DNA from: an uncultured Anaeromyxobacter sp.
GTDB lineage: Bacteria > Myxococcota > Myxococcia > Myxococcales > Anaeromyxobacteraceae
DNA length: 45,721 bases
Direction of reading: 5' to 3'
Assembly: GCA_903874275.1 (NCBI GenBank)
Contig: CAIQRS010000270.1
Span: 1 to 45,721 of the forward strand
Every line of letters begins with the position of its first letter. Within the stretch, counting starts at the first letter, position 1. The notes beneath the pieces are model-generated. The model had not been told where the DNA came from and ran no database searches. It saw only the letters and a program-made list of their open reading frames with translations. This document shows positions 1 to 45,721 of the stretch, piece by piece. The translations under genes were made by a program, and so were the position numbers.

Positions 1-343
1 CTCGGACCCGCTCGCGGCCCGAGCGACACTTCTCCGACAGCTTCATCACCGTTCGGCTCTCCATCGCGCGAAGCGTCGCTTCATGGCTCCCTCGCTGCCC
101 CGCCTGTCATCGCCCGAGGAACTTGTGACGCAGTAGTGCTAGTTGGACGCAGGCGCTGACGCTTGGCTGCCAGTAAAGGTGCTGGAATGTCGCATCTCAT
201 GGCGTGTGACAAGCCTCAACCTGCTCGACGGGACTGCACGGATAGGTTACAAATCGAGGCTCTGCGTCGATCAGAAATTCAACTCAACGCAAGTTCTTCG
301 CTGTCCGAGCCGCGCCCGAACAGGCCGGCACCCGTGCCGTTTC
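1..343. other. Leading region without a recognisable gene
   Basis: I see no supportable gene in these 343 bases. A reading frame continuous with the downstream export gene is open from position 143, but its first 67 codons look unlike a signal peptide or any conserved domain, while a clear signal peptide begins at the ATG at 344. The stretch from about 230 to 300 is less GC-rich than its surroundings and probably holds the promoter of the export gene; I could not identify convincing -35/-10 boxes. Confidence 0.5.
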
Positions 344-1285
344 ATGATACCGCGCCTCTACCAAAGACCTGGAAGCATCCTTCTTCCGGCGATGCTCGCC
401 GCGCTCCTCCTCTCGCCGACCGCCGGCGCCCAGGAGGTCCCCGTAGGAGCGAGCGGGGTATTCGGCGCCAACGTGCAGCAGCAGGGCAGCCTCTCAGGTG
501 GTTGCGCCACCCCAAGCCCCGGGCAGCGCATAGACGTTCTGAGGTTCGTGGACCCGCAGCCACGACCGACTACGCCAGGCGCACAGTTGGGAGGTGCAGC
601 TGAAACCACTGCCCCGGGCGTGACACAAACGGCAGCGCCCACCGACTTCCAGAATTTCGTGGTCGCCTCGGTCGGAAGGCTCCTGCCCATCTTCGGGGAA
701 AGCCTCTTCGTGGCCCCTCCGAGCACGTTCTCTCCATTGGAAGGGCTCGCCCCGACCGCCGACTACCTCATCGGTCCGGGCGACGAGTTCCTGATCCGGG
801 GCTGGGGCCAGGTGGAGATAGATGTGATGGCCGTGGCCACCCGCGAGGGCACCATCAGCATCCCGCGCGTGGACGTCGTATCGGTGGCGGGCACGCGCCA
901 CCAGGATCTGCACGGCGCGATCCGGACCGCGGTGGGCCGCCCCTACAAGAACTTCGACGTGGCCGTCTCGCTGGGCCGGTTGCGCTCCATCCAGGTCTTC
1001 GTGGTGGGCCAGGCAGCGCGCCCGGGTCTGTACACGGTTGGTTCGTTGAGCACCCTGCTCAATTCCCCCTTTTCCTCCGTCCTCCGGGCCGGCGGTTCCG
1101 TCTTCTCGCGCCGCCACGTCGGCCTCTTCGGCAGCTCCGACGGCGAGGTGCTCATGCCCAACGACGCCATCGTCGTGCCCACCGACTACAACCCCACCAA
1201 CTGGGTCCGCGAGCTGAAGGACTGGTCCCAGATCTTCTTCAACTTCGGTCTGGGCGTGGCGGCCCTCAAGGTTCTGCTTCCCTGA
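344..1285 (+). CDS. Polysaccharide export protein (Wza/SLBB type), internally shortened
   Basis: Predicted periplasmic/outer-membrane export protein of 313 residues. The ATG at 344 is chosen because it gives a signal peptide (residues 1-29, hydrophobic LLPAMLAALLL, cleavage near AGA-Q). Residues 140-235 match the polysaccharide export domain: YLIGPGDEFLIRGWG, then GTISIPRVDVV, then an SLBB beginning at VFVVGQAARPGLYTVGSLS. The C-terminus (LMPNDAIVVP, then RELKDWSQIFFNFGLGVAALKVL-like ending) is the usual end of long multi-SLBB exporters. Family members of this type usually have several SLBB domains and are far longer; here the first SLBB runs straight into the C-terminal segment near residues 239-250, so the middle seems deleted in frame. 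It lies 9 bases before a Wzz-type gene, its usual partner. Whether the shortened protein still forms an export channel is uncertain. Confidence 0.75.
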   Translation: MIPRLYQRPGSILLPAMLAALLLSPTAGAQEVPVGASGVFGANVQQQGSLSGGCATPSPGQRIDVLRFVDPQPRPTTPGAQLGGAAETTAPGVTQTAAPTDFQNFVVASVGRLLPIFGESLFVAPPSTFSPLEGLAPTADYLIGPGDEFLIRGWGQVEIDVMAVATREGTISIPRVDVVSVAGTRHQDLHGAIRTAVGRPYKNFDVAVSLGRLRSIQVFVVGQAARPGLYTVGSLSTLLNSPFSSVLRAGGSVFSRRHVGLFGSSDGEVLMPNDAIVVPTDYNPTNWVRELKDWSQIFFNFGLGVAALKVLLP

Positions 1286-1294
1286 CGCGACCGC

Positions 1295-2500
1295 ATGAGC
1301 ACCGACCTTGATCACTCCCAGTCTGATAGTCCAGGCCCCACCCTGGGAGGGAGCGCGCTCGAATACCTGATCTTTGTGGGACGGCACAAGCGAATGATCG
1401 CATCCTGGACCGTCGCGACTTCTGTCGCCGCCCTCGTCGTCAGCTTTCTCCTGCCCAGCACGTTCACCGGGGTCACTCGCATTCTCCCTCCGCAGCAGGG
1501 GCAGAGCACCGCCGCCATGATGCTAGGTCAGATCGGTGGCGGATTCGGCGGACTTGCCGGGGCCGCACTCGGCATCAAGTATTCCTCCGACCTCTATGTC
1601 GCCATGCTCAAGAGCGACACCGTAGCGGACGCACTGATCGAGCGGTTCAAGCTCATGGAACTGTACGATGAGAAGGACCTGGTCGACGCTCGGAAGCGCC
1701 TTGCCAAGGACTCCCGCTTCCTCTCGGACAAGAGCAGCGGCATCATCGTCATCCAGGCGGACGCCCGCGCCCCTGCTCGCGCCGCCGAACTGGCCAACGC
1801 TTATGTGGAGGAACTCCACAAGCTCACCAACACGTTGGCCATCAGCGAGGCGGCGCAGAGACGGGCCTTCTTCGAGCGGGAGTTGCAACAGACCAAGGAG
1901 AAGCTGGCCGACGCCGAGGTGAAGCTGCGGGAGGCCATTGCGTCGGGCGGCCTCGTCTCGGTGGACGCCCAGGGGCGCGCTACCGTGGAGACGGTGGCCC
2001 GCCTTCGAGCACAGATCAGCGCCAAGGAGATCCAGATAGGCGCGATGAAGGCCTACGCCACGCCGTCGAACCCGGACCTGCAGCGAGCCGAGCGGGAACT
2101 CTCCGCCATGCGGCAGGAGCTCTCCCGGCTGGAGTCGGGAGTGCCCGCGGGCGATGTCGCGGTTGGCGGGGATGCCAGGGGAATGGGCAACATCCGGCTC
2201 CTGCGCGAGGTGAAATACAACGAAGTGATGTTCGAGCAGCTGGCCAAGCTTTTCGAACTGGCGCGCGTCGATGAGGCCAAGGAGGCTCCCCTCGTCCAGG
2301 TGATGGATCGGGCGGTCCCACCGAAGAAGAAGTCCGGGCCAAAGCGGGGCCTCATCGTGGCCGCCGCCACCGTCGGCGGCTTCATCGCCGCCGTGCTCGC
2401 CGCCTTCGCGAGCAACGCGCTCGACGACGCACGGCAGGACCCCGTGCGCCAGGGCCGTCTGGATGCCGTCCGCGCCGCCTGGTGGCGCCGAAAGCGCTGA
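1295..2500 (+). CDS. Chain-length determinant protein (Wzz/GNVR family)
   Basis: Inner-membrane polysaccharide co-polymerase of 401 residues that would set the length of an exported polysaccharide together with the upstream export protein. It has the family layout: a first membrane helix at about residues 34-54, a large periplasmic part with coiled-coil-rich sequence (about 180-290, with RAFFERELQQTKEKLADAEV), and a second helix at about 350-372 preceded by the basic/proline-rich PPKKKSGPKR typical of the family. No C-terminal BY-kinase domain is present: the protein ends shortly after the second helix with a basic tail (AAWWRRKR). The start has only a weak ribosome-binding site, suggesting translational coupling with the export gene 9 bases upstream. 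No glycosyltransferase, flippase or polymerase follows, so the pair looks like the edge of a larger locus or a remnant. Confidence 0.88.
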   Translation: MSTDLDHSQSDSPGPTLGGSALEYLIFVGRHKRMIASWTVATSVAALVVSFLLPSTFTGVTRILPPQQGQSTAAMMLGQIGGGFGGLAGAALGIKYSSDLYVAMLKSDTVADALIERFKLMELYDEKDLVDARKRLAKDSRFLSDKSSGIIVIQADARAPARAAELANAYVEELHKLTNTLAISEAAQRRAFFERELQQTKEKLADAEVKLREAIASGGLVSVDAQGRATVETVARLRAQISAKEIQIGAMKAYATPSNPDLQRAERELSAMRQELSRLESGVPAGDVAVGGDARGMGNIRLLREVKYNEVMFEQLAKLFELARVDEAKEAPLVQVMDRAVPPKKKSGPKRGLIVAAATVGGFIAAVLAAFASNALDDARQDPVRQGRLDAVRAAWWRRKR

Positions 2501-2537
2501 CCGACGCGCTCAGAAGAACCAGCCCGGTCCAGCCGGG

Positions 2538-5186
2538 TCACGGCCGCGTAGCCACCCACCAGAACGCGTTGGTCTGGCTGTTCCCGTCGTCCCACTCGGT
2601 CAGGGTGTTGACCTCGGTCCAGGCGGCCTCCCGCGACGTGGTCGCATGGGCCATGTACAGGAACCCCTTCCACCCCTGGGTCGCGGCGGCTGCGGCCGCC
2701 TGCATCTTCGTCCACGCGTCCCCGACCCAGGTCGGCGACACGAGATCCTCGCTCGCCGGCGTGTAGGGAAGCATCTGGATCCCGTACACGTACTCGGCGC
2801 CGGCCGCGAAGAAGGTGGAGAAGACCGCCTTGGTCGCGAAGAGGATGCCGACGCACATGTTGGCCGCGAACGGATCCTGGTACACCGCGGACGCCGCCGG
2901 GATCTGCCAGTAGGTGCGGGCCGAGTCGACCTCGAGCGCGAGGAGCACGCGTCCGAGCTCGTTCATCCGCGTGTCGCCGGTGGCGAGCCCCAGCAGGCGC
3001 AGCGCGTACCAGGCGTTGACGGCCTCCGAGGTCGATTCCTGGTTCTGGCCGTCGGCCATCTCGGAGAGCCCGGCGGCCCAGGAGTGGCCCCGGAAGGGGT
3101 CCATGTGGCGGAGGCGCGGGAAGCGGGGATCGGACGCGCTGGGATTGGCGATGTCGCGCACCAGGGCGAGCAGCCCGGCCCGGTGGGTCGCCGCGAAGGC
3201 CGGGTCGGAGCGGGCCAGGACGGCGGCGGCGTAGATGTGATACCCATAGTGAAAGTGGTGGTCGTTGTAGTGGCCGGCCCCGAACTCGGCGCCCGGATCG
3301 GCGAGCCCCCGGGTCGTGACCACGCCTCCCCAGGTGGTGTCGTAGACGAAGGGGTTCTCGTTGGTGCCGTCGAGCCAGGCCGCGACCAGCGGCGAGAGGC
3401 GGGCGCGGAGGGTGGCCGCGGTGGCGGTCTCGCCCAGATCGTCGGCGATCACGGCCAGGCGCGCCAGCTTGGCCAGCTGCTTCCCGCCGAAGTAGGGGTC
3501 CACGTCCACCGTGATCGGGTCGGGGACGAAGGAGGCGTCGGCCGCCAGCGCAGCACGCACCGCCGCCAGGTGGGCCGGGGCGACCGGCCGTGGGGCCGCG
3601 AAGCCGATGGTCGAGAGGGGGAGGCTCATCGTCCAGGTGCTGCCCTCCACGCCCTGGAGCGTGCCGCTCATCGTGGAGTAGGTGAGGCTGGTGGTCACCG
3701 GCGAGACCAGGCGCGCCATGTGGTGGGGCATCGCCGCGAGGAGCAGGGTGCCGGTGCCGGTGGTGGTGTAGACGAAGCGGAGCGTCGCCACGTCACAGGC
3801 GGTGGAAGCTTCCAGGCGTGCCCCGCGAGGCACGGCGCCCGCGTGCGCGTCGAGCACGGCCACCGAGGCCGGTGCCGGCGCGTTCGCCACCCGGAGGGTT
3901 CCCGCGAAGGCGGAGGCCGCCGCCATGTTGCCCGTGGTCCAGTTGAAGGTCACCGAGGTCGAGGCGTAGAGCACCCAGGTGCTCCCGTCGCTCAGCCCGA
4001 GCACGAACCGGGTGCCGGTCACCGGGCCGGGGGAGGCGGAGCCGTTCACGCTGGTGAAGGCGAAGGTCCCGGGCAGGAGCATGGGCCGGAGGCCGCCCGC
4101 GTAGTCGACGGTGACGTAGGGCATACCCTGGACGAGCGGAGCACTCATCGTCCCGCTGGCCACGCCATAGCGAAGCGTCACCGAGAAGAGGTCGTAGGAC
4201 TGCACGGCGTGCCGGGTGGTCCCGTCGAACTCGAGCGCGCCCAGCATGACCTGCTTCCGCTCGGGGACGATGATGGAGGTCGCGGTGTTGATCGGAGCCG
4301 CGGCGGCGACGTCGAGCCAGGCGGGCTCGGCCTTGAGCTGGTAGGGGAGGAAGTCGAAGCGGAGCCCGCCGTCGCCGAGCACCAGGTTCTGCCAGGAGGT
4401 GTTGGTCGGGAGCGGGGCCGTGGTCGATGCCCAGAGGGCGGTCGGCGTCTGCTGGCCGTTCCGGGTGGCGAACGGCGGGACCTCGGTCGCGAACGGGGTG
4501 TCCAGATCCAGCACGACCGGCCGACAGTCCTGGGTGCAGGTTCCGCCCTGGCAGGTCTGCCCCGAGGCGCAGGTGGTCCCGGCATGGGCGCCGGAGCAGT
4601 CGCCGCTGGCGCCGCAGTAGGTCGGGCTGGTCTGGGGGTCGATGCAGGCGCCGCCGCAGACGATCTGGCCGGCCTGGCAGACCACGCCGCAGACTCCGGC
4701 CAGGCAGGTCTGCCCCGACGCGCAGGTGGTCCCGGCATGGGCGCCGGAGCAGTCGCCGCTGGCGCCGCAGTAGGTCGGGCTGGTCTGGGGGTCGATGCAG
4801 GCACCGCCGCAGACCAGCTGGCCCGAGATCGGGCACGCGCAGGTTCCGCCCTGGCACGTCTCTCCCGAAGCGCACGTGCTTCCGGCCTGGGCGCCGGTGC
4901 AGGTTCCGCTGGCGCCGCAGTGGATCGGGCTGGTCCGGGGATCGACGCACGCGCCCTCGCACGCCACCTGTCCGGACGGGCAAGGCACCGCGCAGGCGCC
5001 GCTCGAGCAGACCGAGCCGACCGCGCAGATGTTGCCGCAGACCCCGCAGTTGAGGTTGTCGGCCTGGGTCTGCACGCAGACACCGCCGCAGGACACGGAG
5101 CCGTTCGCACAGGTGGACGCGACGCTGCAACCGGTCAGGGCGGAGAGCGCGAATAACAGGACCAGCCAATTCGTTCGGATGTGCAC
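2538..5186 (-). CDS. GH81 endo-beta-1,3-glucanase lipoprotein with cysteine-rich repeats
   Basis: Predicted surface lipoprotein of 882 residues cutting beta-1,3-glucan internally. I choose the GTG at 5186: AGGAG lies about 8 bases upstream and it yields a lipoprotein signal (TNWLVLLFALSALTGC). An ATG eight codons earlier (5210) is the alternative. Residues about 20-230 are cysteine-rich repeats with CGGACIDPQTSPTYCGASG units, seen in myxobacterial secreted proteins. The rest is a GH81 domain: YNDHHFHYGYHIYAAAVLA (near residues 638-656) carries the conserved aspartate/histidine motif, and NQESTSEAVNAWY (near 712-724) the two conserved glutamates, preceded by LRHMDPFRGHSWAAGLSEM. It is transcribed divergently from the long glucan operon and shares its operator-bearing intergenic region. 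Family assignment is strong; attachment to the cell surface is inferred. Confidence 0.9.
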   Translation of the reverse strand: MHIRTNWLVLLFALSALTGCSVASTCANGSVSCGGVCVQTQADNLNCGVCGNICAVGSVCSSGACAVPCPSGQVACEGACVDPRTSPIHCGASGTCTGAQAGSTCASGETCQGGTCACPISGQLVCGGACIDPQTSPTYCGASGDCSGAHAGTTCASGQTCLAGVCGVVCQAGQIVCGGACIDPQTSPTYCGASGDCSGAHAGTTCASGQTCQGGTCTQDCRPVVLDLDTPFATEVPPFATRNGQQTPTALWASTTAPLPTNTSWQNLVLGDGGLRFDFLPYQLKAEPAWLDVAAAAPINTATSIIVPERKQVMLGALEFDGTTRHAVQSYDLFSVTLRYGVASGTMSAPLVQGMPYVTVDYAGGLRPMLLPGTFAFTSVNGSASPGPVTGTRFVLGLSDGSTWVLYASTSVTFNWTTGNMAAASAFAGTLRVANAPAPASVAVLDAHAGAVPRGARLEASTACDVATLRFVYTTTGTGTLLLAAMPHHMARLVSPVTTSLTYSTMSGTLQGVEGSTWTMSLPLSTIGFAAPRPVAPAHLAAVRAALAADASFVPDPITVDVDPYFGGKQLAKLARLAVIADDLGETATAATLRARLSPLVAAWLDGTNENPFVYDTTWGGVVTTRGLADPGAEFGAGHYNDHHFHYGYHIYAAAVLARSDPAFAATHRAGLLALVRDIANPSASDPRFPRLRHMDPFRGHSWAAGLSEMADGQNQESTSEAVNAWYALRLLGLATGDTRMNELGRVLLALEVDSARTYWQIPAASAVYQDPFAANMCVGILFATKAVFSTFFAAGAEYVYGIQMLPYTPASEDLVSPTWVGDAWTKMQAAAAAATQGWKGFLYMAHATTSREAAWTEVNTLTEWDDGNSQTNAFWWVATRP
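4552..4985 (-). repeat. Tandem 153-bp repeats encoding cysteine-rich units of the GH81 protein
   Basis: Two almost identical 153-bp units start at 4552 and 4705 (offset exactly 153 bases, 51 codons); a third, more diverged copy follows from about 4855. The run from 4588 to about 4660 recurs at 4741-4813 with very few changes. Each unit encodes six or so cysteines in a CGGACIDPQTSPTYCGASG-type module. The near identity of two copies suggests recent duplication or gene conversion. Confidence 0.85.
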
Positions 5187-5227
5187 GAGGTCTCCTGGGG
5201 GCTCTTCCATCAACCAAGCTTGGGGAC

Positions 5228-5276
5228 TTGACAGTCCCATAGGCACCATATACTTGGTTCGGGAAGCGAACAAAGT
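5228..5276 (+). promoter_or_regulatory. Promoter and ROK-type operator A of the glucan operon
   Basis: A perfect -35 box TTGACA lies at 5228-5233. A TATACT box is at 5249-5254 (15-base spacing); measured to the conserved T before the operator (5251) the spacing is 17, as at site C. The inverted repeat at 5252-5276 has arms ACTTGGTTCG and CGAACAAAGT around a 5-base spacer GGAAG, with one mismatch between the arms. It overlaps the -10 region, so a bound protein should block transcription. It lies between the GH81 gene (start 5186) and the 5309 gene and could affect both. The regulator is inferred to be the ROK protein at 10037. Confidence 0.75.
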
Positions 5277-5308
5277 CGCAGTGCGCACCGAACCCTGAGG
5301 CAAGACAC

Positions 5309-8300
5309 ATGACACTCCGAAGGCAGTCGTTGCTCGTTGCCCTCGCCGTCCTCCCGGGCCTCCTGCTCGCAGGCTGCAGCAGTTCCAGCAGCGGCGCGAC
5401 CCTGTCCGCGATCGCCATCACGCCCAGTCCGCTCCGGCTGGCGGTGGGCGGGGTGGGGCAACTCGTCGTCACCGGGATCAACAGCGACGGCACCAGGTTC
5501 CCCATCACCGCGGGCCTGACCTTCTCCTCCGACGCCTCTGCCGTCGCGGCAGTCAGCAGCTCGGGTGTCGTGACCGGACTCGCCGAAGGCTCCGCCACCA
5601 TCACGGCCGCGGCCTCCGGCCTCACGGCCAACGTGACAGTGACCGTCTCCTCGCTGGCGCCGACGCTCGTCTCCATCGACATCATCCCCTCGAGCGCCCA
5701 GCTTGCCATCCGGGGGACCGAGCAGTTGACCGTGTCGGGGCTCTACAGCGACTTCTCGACCTTCAACGTCACGGCCGGCTCGACCTTCGTGTCCTCCTCG
5801 CCCGGCGTGGCCACGGTGAGCGCGGGCGGCCTGGTGACCGGGGTCTCGGCCGGGAGCACGACCATCGTGGCCACGCACACGGCCTCGGGCCGGATCGCGA
5901 CCGCCACCGTCTTCGTGGTTGGCGGCAGCGTGGCGCCCACCCTCGTCTCCATCGCGGTGACGCCGGCCAGCCCCACGCTGGCCCCGGGGGCGACGCAGCA
6001 GTTGACCGTCACCGGAACGTACAGCGACTCCTCGACGGCCAACCTCACGGCCGGATCGACCTTCGTCTCGTCCTCCACCGGTGCCGCGACGGTCAGCGCC
6101 GCAGGGCTCGTGACCGCGGTCGCCGTCGGAACCACGACGATCACCGCCACCCACACCGCCTCCAGCAAGACTGCGACCTCCTCGGTCACCGTCAGCAGCG
6201 GCGGAACGCCCACGCTCTCCTCCATCGCCGTGTCGCCGGCCTCCGTCTCGCTGGCCCTCGGGGGAACCCGTCAGCTGACCGTCACCGGAACGTACAGCGA
6301 CTCCTCGACGGCCAACCTCACCGCCGGCTCGACCTTCGTCTCCTCCGCCACCGGCGTGGCCACGGTCAGCGCCGGGGGGCTGGTGACCGCGGTCGCGGTC
6401 GGAACGGCGACCGTCACCGCCACCCACACCGCGTCCGGCAAGACCGCCACCTCCGCGGTCACGGTGAGCAGCGCGACGACCACGGGAGGCCTCGTCTTCT
6501 TCGACGGCTTCGACGCCGGCGTCACCTTCGTGGACTTCAGCGGATCGGCCAACGCCGTGACCATCGACGTCATCGAGAAGAACAACGGCCGCAGCTCGCT
6601 GAAGTTCGTCGTCACCGGCAGTGCGACCAGTTACTCCGGTGGGGCCTTCGTGGCGTCCTTGCCGAGGAACCTCTCGGCCTTCAACGCCCTGACCTTCTGG
6701 GCCAAGGCGAGCACCTCCAACACCCTGCCCGTCACCGGGATCGGGAACGACGCCGCCGCGCCCCAGGGGTTCTCCGCCGAGTCGCTCGACATCCCGCTGA
6801 CCGGAACCTGGACCAAGTACATCATCCCGATCCCCGTGCCGTCCAAGCTCACGTCGAACAAGGGGCTGTTCCACCTGGCCGACGGCGCCAACAAGAACTA
6901 CACGATCTGGCTGAACGACATCCAGTACGAGAACCTGCCGTCGTCCGAGGTCGGGCCGCCCACGCTCTCCGGCACCAACGTCGGCTGGGAGACCGGCACG
7001 ACCACCGTGGCCCTCGGTGCCACGCACCAGATCCCTTACGAGCCCAACACGGTCGGGTTCGCGCTCCCGGTGCTGCCGCACATCGGCAGGCTCACCAACG
7101 TGAGCTTCCGCTACTTCGACCTCACGTCGAGCGCACCGGGGGTCGCGACGGTGAGCGCCAACGGCCTCGTGACCGGCGTCGCGGCCGGGTCGGCGAACAT
7201 CACGGCCACGCTCGGTGGTCTGGCGGTCCCGGGACAGCAGGCCATCTCGGTGTCGGGTACGGCAGCGGCGGCGCCCGCAGCACCCCCCGCGGCGCCGACG
7301 GTGCTTCCGGCCGACGCGATCTCGCTCTTCAGCTCCACCTTCACGGGAACCGCGGCCGACAAGAGCGGCAACGTGGATACCTGGTTCGCGTCCTGGAGCG
7401 GAACTGGCGGCTCGGTGGTCGATTTCACCATCCCGGGCACGAACCACGTCGTGAAGAAGTACGAACTGAAGAACTACATCGGCATCGAGTTCATCGGCGG
7501 GCCGGATTCGACACCGCCGGTTGAGGTGGGTGCGAACGAGATCGACATCACCACGCCCGGGATGACCCACATGCACATGGACGTGTGGACGCCGGATGGG
7601 AGCCACCTGGTCATCAAGCTGCAGGATGCGGGGGCCGACAAGCTGGTCGTGAACGGCGACCCGGTCAAGCTGTGGCCCGTCTCGCTCACCGGCAAGAACC
7701 AGTGGATCTCCCTCGACCTCTCGATCGCCGCTGCCGAGAACCAGGGCGCACCCTGGACCGGAAAGAACACCGCGCAGATCGTCATCTCGCTCGACACCCC
7801 GAACGCGGGCGGGACGCTCTACCTGGACAACCTGTACTTCTACAAGTCCGGTGGTGGCGGGGGAGGAGGCGGCCCTGGCCCGACGACCTCGGCGGCTCCT
7901 CCGACGGCGCCGGTCGCCAACGTGCTTTCGCTCTTCAGCTCGACCTACGCGGGCACGGCGGCCGACAGGAGCGCCAACGTCAATTCGTACAACGCAACCT
8001 GCTTCGGTCCGGGTGGTTCCAGCGTGGCCGACTACACCATCCCCGGCACCGCGCACGTCGTGAAGCAGTACACGGTCCCTGCCAACAACTTCGGCATCAT
8101 CGAGCTGATCGGCGCCGTCGGTGGGACTCCGTCCCCGCCCGACTCGGCGATCTGCCACGGTGGGACGCAGTCGACCACCGGCTCGACCCTGATCGACGTG
8201 ACCACGATGACCGGAGGGCTCCGCTTCGACGTCTGGTCGCCCACCGGCTCGACGAAGGGAACCAACCAGCAGGTCGTCAGCGCCGATTCCACCAATACGA

Positions 8301-8518
8301 TCGCGGGTCCCGGCGCCGCGAGTGGCGCGTCGCAAGGAACCAGCTTCGGGAGCGCCACCAACCCCATCGCCGCCGGCCAATGGGTGACGGTGGACTTCCC
8401 GTGGGCGTCCTCCGGCCCGCCCGGAGCTCCTGCGGGGCTCAACAAGGTGGCTCTCGTCAAGCTCTTCTTCCTCGACGGCGGCACCTACTACATCGACAAC
8501 ATCTACTTCTACAAGTAG
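5309..8518 (+). CDS. Modular surface lipoprotein with BIG2 and beta-glucan-binding-like modules
   Basis: Lipoprotein of 1069 residues (signal ALAVLPGLLLAGC), first gene of the long glucan operon. It has no catalytic domain that I recognise. Order: four BIG2 immunoglobulin-like repeats (about residues 29-387, ending in GVATVSAGGLVTAVAVGTATVTA-like strands), a jelly-roll-like module (about 390-543, PRNLSAFNALTFWAKAS), a fifth BIG2-like domain (550-649), then two copies of a roughly 180-residue module (660-845 and 866-1069) separated by a nine-glycine linker. The latter modules begin with ISLFSSTF/LSLFSSTY and end with TLYLDNLYFYK/TYYIDNIYFYK, a type I know from proteins that accompany GH16 laminarinases. 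A role in holding glucan at the cell surface is inferred from this and from the operon. Start ATG has GAGG 9 bases upstream. Confidence 0.8.
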   Translation: MTLRRQSLLVALAVLPGLLLAGCSSSSSGATLSAIAITPSPLRLAVGGVGQLVVTGINSDGTRFPITAGLTFSSDASAVAAVSSSGVVTGLAEGSATITAAASGLTANVTVTVSSLAPTLVSIDIIPSSAQLAIRGTEQLTVSGLYSDFSTFNVTAGSTFVSSSPGVATVSAGGLVTGVSAGSTTIVATHTASGRIATATVFVVGGSVAPTLVSIAVTPASPTLAPGATQQLTVTGTYSDSSTANLTAGSTFVSSSTGAATVSAAGLVTAVAVGTTTITATHTASSKTATSSVTVSSGGTPTLSSIAVSPASVSLALGGTRQLTVTGTYSDSSTANLTAGSTFVSSATGVATVSAGGLVTAVAVGTATVTATHTASGKTATSAVTVSSATTTGGLVFFDGFDAGVTFVDFSGSANAVTIDVIEKNNGRSSLKFVVTGSATSYSGGAFVASLPRNLSAFNALTFWAKASTSNTLPVTGIGNDAAAPQGFSAESLDIPLTGTWTKYIIPIPVPSKLTSNKGLFHLADGANKNYTIWLNDIQYENLPSSEVGPPTLSGTNVGWETGTTTVALGATHQIPYEPNTVGFALPVLPHIGRLTNVSFRYFDLTSSAPGVATVSANGLVTGVAAGSANITATLGGLAVPGQQAISVSGTAAAAPAAPPAAPTVLPADAISLFSSTFTGTAADKSGNVDTWFASWSGTGGSVVDFTIPGTNHVVKKYELKNYIGIEFIGGPDSTPPVEVGANEIDITTPGMTHMHMDVWTPDGSHLVIKLQDAGADKLVVNGDPVKLWPVSLTGKNQWISLDLSIAAAENQGAPWTGKNTAQIVISLDTPNAGGTLYLDNLYFYKSGGGGGGGGPGPTTSAAPPTAPVANVLSLFSSTYAGTAADRSANVNSYNATCFGPGGSSVADYTIPGTAHVVKQYTVPANNFGIIELIGAVGGTPSPPDSAICHGGTQSTTGSTLIDVTTMTGGLRFDVWSPTGSTKGTNQQVVSADSTNTIAGPGAASGASQGTSFGSATNPIAAGQWVTVDFPWASSGPPGAPAGLNKVALVKLFFLDGGTYYIDNIYFYK
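5938..6471 (+). repeat. Tandem 273-bp repeats encoding BIG2 domains 3 and 4
   Basis: A stretch beginning ACCGGAACGTACAGCGACTC occurs at 6011 and again at 6284, an offset of 273 bases or 91 codons, with only scattered changes over the following 60 or more bases. Each unit encodes one BIG2-type immunoglobulin-like domain. The two preceding BIG2 domains are clearly related in protein but more diverged in DNA. Confidence 0.8.
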
Positions 8519-8543
8519 GGTTGGTTCGATCAACGAACAAAGT
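8519..8543 (+). promoter_or_regulatory. ROK-type operator B, inside the glucan operon
   Basis: Immediately after the stop codon of the preceding gene (8516-8518) is an inverted repeat with arms GGTTGGTTCG and CGAACAAAGT and a 5-base spacer ATCAA. Compared with the consensus the left arm has three changes and the right arm none. A weak -35-like TCGACA (8493-8498) sits in the end of the upstream coding sequence. Either a secondary promoter is regulated here or bound repressor blocks passing polymerase. Confidence 0.65.
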
Positions 8544-8591
8544 CCCGTGGCCCCACCACGGGACGCGCAATCCGCATGCGGAGGCGAGGGC

Positions 8592-10013
8592 ATGGCTACT
8601 CGAAGCAGGTCCCTGCAGTCCGTGGTCGGGGTCCTGGCGGCCCTGGCCGCTGGCTGCATCCAGAGCCCCAGCCTGACCTCTCCCGAGGTCTTCGTCGGCA
8701 GGTTCGCCGACGACGTGGGTTTCCAGCCCTTCGACAAGACCAGCGATGTCAACGTGAAGCAGGACTCCACCGTCTGCTTCCCGGACACCTCGCTCTTCTG
8801 CCCCGACTCCGGCGCCACGCTCAAGGTGGTCGTCCCCGGTCCGGGCGACCCCGCCAACACGTTCGCGGGCGGCGCGATCGTGGCCGGATTGCCGAGAAAC
8901 CTCTCCGGATATGACGCAGTCACCTTCTGGGCGAAGTCGACGCGGGCCGCCCCGTTCGAGGTCGGGCTGGGGGCTGACCAGACCGACAGCCCCAGGTTCA
9001 AGGCGGGGAGTGTCGCTTCGCTCTCCACGGGGTGGACGCAGTACTTCATCCCCATCCCCCTCGCCACCAGCCTGACCGCCGAGAAGGGGCTGTTCTTCTT
9101 CTCCGCCGGTTCGGACGGAAGCCCGGCCACGGGCTTCACCTTCTGGCTCGCAAACATCCAGTACGTCAAGATCGGCGCCAGCATCGTGGGGCCGAACCCG
9201 GTCCTCCCGCCGGTCTGCGTGGCGAAGACCGTCGGCAGCGGGGCCTTCCCGGCATTTCCGTCGGGCACCTCGGGGGCGATGCCGGTGGCCTTCGAGGTGA
9301 GCACCGGCGTGGAGCGCATCACCGCGTCGAACCGGTACTTCACCTTCAGCTCGTCGGATCCCTCCGTGGCGAGCGTCGATCTGGTCGGCTCGGTGAGCGT
9401 CCAGGGACCCGGAACCGCCACCGTCACCGCATCCCTTGGGGGTGTCGCGGCAGCCGGGCCGCTGACCGTGAAGGTGGGCGCCGCGAACACCTGTCCGGCG
9501 CTCGCCGTGCCGGCCGACATCGCTCCCAGGCCAACCGTCCCGGCGGCGAACGTGATCTCGCTCTTCGGCTCGGCCTACGTGCCCCGCACCGTCAATTCCT
9601 GGCAGACGGTCTGGAGCACCTGCTGCAACGACTACGAGCAGTTGGACGTCCCGGGCACCACCCACCCGGTGAAGCGGTACACCCTCCGCTCCTTCGCCGG
9701 TGTCGGCTTCGGACGAGACGGCACCACCGAGAACCAGATCGACGCCAGCGCCATGACCTGGTTCCACGTCGACGTGTGGACCCCGGACGGCCACGCCTTC
9801 GACGTGAAGCTCGTCAACGACCCGACCGGTTACCCCTCGGAGTCGACCGTGAGGAGCTACGTCCAGGAGACCGGCACCTGGATCGGCCTGGAGATCCCCA
9901 TGACCGCCTTCCGGAACCTCGGGGGAACGTCCAAGCTGGGCCAGATGCTCTTCCTCGTGCCGGGCGGCACCACCGCCACGTTCTACTTGGACAACATCTA
10001 CTTTCACAACTAG
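8592..10013 (+). CDS. Surface lipoprotein with beta-glucan-binding-like modules
   Basis: Lipoprotein of 473 residues (signal VVGVLAALAAGC). The ATG at 8592 is chosen over an in-frame GTG at 8547 because GGAGG lies 7 bases upstream and the signal peptide starts there. It is built from the same modules as the preceding protein: a jelly-roll-like module (about residues 37-196, with GAIVAGLPRNLSGYDAVTFW), a BIG2-like domain (about 213-296, SSDPSVASVDLVGSVSVQG) and a C-terminal module (about 315-473) that starts VPAANVISLFGSAY and ends FYLDNIYFHN. The C-terminal type often accompanies GH16 enzymes. No hydrolase motif is visible. A glucan-capture role is inferred from composition and from its place in the operon, 23 bases before the ROK gene. 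Confidence 0.78.
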   Translation: MATRSRSLQSVVGVLAALAAGCIQSPSLTSPEVFVGRFADDVGFQPFDKTSDVNVKQDSTVCFPDTSLFCPDSGATLKVVVPGPGDPANTFAGGAIVAGLPRNLSGYDAVTFWAKSTRAAPFEVGLGADQTDSPRFKAGSVASLSTGWTQYFIPIPLATSLTAEKGLFFFSAGSDGSPATGFTFWLANIQYVKIGASIVGPNPVLPPVCVAKTVGSGAFPAFPSGTSGAMPVAFEVSTGVERITASNRYFTFSSSDPSVASVDLVGSVSVQGPGTATVTASLGGVAAAGPLTVKVGAANTCPALAVPADIAPRPTVPAANVISLFGSAYVPRTVNSWQTVWSTCCNDYEQLDVPGTTHPVKRYTLRSFAGVGFGRDGTTENQIDASAMTWFHVDVWTPDGHAFDVKLVNDPTGYPSESTVRSYVQETGTWIGLEIPMTAFRNLGGTSKLGQMLFLVPGGTTATFYLDNIYFHN

Positions 10014-10036
10014 TGAATCACCAGGAGCGGCGCAGC

Positions 10037-11272
10037 GTGGGGGTTTCGACGGCAACCAGGGCGGAGCCACCCGAGGCCTCCCAGCGGCCGAGCGTCACCG
10101 GCGTGCTGCAGCTGCTCTGGAAGGAGCGACGGCTCTCCCGCGCCGACATCGCGCGCACGACGGGGCTCAGCCGCTCCACGGTCTCCGAGGTCGTGTCCGA
10201 GCTGCTCGAGACCCGCCTGGTCGCCGAGGTGGGCGACGGTCCCTCGAAGGGCGGCAGGCGGCCCATCGTCCTGCAGTTCCAGGACGACGCATACGGCCTC
10301 CTCGGCATCGACATGGGTGCCGGCCACGTCTCGGCGGCGCTCGCCAACCTGAGGGGACAGGTGGTGGCCTGGGAGCACCGCCACCACCCGGTGCGCGACG
10401 ATCCGGACGGGGCGATGGCGCTGATGGCCGAGTTCTCCGAGGCCTGCCTGGCGAAGTGGAAGCTCGGCACGGACCGGCTCGTCGGTATCGGTGTCGCCGT
10501 CCCGAGCCCCGTCGATCCCCGGAAACCGGACCGGGTCTCCGAGGTGGTCATGCCGGCCTGGCGGGGGCGCGAAGTGGGTGAGCCGCTGCGCAAGCGGTTC
10601 GGCGTGCCGGTCATGGTCGACAACGACGCCAACCTGGCCGCGCTCGGCGAACACTGGTGGGGTGCGGGGCGCGGCATCCTGGAGTTCACCTACGTGAAGG
10701 TCGCCACCGGCGTCGGCGCGGGCCACATCATCCGCGGCCAGATCTACCGGGGCGTGCACGGGGTGGCGGGCGAGATCGGCCACCTGGCCATCGACCCACA
10801 GGGAGACCCGTGCATCTGTGGCCTGCGGGGATGCCTGACGACGCGGGTCGGCTCCAGCGCGCTCCTGGCGCGCGCCAGGGCGCTCCTGGTGGAGCACCCC
10901 GGGAGCAAGCTGGCAGGTCGCGACGTGACGCTCGCCGCGTTCGAGGAAGCGGCACTGGCCGGGGACGTGCTCGCGCTCCAGGTGGTCGCCGAGGCGGCCG
11001 ACCACCTGGGCATCGCGGTGGCCACCCTGATGAACCTCATGAACCCGTCCCGGGTCATCATCGGCGGCCGCCTGGCCCGGCTTGGGGAACTCCTGCTGTC
11101 CACGTTGCGCCAGTCCGTACGCAGCCGCACGCTGGTCAGCGCCCACGCCCCGACCGACATCGTCACCGGAGAGCTGGGCGGCCGCGCCGTCGCCCTGGGA
11201 TCCGCCACCCTCGTCCTGCAGTCTGCACTCGCCGACATGCGCCTCTTCCGGAGCGCAGCGGCTGGAAGCTGA
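10037..11272 (+). CDS. ROK-family transcriptional repressor of the glucan locus
   Basis: Regulator of 411 residues in the NagC/XylR group of ROK proteins. The GTG at 10037 is preceded by AGGAG (10023-10027); another GTG at 10013 overlaps the upstream stop. Residues 33-57 form a winged helix-turn-helix (LSRADIARTTGLSRSTVSEV). The ROK sugar-kinase-like fold follows: GIDMGAGHVSAALANLRG (90-107), VMVDNDANLAALGE (192-205), and the zinc motif with GH at 248-249 and CICGLRGC at 259-266. The residue after the last cysteine pair is LTT, where kinases have a glutamate, which fits a regulator rather than an enzyme. Four XylR-like operators surround the locus, and this is the only DNA-binding regulator here, so it is the probable repressor, relieved by a beta-glucoside such as laminaribiose or glucose. 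The ligand is inferred. Confidence 0.9.
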   Translation: MGVSTATRAEPPEASQRPSVTGVLQLLWKERRLSRADIARTTGLSRSTVSEVVSELLETRLVAEVGDGPSKGGRRPIVLQFQDDAYGLLGIDMGAGHVSAALANLRGQVVAWEHRHHPVRDDPDGAMALMAEFSEACLAKWKLGTDRLVGIGVAVPSPVDPRKPDRVSEVVMPAWRGREVGEPLRKRFGVPVMVDNDANLAALGEHWWGAGRGILEFTYVKVATGVGAGHIIRGQIYRGVHGVAGEIGHLAIDPQGDPCICGLRGCLTTRVGSSALLARARALLVEHPGSKLAGRDVTLAAFEEAALAGDVLALQVVAEAADHLGIAVATLMNLMNPSRVIIGGRLARLGELLLSTLRQSVRSRTLVSAHAPTDIVTGELGGRAVALGSATLVLQSALADMRLFRSAAAGS

Positions 11273-11281
11273 GAGGCCCGA

Positions 11282-12148
<867 letters not shown>

Positions 12149-12170
12149 AGCGACCCGAGAAGCGAGGCCC

Positions 12171-13637
12171 ATGAGCGGCAAGGGAGCGGCAGAGCACTTC
12201 ACGACGGCGCCCCGGGATCGGATCTCCTTCCCGCGGAAGCTGGCCTACGGGGCCGGGGCCTTCGTCAACAACCTGCTGGCGGCGGCCATCGGCGGGATGC
12301 TCATCGTGCTCAACCTGGGGCTGGGCATGAACCCGGCACTGGTGGGGCTGGTGGCGGCGCTGCCGCGCCTCCTCGACGCGCTCATCGACCCGGTCATGGG
12401 GTACGTCTCCGACCACACCCGCTCGAGGTGGGGACGCCGGCGCCCCTACATCTTCGTGGGGGCCATCGCCTCCGGAATCGTCTTCGCCCTGCTCTGGCAG
12501 GTTCCGAGGGGCCACAGCGAGAACTTCTACTTCTGGTTCTTCGTCGTCGGCTCCAACCTCTTCTACGTCGCCTACACGATCTTCGCCGCGCCCTGGGTCG
12601 CGCTGGGCTACGAGCTCACCCCCGACTATCACGAGCGCACCCGGCTCATGGGAGTGCAGAACTTCCTCGGGCAGATCGCCTACATCGTGTCGCCCTGGTT
12701 CCTCTGGTTCATGACCTACAAGACCTGGTTCAAGGATCAGGTCGAGGGGGCCTCGGCCCTGGCCATCGGCATCGGGGTGCTCGCAGCCTGCCTGGGCGTC
12801 CTGCCCGCCATCTTCCTCCGGGAGCGGTTCCAGCACGTGGCGGAGAAGGAGGGGGAGGAGCAGGCCGGGAAGGGCGGAGTCGGCGAGAGCATCATGGGGT
12901 TCCTGAGGGGGATGAAGTCGACCATCTCCTCCGGGCCCTTCCTGAAGCTCTGCGCGGCCACCTTCCTGGTCTTCAACGGCTTCATGCTGATCTCGTCGTT
13001 CCAGTTCTACGTCATCATCTACTACGTGTTCCGCGGCGATCAGGCGCGCGGGGCGGAATATGCGGGGTACGCCGGCACCCTCGGGGCCATCTCCACGTTC
13101 GCGGTGATCTTCTTCATCACCTGGCTCGGCACGAAGATCGGCAAGCGCAGGGCCTTCTTCGTCTCCACCGGGATCTCCATGCTCGGGTACGGGATGAAGT
13201 GGTTCGCCTACGACCCGAACCACCCCCTGCTCATCCTGCTCCCCACGCCGTTCCTGGCCTTCGGGCTGGGGGGGCTCTTCACGCTGATGGGCTCGATGAT
13301 CGCCGACGTCGTGGACGTGGACGAGATCCAGTCCCACCAGCGCCGCGAGGGAATGTTCGGCGCGGTCTTCTGGTGGGTCGTCAAGATGGGCATGGCGGCC
13401 GCGCTCGCCGGAGGAGGCTTCCTCCTCAACATGACCGGGTTCGACGTGGACCTGGGCGGGAACCAGGCCGAGCGGACCATCACCCTGATGCGGCTCTGCG
13501 ACGCGTTCATCCCGATGATCACGTCCGGCCTGGCGATCTGGGCCATCGCGACCTACCCGATCACCGAGGAGGCTGCCCACGAGGTGCGGGCGACCCTGGA
13601 GGCCCGACGAGGCACCGGGACGCCCGCCGCCGGATAG
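12171..13637 (+). CDS. GPH-family sugar:cation symporter (MFS)
   Basis: Inner-membrane transporter of 488 residues with about twelve hydrophobic segments. The family signature is in the loop after the second helix: DALIDPVMGYVSDHTRSRWG followed by RRRPYIF (about residues 69-95), diagnostic of the glycoside-pentoside-hexuronide group. Members import di- and oligosaccharides or glycosides with H+ or Na+. In a beta-1,3-glucan operon the probable cargo is laminaribiose, other short beta-glucosides or glucose; this is inferred. It lies between the laminarinase gene (22-base gap) and the ABC binding-protein gene (8-base gap), so the operon carries two import routes. GAGG precedes the ATG. Confidence 0.88.
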   Translation: MSGKGAAEHFTTAPRDRISFPRKLAYGAGAFVNNLLAAAIGGMLIVLNLGLGMNPALVGLVAALPRLLDALIDPVMGYVSDHTRSRWGRRRPYIFVGAIASGIVFALLWQVPRGHSENFYFWFFVVGSNLFYVAYTIFAAPWVALGYELTPDYHERTRLMGVQNFLGQIAYIVSPWFLWFMTYKTWFKDQVEGASALAIGIGVLAACLGVLPAIFLRERFQHVAEKEGEEQAGKGGVGESIMGFLRGMKSTISSGPFLKLCAATFLVFNGFMLISSFQFYVIIYYVFRGDQARGAEYAGYAGTLGAISTFAVIFFITWLGTKIGKRRAFFVSTGISMLGYGMKWFAYDPNHPLLILLPTPFLAFGLGGLFTLMGSMIADVVDVDEIQSHQRREGMFGAVFWWVVKMGMAAALAGGGFLLNMTGFDVDLGGNQAERTITLMRLCDAFIPMITSGLAIWAIATYPITEEAAHEVRATLEARRGTGTPAAG

Positions 13638-13645
13638 GGAGTTCC

Positions 13646-15295
13646 ATGAACAGGGCCGCCTCGACCTCATGTGTCCTCGCGGTCCTGGCGCTCGCCGGGT
13701 GCACGCCGGAGCGAAGGCCCGTGCCGCGCGGCACGCTGGTGGTCTCGCAGGAGAAGCAGGCCTCCTGGGTGCGGAACTTCAACCCGCTCGCGCCCGGCGG
13801 AGCGGAGCTCTGGCCGACCAAGGCCGGCATCTACGAGCCGCTGCTCGTGTTCAACACGGTGAAGGGCGAGTACGTCCCCTGGCTCGCCGTGGGCCACGAG
13901 TGGCGTCCCGGTCACCGGGTTCTCCGGGTCAAGACCCGGGAGGGGGTTCGATGGTCCGACGGCGCTCCCTTCGGCGCGCGCGACGTGGCCTTCACGTTCG
14001 AGCTCCTGAAGAAGTTCCCGGCGCTCGACGCGGGAGGGGTGTGGAGCTTCCTCCAGGAAGTCCGGGTCGTCGACGGGAACACCGTCGACTTCGAGTTCTC
14101 CAGGGTGTTCGTTCCCGGTCTGGACAGCCTGGCCATCGTGCCCATCGTGCCCGAGCATCTCTGGAGCAAGGTCGCGGACCCGGTGACCTTCCGCAACGAG
14201 AACCCCGTGGCCACGGGGCCCTTCACCGAGGTCCGGGTCTTCAAGAACCAGGTCTACGAGCTGGGGCGCAACCCGAACTACTGGCAGCCGGGAAAGCCGG
14301 CGGTGGAGGCGCTTCGACTCCCCGCCTACCCCGGGAACGATCGGGCCAACCTCGGCCTGGTGTTCGACGAGGTGGACTGGGCGGGCAGCTTCGTTCCCGC
14401 CATCGACCGCGTCTTCGTGAAGCGCGACCCGGAGCACCACCGGTACTGGTTCCCCCTCATCGGCGGGACCATCTTCCTCTACGCCAACACCAGGCGCCCG
14501 CCGTTCGACGACGTGCGCGTGCGCAAGGCCATCAGCATGGCCATCGACCGGAAGCGGGTGGTCGACGTGGCCCTCTTCGGCTACTCGCGCCCCTCCGACG
14601 CCACCGGGCTCAGCGACGCCTACGCGAGATGGCGAAACCCCGAGATCGCCGCGACCGGGGACTGGGTGCGCCACGACGTGTCCGCGGCCAACGCGGCGCT
14701 CGACGGGGCGGGCTTCCCGCGGGGAGGGGACGGCATCCGCCGCCTGCCCGACGGCCGCCCCTGGAAGTTCGAGATCCTCGCCGTGGCTGGATACTCCGAC
14801 TGGGTGCGGACCGCCCAGGTGGTCGCCGGCGGGCTCAAGGAGGTCGGGATCGACGCCACCGTCCGCAACTCCGACTACGGCGCCTGGTTCCAGAAGCTCG
14901 GGGAGGGGCGCTTCGACCTGGCCCTGGGCTGGTCGGTGGACGGGCCGACGCCCTACACCTTCTACCGGGGGCTCATGACGACCTCCACGGTGAAGCCCGA
15001 GGGCGTCCCGTCGTTCTGGAACTGGCACCGCTACGGGAGCGAGCGGGGAGACGCGCTCGTCGCCGCATTCGAGCGTGCGGCCGACCCTGCCGAGCAGCGG
15101 CGTCTGTCGGACGAGCTCCAGCGGGCCTTCGTCGCCGAGGCCCCGGCCATCCCGCTCTACCCCCAGCCGTCCTGGGGGGAGTACAACTCCCGGCGCTTCA
15201 AGGGGTTCTCCTCCGCGGACGATCCCTACGCGGCGCTCTCGCCCAACAAGTCTCCGGACTACCTGCTCGTCCTCACCTCGATCGAGCCGCGCTAG
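13646..15295 (+). CDS. ABC transporter substrate-binding lipoprotein (SBP family 5)
   Basis: Lipoprotein of 549 residues (signal STSCVLAVLALAGC, cysteine at 19), starting at the ATG with GGGAG just upstream. It has the family 5 (Dpp/Opp) organisation, with LRVKTREGVRWSDGAPFGAR near residues 92-111 and AISMAIDRKRVVDVALFGYS in the second half. Although the family is named for peptides, several members bind cello- or laminari-oligosaccharides, for example in Thermotoga beta-glucan operons. The surrounding glucanases and ROK regulator suggest a beta-1,3-gluco-oligosaccharide ligand here; that is inference. Two permease genes and an ATPase gene follow with overlaps, completing most of an importer. 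Confidence 0.88.
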   Translation: MNRAASTSCVLAVLALAGCTPERRPVPRGTLVVSQEKQASWVRNFNPLAPGGAELWPTKAGIYEPLLVFNTVKGEYVPWLAVGHEWRPGHRVLRVKTREGVRWSDGAPFGARDVAFTFELLKKFPALDAGGVWSFLQEVRVVDGNTVDFEFSRVFVPGLDSLAIVPIVPEHLWSKVADPVTFRNENPVATGPFTEVRVFKNQVYELGRNPNYWQPGKPAVEALRLPAYPGNDRANLGLVFDEVDWAGSFVPAIDRVFVKRDPEHHRYWFPLIGGTIFLYANTRRPPFDDVRVRKAISMAIDRKRVVDVALFGYSRPSDATGLSDAYARWRNPEIAATGDWVRHDVSAANAALDGAGFPRGGDGIRRLPDGRPWKFEILAVAGYSDWVRTAQVVAGGLKEVGIDATVRNSDYGAWFQKLGEGRFDLALGWSVDGPTPYTFYRGLMTTSTVKPEGVPSFWNWHRYGSERGDALVAAFERAADPAEQRRLSDELQRAFVAEAPAIPLYPQPSWGEYNSRRFKGFSSADDPYAALSPNKSPDYLLVLTSIEPR

Positions 15296-15305
15296 AAAGG
15301 GGCCG

Positions 15306-16286
15306 GTGCGCTTCATCCTCCAACGACTCGGCTTCTACCTGCTCGCGGCCTGGGCGGCGCTCACGCTCAACTTCTTCCTGCCGCGCCTCATGCCGGGCGA
15401 CCCCGCCACGGCGCTCTTCGCGCGATTCCGCGGCCAGCTCCGCCCGGAGGCCATGCAGGCGCTTCGCGAGGCCTTCGGGCTGACCCCGGAGCCGCTGCTG
15501 GGGCAATACATCACCTACCTCGGCCACGTGCTGCGGGGCGACTTCGGCGTCTCGGTGGCCTACTTCCCGTCCCCCGTCTCCACCATCATCGGCACGGGGC
15601 TCCTCTGGACGATGTTCCTGGCGGGGACGGCGGTGGCGGTGAGCTTCGTCCTCGGGACGCTGCTCGGCGTGGCCGCGGCCTGGTGGCGTGGTGGCTGGAT
15701 GGACACGCTGTTGCCCCCGGCGCTCGCGCTCCTGGGTGCGTTCCCCTACTTCTGGCTGGCCATGGTGGCCCTCTACGTCTTCGGCTTCCAGCTGGCCTGG
15801 TTCCCGCTCGGCCACGCCTACGCCGACGACCTGACGCCGGGGATGAACCTGCCGTTCCTCGCGAGCGTCCTCCGGCACGCGGCGCTCCCCGTCGGCACGG
15901 TGGTGGTGGCGACGCTGGGCGGATGGATGCTCTCCATGCGCAACACCATGGTGTCGGTCCTGGGCTCCGACTACGTGAACCTGGCACGGGCCAAGGGGCT
16001 GCCGCCCTCCCGCGTGGTACTCCGGTACGCGGCCCGCAACGCGCTCCTGCCCAGCGTCACCGGCTTCGGGATGGCGCTCGGTTTCGTCCTGGGCGGGTCG
16101 CTGCTCACCGAGATCGTCTTCTCCTACCCCGGGCAGGGCTACCTGCTCCTCCAGGCGGTCCAGAGCCAGGACTACCCGCTCATGCAGGGCATCTTCCTGG
16201 TCATCACCCTGGCGGTGCTGGGCGCCAACTGGCTCGTGGACATCGCCTACCTGTGGCTCGACCCGCGCACCCGGGAGGGTTCGTGA
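15306..16286 (+). CDS. ABC transporter permease, DppB/OppB type
   Basis: Inner-membrane permease of 326 residues. The GTG at 15306 follows GAAAGGGG and gives the standard N-terminus (FILQRLGFYLLAAWAALTL, then PRLMPGDPATALF). About six membrane segments are visible. The cytoplasmic EAA loop that contacts the ATPase is GSDYVNLARAKGLPPSRVV followed by RYAARNALLP. It forms a heterodimer with the next gene product to import the substrate of the upstream binding protein. The spacing of 10 bases from the binding-protein gene and the 4-base overlap with the next gene support co-translation. Confidence 0.92.
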   Translation: MRFILQRLGFYLLAAWAALTLNFFLPRLMPGDPATALFARFRGQLRPEAMQALREAFGLTPEPLLGQYITYLGHVLRGDFGVSVAYFPSPVSTIIGTGLLWTMFLAGTAVAVSFVLGTLLGVAAAWWRGGWMDTLLPPALALLGAFPYFWLAMVALYVFGFQLAWFPLGHAYADDLTPGMNLPFLASVLRHAALPVGTVVVATLGGWMLSMRNTMVSVLGSDYVNLARAKGLPPSRVVLRYAARNALLPSVTGFGMALGFVLGGSLLTEIVFSYPGQGYLLLQAVQSQDYPLMQGIFLVITLAVLGANWLVDIAYLWLDPRTREGS

Positions 16287-17224
16287 CCGCGCCGGCGAGC
16301 CGGCGGTCCACCGGGGCCAGGGCCTGGCTGGACGCCATCCGGCGCGACCGGAAGGCCAGCGTGGGTGCGCTGATCCTGGTCCTCTTCGCCCTGCTCGCCG
16401 TGGTCGGGCCGCTCCTCGTGGGCGACCCCACGGCGCTCGTGGCCGTTCCCCTCGAGCCTCCCTCCTCGGCGCACTGGCTCGGGACCACCGGCCAGGGGCA
16501 GGACGTGCTCGCGCAGACCGTGGTGGGGACGCGCGTCTCCCTGCTCATCGGCTTCGCGGTGGGGATCGTCGTCGTGCTGGTGGGCTCGCTCGTAGGGGTG
16601 ACGGCCGGCTACTTCGGCGGGCGCGTGGACGGGATGCTCTCCCTCCTCTTCAACGTCTTCCTGGTGATCCCCGGGCTGCCGCTGGCCATCGTCCTGGCGG
16701 CCTACCTGCCGTCCGGGCCGCTGACCGTGGCGGCGGTTCTGGTCTTCACCGGATGGGCCTGGAACGCCCGCGTGGTCCGCGGCCAGACCCTTTCCCTGCG
16801 CCGGCGCGACTTCGTGCTGGCGTCGGTGGTGAGCGGCGAGTCGAGCCTGCGCATCATCACCCGCGAGATCCTTCCCAACATGACCTCCCTGCTCGTGGCC
16901 CAGGTCATTGGCAGCAGCGTCTACGCCATCGGCGCGCTGGTGGGGCTCGAGTTCCTCGGGTTGGGCGACGTCTCGTCGGTCACCTGGGGGACCAACCTCT
17001 ACTGGGCCAGCAACGACTCGGCGCTCCTCACCGGCGCCTGGTGGACCTACGTCCCGACCGGCGTCTGCGTGGCGCTGGTGGGCTTCGGCCTGGTGATGCT
17101 CAACTCCGGCTTCGACGAGATCACCAACCCGCGCCTGCAGATGGAGCGCGCCTGGCGCGCGCACCTGGCGGCGGCGGGGCAGCCTGCGTCCCGGTCGACC
17201 CCGGTGGTGGTGCGAGATGGCTGA
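16283..17224 (+). CDS. ABC transporter permease, DppC/OppC type
   Basis: Second inner-membrane permease, 313 residues. The GTG at 16283 overlaps the preceding TGA (GTGA arrangement). The N-terminus has the usual cytoplasmic stretch and first helix (ASVGALILVLFALLAVVGPL), then a short periplasmic segment with SAHWLGTTGQGQDVLAQTV, a motif typical of DppC proteins. The EAA loop is RRRDFVLASVVSGESSLRII followed by REILPN. It pairs with the DppB-type permease. Its last codons overlap the start of the ATPase gene. Confidence 0.92.
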   Translation: MTAPASRRSTGARAWLDAIRRDRKASVGALILVLFALLAVVGPLLVGDPTALVAVPLEPPSSAHWLGTTGQGQDVLAQTVVGTRVSLLIGFAVGIVVVLVGSLVGVTAGYFGGRVDGMLSLLFNVFLVIPGLPLAIVLAAYLPSGPLTVAAVLVFTGWAWNARVVRGQTLSLRRRDFVLASVVSGESSLRIITREILPNMTSLLVAQVIGSSVYAIGALVGLEFLGLGDVSSVTWGTNLYWASNDSALLTGAWWTYVPTGVCVALVGFGLVMLNSGFDEITNPRLQMERAWRAHLAAAGQPASRSTPVVVRDG

Positions 17225-18182
17225 GCCGATCCTGTCGATCCGCGATCTCAGCGTCGACTACGTCTCGGCGGACGGGCCGGTTCGCGCCCTCGACCACGTC
17301 TCCCTGGACCTCATGCCCGGGGAGGTCGTCGGCGTCGCCGGCGAGTCGGGCTGCGGCAAGTCCACCATGGCCCAGGCAATCTTGAGGATCCTGCCGCCTC
17401 CGGCGGTGATCAGCGGCGGCCAGGTGCTCTTCGAGGGGCGCGACCTGCTCGCCATGGACGAGGGCGCTCTGCGCCGGATGCGCTGGGAGCGGATCGCCAT
17501 GGTCTTCCAGAGCGCCATGGACGCGCTCAACCCGGTGCTCACGGTGGGCGAGCAGATCGCCGACACCCTGCGGGCCCACGGTGCGGCCCCCTCCGGGCGT
17601 GCCGCGCGGGCGCGGGCCGCGGAGCTCCTCGGGACGGTGGGCATCCACGCCGACCGCCTGGAGAGCTTCCCGCACCAGCTCTCGGGCGGCATGCGCCAGC
17701 GGGTGGGCATCGCCATCGCGCTGGCGCTCGATCCCGCGCTCGTCATCCTCGACGAGCCCACCACCGCCCTCGACGTCATCGTGGAGCGGGAGATCCTGGA
17801 GGAGATCCAGGAGCTGCAGCGGAAGCGCGGGTTCGCCGTGATGTTCATCACGCACGACCTGACGCGGATGCTCCAGTTCGCGAACCGCGTGGCGATCTTC
17901 TACGCGGCGAGGCTGGTCGAGGTGGCTCCCGCGGGGGAGCTGCGGATGGCGGCGCGCCACCCCTACACGCAGGGGCTCCTGCGGGCCTTCCCGTCGGTGC
18001 ACGGCGGCGACGTCGACCTGTCGAGCATCCCCGGATCGCCGCCCAGCCTGCGCAGCCCGCCCAGGGGATGCCGCTTCCACCCCCGCTGCGCCGTCGCCGT
18101 CGACCTGTGCCGGGAGCGGGAGCCGGAGCTCGTCGCGCTCGGCCCCGCCCACGCAGCCGCCTGCCACCTGGTCACAGGCTGA
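17217..18182 (+). CDS. ABC transporter ATP-binding protein, DppD/OppD type
   Basis: Cytoplasmic ATPase of 321 residues. Walker A is GESGCGKST, the signature is LSGGMRQRVG, Walker B is LVILDEPTTALD and the switch histidine is in FITHDLTRM. The C-terminal extension has RGCRFHPRCAVAVDLC, the oligopeptide/dipeptide (oligo_HPY) region found in Dpp/Opp ATPases. It overlaps the permease gene by 8 bases and is the last gene of the plus-strand operon. The partner DppF-type ATPase is not next to it but on the opposite strand at 21351-22388. The 3' end overlaps by 11 bases the end of the convergent hydrolase-barrel gene. Confidence 0.93.
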   Translation: MAEPILSIRDLSVDYVSADGPVRALDHVSLDLMPGEVVGVAGESGCGKSTMAQAILRILPPPAVISGGQVLFEGRDLLAMDEGALRRMRWERIAMVFQSAMDALNPVLTVGEQIADTLRAHGAAPSGRAARARAAELLGTVGIHADRLESFPHQLSGGMRQRVGIAIALALDPALVILDEPTTALDVIVEREILEEIQELQRKRGFAVMFITHDLTRMLQFANRVAIFYAARLVEVAPAGELRMAARHPYTQGLLRAFPSVHGGDVDLSSIPGSPPSLRSPPRGCRFHPRCAVAVDLCREREPELVALGPAHAAACHLVTG

Positions 18183-21100
18183 CGTTCAGGTAGGTCCGGA
18201 TCTCCCACTCGTTGCCCAGCGCACCCGGGTCGGCCGGATTGGGAAGGTAGCGGTTGGAGAAGCCGTTCAGCGTCCGGTAGGTGCCGCGCAGGCCGATGCG
18301 GGTCTGCGGGGCGGCGATCCACATGGGGATTCCGAAGGAGTAGGAGAGGTCTCCCATGACCTGCACCGGGTAGGTGAGGTTGAAGTCCTTGTAGTAGTCG
18401 TAGGCGCCCCAGTCGTTGAACTTGAGGAAGGCCTGGAGGAGCACCGATCTCCAGGAGGCCTGCCCCTCCAGGCCGTAGCGGTTCACGATCCGTGTGCTGG
18501 GACCGACCGCCTGGGACTGGCCGCCATAGATCTTCCCGGCATACCGGACGTCGGCGTGGGGCGATCCCACCAGCCGCAGCGAGAGGTCCCAGACGTTGGC
18601 CGGCTCCCAGCCCTGGGCGAAGGGCACGCGTTCCAGGGTTCCGCCCGGGATGTAGGTGGACGCGTCGCTGGAGGTCGGCTGGTGACGGAAGGCGAAGTCG
18701 AGGCTCGCCGTCAGGTATCCGTCCTCCCGGGCTGCGTTGTCCCACTGCCACATCCAGGTGCCCGGCGTCGGGTCGAAGGCGATGAGCAGCTCGCCGCCGA
18801 TGGTCTCCCGGTTGCCGCGGACGGCGAAGGGGTCATCGAGGACGTTCCGGGCCGGGAGGCCGGAGTTGCTGGGTCCGGCCCCCTCGATGGGCTTCTGCCA
18901 GAGGAAGTTGGGAGCGAACTGGAACAGCCCCAGGTTGTAGGCGAGGCCGGTGAGGAAGTTGACCTGGTTGCCCGAGCCGGAGTCCTTGAGCGTCCACCCG
19001 GTGAAGGTGTGGTTCTTCTCCCATCCCGTGTCCGCCACGAGCCCCATGTAGGCCCCGGCGCCGTACCAGTGCCAGTTGCCGGACTCGATGGAGAGCTTGG
19101 CCTTGCCGCCGAAGGTGTCACCGACGGTGATCACCTTGGATGCCACCTGGCCTGCCACCTGGTAGCGCTGGCCGACCTTGCCGGTGCTGTTGGGGGCGAA
19201 GATGGTGGAGGCCCCGGACTGCACGACGCCGGCCTGGAGCCGGGCGATGCCCCACTGGGCGCTCAGGGAGAGCGCCGTCTGGCGCTGCTGCTGCTGGGGG
19301 ACGACCGACGAGGTGTTGAGGGCCGTGTTCACGCCCACCTGCTCCTGGTCCACGAAGGTGAGCTCGTAGTCGCCGAAGGCACGCGTGTACTTGAGGAAGA
19401 GGGCCGGGTTGGCGCCCCACCAGAGCTGCGGGCCGTAGGCCACCTTGAGGCCGTCCAGCGCCTTCTTGCCGCTCACCACGAAGCCGCTCGGCGCCGCCGC
19501 GTCGTAGATGTCGATGTCCCGCTGGTTCCAGGCCAGGTTGTTGGCGTAGTAGGCGTCCTGGTAGAGCGTGAAGAAGTCGCCCTCGTGGGACCAGGAGATG
19601 TGTCCCGTGCGGTAGAAGGCGTTCAGGTTGAACCAGGGCTCGTCCCAGTTGATCTTGGCGTCGTAGACCTGCACGCGCTCCAGGTCGTTCAGGGTGACCT
19701 TGGTGCCGGTCGAGGTGGTGAACTCTATCGGGCGTCCGCGCGACTGGTAGAAGATCTCGTCGATGGGGTTGAGGGCCACGCCGGCCAGCACGTTGACGGT
19801 GACGCTGGCGGTCAACTGCTTCACCGGCTGCACCTCGACGCCCACGAAGAAGGACTCCATGTTGCCGAACCCCAGGTACGAGGGGAGAGTCGCCTGGGGG
19901 TGCTGCTTGCTCGGGGTGGTGATGTTCGTGCCGCCGGTGCTGAAGGTGAAGAACTGGAACTCGGCCCTGCTGAGCCGGATGCGCTCGGAGAAGGCGGAGG
20001 CCAGGCTGGCCTGGTTGGCGCGGCCGGTGACCTCGAGCACGGCCGGCTCGATGGCGTTGAAGGTGGCGTGGATGGCGGCGAGGTCGGTGGTGGGCGCGTA
20101 GGGCGGGAGCTTGAAGGCCTCCCGCAGCGCGTAGTAGGCGGCGCGGGGATACAGGTTGAAGAGGCCTCGCTCGTCGGGAGGGCCCTTGGCGCAGACGCCG
20201 AACCACTCCTCGTTCATGTTGTTCTCGCCCTCGACGAAGTCGAACCTGTACCCGCCGTTCGCCCAGGAGGCGTTCGTGTCGTGGACGTCGAGGTTCTCGG
20301 TCTGCTTGTACTTCCACCAGCCGTCGCTCCACTGGAAGGTGAAGCCGCCGACGGCGTTGCCGACGCGCCCCTTGCCGGCCGACTGCTCGTAGATCTCCTG
20401 CCAGTTGGCGAGCAGGTAGATGGCCTGGTTGAGGCCGTCCTCGCGCATCTCCTTGGCGTTGAAGGCGTCGGAGCCGAACTCGGCGAACAGGACCGGGAGG
20501 CCGAGCCTTTCCTGGACGACCTGGAAGAGATCCCCGGCCGACTTGCCCCGGTAGACGTTGGTGCCGAAGACGTCGAGCCCCTTGCACTCCTGGGCGATGA
20601 GGTCGATGTACTGCACGTCACCGTTGGCCATCGTGATCAGGTGGTGGGGGTCGCGCGCCTTGGTCTCGCGGATGATCTCGCCGAAGAGGGAGTAGAGGTA
20701 GCGGGCGCGGCCGGCGTCCCGCTCGCCCACCGGCAGGTTCTCGATCTCGCTGGAGCGCCAGGAGAGGCCGTAGTTGTTCTCGTTGCCGAGCATCCACATG
20801 AGGACGCCGGGCGTGTTCTTGAGGTCGTCCACCATGGCCAGGAACTCCGCCTTGGCGGCGGCGCGGAAGCGCGGGTCCGAGTAGTCGACCTTGTTCTCCG
20901 GGATCCAGACGCCGTCCAAGGTGATGCCGTAGCGCCCCACCGCGTGGTTGACCACGCTGTAGATCCCGTACCGCTCGAAGATGTGCTTCACCCACTTCGC
21001 AGGGATGCCGTCGTAGACGCGGATGGCGTTCACGCCCATGGCCTTCAGGAGCGGCATCTCCCGGGCCAGCGCCGCCTCGATCATGTCGTCGGGCTGCTTC

Positions 21101-21354
21101 CAAAGGCTGAAGTTGTAGTTCGTGCCGATGGGGAAGTAGTCCCAGTTCATGCCGACGACCATGAAGTCCCGTCCGTCGACCTGGATCCGGAATCCCGTTC
21201 CGTCCTTCACGACCTTGGCGTCGCGGCCGCCGCTGGGCGGCAGGCGCGCGGCCTGGGCCGACGCGGCCCCCGGGCAGAGCAGGAGCAGGGCCACCGCCAG
21301 CGCGGGGACTGCCGCGGAGCGCGAACGGGCGAAGATTCTGGGGGACGGATTCAT
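18172..21354 (-). CDS. Clan GH-A glycoside hydrolase fused to a predicted outer-membrane beta-barrel
   Basis: Protein of 1060 residues with a signal peptide (hydrophobic AAVPALAVALLLLCPG, cleavage near residue 33). Residues about 45-410 are a TIM-barrel hydrolase: FMVVGMNWDYFPIG at the first strand, MGVNAIRVYDG, acid/base Glu192 in WMLGNENNYG, and nucleophile Glu292 in LPVLFAEFGSD. This resembles GH2-C/GH5/GH72-like enzymes; I cannot fix the family. From about 450 to the end the sequence is made of alternating short amphipathic strands separated by glycine/asparagine-rich turns (for example ALFLKYTRAFGDYELTFVDQ), ending WEIRTYLNVSL, as in outer-membrane barrels, though the last residue is leucine rather than phenylalanine. 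AGGAGG precedes the ATG, which overlaps the stop of the ATPase gene. A role in trimming or transglycosylating glucan at a channel is inference. Confidence 0.75.
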   Translation of the reverse strand: MNPSPRIFARSRSAAVPALAVALLLLCPGAASAQAARLPPSGGRDAKVVKDGTGFRIQVDGRDFMVVGMNWDYFPIGTNYNFSLWKQPDDMIEAALAREMPLLKAMGVNAIRVYDGIPAKWVKHIFERYGIYSVVNHAVGRYGITLDGVWIPENKVDYSDPRFRAAAKAEFLAMVDDLKNTPGVLMWMLGNENNYGLSWRSSEIENLPVGERDAGRARYLYSLFGEIIRETKARDPHHLITMANGDVQYIDLIAQECKGLDVFGTNVYRGKSAGDLFQVVQERLGLPVLFAEFGSDAFNAKEMREDGLNQAIYLLANWQEIYEQSAGKGRVGNAVGGFTFQWSDGWWKYKQTENLDVHDTNASWANGGYRFDFVEGENNMNEEWFGVCAKGPPDERGLFNLYPRAAYYALREAFKLPPYAPTTDLAAIHATFNAIEPAVLEVTGRANQASLASAFSERIRLSRAEFQFFTFSTGGTNITTPSKQHPQATLPSYLGFGNMESFFVGVEVQPVKQLTASVTVNVLAGVALNPIDEIFYQSRGRPIEFTTSTGTKVTLNDLERVQVYDAKINWDEPWFNLNAFYRTGHISWSHEGDFFTLYQDAYYANNLAWNQRDIDIYDAAAPSGFVVSGKKALDGLKVAYGPQLWWGANPALFLKYTRAFGDYELTFVDQEQVGVNTALNTSSVVPQQQQRQTALSLSAQWGIARLQAGVVQSGASTIFAPNSTGKVGQRYQVAGQVASKVITVGDTFGGKAKLSIESGNWHWYGAGAYMGLVADTGWEKNHTFTGWTLKDSGSGNQVNFLTGLAYNLGLFQFAPNFLWQKPIEGAGPSNSGLPARNVLDDPFAVRGNRETIGGELLIAFDPTPGTWMWQWDNAAREDGYLTASLDFAFRHQPTSSDASTYIPGGTLERVPFAQGWEPANVWDLSLRLVGSPHADVRYAGKIYGGQSQAVGPSTRIVNRYGLEGQASWRSVLLQAFLKFNDWGAYDYYKDFNLTYPVQVMGDLSYSFGIPMWIAAPQTRIGLRGTYRTLNGFSNRYLPNPADPGALGNEWEIRTYLNVSL

Positions 21355-22388
21355 GCCAGCCTCCTGACGAAAAGCGCACTGTCCTGTTCCGGGTAGAGGT
21401 GACAGCGAACCCGGCGGCCGGGCGCGATCACGCGAGAGGATGGATCGCTGGCCGCGCAGGCGTCCAGGACCTCCGCACAGCGGGGGGCGAACGGGCAGCC
21501 GGTCGCCGCGTGCTCCTCGCCCGCCGAGCGCCGCCTGCCGCCCCCCGGGGCCGCCACCCCGATGCCGGAGATCGAGGCGAGCAGGGCGCGGGTGTACGGG
21601 TGCGCCGGCGACTCGAGGAGCGCCCTGCTGGGGCCGTCCTCGACCACGCGCCCCCGGTAGAGGACCAGGATCCGGTCCGCCAGGTAGCGCGCCGCCGCGA
21701 GGTCGTGGGTGATGAGGAGGATGGAAAGCCCTCGATCGCGCTTCAGGGAGGCGAGCAGGTTGAGGACGCCCGTGCGGATGGAGACGTCGAGCATCGAGGT
21801 CGGTTCGTCGGCCACGAGCAGGTCGGGCTGGACCGCAAGCGCCCGGGCGATGGCCACGCGCTGGCGCTGGCCGCCGGAGAGCTCGAAGGGCAGCCGGTCG
21901 ATGAAGTCCTCGGCGGGCAGGAGGCCGACCGTCCGCAGCAGGTCGAGGGCCCGCTCCCGGAGCAGGCCGCCGCCGCCGGCGCCGAATCGCCTCAAGGGCG
22001 GCTCGAGGTGCTCGGAGACCGTGCGCACGGGGTTCAAGGAGCCGAACGGGTCCTGGAAGATCATCTGCACCCGTCCGCGGTAGGCGAGCGAGGCGGCGCG
22101 GGGCTCGCGCTCCAGCACGTCGACTCCGTCGAGCCGGATCTCTCCGGAGTCGGGCTGGTCGAGCCGGAGGAGCAGCCGCGCGATGGTGCTCTTGCCGCTG
22201 CCCGACTCGCCCACCAGTGCGACGGCCTCGCCCCGATCGACCCGGAACGACACCCCCTCGGCGGCGACGACCCTGCGGACGGGCCGGAACGCAGTGCGGG
22301 TGACGAAGGCCTTCTCCAGATCCCGCACCTCGAGCAGGTGGGGGGTCGGAGGGAAGCCGGTTGCTGCGTCACGAGGCACCCAGATCAC
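21351..22388 (-). CDS. ABC transporter ATP-binding protein, DppF/OppF type
   Basis: Cytoplasmic ATPase of 345 residues, first gene of a minus-strand pair. Walker A is GESGSGKST, the signature LSGGQRQRVA, Walker B LLVADEPTSMLD, and the C-terminal oligo_HPY segment contains GCPFAPRCAEVLDAC. It is the natural partner of the DppD-type ATPase at 17217-18182, completing the importer although the genes are on opposite strands 3 kb apart. The start is a GTG at 22388 with a modest GAAGG upstream; a second GTG three codons on is possible. Operator C and a TTGACA promoter lie 35-80 bases upstream. The last codon overlaps the start of the hydrolase-barrel gene, so the two are co-translated. Confidence 0.9.
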   Translation of the reverse strand: MIWVPRDAATGFPPTPHLLEVRDLEKAFVTRTAFRPVRRVVAAEGVSFRVDRGEAVALVGESGSGKSTIARLLLRLDQPDSGEIRLDGVDVLEREPRAASLAYRGRVQMIFQDPFGSLNPVRTVSEHLEPPLRRFGAGGGGLLRERALDLLRTVGLLPAEDFIDRLPFELSGGQRQRVAIARALAVQPDLLVADEPTSMLDVSIRTGVLNLLASLKRDRGLSILLITHDLAAARYLADRILVLYRGRVVEDGPSRALLESPAHPYTRALLASISGIGVAAPGGGRRRSAGEEHAATGCPFAPRCAEVLDACAASDPSSRVIAPGRRVRCHLYPEQDSALFVRRLA

Positions 22389-22422
22389 CTGAGCCTTCTC
22401 GTCGGGGGGAAGGGCAAGCCAC

Positions 22423-22471
22423 GCTTTGTTCGACAGCCGAACAAACTAGCCATGGCGACGTGGGGTGTCAA
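22423..22471 (-). promoter_or_regulatory. Promoter and ROK-type operator C
   Basis: Read on the minus strand, TTGACA (22471-22466) is followed after 17 bases by TAGTTT (22448-22443), which runs into the inverted repeat at 22447-22423. On the plus strand the repeat has arms GCTTTGTTCG and CGAACAAACT with spacer ACAGC. The operator thus covers the -10 box of the promoter for the ATPase and hydrolase-barrel genes. The half-site AGTTTGTT is, from memory, shared with the XylR operator of Bacillus, also a ROK-family target. Confidence 0.8.
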
Positions 22472-22502
22472 GTGCGGCGGCGTCCTGGCGGCGGCGGTCC
22501 GG

Positions 22503-25500
22503 TCAGCAGCCCGGAGCAGTGTGGACGTCGATCCGGCGGACCCGGCCGGTGCGCTCGAAGACGCTCGCCGAGGTCTCCCGGTCGAGCGTGTCCCCGGCCA
22601 CCGGGACGACCCGTCCGTCCGCCAGGGTGAGCTCGATGCGGGGCTCGCCGGAGAGGTGGTAGACCACCGGCACCTGGCAGTAGGTGAAGGCCAGGGTTCC
22701 GGGGGGAAGCTCGATGGCCACCGACTCTCCCCGAAGGTCGAAGGGCTCGAAACGGGCCCGGGAACGGAGGAACTCGCTGCGGCGGAGCAGCAGGGGCCGG
22801 AACTGCAGGCGCCCCTCGCGGACCCGAGCGCCCAGCTCCCCCAGCCGGGTGATGATCTCCTCCTTCACCTCGCCGGTCATCCCGGGCTGCTGCGCACCGG
22901 CGTGGGCCGGGGTGTGGGAGTAGGGGTCCAGCGGGAAGGCCCCGTACACGGCGGGTGACTTGCCGAGCCCCACCACTCCGGAGCGGATCCGGTGATAGCA
23001 GTCGGCGAGGCGCCGCTGCACGGCGGCCGGTGCTCCTGCGTCGGCGGCCGCGAGGGCGCACTCCTGGGTGGCCACGAGCAGCTTGCCGACCATGTGCCAG
23101 TAGATGCTCCCCAGCCCCTCGTACGCGAACATGGTGCCGCTGCGCCCGGTGAAGGCGCGGTGCCGGAACACCCGCTCGTAGACGTCGAGCACCTGGCCGA
23201 TCTCCTCCTCGCCGAGGTCGGGGTGGGAGCTGGCCCGGAGCGCCAGCAGCGCCTCCCGGCATCGATCGCCGTTGGTGAGCCCCTCGGCGAAGCGGAACTT
23301 CCCGTCGGCGTCCCGCACCACGATGCGCGTGTCGCCCGAGGCCGCGAGCGAGGACAGGAGCGGGGAGGAGCGGACGTCCTTCGCAGGGATGAGGCTCTTC
23401 TCGAGGAATCCGGGGAGCTCGCGGTCGGGGTAGAGAAGGTAGCTGTCCTGGTCGGCCCGGTACATCCGGCTCCGCGCCAGCGCGGAGAGGACGCCGTCGG
23501 CCTGCTTCGGATCGAGGGAGCCCGAGCTCAGCACGGCGACCTGCCCCTCCAGCATCTCGTACAGGTGCTCGATGCCGAAGCTCCCATCCGGCCTCGGCAC
23601 CAGCACGTTGTAGGCGTGGAAGAGCCCGTCGGGACGGCGGGCCAGGCCGATGGAGTGGGAGAGGAACCCGGCGGCGAGCGCCGCGACCCGCAGCACCTCG
23701 TCGACCTCGACCGGCGTCCGGCCGGTGAAGCCCCCGCGGTAGACGGCTTCCCGGTAGGTGCTCGCCACCTCGCCGAGCGCCCGCAGCAGGTGGCCGCGGG
23801 AGGCGTCGGAGACCTTCCTCGATCCCAGGATGTCTCGGTGGGCCTCGAGGGCGCCGGCCGTGCCATCCAGCCAGGCGCGCACCTCGTTCGAGAGCGGGAC
23901 CGATCGGCCCCGAAGCGGCCCGAGCAGGCGGGGCAGGAAGGCCAGGTAGCGCTCCAGATGGCAGAGCGTCACCATCGACACGCCGTAGCCCACCAGCGCG
24001 TTGTTGGCGTCGTTCCACTCGGGTCGCTGGGTGTTGAGCCAGATCCCGCCGCCCGGCACGAAGTTGGAGAGCTTCGCCAGCGCGGCCACCAGGAGCTTCT
24101 CGACCAGCCCGACGTGAACGACCGTGCCAGCGTCCTGCAGGAGCTTGCCGTCCGAGCCCATTTCGGCGCAGAGGGCCCGGATCCGGGCGTCCTTCTCCGC
24201 GTCGAAGTGGATGGTGGAGCGGGGGTTCCGCACGATCTCGGCGAACGGGACGATCTCGTAGGGGACGTCGGCGTAGGAGAAGATGTCGCGCTCGAGGAGC
24301 GCCCGCAGCCGCTCGGGGTGGTGGTCGAGCGAGAGCTCGAGGAGCCGGAGCAGGTAGATGATCTGGTGGTCGCCCCAGTAGCCGATGGTGGACCAGGGGT
24401 GGCCCGGGTCGGGCGCCTCCCAGTCGATGCCGTCCTTGGTGATGCGGTACGGGTTGTGGCCGTCCACCGTCGAGGCGTTGACGAACTTGGCGATGATGTT
24501 CTCGACGAACTCGGGGTAGCTGAGGGAGAGCGCCTCCCAGTTCTGGAAGATGTCCCGCCAGTTCCCCTCGAAGTAGAGGACCCGGTTCCCCTCGGCGTCG
24601 CGCACCTGGATGTCGAAGCGGTTCCAGGGCCGGCTGGGGTCGCCGTGCCTGCGGCTGAAGGTGAGGGGGAGGTACTCGTGCGCGAGCCGCTCGAGGTCGG
24701 GATCGCGCAGGGAAGCGGCGCGGGCCAGGAGCGCGGGTCCGGACTCGGTCGCGCCGAGCCCGTCGAGGAAGGCGCCGTGGCGCTCCCCGGTGCGCCGGTT
24801 CGAACGGCGGACGAAGGAGGCGAAGTCGGGGCCGGGGACGTCGTAGCCGTGGACGTAGACGCCGCCGCGCAGGTCGTTGAAGAGGACGTTGCCCACGTGG
24901 TGGGCCGAGGAGAGCCGGTCGGCGGTGAGCTGCAGGGCGTCGGTCGCGGCCACGATCTGGAGGAGGTTCCTACGCCCGGCCGCCGCGTCCTTCCGGACCT
25001 CGGCGATCAGCCGGGCCGGTTGCCGGAGGTGGGAGCGCAGGTCCACGACCTGCCGCTGGGACCGGTCCACGTCGGCCACCATCGCCCACCCCTGCGCGCC
25101 TCCCCCGGGGAGCGTGCAGCGCGACTCGAGCAGGTAGGCCCCGCGTCGCCCCCGGACCTCCGCCTCGGGACGTCCCGGGCGCCCGGCGTCGAAGGTGCCG
25201 AGCCGGTCCGCGGAGAGGTGCACCCGTGGGCGCGGGAGTCCGTGGCTCCACACGGTGCTGGCCTTCAACGACTCGCTGGGCTCGGCGCGATCGACCGGCT
25301 GGGCTGCCAGCGCGTAGAGCGCGAGCGAGGTCCCGGACACGAGCTCGCTCCTCTTGTAGGCATCGAGAAGGCAGCTGAATCCCAGCTGGAGCGCCTCGTC
25401 GACGTTGGCGGGCAGGATGTTCAGGAGGCCGTCGAGGATCTCGACCTCGACCGGGGTCCTCCCCCGGTTCTCGAGCGCGCACTCCCGGACGAACCCGAAC

Positions 25501-25970
25501 CGGTCGCTCGTCGTCCACTCGTAGCGGAAGGTGATCCCCAGGTCCTGGTTGGTCTCCTCCAGGACGAGCCGGTTGCCGACGACGTTCTTGTAGAGCCGGC
25601 GGGTGACGGCGTAGGTGAGCAGATCGGACCCGCGGAAGGGATGCCAGAGCGACCGGCGTCCCCCACGCGTCACCAGCAGGGAGGTGACCGGCCCCGTGAC
25701 CCCCGCGCCGTCGACGAGCTTGTCCTCGGTGACGTAGGGGAAGAGGGCCAGTCCCGGGTTCTTCCGCCCCGCGGTGAGCCCTCCGTTGCTGGCCACGAAG
25801 AGCCAGTGGTCGGAGTCGCTGACCACGCTCACCAGGAACGGGCGCATCCCCTGGGCGCCGTCGATGACGTAGAACTCCTCGCCGAAGACCTCGGCGAAGC
25901 GCCCCTCGACGGGGCGATCCTGCGCGGGGACGGGGCTCCGTCCGAAGAGGATGCCTGCTGGTCGCCGCAT
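22503..25970 (-). CDS. GH94-like glycoside phosphorylase, probably for beta-1,3-glucan
   Basis: Cytoplasmic protein of 1155 residues without signal peptide. The ATG at 25970 (MRRPAGILFG) has GGAG 8 bases upstream; a longer TTG start would lie inside operator D. The N-terminal half has beta-sandwich-like sequence (EEFYVIDGAQGMRPFLVSVV; YEWTTSDRFGFVRECALENR). The central part is helical and resembles GH94-type (alpha/alpha)6 barrels: FEGNWRDIFQNWEAL, STIGYWGDHQIIYLLRLLE, and IWLNTQRPEWNDANNALVG near residues 640-660, where WND fits the catalytic acid motif. Length and context match the GH149 or GH161 beta-1,3-glucan phosphorylases related to GH94; I cannot tell which. It would release glucose 1-phosphate from imported oligosaccharides. 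Operator D lies just upstream. No frameshift is seen. Confidence 0.65.
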   Translation of the reverse strand: MRRPAGILFGRSPVPAQDRPVEGRFAEVFGEEFYVIDGAQGMRPFLVSVVSDSDHWLFVASNGGLTAGRKNPGLALFPYVTEDKLVDGAGVTGPVTSLLVTRGGRRSLWHPFRGSDLLTYAVTRRLYKNVVGNRLVLEETNQDLGITFRYEWTTSDRFGFVRECALENRGRTPVEVEILDGLLNILPANVDEALQLGFSCLLDAYKRSELVSGTSLALYALAAQPVDRAEPSESLKASTVWSHGLPRPRVHLSADRLGTFDAGRPGRPEAEVRGRRGAYLLESRCTLPGGGAQGWAMVADVDRSQRQVVDLRSHLRQPARLIAEVRKDAAAGRRNLLQIVAATDALQLTADRLSSAHHVGNVLFNDLRGGVYVHGYDVPGPDFASFVRRSNRRTGERHGAFLDGLGATESGPALLARAASLRDPDLERLAHEYLPLTFSRRHGDPSRPWNRFDIQVRDAEGNRVLYFEGNWRDIFQNWEALSLSYPEFVENIIAKFVNASTVDGHNPYRITKDGIDWEAPDPGHPWSTIGYWGDHQIIYLLRLLELSLDHHPERLRALLERDIFSYADVPYEIVPFAEIVRNPRSTIHFDAEKDARIRALCAEMGSDGKLLQDAGTVVHVGLVEKLLVAALAKLSNFVPGGGIWLNTQRPEWNDANNALVGYGVSMVTLCHLERYLAFLPRLLGPLRGRSVPLSNEVRAWLDGTAGALEAHRDILGSRKVSDASRGHLLRALGEVASTYREAVYRGGFTGRTPVEVDEVLRVAALAAGFLSHSIGLARRPDGLFHAYNVLVPRPDGSFGIEHLYEMLEGQVAVLSSGSLDPKQADGVLSALARSRMYRADQDSYLLYPDRELPGFLEKSLIPAKDVRSSPLLSSLAASGDTRIVVRDADGKFRFAEGLTNGDRCREALLALRASSHPDLGEEEIGQVLDVYERVFRHRAFTGRSGTMFAYEGLGSIYWHMVGKLLVATQECALAAADAGAPAAVQRRLADCYHRIRSGVVGLGKSPAVYGAFPLDPYSHTPAHAGAQQPGMTGEVKEEIITRLGELGARVREGRLQFRPLLLRRSEFLRSRARFEPFDLRGESVAIELPPGTLAFTYCQVPVVYHLSGEPRIELTLADGRVVPVAGDTLDRETSASVFERTGRVRRIDVHTAPGC

Positions 25971-26013
25971 GTCGCTCCAGGGGGGGCTTGCCCGCTCCAC
26001 AGGATCGGGCGTA

Positions 26014-26063
26014 ACTTTGTTCGCCAACAGAACAAACTAAGCGGCGCCCCCTCGAACTGTCAA
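26014..26063 (-). promoter_or_regulatory. Promoter and ROK-type operator D, between divergent genes
   Basis: The inverted repeat at 26014-26038 has arms ACTTTGTTCG and AGAACAAACT with spacer CCAAC. On the minus strand TTGACA (26063-26058) is followed after 18 bases by TAGTTT (26039-26034), which overlaps the operator, the same arrangement as at site C; this promoter serves the phosphorylase gene (start 25970). The GH17 operon starts divergently at 26108, so the same operator may control it, although I see no clear plus-strand -35/-10 pair. Confidence 0.75.
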
Positions 26064-26107
26064 GGCAGCGAGCAGGACGGCGGGTGGGGCGAAGCCAGGA
26101 GGAACAC

Positions 26108-27022
26108 GTGTCGTTCCCCAGCAAGAATCGCCTGATGGACCGGCCGGTCACCGGCGCGGCCCGCCTCGAGTTCCAGGGCCTGGGACTGTCCGGGCTGGTC
26201 GAGGCTTTCCGGAAGACACTCCAGGAGCGGATCCACGGGATCTGCTTCAGCGCCTACGTGGAGGGGCAGAGCCCGGACCTCCAGACCCAGCTCTCACCCG
26301 ACCAGATCCGGGAGCGGATGGAGATCGTCCGCCCGGCCACGAGGTGGGTCCGGACCTTCTCCTGCACCGACGGCAACGAGCACGCCCCCCGCATCGCCCA
26401 CGAGATGGGGCTGAAGACGCTGGTGGGCGCATGGCTGGGCACGGACCGGGAGAAGAACGAGGCCGAGATCCGGGGGCTCATCGAGGTGGCGCGGGCAGGC
26501 CACGCCGACATGCTCGCGGTGGGCAACGAGGTGCTCTACCGGGAGGACCTGTCGGAGGAGGACCTCGTCGCGGCCATCCGGCGGGTGAAGGACGCCGTCC
26601 CCGGCATCCCGGTGGGCTACGTCGATGCCTACTACCTCTTCCCCCTCCACCCCCGGCTGGTGGACGCCTGCGACGTGATGCTGGTGAACTGCTACCCGTT
26701 CTGGGAGTACTGCAGCCTCGAGCAATCGCTCGGCTACATGAAGGAGATGGTCGCCCGGGTCGAGCGGGTCAGCCTGGGCAAGAAGGTCGTGATCAGCGAG
26801 ACCGGCTGGCCGAGCGCCGGGGAGCCGCTGGGCGGCGCCGTCCCCTCGGAGGAGAACGCGCTCCTCTACTTCCTCAACACCGTCAAGTGGACCCGGGAAG
26901 CGGGCATCGACGTCTTCTACTTCTCCGCCTTCGACGAGGAGTGGAAGGCGAGCCACGAGGGGGACCGGGGCGTCTACTGGGGCCTCTGGGACCAGCGCGG
27001 AAAGCTCAAGTATGGTGCTTGA
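26108..27022 (+). CDS. GH17 beta-1,3-glucanase/transglycosylase, cytoplasmic
   Basis: Enzyme of 304 residues, first of three consecutive GH17 genes. The GTG at 26108 follows AGGAGG (26097-26102); ATG at 26135 is an alternative. No signal peptide is visible. The TIM barrel carries acid/base Glu141 in MLAVGNEVLY and nucleophile Glu231 in KKVVISETGWPSAG, both standard for GH17. The C-terminal AFDEEWKAS and GVYWGLWDQRGKLKYG also match the family. As it should stay in the cytoplasm, its substrate is probably imported beta-1,3-gluco-oligosaccharides, which it could shorten or transglycosylate before phosphorolysis. It starts 138 bases from the divergent phosphorylase gene and overlaps the next GH17 gene by 11 bases. 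Confidence 0.9.
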   Translation: MSFPSKNRLMDRPVTGAARLEFQGLGLSGLVEAFRKTLQERIHGICFSAYVEGQSPDLQTQLSPDQIRERMEIVRPATRWVRTFSCTDGNEHAPRIAHEMGLKTLVGAWLGTDREKNEAEIRGLIEVARAGHADMLAVGNEVLYREDLSEEDLVAAIRRVKDAVPGIPVGYVDAYYLFPLHPRLVDACDVMLVNCYPFWEYCSLEQSLGYMKEMVARVERVSLGKKVVISETGWPSAGEPLGGAVPSEENALLYFLNTVKWTREAGIDVFYFSAFDEEWKASHEGDRGVYWGLWDQRGKLKYGA

Positions 27023-27953
27023 GGGAAACGCCATCTGCTACTCGGGATACCGCGAGGGGCAGAGCCCGGACGCCGGGATCTTCCCGTCCCGGGAGGAGAT
27101 CCGCGAGGACCTGCTCCTGCTCGGCCGCCACTGGAACTTCCTCCGGCTCTACGACTGCACGCGCCACGCCGACCTGGTGCTCGACGTCATCCAGGAGGAG
27201 CGGCTCGGCATGAAGGTCCTGCTGGGCGCCTGGCTGGGCGCCGAGGCCGACAACCCGGGATGCCCCTGGGGCGGCGTGCACGGGCCGGAGCGGCTCGCCC
27301 GGAACCGCGAGGAGAACCAGGCCGAGCTGCGGCGCCTGGTCCGGCTGGCCCGTCTCCACCCCGACTCCGTCGTCGCCGTGGCGGTCGGGAACGAGGCCAC
27401 GGTCGAGTGGACCGATCACCTGGTCCCTCCCGAGCGGGTGCTCGAGCACGTCCGCTGGGTGCGGCGGGAGATCCCCCAACCCATCACCTTCTGCGAGAAT
27501 TACGTCCCCTGGCTGGGCAAGCTCGACGCGCTGGCCGCGGAGCTCGACTTCCTGTCCGTCCACACCTACCCGGTCTGGGAATTCCGGACCATCGAGGAGG
27601 CCCTCGACTACACCGTCCACAACTGGAAGAGCGTGGCGGAGCGCCACCCCGGGAAGCCGGTCGTCATCACCGAGGCCGGGTGGACCACGCGGTCGAGCGG
27701 GCGCGGAATCCGCCCGGACAACGCCTCCCCGGCCCTGCAGGCGATCTACCTCGAGCAGCTGACCCGCTGGAGCCGCGAGGCCGGAGTGCTCACCTTCGTC
27801 TTCGAGGCCTTCGACGAGCCGTGGAAGGGCTCGGCCGACCCGCTCGAGCCGGAGAAGCACTGGGGACTCTTCACCGTGGACCGGCGCCCCAAGCCGGCGG
27901 TGGCGCGGCTCTACCCCGAACTCCCCGTCGCAGAGGTGCACCACGATGCGTGA
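27012..27953 (+). CDS. GH17 beta-1,3-glucanase/transglycosylase, cytoplasmic
   Basis: Second GH17 enzyme, 313 residues, with no signal peptide. Acid/base Glu128 is in VAVAVGNEATVEWTDH and nucleophile Glu221 in KPVVITEAGWTT. The end has FEAFDEPWKGSADPLEPEKH followed by WGLFTVD. The ATG at 27012 lies inside the last codons of the previous gene, and its own 3' end overlaps the next gene by 8 bases, so the three are translated together. It is clearly closer to the third copy (shared TDH/SDH after the GNE motif and PEKHWGLF/VEKHWGLF) than to the first, so the trio did not arise from one simple recent duplication. Product size and mode (exo, endo or transfer) cannot be told from sequence. Confidence 0.9.
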   Translation: MVLEGNAICYSGYREGQSPDAGIFPSREEIREDLLLLGRHWNFLRLYDCTRHADLVLDVIQEERLGMKVLLGAWLGAEADNPGCPWGGVHGPERLARNREENQAELRRLVRLARLHPDSVVAVAVGNEATVEWTDHLVPPERVLEHVRWVRREIPQPITFCENYVPWLGKLDALAAELDFLSVHTYPVWEFRTIEEALDYTVHNWKSVAERHPGKPVVITEAGWTTRSSGRGIRPDNASPALQAIYLEQLTRWSREAGVLTFVFEAFDEPWKGSADPLEPEKHWGLFTVDRRPKPAVARLYPELPVAEVHHDA

Positions 27954-28899
27954 AGCGACGGCCGTCCCCGCCCTGTTCGCCTTCCTCCTCTCCGCCTGCG
28001 CGACCACCGCGCCGGTGGCGGCCAGGCCCATCGACCCGTACCGGGACGGGCAGTGGATGGGTCGGGGAATCTCCTACGGTCCGCACCGCGACGGCCAGCG
28101 CCCGGGCGGGCCGTCGCCCACGCGGGCCCAGATGCGCGAGGACCTGGAACTGCTGCGCGGCCGGTGGAGCCTGCTCCGGATCTACAGCGCCGACCCGGTG
28201 GCGGAGACCCTGATCTCGCTCGTCCGCGAGGAGCGGCTCCCCTTCAAGATCCTCCTGGGGGCGTGGATCGCGCCGGACGCGCCGGAGGAGAACCGCAAGC
28301 AGGTGGAGACCGCCGTTCGCCTGGCCCGCGCCCATCCCGACGTCGTCCTCGGGCTCTGCATCGGGAACGAGACCCAGGTCTCCTGGTCGGACCACAAGGT
28401 ACCCGCCGACGTGCTGGTGGGGTTGCTCCGCGAGGCGCGCCGCGGGACGACGCTTCCGGTCTCCACCGCCGACGACTTCGGCTTCTGGCTGGAGCCGCGC
28501 AGCGACGCGGTGGCCCGCGAGGTGGACTTCATCGTCCTGCACGTCTACGCCATGTGGAACGGGCAGCCCCTCGACCGGGCCCTCGACTTCACCCGTGGGA
28601 AATACGAGGACGTGGTGCGGCGCCACCCCGGGATCCCCGTGGTGCTCGGCGAGGCCGGCTGGGCCACCGCGAAGCACACCGAGGGGGAGCAGGCGACCCT
28701 CATCAAGGGCCAGCCGGGCGAGGCGGAGCAGCGGGTCTTCCACGATCAGTTCGCGGGATGGGTCGAGCGCGACCGGATCGTCAGCACCTGGTTCGAGGCC
28801 TTCGACGAGAACTGGAAGGGCGGCCCCCACCCCGACGAGGTGGAGAAGCACTGGGGGCTCTTCCGCGCCGACCGCACGCCCAAGCAGGCGGTGCGCTAG
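27946..28899 (+). CDS. GH17 beta-1,3-glucanase/transglycosylase, lipoprotein
   Basis: Third GH17 enzyme, 317 residues. Unlike its two neighbours it has a lipoprotein signal (VPALFAFLLSACATT, lipidated Cys18), placing it in the periplasm or on the outer membrane. Acid/base Glu142 is in LCIGNETQVSWSDH and nucleophile Glu236 in PVVLGEAGWATAKH. The C-terminus keeps FEAFDENWKGG and KHWGLFRAD. It would act on glucan or longer oligosaccharides before import. It is the last gene of this operon; its stop codon overlaps the stop of the convergent oleate hydratase gene by 4 bases. Confidence 0.9.
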   Translation: MREATAVPALFAFLLSACATTAPVAARPIDPYRDGQWMGRGISYGPHRDGQRPGGPSPTRAQMREDLELLRGRWSLLRIYSADPVAETLISLVREERLPFKILLGAWIAPDAPEENRKQVETAVRLARAHPDVVLGLCIGNETQVSWSDHKVPADVLVGLLREARRGTTLPVSTADDFGFWLEPRSDAVAREVDFIVLHVYAMWNGQPLDRALDFTRGKYEDVVRRHPGIPVVLGEAGWATAKHTEGEQATLIKGQPGEAEQRVFHDQFAGWVERDRIVSTWFEAFDENWKGGPHPDEVEKHWGLFRADRTPKQAVR

Positions 28900-30488
28900 C
28901 TTCGCAGAGCCCGAGCCGCCTCGATCAGCACCGAGGGCTGGTGGATCGAGTCGTACACCGGCGTCACGTCCTTCCCGGTCTCGAAGAGCCCGTACACCGC
29001 CATCTGCGCCGTCCGGACCGAGTACTCGACCGTGAAGACGCAGTCCTTCGGCGCCTCGGCGAACTGCCCCAGGAAGGCGAAGTTGCTGGTGCCCTCCGGG
29101 AGGACCTCGGGCCTGTCGCCGGGCTTGCGGGGCATGAAAAGGCTGTCCACGTAAGGCATCGCCACCGGGATGCAGTTCACCTTGCCCGCCTCCATCACCG
29201 GCTTCATCCGATCCTGGATCCGGAGATGGCCCCACAGCTCCTCGAGCATCTCCTTCCCGGTGCACTCGGCCATGGTCTTGGGGACGAAGTTTCCCTTCCG
29301 GTCGGAGTACAGGCCGTAGCCCCAGAAGATCTTCACGTCCGGCGGCTGGTTCGGGAAGTGGGGCTGCCGGGCGATGACGAAGGACATGAGCCAGTTCGAG
29401 TCGGTCAGCGTGACCAGCCCCCCGGTGCCGTCCACGTTCCCCGAGAAGCTCTCCATGTGATCGTGGAAGGTGCTGTCCTTCAGCGTGGCAGTGAAGGAGG
29501 TCCAGCGCTGCAGGTCGACGCGGTCGCAGAAGGGGCCGGGGTTCCCGAAGGACGGGTCCTTGGCCGCGAGCCGCTTCCACAGCTTCCACGAGCCCGACTC
29601 GGGGAGCCCCAGGAGCCGCGCGGGCCGGTCCCAGGCCCCGTTGTCGGTGCTCTCGGTGAGCGAGCCGTTGGTGATGAAGACGCAGTCGTCCTTCCCGAGC
29701 CGGATCTCGTCGCCATCCTTCAGGTGGAGGAGCGTGGCCGTCTTCCGGTCGGCCGAGAGGTCGAAATCGACGTCCACGACCTCCTTCCCGGTCTGGAACT
29801 CGACGCCACGGGCCTCGAGGTACCGCTGCATCGGGACCACCACCGAGTGGTACTGGTCGTACTTGGTCCGCATCACCCCGCCCAGCCGGGGGAGCCCCTC
29901 GACCAGGTGGATGAAGCGCTTCATGTACCGGCGCATCTCGGCCAGGCTGCTCCACTTCTGGAAGGCGAACATCGACGTCCAGAGGAACCAGAAGTTGGTG
30001 GTGAAGAACTCGTGGTCGAACCAGTCCTCGATGCGCCGGTCGCCGAGCGACTTCTCGGAGGCGAAGGTGAGCCGGAGCAGCTCGGACTGCTGCTTCAGGC
30101 TGAGGCCGAACGAGGAGACGTCGAGCTTCCTGCCGTCCCGGAGGAGGCGTGCCTGCGCATTGCTGACGAACCGCCGGTTGAAGTCGAAGGACTCGTCCCG
30201 CACCGACACGGCGGGGTCCTCCAGCGAGGGGATGGCGCCGAGCAGGTCCCAGTAGCACTCATAGTGCATCTCGTGCATCCGGCCGCCGCGGACCACGAAG
30301 CCCTTCTCGGCGTCGCCGGCGCCGTCCAGCGCGCCGCCCAGGATGGCGGCCTTCTCGAGAACGTGGATCTGCGGACCGGGAACCCCGGCGTCACGTTCCA
30401 GGTAGACCGCGCTGGCCAGCGAGGCGATGCCGCTTCCGACCAGGTAGACGTGCGCGCTCCTCGGATCGAGCTTCCGTCCGGTCTTCAT
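28896..30488 (-). CDS. ohyA: Oleate hydratase (FAD-dependent fatty acid double-bond hydratase)
   Basis: Enzyme of 530 residues of the family once called myosin-cross-reactive antigen. It adds water to cis double bonds of unsaturated fatty acids such as oleate, giving 10-hydroxy acids, with FAD as a structural/active cofactor. The dinucleotide-binding motif is VYLVGSGIASLASAVYLERD (residues 14-33); family blocks include RMHEMHYECYWDL, MRTKYDQYHSVVVPMQRYLE and EFQTGKEVVDVDFD. The length is at the short end for the family. Earlier in-frame codons exist, but the ATG at 30488 gives the usual N-terminus just before the FAD motif. It lies 5 bases after a small secreted-protein gene on the same strand and has no evident link to glucan use; a role in fatty acid detoxification or membrane adaptation is known for the family. 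Confidence 0.92.
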   Translation of the reverse strand: MKTGRKLDPRSAHVYLVGSGIASLASAVYLERDAGVPGPQIHVLEKAAILGGALDGAGDAEKGFVVRGGRMHEMHYECYWDLLGAIPSLEDPAVSVRDESFDFNRRFVSNAQARLLRDGRKLDVSSFGLSLKQQSELLRLTFASEKSLGDRRIEDWFDHEFFTTNFWFLWTSMFAFQKWSSLAEMRRYMKRFIHLVEGLPRLGGVMRTKYDQYHSVVVPMQRYLEARGVEFQTGKEVVDVDFDLSADRKTATLLHLKDGDEIRLGKDDCVFITNGSLTESTDNGAWDRPARLLGLPESGSWKLWKRLAAKDPSFGNPGPFCDRVDLQRWTSFTATLKDSTFHDHMESFSGNVDGTGGLVTLTDSNWLMSFVIARQPHFPNQPPDVKIFWGYGLYSDRKGNFVPKTMAECTGKEMLEELWGHLRIQDRMKPVMEAGKVNCIPVAMPYVDSLFMPRKPGDRPEVLPEGTSNFAFLGQFAEAPKDCVFTVEYSVRTAQMAVYGLFETGKDVTPVYDSIHQPSVLIEAARALRS

Positions 30489-30493
30489 GGAGC

Positions 30494-30832
30494 CTAGGGC
30501 TCGTTCGCGTTGCGGGTGGCATGGAGAAGGGAGTGGACCTGCTCCGATGCGTCGGTCGCGTCGCGGATCCCCTCGTCCCAGGTGAAGACCTCGAGCAGGC
30601 GCTCGGTACCGGGTTCGAAGTAGAAGACGGCGCGGTTGGCCCCGGTGTCGTACTGCCAGCGGACGCAGAAGGCCTGCCAGCCGGAGGCGTCGTTGCCGCA
30701 GGAGACGATCTCCCGGGACGTGGGGGGGCCGAAGCGCGCCCTGACCTCGCGGGCGAAGTGGTCTTCGGCGGAGGCCAGGCCGGGGACGGCGAGGAGAGCG
30801 AGGAGTGCGAGGAGTGCGGCGGGCGCCTTCAT
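30494..30832 (-). CDS. Small secreted protein of unknown function
   Basis: Predicted periplasmic protein of 112 residues. The ATG at 30832 is preceded by GGGAG and starts a signal peptide (KAPAALLALLALLAVPGLAS, cleavage near ASA-E). The mature part is about 88 residues with two cysteines (SCGNDASGWQAFC) that could form a disulfide and strand-like segments (CVRWQYDTGANRAVFYFEP). I do not recognise a family; the GANRAVFYFEPG pattern recalls small periplasmic SmpA/OmlA-like or DUF proteins, but that is weak. It sits 5 bases upstream of the oleate hydratase gene, so the two are probably co-transcribed. Confidence 0.7.
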   Translation of the reverse strand: MKAPAALLALLALLAVPGLASAEDHFAREVRARFGPPTSREIVSCGNDASGWQAFCVRWQYDTGANRAVFYFEPGTERLLEVFTWDEGIRDATDASEQVHSLLHATRNANEP

Positions 30833-31031
30833 GTGTGCTCCCTTGCAGGCCAGGTGGGTGTCGCGGGTCCGGGGTGGGACCTGCCTGCCAGGAAGCGTTG
30901 CACGACCCCTGCCATCCTTCACGCGCCGTAAACCGATGGAGTTGCGCGGGTGGGACGGATGGTGACGCCCCGTCCGGGCAGAGGTGCGCCGGACCGTGGG
31001 TCGATGGCGTCACGTCACCGAACCAAGGGCC

Positions 31032-33272
31032 TCAGGCCCGCTCGAGCCGGGCCGGTACGATCTTGTGCCATGGAGTCCCGACAAAGGCATCGCGGTCCTG
31101 GCTGGCGGTGAGCTCGTTGGGGGCGACTCCCGCGGGCTCCGAGCCGTCCGCGCCGGAGAGGCCGAGGCCGTTGGGGAGGGAGACGTGGCCGGGTCGGAGT
31201 GTGTCCGACACCTCCACCGGGGCCACCGCCGAGCCCGTCCGCGTGAAGATGCGGATGCGGTCCCCGGTGGCGACGCCGATCGCCGCCGCATCACCGGGGG
31301 AGACCCTCAGCGCGCCCGACGCGTCGGTCTTCCTCCAGGCCGGGTCGCGGATGATGGTGTTGGCGGTGAACGACCGGCGCTCGCCGGCCGACAGGACGAA
31401 GGGGAAGGCGGGGTCGCGGGCCGGGGGCGGCGCGTCGCGGAGCCGGGCCAGCTCCTGGAGGAGATCGGGGAGGGCGAGGAGGATCCGGCCGTCGGGGGTG
31501 GCGATGCGCCCCGTCACGTCCCCCCACCCGTCCACCGAGAAGACCACACCGGCCGGGCTGGAGAGGATGGCGTCGAAGAGCGCCTGCGCGGCCTCGATCG
31601 GAGGGCCTGCGAAGCCGGCCCGCGCCAGGGAGGCCGGGCTCTGCATGGCCGCCCGCGCTGCCAGTGCGAGCAGCACCGCCCCCTCCCGGGTTTCCGGAGG
31701 AAGGTCCATGGTCCGGTAGAGCAGCACCGGGGCCAGCCCGGCGAGGCGCGGGTCTCCGAGGAAGCGCTCGACCGCGGCCAGCGCGTAGGCCGCCTTCCCT
31801 TCCGCGGCGGCGGCACGGAGCGGCGCGAGGTCCTCCTCGGTCACGGCGCCGAGCGCGAGGCAGAGGCGCGCGTGGATCTCGGCCTCGGGGAGCGGCCCGT
31901 CCGGCGGAGCGAGGAGCCGGGGGCGCAGGTGGAAGGAGTTTCGCGGGAACTCGAAGTTGAAGAAGGTGGCCTCGGCCTTCTCGAACTGGGTCGCGGCCGG
32001 AAGCACGTAGTGGGCGAGGCGCGCCGTCTCGGTCATGGCCACGTCGATCACCACCAGCGTGTCGAGGGAGCGGAGCGCGTCGCGGAACCGGGGCGAGTCG
32101 GCAACCGAGTGGGCCGGGTTGGCGGCCTCGACGATCATGGCGCGGTAGCGGGCCGGGTGGTCGGTGAGGATCTCGTCGGCGATCACGTTGCAGGGGACGA
32201 GGCCTGCCACGATGGGCGCGCCCACCACCGGGCTCTTCCTCCTGGAGGCGCCGCTGGCGATGGCGACGATCGAGGTGGGCACGTGGGCCGTCCCCTCCCG
32301 GCCGAAGCTCCCGGTGACCGCGACGAGGAGGCGGTGCAGGTAGCTCACCAGCGTCGAGTCCCGGTTCATCTGCACGCCCAGGTCCTCGAAGGTGGAGAGC
32401 GCCCGGGCCTTGCCGAGGACGCGGGCGGTCCGGCGCACCAGGGGCTCGTCGAGGCCGGTTCGCGCGCAGAACGCGGCGACGGGGACGGCGCGCAGGGCCG
32501 CCTCGACCGGAGCGACGTCGGCGCAGTGGGCGTCGAGGAATGCGCGATCCCAGAGCCCCTCCTCGAGGAGGATGGCCAGGATCGCGGCCATGAGATACGC
32601 GTCGGTCCCGGGCGTGAGCTGCAAGTGAATGTCGGCCATCGCCGCAGTCTCGCTGCGGCGCGGGTCCACGACCACGAGCGTCCGGGCCGGGTCCCTGGCG
32701 ATCTCCTTCAGGGTCACCCGCGCGCGCGGGATGGAGTGGGACTGCCAGGGGTTCTTGCCGAGGAAGAGGGCCACGTCGCAGTGCTCGAAGTCGGCGCGGA
32801 TCATGGCGGTTCCGAACATTCGGTGGGCCACCCAGAACTCGCCGGTCTTCTCCTGGGCCAGCGCGCTCGACCGGAAGGTGGAGCCGAGCGCGCGGCGCGT
32901 GGCGGTGGCGTAGGCGCCGGGCAGGTGGTTCCCCTGGCCGCCGCCGCCGTAATAGAAGACGGCGTCGCCGCCGTGGGCGTCGCGCACCGCGGAGAGCCGG
33001 GCCGCCACCTCCCGGATGGCCGCGTCCCAGTCGATGGCCTCGAAGGTGCCGTCGGGACGCCGCCGCAGCGGCGTGGTCACCCGGTCGAGGCCGTTCTGGT
33101 AGTGGTCGAGCCGGTGCGCCTTCTCGCAGGCATACCCCTTCGAGGCCGGGTGGCGCCTGTCGCCGCGCAGCCGGACCAGGTGGCGTCCGCCCTCGCCCCC
33201 GAGCTCGACCTCGAGCCCGCAGTTGCACTCGCAGAGGATGCAGGCGGTGGGCTTCCAGTCGGTCGTGGGCAC
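31032..33272 (-). CDS. Molybdopterin-dependent oxidoreductase (DMSO reductase superfamily)
   Basis: Enzyme of 746 residues binding a molybdenum/tungsten bis-MGD cofactor and one [4Fe-4S] cluster. Cluster ligands are Cys11, Cys14, Cys18 (CILCECNC) and Cys49 followed by Lys51 (GYACEK). The molybdopterin domain includes YYGGGGQGNHLPGAYATATR and ALFLGKNPWQSHSIPRARVT; the C-terminal cofactor-binding domain starts near residue 620, with HVSLPNGLGLSG and TPWHKIVPARLE at the end. No Tat signal precedes the cluster motif, so it is probably cytoplasmic. I see no obvious Cys or Sec metal ligand and cannot name the substrate; formate, nitrate or an organic substrate are all open. The GTG start at 33272 has GGAAGGGAG upstream. 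No small electron-transfer subunit is adjacent. Confidence 0.85.
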   Translation of the reverse strand: MPTTDWKPTACILCECNCGLEVELGGEGGRHLVRLRGDRRHPASKGYACEKAHRLDHYQNGLDRVTTPLRRRPDGTFEAIDWDAAIREVAARLSAVRDAHGGDAVFYYGGGGQGNHLPGAYATATRRALGSTFRSSALAQEKTGEFWVAHRMFGTAMIRADFEHCDVALFLGKNPWQSHSIPRARVTLKEIARDPARTLVVVDPRRSETAAMADIHLQLTPGTDAYLMAAILAILLEEGLWDRAFLDAHCADVAPVEAALRAVPVAAFCARTGLDEPLVRRTARVLGKARALSTFEDLGVQMNRDSTLVSYLHRLLVAVTGSFGREGTAHVPTSIVAIASGASRRKSPVVGAPIVAGLVPCNVIADEILTDHPARYRAMIVEAANPAHSVADSPRFRDALRSLDTLVVIDVAMTETARLAHYVLPAATQFEKAEATFFNFEFPRNSFHLRPRLLAPPDGPLPEAEIHARLCLALGAVTEEDLAPLRAAAAEGKAAYALAAVERFLGDPRLAGLAPVLLYRTMDLPPETREGAVLLALAARAAMQSPASLARAGFAGPPIEAAQALFDAILSSPAGVVFSVDGWGDVTGRIATPDGRILLALPDLLQELARLRDAPPPARDPAFPFVLSAGERRSFTANTIIRDPAWRKTDASGALRVSPGDAAAIGVATGDRIRIFTRTGSAVAPVEVSDTLRPGHVSLPNGLGLSGADGSEPAGVAPNELTASQDRDAFVGTPWHKIVPARLERA

Positions 33273-33347
33273 GGGGCGCTCCCTTCCAGGGCCACCACCC
33301 TACCTCCGGTGGCGCTCCGACGCCCGGCCGGGTTAGGAACGGGGCCG

Positions 33348-34637
33348 ATGCCCACGCTGCTCCCCCCCCGCGTCCGCAAGTTCCTCCGCTCGCCGCGGAC
33401 CATCGTGGTCGAGCTGCTCGGCATCGCCGCGGCCGGCGTGGCCGCGACCATCGTGGATCAGAACCCCACCGCCCTGCAGCGCGAGCGACTCGCCGAGGCC
33501 TCTCCGCTCCTGGCGAAGCTGGTGCACGCGCTGGCGCTCGACCACGTGTTCTCGGCGTGGTGGTTCCTCGGGCTCGTGGGGGTGGCCGCCGGCTCGCTGG
33601 CCATCGTCACGGTGGAGCAGTGGAAGCGGCTGCTCCGTGAATGGGGGCCTCCCGCCGAGACGGCCTTCCGAGGCGCACCCTACCGGCGCGCGATCCGGCG
33701 TCCCGTCGCCGGGGACGCCCCGGCCACGGCGCGCAGGGTCTCGGTGACCACGACCGGCCGCATGGGGTCGCTGGGCTCGCCGCTCTTCCACTCCGGCCTC
33801 CTGCTCGTCGCCGTCGCCGGGGTGGCCCGGATGCTCTGGGGCGCCGACGCCGCCCGCGAGGTCTGGGAGGGGGCGCGCATCACCGCCGCGCCCGAGGCCT
33901 TCGAGGTCCAGGACCACGGACCGCTGGCGGCGCCGGTCTCCCTTCCACAGCCGGTGAAGCTCGTCGAGCTTCTCCCCACCTACTACCCGTCGGGCACGCT
34001 GCTTGGCCTGTCGGCCCGGCTCGAGGTCGGCGAGAGGGATCCCCGCGCCGCAGCCATCGCTGTCAACGACCCGCTCGACCTGGGCGACACCCGCATCTAC
34101 CTCACCCAGAGCTTCGGGCCGGCGGCGGTCCTGGAGGTCCCCTCCGACGGGGCCCCGGTGGTCCGCGCGCTCCTCCTGGCCCCGGACGACATCGGCGGCT
34201 ACGAGTGGGTCGGTCCGCTCCCGGGGCGGCGAGAGCTCCGCGTCCGCGCGCCCCCCGTGAACGCCCAGTCGCGCCCGGCAGGCGTCGTCGACGTCCGCGT
34301 CCTTTCGGGCGACGCCCTGGTCGCGGCGGGCCGGATGGAGAAGGGGAGCGCGCTCCCCCTGCCGGACGGCACGTCCATCGTCCTGCGCGACGTCCGCTGG
34401 TGGGTGCGGGTGACCGCCTCGCGCGACCCGACCGCCTGGCCCATGTTCGCCGGGTTCGCCATCGCCATCGTGGGCGTGGTGCTCATGTTCGGGGTGGTGC
34501 GCGTGGACTCCCTGGTGGTCGCCGAGCCGGGCCAGGGGGGGGAGACGGTGACGCTCGCCATGCGGCCGCAGCGGCTGGCGCCGGTCTTCGCGGAGCGGTT
34601 CGAGCGGATGGTGGAGCGCGAGTCGTCCCGCCATTAG
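33348..34637 (+). CDS. Cytochrome c biogenesis protein ResB (system II)
   Basis: Inner-membrane protein of 429 residues, ResB/Ccs1 family. Membrane segments are at about residues 18-36, 70-89, 141-165 (GSPLFHSGLLLVAVAGVARM, with the conserved histidine) and 364-385 (MFAGFAIAIVGVVLMFGVV); a large periplasmic domain lies between the third and fourth. With CcsA it forms the system II haem exporter and cytochrome c synthase that attaches haem to CXXCH cysteines. CcsA follows after one intervening lipoprotein gene. The ATG at 33348 gives the normal N-terminus; the divergent molybdopterin enzyme starts 75 bases away. Its place near a giant cytochrome with many CX4CH motifs suggests a dedicated role, which is inference. 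Confidence 0.85.
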   Translation: MPTLLPPRVRKFLRSPRTIVVELLGIAAAGVAATIVDQNPTALQRERLAEASPLLAKLVHALALDHVFSAWWFLGLVGVAAGSLAIVTVEQWKRLLREWGPPAETAFRGAPYRRAIRRPVAGDAPATARRVSVTTTGRMGSLGSPLFHSGLLLVAVAGVARMLWGADAAREVWEGARITAAPEAFEVQDHGPLAAPVSLPQPVKLVELLPTYYPSGTLLGLSARLEVGERDPRAAAIAVNDPLDLGDTRIYLTQSFGPAAVLEVPSDGAPVVRALLLAPDDIGGYEWVGPLPGRRELRVRAPPVNAQSRPAGVVDVRVLSGDALVAAGRMEKGSALPLPDGTSIVLRDVRWWVRVTASRDPTAWPMFAGFAIAIVGVVLMFGVVRVDSLVVAEPGQGGETVTLAMRPQRLAPVFAERFERMVERESSRH

Positions 34638-34638
34638 G

Positions 34639-35190
34639 ATGACGCTCCCCGTGATCCCGTACCGAACCATCGCACCGATCCTCCTCGCCGCAGCGGGCGC
34701 CCTGGCCTGCCAGCGGAGCCCGACCGACGCCGAGGCCGAGGCCCTGGTCCGGCGCTACAACGCCCTGGTCTCCGACGCCTACCGGGCCGGTGACTTCCGC
34801 ATCGCCCAGCCGGTGGTCGGGGAGGACGAGGTCCGGCGCCTGGCGGCCCACATCGGCGTCCGGTCCGACCAGGGGATCACCCTGGACGCGCGGCTGGTCG
34901 AGATCGCCTTCAAGAAGTTCGAGCGCAAGGGCGAGGAGGCCACCGTCACCACCGACGAGCGCTGGCACTACCTCGACCGGCGCATCGGCTCCGGCGAGCA
35001 GGTGGGCCAGGAGTCCCGCGACCAGTACGTGATGCGCTACCACCTCAAGAAGGCGCCCAGCGGCTGGATCGTCGAGAGCACCGAGTTCGCCGAACGCCCC
35101 CAGGTCGGGCGCACCGAGCTGCCCGACCGCGCTCCCCCGGTGAACCTCCACGGATTCGAGACCGTCGTCCCCCCCGGAGGCCCGAAGTGA
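34639..35190 (+). CDS. Lipoprotein of unknown function in a cytochrome c maturation operon
   Basis: Predicted lipoprotein of 183 residues (signal TIAPILLAAAGALAC). The mature part is hydrophilic, begins EAEALVRRYNALVSDAYRAG and contains a stretch of strands (EATVTTDERWHYLDRRI; DQYVMRYHLKKAPSGWIVES) resembling an NTF2-like or ARC6/IMS-type fold; I cannot confirm either. It starts 1 base after the resB stop and overlaps the ccsA start by 4 bases, so it is made together with the two system II proteins and may help them, for example by presenting apocytochrome. No cysteine other than the lipidated one is present. Confidence 0.75.
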   Translation: MTLPVIPYRTIAPILLAAAGALACQRSPTDAEAEALVRRYNALVSDAYRAGDFRIAQPVVGEDEVRRLAAHIGVRSDQGITLDARLVEIAFKKFERKGEEATVTTDERWHYLDRRIGSGEQVGQESRDQYVMRYHLKKAPSGWIVESTEFAERPQVGRTELPDRAPPVNLHGFETVVPPGGPK

Positions 35191-36014
35191 CCCGCTTCGC
35201 ACTGGAAGTGACGCTGCTCTGGGCCGCGGTGGGGCTCTACGGGCTCTCCACGGCCTTCTTCGCGAACGCCGTGATCTTCGGCCACCCGCAGCGGGTCCGC
35301 TGGGGTCGCGGGCTGGCGCTCGCCGGGCTCGTGCCGCACGGGGCGGCGCTGGTCATCCGCTGGGTGGCGGTGGGGCACGGGCCCTACATTCTCAAGTACG
35401 AGGTCCTGGCCTCCAACGCATGGATCGCGGTGGCGGCGCTGGTCCTCTTCCTCTGGCGCCGGCCCACCTGGGGAGCGCTCGCGCTCGTCGTCCTGCCGCT
35501 CTCCATCCTGGCCATGGGCCTGGGGCTCTTCTCAAACTCGGAGGTCCGCGAGATCCCCCCCTCGCTTCGCTCCATCTGGCTCATCTTCCACATCACCTTC
35601 GCCAAGCTCTCGGCGGCGTCCTTCCTGCTCTCGCTCGCCGCGGCGGTGGTGATCCTGCTCCGTTCCCGGAAGACGGCGTGGAAGTGGATGGAGCGCGTCC
35701 CGCCGAGCGACGTGCTCGACGCCTACCAGGTCCGCTTCATCGGCTTCGGCTTCCTCTTCTGGACCATCACCATCGCGGCGGGCTCCATCTGGGCCCACCA
35801 GTCGTGGGGGCGCTACTGGGGCTGGGACGCCATCGAGACCTGGTCGCTCGTCTCCTGGCTGGCCTACGGGTCCGTGCTCCACGCCCGGCTCTTCTTCCGG
35901 CTGAGGCCCACCGCCACGGCCTGGTTCTCGGTGGGGGCCTTCGCGGTCTTCATCCTGGCGTTGCTCATCCTGCCGTTCATCATGCCGTCGCTCCACGCCG
36001 CCTACTTTCAGTGA
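35187..36014 (+). CDS. ccsA: Cytochrome c biogenesis protein CcsA/ResC (system II)
   Basis: Inner-membrane haem-handling protein of 275 residues with about eight hydrophobic segments. The tryptophan-rich WWD-type motif is WGRYWGWDAIETWSLVSW at about residues 205-222, followed by a conserved histidine in GSVLHARLFF; further family histidines are in IFHITFAKLS and MPSLHAAYF. It passes haem to the periplasm and, with ResB, ligates it to apocytochrome c. The GTG at 35187 overlaps the end of the lipoprotein gene by 4 bases. No CcdA or thioredoxin-like ResA gene is next to it. Whether it serves all cytochromes or only the neighbouring giant one is not shown by the sequence. Confidence 0.9.
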   Translation: MTRFALEVTLLWAAVGLYGLSTAFFANAVIFGHPQRVRWGRGLALAGLVPHGAALVIRWVAVGHGPYILKYEVLASNAWIAVAALVLFLWRRPTWGALALVVLPLSILAMGLGLFSNSEVREIPPSLRSIWLIFHITFAKLSAASFLLSLAAAVVILLRSRKTAWKWMERVPPSDVLDAYQVRFIGFGFLFWTITIAAGSIWAHQSWGRYWGWDAIETWSLVSWLAYGSVLHARLFFRLRPTATAWFSVGAFAVFILALLILPFIMPSLHAAYFQ

Positions 36015-36018
36015 AGGG

Positions 36019-36375
36019 GTGCCCGTGCAGGAAAAGCTCACCATCCTGAACGCCTTCGTCCACGACGTGGCCACCGGCACGTGGATCGGATCGCTGGTGC
36101 TCCTCTCCATCCTCCACGCGCAGACGACGCAGCCCGAGTGGATCCTGGCCGCGGGCCTGGTCCGGCCGCTGGCCGCGAAGTTCATGTGGGTCACCTGGGT
36201 GAGCCTGGCGGTCATCATGCTCACCGGCGTGGTGCGCATGATCACCTGGAAGGTCTTCGGCTGGACGGGCGACGTGGCGCGCGACCGCATCCGGCTGCTC
36301 AAGGTGAAGCACGCCATCCTGGGCGTGGTCTTCCTCGCCGGCACCGCATGGCAGGCGGCCATCGCCTATTTCTGA
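36019..36375 (+). CDS. Small membrane protein of unknown function
   Basis: Protein of 118 residues with three or four membrane helices (about 16-34, 52-72, 95-116). Histidines near the ends of helices (FVHDVATGTWIGSLVLLS, LLSILHAQ, LKVKHAILGVVFLAG) could bind haem, as in small CopD/DUF-type membrane proteins, but this is a guess. The GTG at 36019 follows GAAGGG only a few bases after the ccsA stop, so it is the last gene of the cytochrome maturation operon. A second GTG two codons later is possible. Confidence 0.75.
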   Translation: MPVQEKLTILNAFVHDVATGTWIGSLVLLSILHAQTTQPEWILAAGLVRPLAAKFMWVTWVSLAVIMLTGVVRMITWKVFGWTGDVARDRIRLLKVKHAILGVVFLAGTAWQAAIAYF

Positions 36376-36376
36376 T

Positions 36377-36416
36377 CCCCTGAGAGGGTCCCGAGTCAGG
36401 GGGCACCCGTTCGGGT
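36377..36416 (+). terminator. Possible hairpins after the cytochrome maturation operon
   Basis: Two bases after the stop codon there is an inverted repeat CCCCTGA (36377-36383) / TCAGGGG (36396-36402) with a 12-base loop, followed by a compact hairpin ACCCG-TT-CGGGT (36405-36416). There is no T-run after either, so a factor-independent terminator is not certain. Confidence 0.4.
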
Positions 36417-36562
36417 ACGCGCAAGGGTTGCGAATGGCTTCCGGGACGCGCACAAAACTCGCTCGGCAATTAAAAATAGCCAATAATATCAGCGTACCAT
36501 GACTCGGTGACCATTGGCTTCCTTCGTGCTACTCAATGTGGACCGCTGAAGGAGGGTATTTG
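36417..36562 (+). promoter_or_regulatory. Leader region of the radical SAM gene
   Basis: This short gap is notably AT-rich for the window between about 36455 and 36500 (TTAAAAATAGCCAATAATAT), which suits a promoter. A small hairpin CGCAA-GGG-TTGCG (36420-36432) is repeated exactly in the next intergenic region at 38134-38146. AGGAGG just before 36563 is a strong ribosome-binding site and fixes the next start. I looked for a c-di-GMP riboswitch here and found none. Confidence 0.45.
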
Positions 36563-38065
36563 ATGCTCGGTCGAAAGCCCCGCGTTCTGCTCGTCACGTC
36601 GCCGTACCACGCCGGCGTGGTCGAGGCCGCCGGAACGTGGATGCCGCTCGCGATGGTCTACGTGGCGGGTGAGGCGCGGGCCGCCGGCGCCGAGGTCGAG
36701 ATCTACGACGCGATGTCCATGTTCGTCTCGCACGACGACATCGCGAAGAAGATCGCGGAGTTCAAGCCCGACATCGTCGGAACGAGCGCCATCACCGCCA
36801 CCGAGCCGGACGCCCGGGTCATCTGCGCCAACGCCAAGGCCTGGAACCCCGAGGTCCGCACGGTGGTGGGCAACGTGCATGCGACCTACTGCTGGGAGGA
36901 GATCCTCCGCGACGACCCCAGCGTGGACTTCGTGATCCGCGGGGAGGGAGAGCGGACCATCGCCGAGCTGGTCCAGGCCGTCGCGGCCGGGGACGGATAC
37001 GAGCGCATCGCCGGGCTCGCCTACCGGAAGGATGGCGTCCCCGTCTCCAACCCGCCCCGGATGCTCTGCTTCGACCTCGACCGGTTCCAGCCCGCCTTCG
37101 ACCTGGTGGACTGGCCGCTCTACTGGTACCGCCCCAGCCCCCAGGGGAAGCTCGCCATCGTGAGCTCGGCGCGCGGCTGCGCACAGCGCTGCTCCTTCTG
37201 CTCCCAGCAGAAGTTCTGGGGGCGCAGCTGGCGCGGGCGGGATCCGCTCAAGTTCGTGACCGAGCTGGAAATGCTGCGGGACAGGCACGGCGTGGCCGTG
37301 GCCATGCTCTCCGACGAGACCCCAACGACCGACCGGGCCCGCTGGGAGAAGGTCCTCGACCTGCTCATCGAGCGCCAGAGCGGGCTCGAGCTCCTCATGG
37401 AGACCCGGGTGGACGACATCCTTCGCGACCAGGACATCCTGGGGAAGTACGCCAAGGCCGGAGTCTCCCACGTCTACCTGGGGGTGGAGTCCACCTCGCA
37501 GGCCACGCTCGACCTGTACAAGAAGGACATCAAGGTCACCGAGTCGAAGAGGGCCATCGACCTCATCAACGAGTACGGCATGGTCTCCGAGACATCCTTC
37601 GTCCTGGGGACCCCGGAGGAGACCACCGCCTCGGTCCGGGAGACCGTCGAGCTCGCCAAGTGGTACGCGCCCGACATGGCTTTCTTCCTGGCTCTGACCC
37701 CTTGGCCCTACTCCGACATCGGCCCCGAGATGGAGAGCCGGCTCGTCACCAAGGACTACCGGCGCTACAACCTGGTCGAGCCGGTGATGAAGCCGGACAA
37801 CATGACCATCGCCGAGCTCCACGGCGAACTCCACCGGGCAACGGGCCACTTCTTCCACGACAAGTTCAAGAATCTCGGGAAATTAACCCCCGAGAAGCGC
37901 CGCTTCATGATCAAGGTGCTGAAGCTCCTCATCGAGAACAGCTACCTGGGCGACGAGATGAAGCGGATGGCGGGCCACGCCAGCATGCCGGACTCGGTGA
38001 AGGAGATGCTCCGGGACATCGGCATGGATGTTCCGGTTGGGCAGACTGCCACCACCCCTAGGTAG
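36563..38065 (+). CDS. B12-binding radical SAM protein (BchE/P-methylase type)
   Basis: Protein of 500 residues. Residues about 8-140 form a cobalamin-binding-like Rossmann domain (PRVLLVTSPYHAGVVEAAGT; VVGNVHATYCWEEIL). The radical SAM domain carries the [4Fe-4S] cysteines Cys206, Cys210 and Cys213 (ARGCAQRCSFCSQQ), and continues with HVYLGVESTSQATLDLYKKD and ETSFVLGTPEETTASV. Class B members methylate or rearrange unactivated carbons using methylcobalamin; the substrate here is unknown. The ATG at 36563 follows a strong AGGAGG. The gene precedes the giant cytochrome by 264 bases on the same strand. Two further neighbourhoods (cytochrome maturation and this gene) might act on haem or a cytochrome-associated compound, but that rests on position only. 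Confidence 0.85.
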   Translation: MLGRKPRVLLVTSPYHAGVVEAAGTWMPLAMVYVAGEARAAGAEVEIYDAMSMFVSHDDIAKKIAEFKPDIVGTSAITATEPDARVICANAKAWNPEVRTVVGNVHATYCWEEILRDDPSVDFVIRGEGERTIAELVQAVAAGDGYERIAGLAYRKDGVPVSNPPRMLCFDLDRFQPAFDLVDWPLYWYRPSPQGKLAIVSSARGCAQRCSFCSQQKFWGRSWRGRDPLKFVTELEMLRDRHGVAVAMLSDETPTTDRARWEKVLDLLIERQSGLELLMETRVDDILRDQDILGKYAKAGVSHVYLGVESTSQATLDLYKKDIKVTESKRAIDLINEYGMVSETSFVLGTPEETTASVRETVELAKWYAPDMAFFLALTPWPYSDIGPEMESRLVTKDYRRYNLVEPVMKPDNMTIAELHGELHRATGHFFHDKFKNLGKLTPEKRRFMIKVLKLLIENSYLGDEMKRMAGHASMPDSVKEMLRDIGMDVPVGQTATTPR

Positions 38066-38329
38066 GGCCCCAGGATCGCGTCCCTGTTTCGCGGGACAAA
38101 TTTGCGGACTCCTGCGTGGCTGGTCCCTCCGCCCGCAAGGGTTGCGGGGTTGTGGGGACCCCAGTTGGAACCTGACGGTAACAGTCCGTTAACAATCCTC
38201 TGAGAGCTTTCCAACGCTTACATCTCGGTACCTCCATCCGTGCTGCGGGAAGGGCGTAGGTGCGCCGCTTGCAAAGGGAGCGCCCCTCGCCGCTTTTCTT
38301 ACGTTTTTCCCGGCCCGGAGATTCAGTCG
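38066..38329 (+). promoter_or_regulatory. Leader region of the giant cytochrome gene
   Basis: Contains no gene that I can support. GTCCC (38080-38084) / GGGAC (38093-38097) followed by AAATTT is a weak terminator-like hairpin for the radical SAM gene. A stronger hairpin, CCCGCAA-GGG-TTGCGGG (38132-38148), contains the 13-mer CGCAAGGGTTGCG also seen at 36420-36432. A less GC-rich stretch around 38178-38225 probably holds the promoter. GGAG at 38317-38320 is the ribosome-binding site for the ATG at 38330. Confidence 0.45.
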
Positions 38330-41300
38330 ATGCGCCCCACTCGCACCGCAGCCCTGCTGGTCGCCGCCCTCTCCGTCGCCGGTTGTTTCAAGGGGGTCGA
38401 AAAGACTCCCGAGGCTGGCCAGAAGGGACAGTTCGGCGTCTTCTACGTCGTGAGCGTCTCCCGGCCGGTGGGCGGGACGGTCACCTCGACCACGGACGAC
38501 CAAATCAACTGCGGGACGGCCGGCTCCGGCAAGGACGCGTGCGTTGGCGTGTACGAGTGGAAGGTCGCGGCCAGCTTCAACGCGACCGCCGATGCCGGCC
38601 AGGTCTTCCAGAGCTGGGCGGGTGACTGCTCCGGCGTGGGCGTCTGCACGGTCGACACCGTCACCTACGGCTCCGACAAGACGGTCGTCGCGGTCTTCAA
38701 CCCCCCCGATCAGCTCGGCCACGCCCGCATCCCGAACCCCGCCCAGCACGGGCCGATGTTCTTCGACTACATCAAGAAGGTCCCGAACACCGCGCAGTGC
38801 CAGAAGTGCCACGGGGTGGACTACAAGGGACTCGCCAACGCCCCGTCCTGCGAGACCTGCCACGCCCAGGCCGGCTTCCCCGACTGGCTGAACAACTGCA
38901 CCTTCTGCCACGCCGACCCTCCGGCGGCCCCCCACGTCCAGAGCAACCTCTGCAGTTCCTGCCACGCGGGCTACGGAGACAAGACCGGCAGCGGCATCCA
39001 GGCCACCAACGCGGCCACCCACATGAACGGAAGGGCCGACGTCGCGGGCGCGGCCTGCACCATGTGCCACGGCACGCCCAACGTGAACGCCGCCCCGCCC
39101 ATCGACACCCAGGGGCGCAGCGGAACCACGCTCGTCTCGGTGGGCGCCCACCAGAAGCACCTCAACACCACGATGGCGAAGCCCGTGGCCTGTGGCGAGT
39201 GCCACGTCGTCCCCACGGACTCCGGCCACGCCACCCAGACGCCAGGCAACACGGTGGCCTTCGGAGCCCTCGCGAACCAGGGCACCTCCACCGTGTGGAA
39301 CTCCACCCAGGCCACCTGCGCCTCCAGCTACTGCCACGGCGGCACCACCGCGGTCTCCGGCGGCGTCCGCACCACCCCGACCTGGACGGTCGTGACCGGG
39401 ATGTACAGCGCCTGCACGGCCTGCCACGGCGCCCCGCCCCCGGCTCCGCACGCCCAGAACGCCGACTGCGGCAGTTGCCATACCGGCTACACGGTCACCT
39501 CCACCAACGCCGGCACCCACGTGAACGGCACGGTGGACGTGAGGCCGCTCACCTGCTCCTCGTGCCACGGCGACGCGCTCCGCACCGGAACCGACCCGAA
39601 CATCGCCGCCGCCCCGCCGCTGGGCACCAATGGCGAGACGCTGGCCACCTCGCCCGCCGTGGGCGCCCACATGGCGCACCTGAACCCCGGGACGCTCGCC
39701 AGGGCCTTCGCCTGCACCGACTGCCACAACCCGCCCACCTCCACGACCCACGCCACCGGCGCGGTCGAGTTCAGCTTCTCCGTCCTCGCCGGCGGCGCCA
39801 GCGTCGCCTACGACCCGGTGGCCCACACCTGCTCCAACACCTACTGCCACGGCAACTTCGCCCGCGGGAACCCGTCGAACTCGGTCGCGCTCTCCTGGAC
39901 GGGCGGAAGCGCTGCCGCCGCCTGCGGTTCTTGCCACGGAGCGCCCCCTCCGGCGCCGCACAGCCAGAGCACGGCCTGCGGGAGCTGCCACCCGGGCTAC
40001 ACCGCGACGTCGGTGAACCTCACCAGCCACGTGAACGGCTTCGTGGACGTCGTCGCCCTGAACTGCACCTCCTGCCACGGAACCGTCAACGTGAACCCGG
40101 CGCCCCCGCTCGACACCAGCGGGCTCCTGGCCACGACGCTGGTCTCTGTCGGCGCCCACCAGTCCCACGTGACCACCGGCCTCATGGCGGCGCCCATCGC
40201 CTGCACCGAGTGCCACGGCGCGGCCTCCGCGAGCTACGGCACGGCCCATGCCGACAACACCGTGCAGATCCAGTTTGGCTCGCGCTCGAACTCGGGCACG
40301 ACCACCGTGTGGAACGGGTCAACCTGCGCGTCCAGCTACTGCCACGGCGGAACCTTCCCGACCGCCGGTGGGACGGCGAAGACCCCGACCTGGACCCTGG
40401 TCGACGGAACCCAGAAGAGCTGCGGGAGCTGCCACGGCGCGCCGCCCCCGGGGCCGTCGCACCCGGCCAGCACGGCCTGCGGGAGCTGCCACCCCGGCTA
40501 CACCAGCAATGCCGTCGCAGCCGCCAGCCACATCAATGGCGTGGTCGACATCGTCCTCGGGCCGACCAGCTGCAACGTCTGCCACGGCGCCCCCCCCGCC
40601 ACGCCCAGCCACCGCACGGCAGGCGCGATCAGCACCTGCGCCACCTGCCACGACCAGACCGTGGACACGGCCGGAAACATCCTCACCACCGGCAAGCACA
40701 GCAACGGCGTCACCGACCTCAGCCTGGCCATGAACTGCGCGAAGTGCCACGGGACCGCCGGTCGCGCGCCCAACCCGACCGCCTTCACGGACAGCGTGGA
40801 GGGCGCGCCCCCGAAGGACCTCTCCGGGAACACCGCGCCCAGCGCACCGGGCGTCGGGGCCCACCTCGTTCACGTGAACGGCCTGCGGTCGAAGAACCTG
40901 CTCTGCAGCGAGTGCCACGACATCTCGTCTGTCTTCACTGGCCTCTACTCCCACGCCAGCGGCACGGTGGACATGGCCTGGGGCACGCTCGCCTCCGCGG
41001 GCGGGATCGCGCCCACCTACGTGCTCGGATCGGGCAGCTCCTGCAACGCCACCTACTGCCACGGCAACTTCGCGGGCGGAAAGGGCGCCGGCGCCTCGCC
41101 TGCCTGGACGCTCTCCGGGACCCTCGGATGCACCTCCTGCCACGACGCGCCCCCGGCGCTCTCGGCGGCTTCGCACCACCCGGCCAACACCAGCTGCGGG
41201 GCCTGCCACGGGGCGGGCTACTCGTCGGGCACGGTGGTCCAGGCCTCCCACGTGGACGGCAGGGTGACCCTCTCCCGCTCGGGCTGCACGCTCTGCCACG

Positions 41301-44300
41301 GCGACCTGACCGTGTCCGCGGTGGCGGCGACGTCCGCTGCGGCGGCGCCCGGATTCAACGCGACGGCAGCGGACACCACCGGCGCGACGGCGGCCACCTC
41401 GGCCGCGGTGGGCGCCCACGGAAAGCACCTGACCGCGACGAGCCTCCGGGCCGCGCCCATCGCCTGCGGTGACTGCCACACCGTCCCCGGCACGGGCGAC
41501 GTGACCCACGCCACGGGCGTCGGCTCCGGCGGCGCGCGCGCCTCGGTGGCCTTCTCCGGCCTCGCGACCGCCGGCGCGGTGACCACGGCGACCTACGCCG
41601 GAAGCACCACCGGCTCCGGCCTGAACGGCGCGGGCACCTGTTCGAACACCTACTGCCACGGCAACTTCCAGGGCGGCCTGAACCGGCCGATGAGCTGGAC
41701 CGGGGCCGCGACCGATGCGGCCTGCGGGACCTGCCACGGGGCGCCCCCGGCGTTCGTGCGGAACGGGACGACGCCGCACTCGACGAGCACCGACTGCGCG
41801 GCCTGCCACGGAGCGGGCTACGCGATCTCGGGGATCTCGGGCGCGGCCGCGGCGACGCACCTCGACGGGACCTTCCAGGCCCCCACCGGCGGACATGCGG
41901 CGGGGTGGGTGGACACGGTTCTCGCGAACCGGGGCGGACCGCACGCCATCTCCTTCAGCGAGGGCGGGACGAGCGCATGCACGAGCTGCCACGGTGCGGC
42001 GCTCGACGGCGTGGGCGGAAGCGGTCAGGCCTGCACGGCCTGCCACGACGGCGGGAGCCACGCGATCACGACGGCCGGCGGGCAGGTGGTCGGGCCCATC
42101 GTGGCGTTCCTGAGCGGGGCGAGCCCGAACTGCACGGCGTGTCACGGGACGGCGGGCGCGGTCGCGCCCGACCTGTCCGGCGCCAACACGCGCGCCGAGC
42201 CGCCGCTCGCCACCCGGCGGACCGCGGCCCGGCCCGACGCGGGGTCGCACGGCAAGCACAGCGTCCCGGCCACCGGGGCGTCGTCGATGGCGCCGCTTGC
42301 GTCGTTGACGTGCAGCCAGTGTCACGGGACGCCGACCAGCTGGCTCCATGCCGACGGCGCGGTCAACTTCGCCTGGGGCGGAGTCGCCTCGGCGGGCGGA
42401 GCGGTTCCGGCATTCACCCAGGGTACGAACGGCTGCGCCTCGACCTACTGCCACGGCAGCTTCAGGAACGGAAACGCCGGGAACACGCCCATCTGGGGTA
42501 GCCCGGCGACGGCGACCTGCGGCACCTGCCACGGGAGCGGAACCAGCCCGCTTCCCAGGACCACCGCCGCCGGGGGAACCCACCCGGTCATGTCGTCGGC
42601 CGTGGGGAACGGCGAGACCTGCGGCACCTGCCACGCGAGCTACACGGCGTCGTCGGTGAGCGCCGCGATCCACGTGGACGGCAAGATCGACGTGCTGGGA
42701 AGCACCTGCACGCTTTCGGGCGGCTGCACCATCAACAGCTGCACGGCCTGCCACGGGAACCCCCCGACCACCACCGCCATCGCGGGGACGGGGACGACCC
42801 ACCCGAATCGAACCGACTGCGGCACCTGCCATCCGGGCGCGGGCAGCGTCGGGGCCGGACAGGCCGCCGGCGCCGGCCACATGAATGGCCAGGTCGACCT
42901 CTCGACCATGACCTGCACGTCCTGCCACGGCACCTCGAGCCGGGTCGGCAGCGACGCCAACGCCGTCGCCTTCTCGGCCGCGCCCCCGGTCGATTCGTCA
43001 GGCGCCGCGACCGGAGCAAAGACCGGCGCGCACGCGAAGCACCTCTTCACCGGCGCCGCCGGCGGCCCGGGCTTCTCGGCCCAGGTTGCCTGCGCCGAGT
43101 GCCACGACGCGGCCATTCCCGTCACCCCGCTGCACGCCAACGGCCAGCCCAACGTGGCCTTCGGGCCGCTCGCCTCCACGGGCGCCGCCACCCCTGCCTA
43201 CGCTCCCGGCGCGACCGGAACCTGCTCCAACACCTACTGCCACGGCAACTTCCAGAACGGCGCCGGCGCCAACCCCATCGCCTGGACCGCCGCGGCCATG
43301 ACCTGCACCTCCTGCCACGGCACGCCTCCGGGCGGCACCCACCCGGCCGGTTCCACCCTCGCGACCTGCGGCAACTGCCACGGCAACTACAGCAACGCCG
43401 CGGCGGCCATCAACCCGGCCACCGGCATCATCGACCCCGCGGGCCACGTCAACGGGACGGTGGACCTGTCGAACATGTCCTGCACCTCCTGCCACGGCAC
43501 CCCGGGCCGCATCGGTGTCGCCGGCGCGGACCTCAACGTGGCGATCGCCCCTCCCGTCGTCGCCTCTGCCAACGGAGTCACCGGGGCCCACCTGGCGCAC
43601 GTGAACCAGGGCGCCGCTGCCCCCGCGCTGTCGAACGCGATGGCGTGCGTGAACTGCCACGTCCTCCCCACGAGCAGCGCGCACGCGGACGGCACGGTGG
43701 GCGTGGCCTACGCCAGCCTGGCGGTCGCCCAGGGCGCCGTGCCGGCGCCGTACGACAGCAACCTGCACACCTGCTCGAACACTTACTGCCACGGCAACTT
43801 CCCCGGCGGCAACCGGAGCCTGACGGCCCTCTCCTGGGGCATGGCGGGCAAGCTCGGATGCACGTCTTGCCACGGGGCTCCCCCGGCGATCGCGACGCAC
43901 CACCCGGCCAACACCGCCTGCGCGAACTGCCACTCGGGCTACACGGCGACGACCGTCACCGCCGCCACCCACGTGGACGGAACGGTGCAGAAGCCGGCCA
44001 ACGGCTGCACGGCGTGTCACGGCGTGCTCTCCGGCCAGGCAGGTGCGGCGGTGGCCAACACCAGCGCCACCGCTGCTCCTGGCTTCAACGCCAGCGCCGT
44101 CGATGCGACGGGCAGCTCGGCGACGACCTCCCGCGGTGTCGGCGCGCATTTCCGGCACCTGGCGCCGACGCTGCGTACGGCCGGACTCTCCTGCACGGAG
44201 TGCCACGGCGCAGTCCCGGCGGCGAACGACACCACCCACGCCAACGGCGTGGTGGCCGTCGCCTGGGGCACGCTGGCCTCGGCGAACGGCTCGGTCCCGG

Positions 44301-45721
44301 CGACCTCGGTCGGCGGCTCGACGCTCTCCTGCTCGGCGACCTGGTGCCACGGCGGCAACGCGGCGCTCTCCGGCGGCACGGCGACCACCATCGCCTGGAA
44401 CGCCAACGCCACGGTGAACTGCACCTCCTGTCACGGCAGCCCCCCGGCGGGGAACGGCCACCCGGCCAACGACAACTGCGCCACCTGCCACGGCACGGGC
44501 TACGCCAAGACGGGCGCCACCACCGGCACCATCACCGTCGGCGCGCTCGACACCCACATCAACGGGTCCGTCACGCTGCTCGCTGCCGCTGGTTGCGCCT
44601 CCTGCCACGGCGACACGGCGCGGGTCACGGTCGCCGGCGGCGACGGAAACGTCCCGTCGGCCCCGCCCATCGTCGCCTCGGCCACCGGCGTCGCGGGTGT
44701 GCACCTCGCCCACGTGAACCAGGGCGCCACCGCCCCGGCCTTCTCGAGCCCGATTGCCTGCTCGAACTGCCACACGGTGCCCGGAAGCACCTCCCATTCG
44801 GACGGGACCATCGGCGTGACCTACGCCGGTCTGGCGATCGCCCAGGGCGCCTTGCCGGCGCCGTACGACGGCGCTTCGCACACCTGCTCGAACACTTACT
44901 GCCACGGCAACTTCCCCGGCGGCAACCAGAGCGCCACGGCGATCTCCTGGTCCACGTCGGGCAAGCTCGGCTGCACGTCTTGCCACGGGGCCCCCCCGGC
45001 GATCGCGACGCACCACCCGGCCAACACGGCCTGCGCGAGTTGCCACACGGGCTACACGGCGACCACCGTCACGGCGGCGACGCACGTGGACGGAACGGTG
45101 CAGAAGCCCGCCAGCGGCTGCACCGCGTGCCACGGCGTGCTGGCCGGCCAGGCCGGCGCGGCGGTTGCCAACACCAGCGCCACCGCGGCTCCTGGTTTCA
45201 GCGCGGCTGCGGTGGACGCCTCCGGTAGCGCCCTCGCGACCTCCCGCGGCGTCGGTGCGCACCAGCGCCACCTGACGCCGACGCTGCGGTCGGTCGGGCT
45301 CTCCTGCACGGAGTGCCACGGCGCGATCCCGGCGGCGAACGACACGACCCACGCCAACGGCGCAGTCGCAGTCGCCTGGGGCACGCTGGCCTCGGCGAAC
45401 GGCTCGGTCCCGGGGACCTCGGTCGTCGGCTCCACGCTCTCCTGCTCGGCGAGCTGGTGCCACGGCGGCAACGCGGCGCTGTCCGGCGGCACGGCGACGA
45501 CCATCGCCTGGAACGCCAACGCCACGGTGAACTGTACCTCCTGCCACGGCAACCCGCCGGCAGGGCTCGGCCACCCGGCCAACGACAACTGCTCCGCCTG
45601 CCACGGCGCGGGCTACACCAAGACGGCCGCCACCACCGGAACGGTCGCCCTCGCCACCCACATCGACGGCGTCATCACGGTGACCACGGCGACCAGTTGC
45701 TCGTCCTGCCACGGCACCACC
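38330..45721 (+). CDS. Giant multihaem c-type cytochrome lipoprotein (CXXCH and CX4CH), partial
   Basis: Open from the ATG at 38330 to the window edge, 2464 codons without a stop, so the C-terminus is missing. Signal RTAALLVAALSVAGC predicts a lipoprotein. Residues about 35-125 form one InlB-like bacterial repeat (FQSWAGDCSGVGVCTVDTV). The rest is a chain of haem-type motifs: by hand I count about 55 CXXCH and 11 CX4CH (for example CSNTYCHGNF, CASSYCHGG, CSATWCHGG), each CX4CH being followed by WxxxxxxxxCxxCHG and PPxxPH-type spacing. This is the C4xC/C2xCH domain known from Geobacter. Such proteins conduct electrons at or beyond the outer membrane; haem binding by CX4CH is not proven in general. 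The maturation genes and radical SAM gene lie just upstream. In-frame checks at 38798, 39317, 41042 and 45698 all agree. Confidence 0.9.
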   Translation, partial: MRPTRTAALLVAALSVAGCFKGVEKTPEAGQKGQFGVFYVVSVSRPVGGTVTSTTDDQINCGTAGSGKDACVGVYEWKVAASFNATADAGQVFQSWAGDCSGVGVCTVDTVTYGSDKTVVAVFNPPDQLGHARIPNPAQHGPMFFDYIKKVPNTAQCQKCHGVDYKGLANAPSCETCHAQAGFPDWLNNCTFCHADPPAAPHVQSNLCSSCHAGYGDKTGSGIQATNAATHMNGRADVAGAACTMCHGTPNVNAAPPIDTQGRSGTTLVSVGAHQKHLNTTMAKPVACGECHVVPTDSGHATQTPGNTVAFGALANQGTSTVWNSTQATCASSYCHGGTTAVSGGVRTTPTWTVVTGMYSACTACHGAPPPAPHAQNADCGSCHTGYTVTSTNAGTHVNGTVDVRPLTCSSCHGDALRTGTDPNIAAAPPLGTNGETLATSPAVGAHMAHLNPGTLARAFACTDCHNPPTSTTHATGAVEFSFSVLAGGASVAYDPVAHTCSNTYCHGNFARGNPSNSVALSWTGGSAAAACGSCHGAPPPAPHSQSTACGSCHPGYTATSVNLTSHVNGFVDVVALNCTSCHGTVNVNPAPPLDTSGLLATTLVSVGAHQSHVTTGLMAAPIACTECHGAASASYGTAHADNTVQIQFGSRSNSGTTTVWNGSTCASSYCHGGTFPTAGGTAKTPTWTLVDGTQKSCGSCHGAPPPGPSHPASTACGSCHPGYTSNAVAAASHINGVVDIVLGPTSCNVCHGAPPATPSHRTAGAISTCATCHDQTVDTAGNILTTGKHSNGVTDLSLAMNCAKCHGTAGRAPNPTAFTDSVEGAPPKDLSGNTAPSAPGVGAHLVHVNGLRSKNLLCSECHDISSVFTGLYSHASGTVDMAWGTLASAGGIAPTYVLGSGSSCNATYCHGNFAGGKGAGASPAWTLSGTLGCTSCHDAPPALSAASHHPANTSCGACHGAGYSSGTVVQASHVDGRVTLSRSGCTLCHGDLTVSAVAATSAAAAPGFNATAADTTGATAATSAAVGAHGKHLTATSLRAAPIACGDCHTVPGTGDVTHATGVGSGGARASVAFSGLATAGAVTTATYAGSTTGSGLNGAGTCSNTYCHGNFQGGLNRPMSWTGAATDAACGTCHGAPPAFVRNGTTPHSTSTDCAACHGAGYAISGISGAAAATHLDGTFQAPTGGHAAGWVDTVLANRGGPHAISFSEGGTSACTSCHGAALDGVGGSGQACTACHDGGSHAITTAGGQVVGPIVAFLSGASPNCTACHGTAGAVAPDLSGANTRAEPPLATRRTAARPDAGSHGKHSVPATGASSMAPLASLTCSQCHGTPTSWLHADGAVNFAWGGVASAGGAVPAFTQGTNGCASTYCHGSFRNGNAGNTPIWGSPATATCGTCHGSGTSPLPRTTAAGGTHPVMSSAVGNGETCGTCHASYTASSVSAAIHVDGKIDVLGSTCTLSGGCTINSCTACHGNPPTTTAIAGTGTTHPNRTDCGTCHPGAGSVGAGQAAGAGHMNGQVDLSTMTCTSCHGTSSRVGSDANAVAFSAAPPVDSSGAATGAKTGAHAKHLFTGAAGGPGFSAQVACAECHDAAIPVTPLHANGQPNVAFGPLASTGAATPAYAPGATGTCSNTYCHGNFQNGAGANPIAWTAAAMTCTSCHGTPPGGTHPAGSTLATCGNCHGNYSNAAAAINPATGIIDPAGHVNGTVDLSNMSCTSCHGTPGRIGVAGADLNVAIAPPVVASANGVTGAHLAHVNQGAAAPALSNAMACVNCHVLPTSSAHADGTVGVAYASLAVAQGAVPAPYDSNLHTCSNTYCHGNFPGGNRSLTALSWGMAGKLGCTSCHGAPPAIATHHPANTACANCHSGYTATTVTAATHVDGTVQKPANGCTACHGVLSGQAGAAVANTSATAAPGFNASAVDATGSSATTSRGVGAHFRHLAPTLRTAGLSCTECHGAVPAANDTTHANGVVAVAWGTLASANGSVPATSVGGSTLSCSATWCHGGNAALSGGTATTIAWNANATVNCTSCHGSPPAGNGHPANDNCATCHGTGYAKTGATTGTITVGALDTHINGSVTLLAAAGCASCHGDTARVTVAGGDGNVPSAPPIVASATGVAGVHLAHVNQGATAPAFSSPIACSNCHTVPGSTSHSDGTIGVTYAGLAIAQGALPAPYDGASHTCSNTYCHGNFPGGNQSATAISWSTSGKLGCTSCHGAPPAIATHHPANTACASCHTGYTATTVTAATHVDGTVQKPASGCTACHGVLAGQAGAAVANTSATAAPGFSAAAVDASGSALATSRGVGAHQRHLTPTLRSVGLSCTECHGAIPAANDTTHANGAVAVAWGTLASANGSVPGTSVVGSTLSCSASWCHGGNAALSGGTATTIAWNANATVNCTSCHGNPPAGLGHPANDNCSACHGAGYTKTAATTGTVALATHIDGVITVTTATSCSSCHGTT
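43481..45721 (+). repeat. Tandem 1.1-kb repeats in the giant cytochrome gene
   Basis: A unit beginning at 43481 (CTSCH codons) recurs at 44594, an offset of 1113 bases (371 codons), and a third copy begins at 45698 after a 9-base shortening. The offset is exact at several points: GTGAACCAGG at 43601 and 44714, and ACTTACTGCC at 43781 and 44894. Long stretches, such as the one around 43771-43810, are identical between copies. Each unit encodes nine CXXCH/CX4CH motifs or so. Confidence 0.85.

Follow-up and report, generated by a model that had tools for sequence, protein, structure and literature searches.

The locus and its genes

The window analysed here is a 45,721-nt stretch of DNA from a bacterium of the family Anaeromyxobacteraceae; it makes up one complete contig (C270) of its source assembly, which comprises 5.07 Mb in 285 contigs. 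Its 3' end is occupied by a gene for a giant multihaem cytochrome (38330..45721, + strand), recognised by its open reading frame and by matches to TIGR01904. From the ATG at 38330, the frame runs for 2464 codons without a stop and is still open at the end of the contig. Because C270 is an entire contig, the gene is incomplete and lacks its 3' end, in agreement with the preliminary description of this DNA. That description had put the haem motifs at about 55 CXXCH and 11 CX4CH, and our recount gave exactly 55 CX2CH and 11 CX4CH, with no CX3CH. All 66 CH dipeptides of the protein lie within a haem motif. When its residues were shuffled (n=1000), the means were 0.43 CX2CH and 0.42 CX4CH motifs and the maxima 4 and 3, respectively, so that the 66 motifs observed compare with about 0.85 expected. 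No haem motifs were found in the other five frames of 38330-45721. The GC content at the third codon position was 0.94, equal to that of the upstream neighbour gene. With the signal peptide removed, the known portion of the protein has a mass of 238 kDa free of haem, or about 278 kDa with 66 haems.

The upstream genes lie on the same strand. The first codes for a ResB-like protein of System II cytochrome c maturation (33399..34637; PF05140, 105.6 bits, with a match in its own genome from 33399). It is followed by a gene for a small lipoprotein-like protein with no Pfam family (34639..35190), for which L033, an Anaeromyxobacter MAG, has a weak counterpart next to CcsA, and by a gene for a CcsA-like cytochrome c assembly protein, also of System II (35187..36014; PF01578, 113.7 bits). 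Directly upstream of the giant cytochrome is a gene for a B12-binding radical SAM protein (36536..38065; PF02310 and PF04055), which provides a synteny marker. Among the neighbours scanned, none was recognised as a gene for an outer-membrane conduit.

N-terminus and tandem modules

The frame opens with a lipoprotein signal peptide that extends to Cys19 (38330..38386). Its lipobox, LSVAGC, was identified by eye and is matched in the orthologue L034; sorting of the protein to the outer membrane is putative. An InlB-like domain follows at residues 65-124 (38522..38701; PF18998, 26.9 bits against a cut-off of 23.6), the only one above the cut-off, and then an N-terminal haem region which, from the motif list, contains six CX2CH motifs (residues 157-329; 38798..39316). 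The lipoprotein signal and InlB-like repeat noted previously are thus present, and the repeating blocks reported with them could be resolved into tandem modules.

The array consists of ten complete modules, each of which opens with CX4CH, followed by part of an eleventh. The simple form, with one CX4CH and four CX2CH over 165-199 residues, is that of seven of the ten, among them module 1 (39317..39829), module 2 (39830..40324), module 4 (41042..41638) and module 7 (43223..43771), with five haem motifs each. Modules 3 (40325..41041), 5 (41639..42433) and 6 (42434..43222) each carry two additional motifs, seven in all, and measure 239-265 residues. Modules 8 and 9 (43772..44884; ten haem motifs) recur as modules 10 and 11, of which the contig end leaves module 10 whole and module 11 with only its first four motifs (44885..45721); all lie on the + strand. 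The two pairs are copies of one ten-haem unit, with 84% amino acid identity, 87% nucleotide identity and a dN/dS of about 0.30. The module array of the giant cytochrome grows through duplication.

Conserved histidines and predicted haem ligation

The window and its relatives within the Anaeromyxobacteraceae yielded 81 five-motif modules, 77 of which were aligned; histidines outside the motifs played no part in choosing the modules. Five such non-motif His per module were 99-100% conserved across the 81 modules, and one Trp and a PP pair were conserved to the same degree. Over its full known length, the window protein contains 72 His outside the motifs, and its 66 motifs supply 66 proximal His, so that there is a candidate distal axial ligand for every haem, with five invariant ones in each five-haem module. 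Given five motif His and five conserved non-motif His per module, the sequence predicts five haems per module, each with bis-His ligation.

Giant multihaem cytochromes have so far been known chiefly by their motif counts. A pentahaem module with ten invariant His, present in 81 copies, is a small expressible unit, and its structure would show whether giant cytochromes are wires or stores. AlphaFold2 models made without haem were too weak for use (mean pLDDT 35 for two modules and 60 for one), and Foldseek searches with the module models gave no match.

Other cytochromes of the source genome and the missing 3' end

When the last 321 bases of the window were searched as DNA against the source genome, no other contig was found to continue the gene. 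For the tail of the L034 giant, the source genome gave no more than a weak match, on contig C17, and the ResB downstream of the L034 giant had no match there. C17 (L029, C17:1-6000) carries a 5'-open cytochrome tail with 12 CX2CH motifs, which aligns to the end of the 92-motif protein of L033 from residue 3129; the alignment of the window's end with that protein extends to residue 3198. C17 could be the tail of the window gene, which would then have a total of about 80 motifs, or it could instead complete a second truncated giant cytochrome gene of this genome, the one on C174 (L021; 19 motifs). We left C17 unjoined, and the count of 66 refers to the window only. C174 and C17 also end inside giant cytochrome genes; evidently, the module repeats break the assembly.

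The N-terminus of the window protein is common to six shorter genes of the source genome, four on C105 and one each on C226 and C85. On C105 (L030, C105:18000-32525), four adjoining paralogues code for proteins of 558-705 aa, each with 10-12 motifs and a lipoprotein and InlB-like N-terminus. At another locus of the source genome (L031, 8423-11014, + strand), 10 haem motifs occur together with collagen-like GTN repeats near the N-terminus.

Relation to known families and published giant cytochromes

The giant cytochrome gave 11 domain matches to TIGR01904 (319 bits against a cut-off of 27) and matched PF09698 with 81.7 bits (cut-off 21.7). On these sequence profiles, it is assigned to the CxxxxCH/CxxCH domain c-type cytochromes (TIGR01904 / PF09698, GSu_C4xC__C2xCH). 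It differs from the family as described in that the domain sits inside a larger, mostly five-haem module, and in that at least 10 copies of this module follow an N-terminus of lipoprotein and InlB-like type. The TIGR01904 domain was present in all 24 of the Anaeromyxobacteraceae genomes examined.

The OmcA/MtrC decahaem family (TIGR03507) resembles the giant cytochrome in being multihaem and in the proposed surface location, but the match was weak (22.6 bits against a cut-off of 209.3) and this assignment was rejected. Sequence matches in the PDB, searched with the single sequence or with a module profile, did not include OmcS, OmcE or OmcZ; those obtained were weak (best NrfB, E 4.7e-4), looked motif-driven and were set aside. 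OmcS, OmcE and OmcZ share with the giant cytochrome bis-His haems, predicted here, and a role in extracellular electron transfer, proposed here. Their filaments, however, are polymers of small subunits that each hold few haems, whereas the giant cytochrome repeats its modules within one chain.

Cytochromes with 69 and 113 haems have been described in the Methanoperedenaceae (PMC7082337). These archaeal giants are also single polypeptides with very many motifs, and we liken them to the window protein by motif count. On electrodes and iron oxides, Desulfuromonas acetexigens expresses a cytochrome with 86 motifs, a number termed the highest for electroactive bacteria (PMC12133095). This giant bacterial multihaem cytochrome, expressed under extracellular electron transfer, is likewise compared here by motif count alone. 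The relative in L033 has a complete frame of 3902 aa (9101-20806, + strand) with 77 CX2CH and 15 CX4CH motifs; its total of 92 exceeds the bacterial 86 of the open-access literature and falls below the archaeal 113, although counting rules may differ. The earlier view that the window protein would rank with the most haem-rich proteins known stands, with at least 66 motifs, but the protein is not unique, given the published 69, 86 and 113 and the 92 of L033. We conclude that it is a new and strong representative of a class of proteins that is rare but had been described before.

System II maturation genes

Matches to ResB were found on three contigs of the source genome and matches to CcsA on four, so that a maturation system for a multihaem c-type cytochrome is encoded in the same genome. 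In L033 and L034, the giant genes are likewise accompanied by a ResB/CcsA pair, on their 3' side, and L124 and L037 have a CcsA homologue near their giants, whereas at the other giant loci examined no CcsA match was found within the stretches searched. Because CcsA matches accompany some giant loci and not others, this arrangement is only suggestive of an upstream ResB/CcsA pair dedicated to the maturation of the giant cytochrome.

Proposed role of the giant cytochrome

We propose that the window gene probably codes for a giant outer-surface lipoprotein cytochrome, built as beads on a string, that serves as a multi-electron relay and reservoir to extracellular acceptors. The protein would consist of a lipid anchor, the InlB-like domain, the six-haem region and then the tandem modules. 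Each module would bind five haems covalently, at one CX4CH and four CX2CH sites, and each haem would be held by the His of its motif and by one of the five conserved distal His. Haem would be attached outside the cytoplasmic membrane by System II ResB/CcsA, plausibly the pair encoded upstream, and the protein, once placed on the surface, would relay and store electrons between outer-membrane conduits and acceptors such as Fe(III) minerals. Haem attachment, surface location, the electron-transfer role and the direction of electron flow are what we infer here from the features described above.

It had been suggested in the preliminary description that such a protein could form a long conductive chain. 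A chain of this kind is plausible, since the protein has 72 His besides the 66 proximal ones and each five-haem module contains five invariant His outside its motifs. In OmcS, six haems span about 4.7 nm; if the 66 haems were arranged in single file at similar spacing, we estimate that they would extend over roughly 50 nm. A more specific form of this idea is that the protein acts as a single-polypeptide wire, in which interchangeable pentahaem beads form a continuous bis-His chain over tens of nanometres without polymerisation, loaded by a dedicated CX4CH-accepting ResB/CcsA. We consider this possible but doubtful. If it were true, beads would be gained and lost by tandem duplication, and the length of the wire would evolve via module number.

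The same features could be read as those of a capacitor, in which haem clusters hold electrons when an outside acceptor is absent and long-range conduction is not the task of the protein. Earlier work has suggested that large multihaem cytochromes may store charge (PMC7399161; PMC12133095), and the very large number of haems in one chain, as well as the division into separable five-haem beads, three of them with extra motifs, would suit a store. The strict repetition of the module, however, also suits an ordered chain, and sequence cannot separate a store from a relay; we regard a protein made mainly for storage as unlikely.

It is also conceivable that the giant is a precursor, cleaved after export into several smaller multihaem cytochromes. 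For this there is a documented precedent in OmcZ, which is trimmed from 50 to 30 kDa through processing by OzpA (PMC9473688), and the stand-alone proteins of the source genome with 10-12 motifs and the same N-terminus would be in keeping with it. Against it, no cleavage signal was identified in the giant cytochrome, and because the sole lipoprotein signal is N-terminal, the cut pieces would lose their anchor, which makes a precursor quite improbable.

The orthologue in L034 and the integrity of the frame

L034, an Anaeromyxobacteraceae MAG, contains a syntenic orthologue whose frame is complete at 2721 aa and holds 58 motifs, and whose N-terminus matches that of the window protein; the radical SAM gene upstream is 94-95% identical between the two. 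An alignment of the two cytochromes over 1134 residues shows 74% identity and a dN/dS of about 0.34; every one of the 65 Cys and all but one of the 61 His are conserved. The giant cytochrome is thus under purifying selection. Beyond residue ~1150, the two arrays no longer match module for module, so that module content turns over. That homologous giant cytochromes differ in motif number has been noted earlier (PMC7399161).

Giant frames were also found in single-contig genomes, namely G006 (2652 aa, 49 motifs) and G009 (2092 aa, 58 motifs); single-contig family genomes with such giants of 49-58 motifs may include cultured, genetically tractable strains. An artefact, in which misassembled repeats have expanded, collapsed or chimerised the frame, or in which the gene is decaying, is extremely unlikely: C270, C174 and C17 all end inside such modules, so that repeats do disturb this assembly, but the module copies are not identical to one another, collinearity and conservation with L034 extend over the first 1134 residues, and complete giant frames exist in other MAGs and in the single-contig genomes. 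A frameshift, the concern raised when the gene was first described, is likewise unlikely in view of the L034 orthologue and the conservation.

Further large frames differ in composition or architecture. In a Spirochaetia MAG (L043, 8255-16672, + strand), CX4CH accounts for an unusually large part of the motifs in a frame of 2806 aa (27, next to 50 CX2CH). Another, in L126 (1645-13260, - strand), has 3872 aa and 59 haem motifs, with a different, motif-free N-terminal region.
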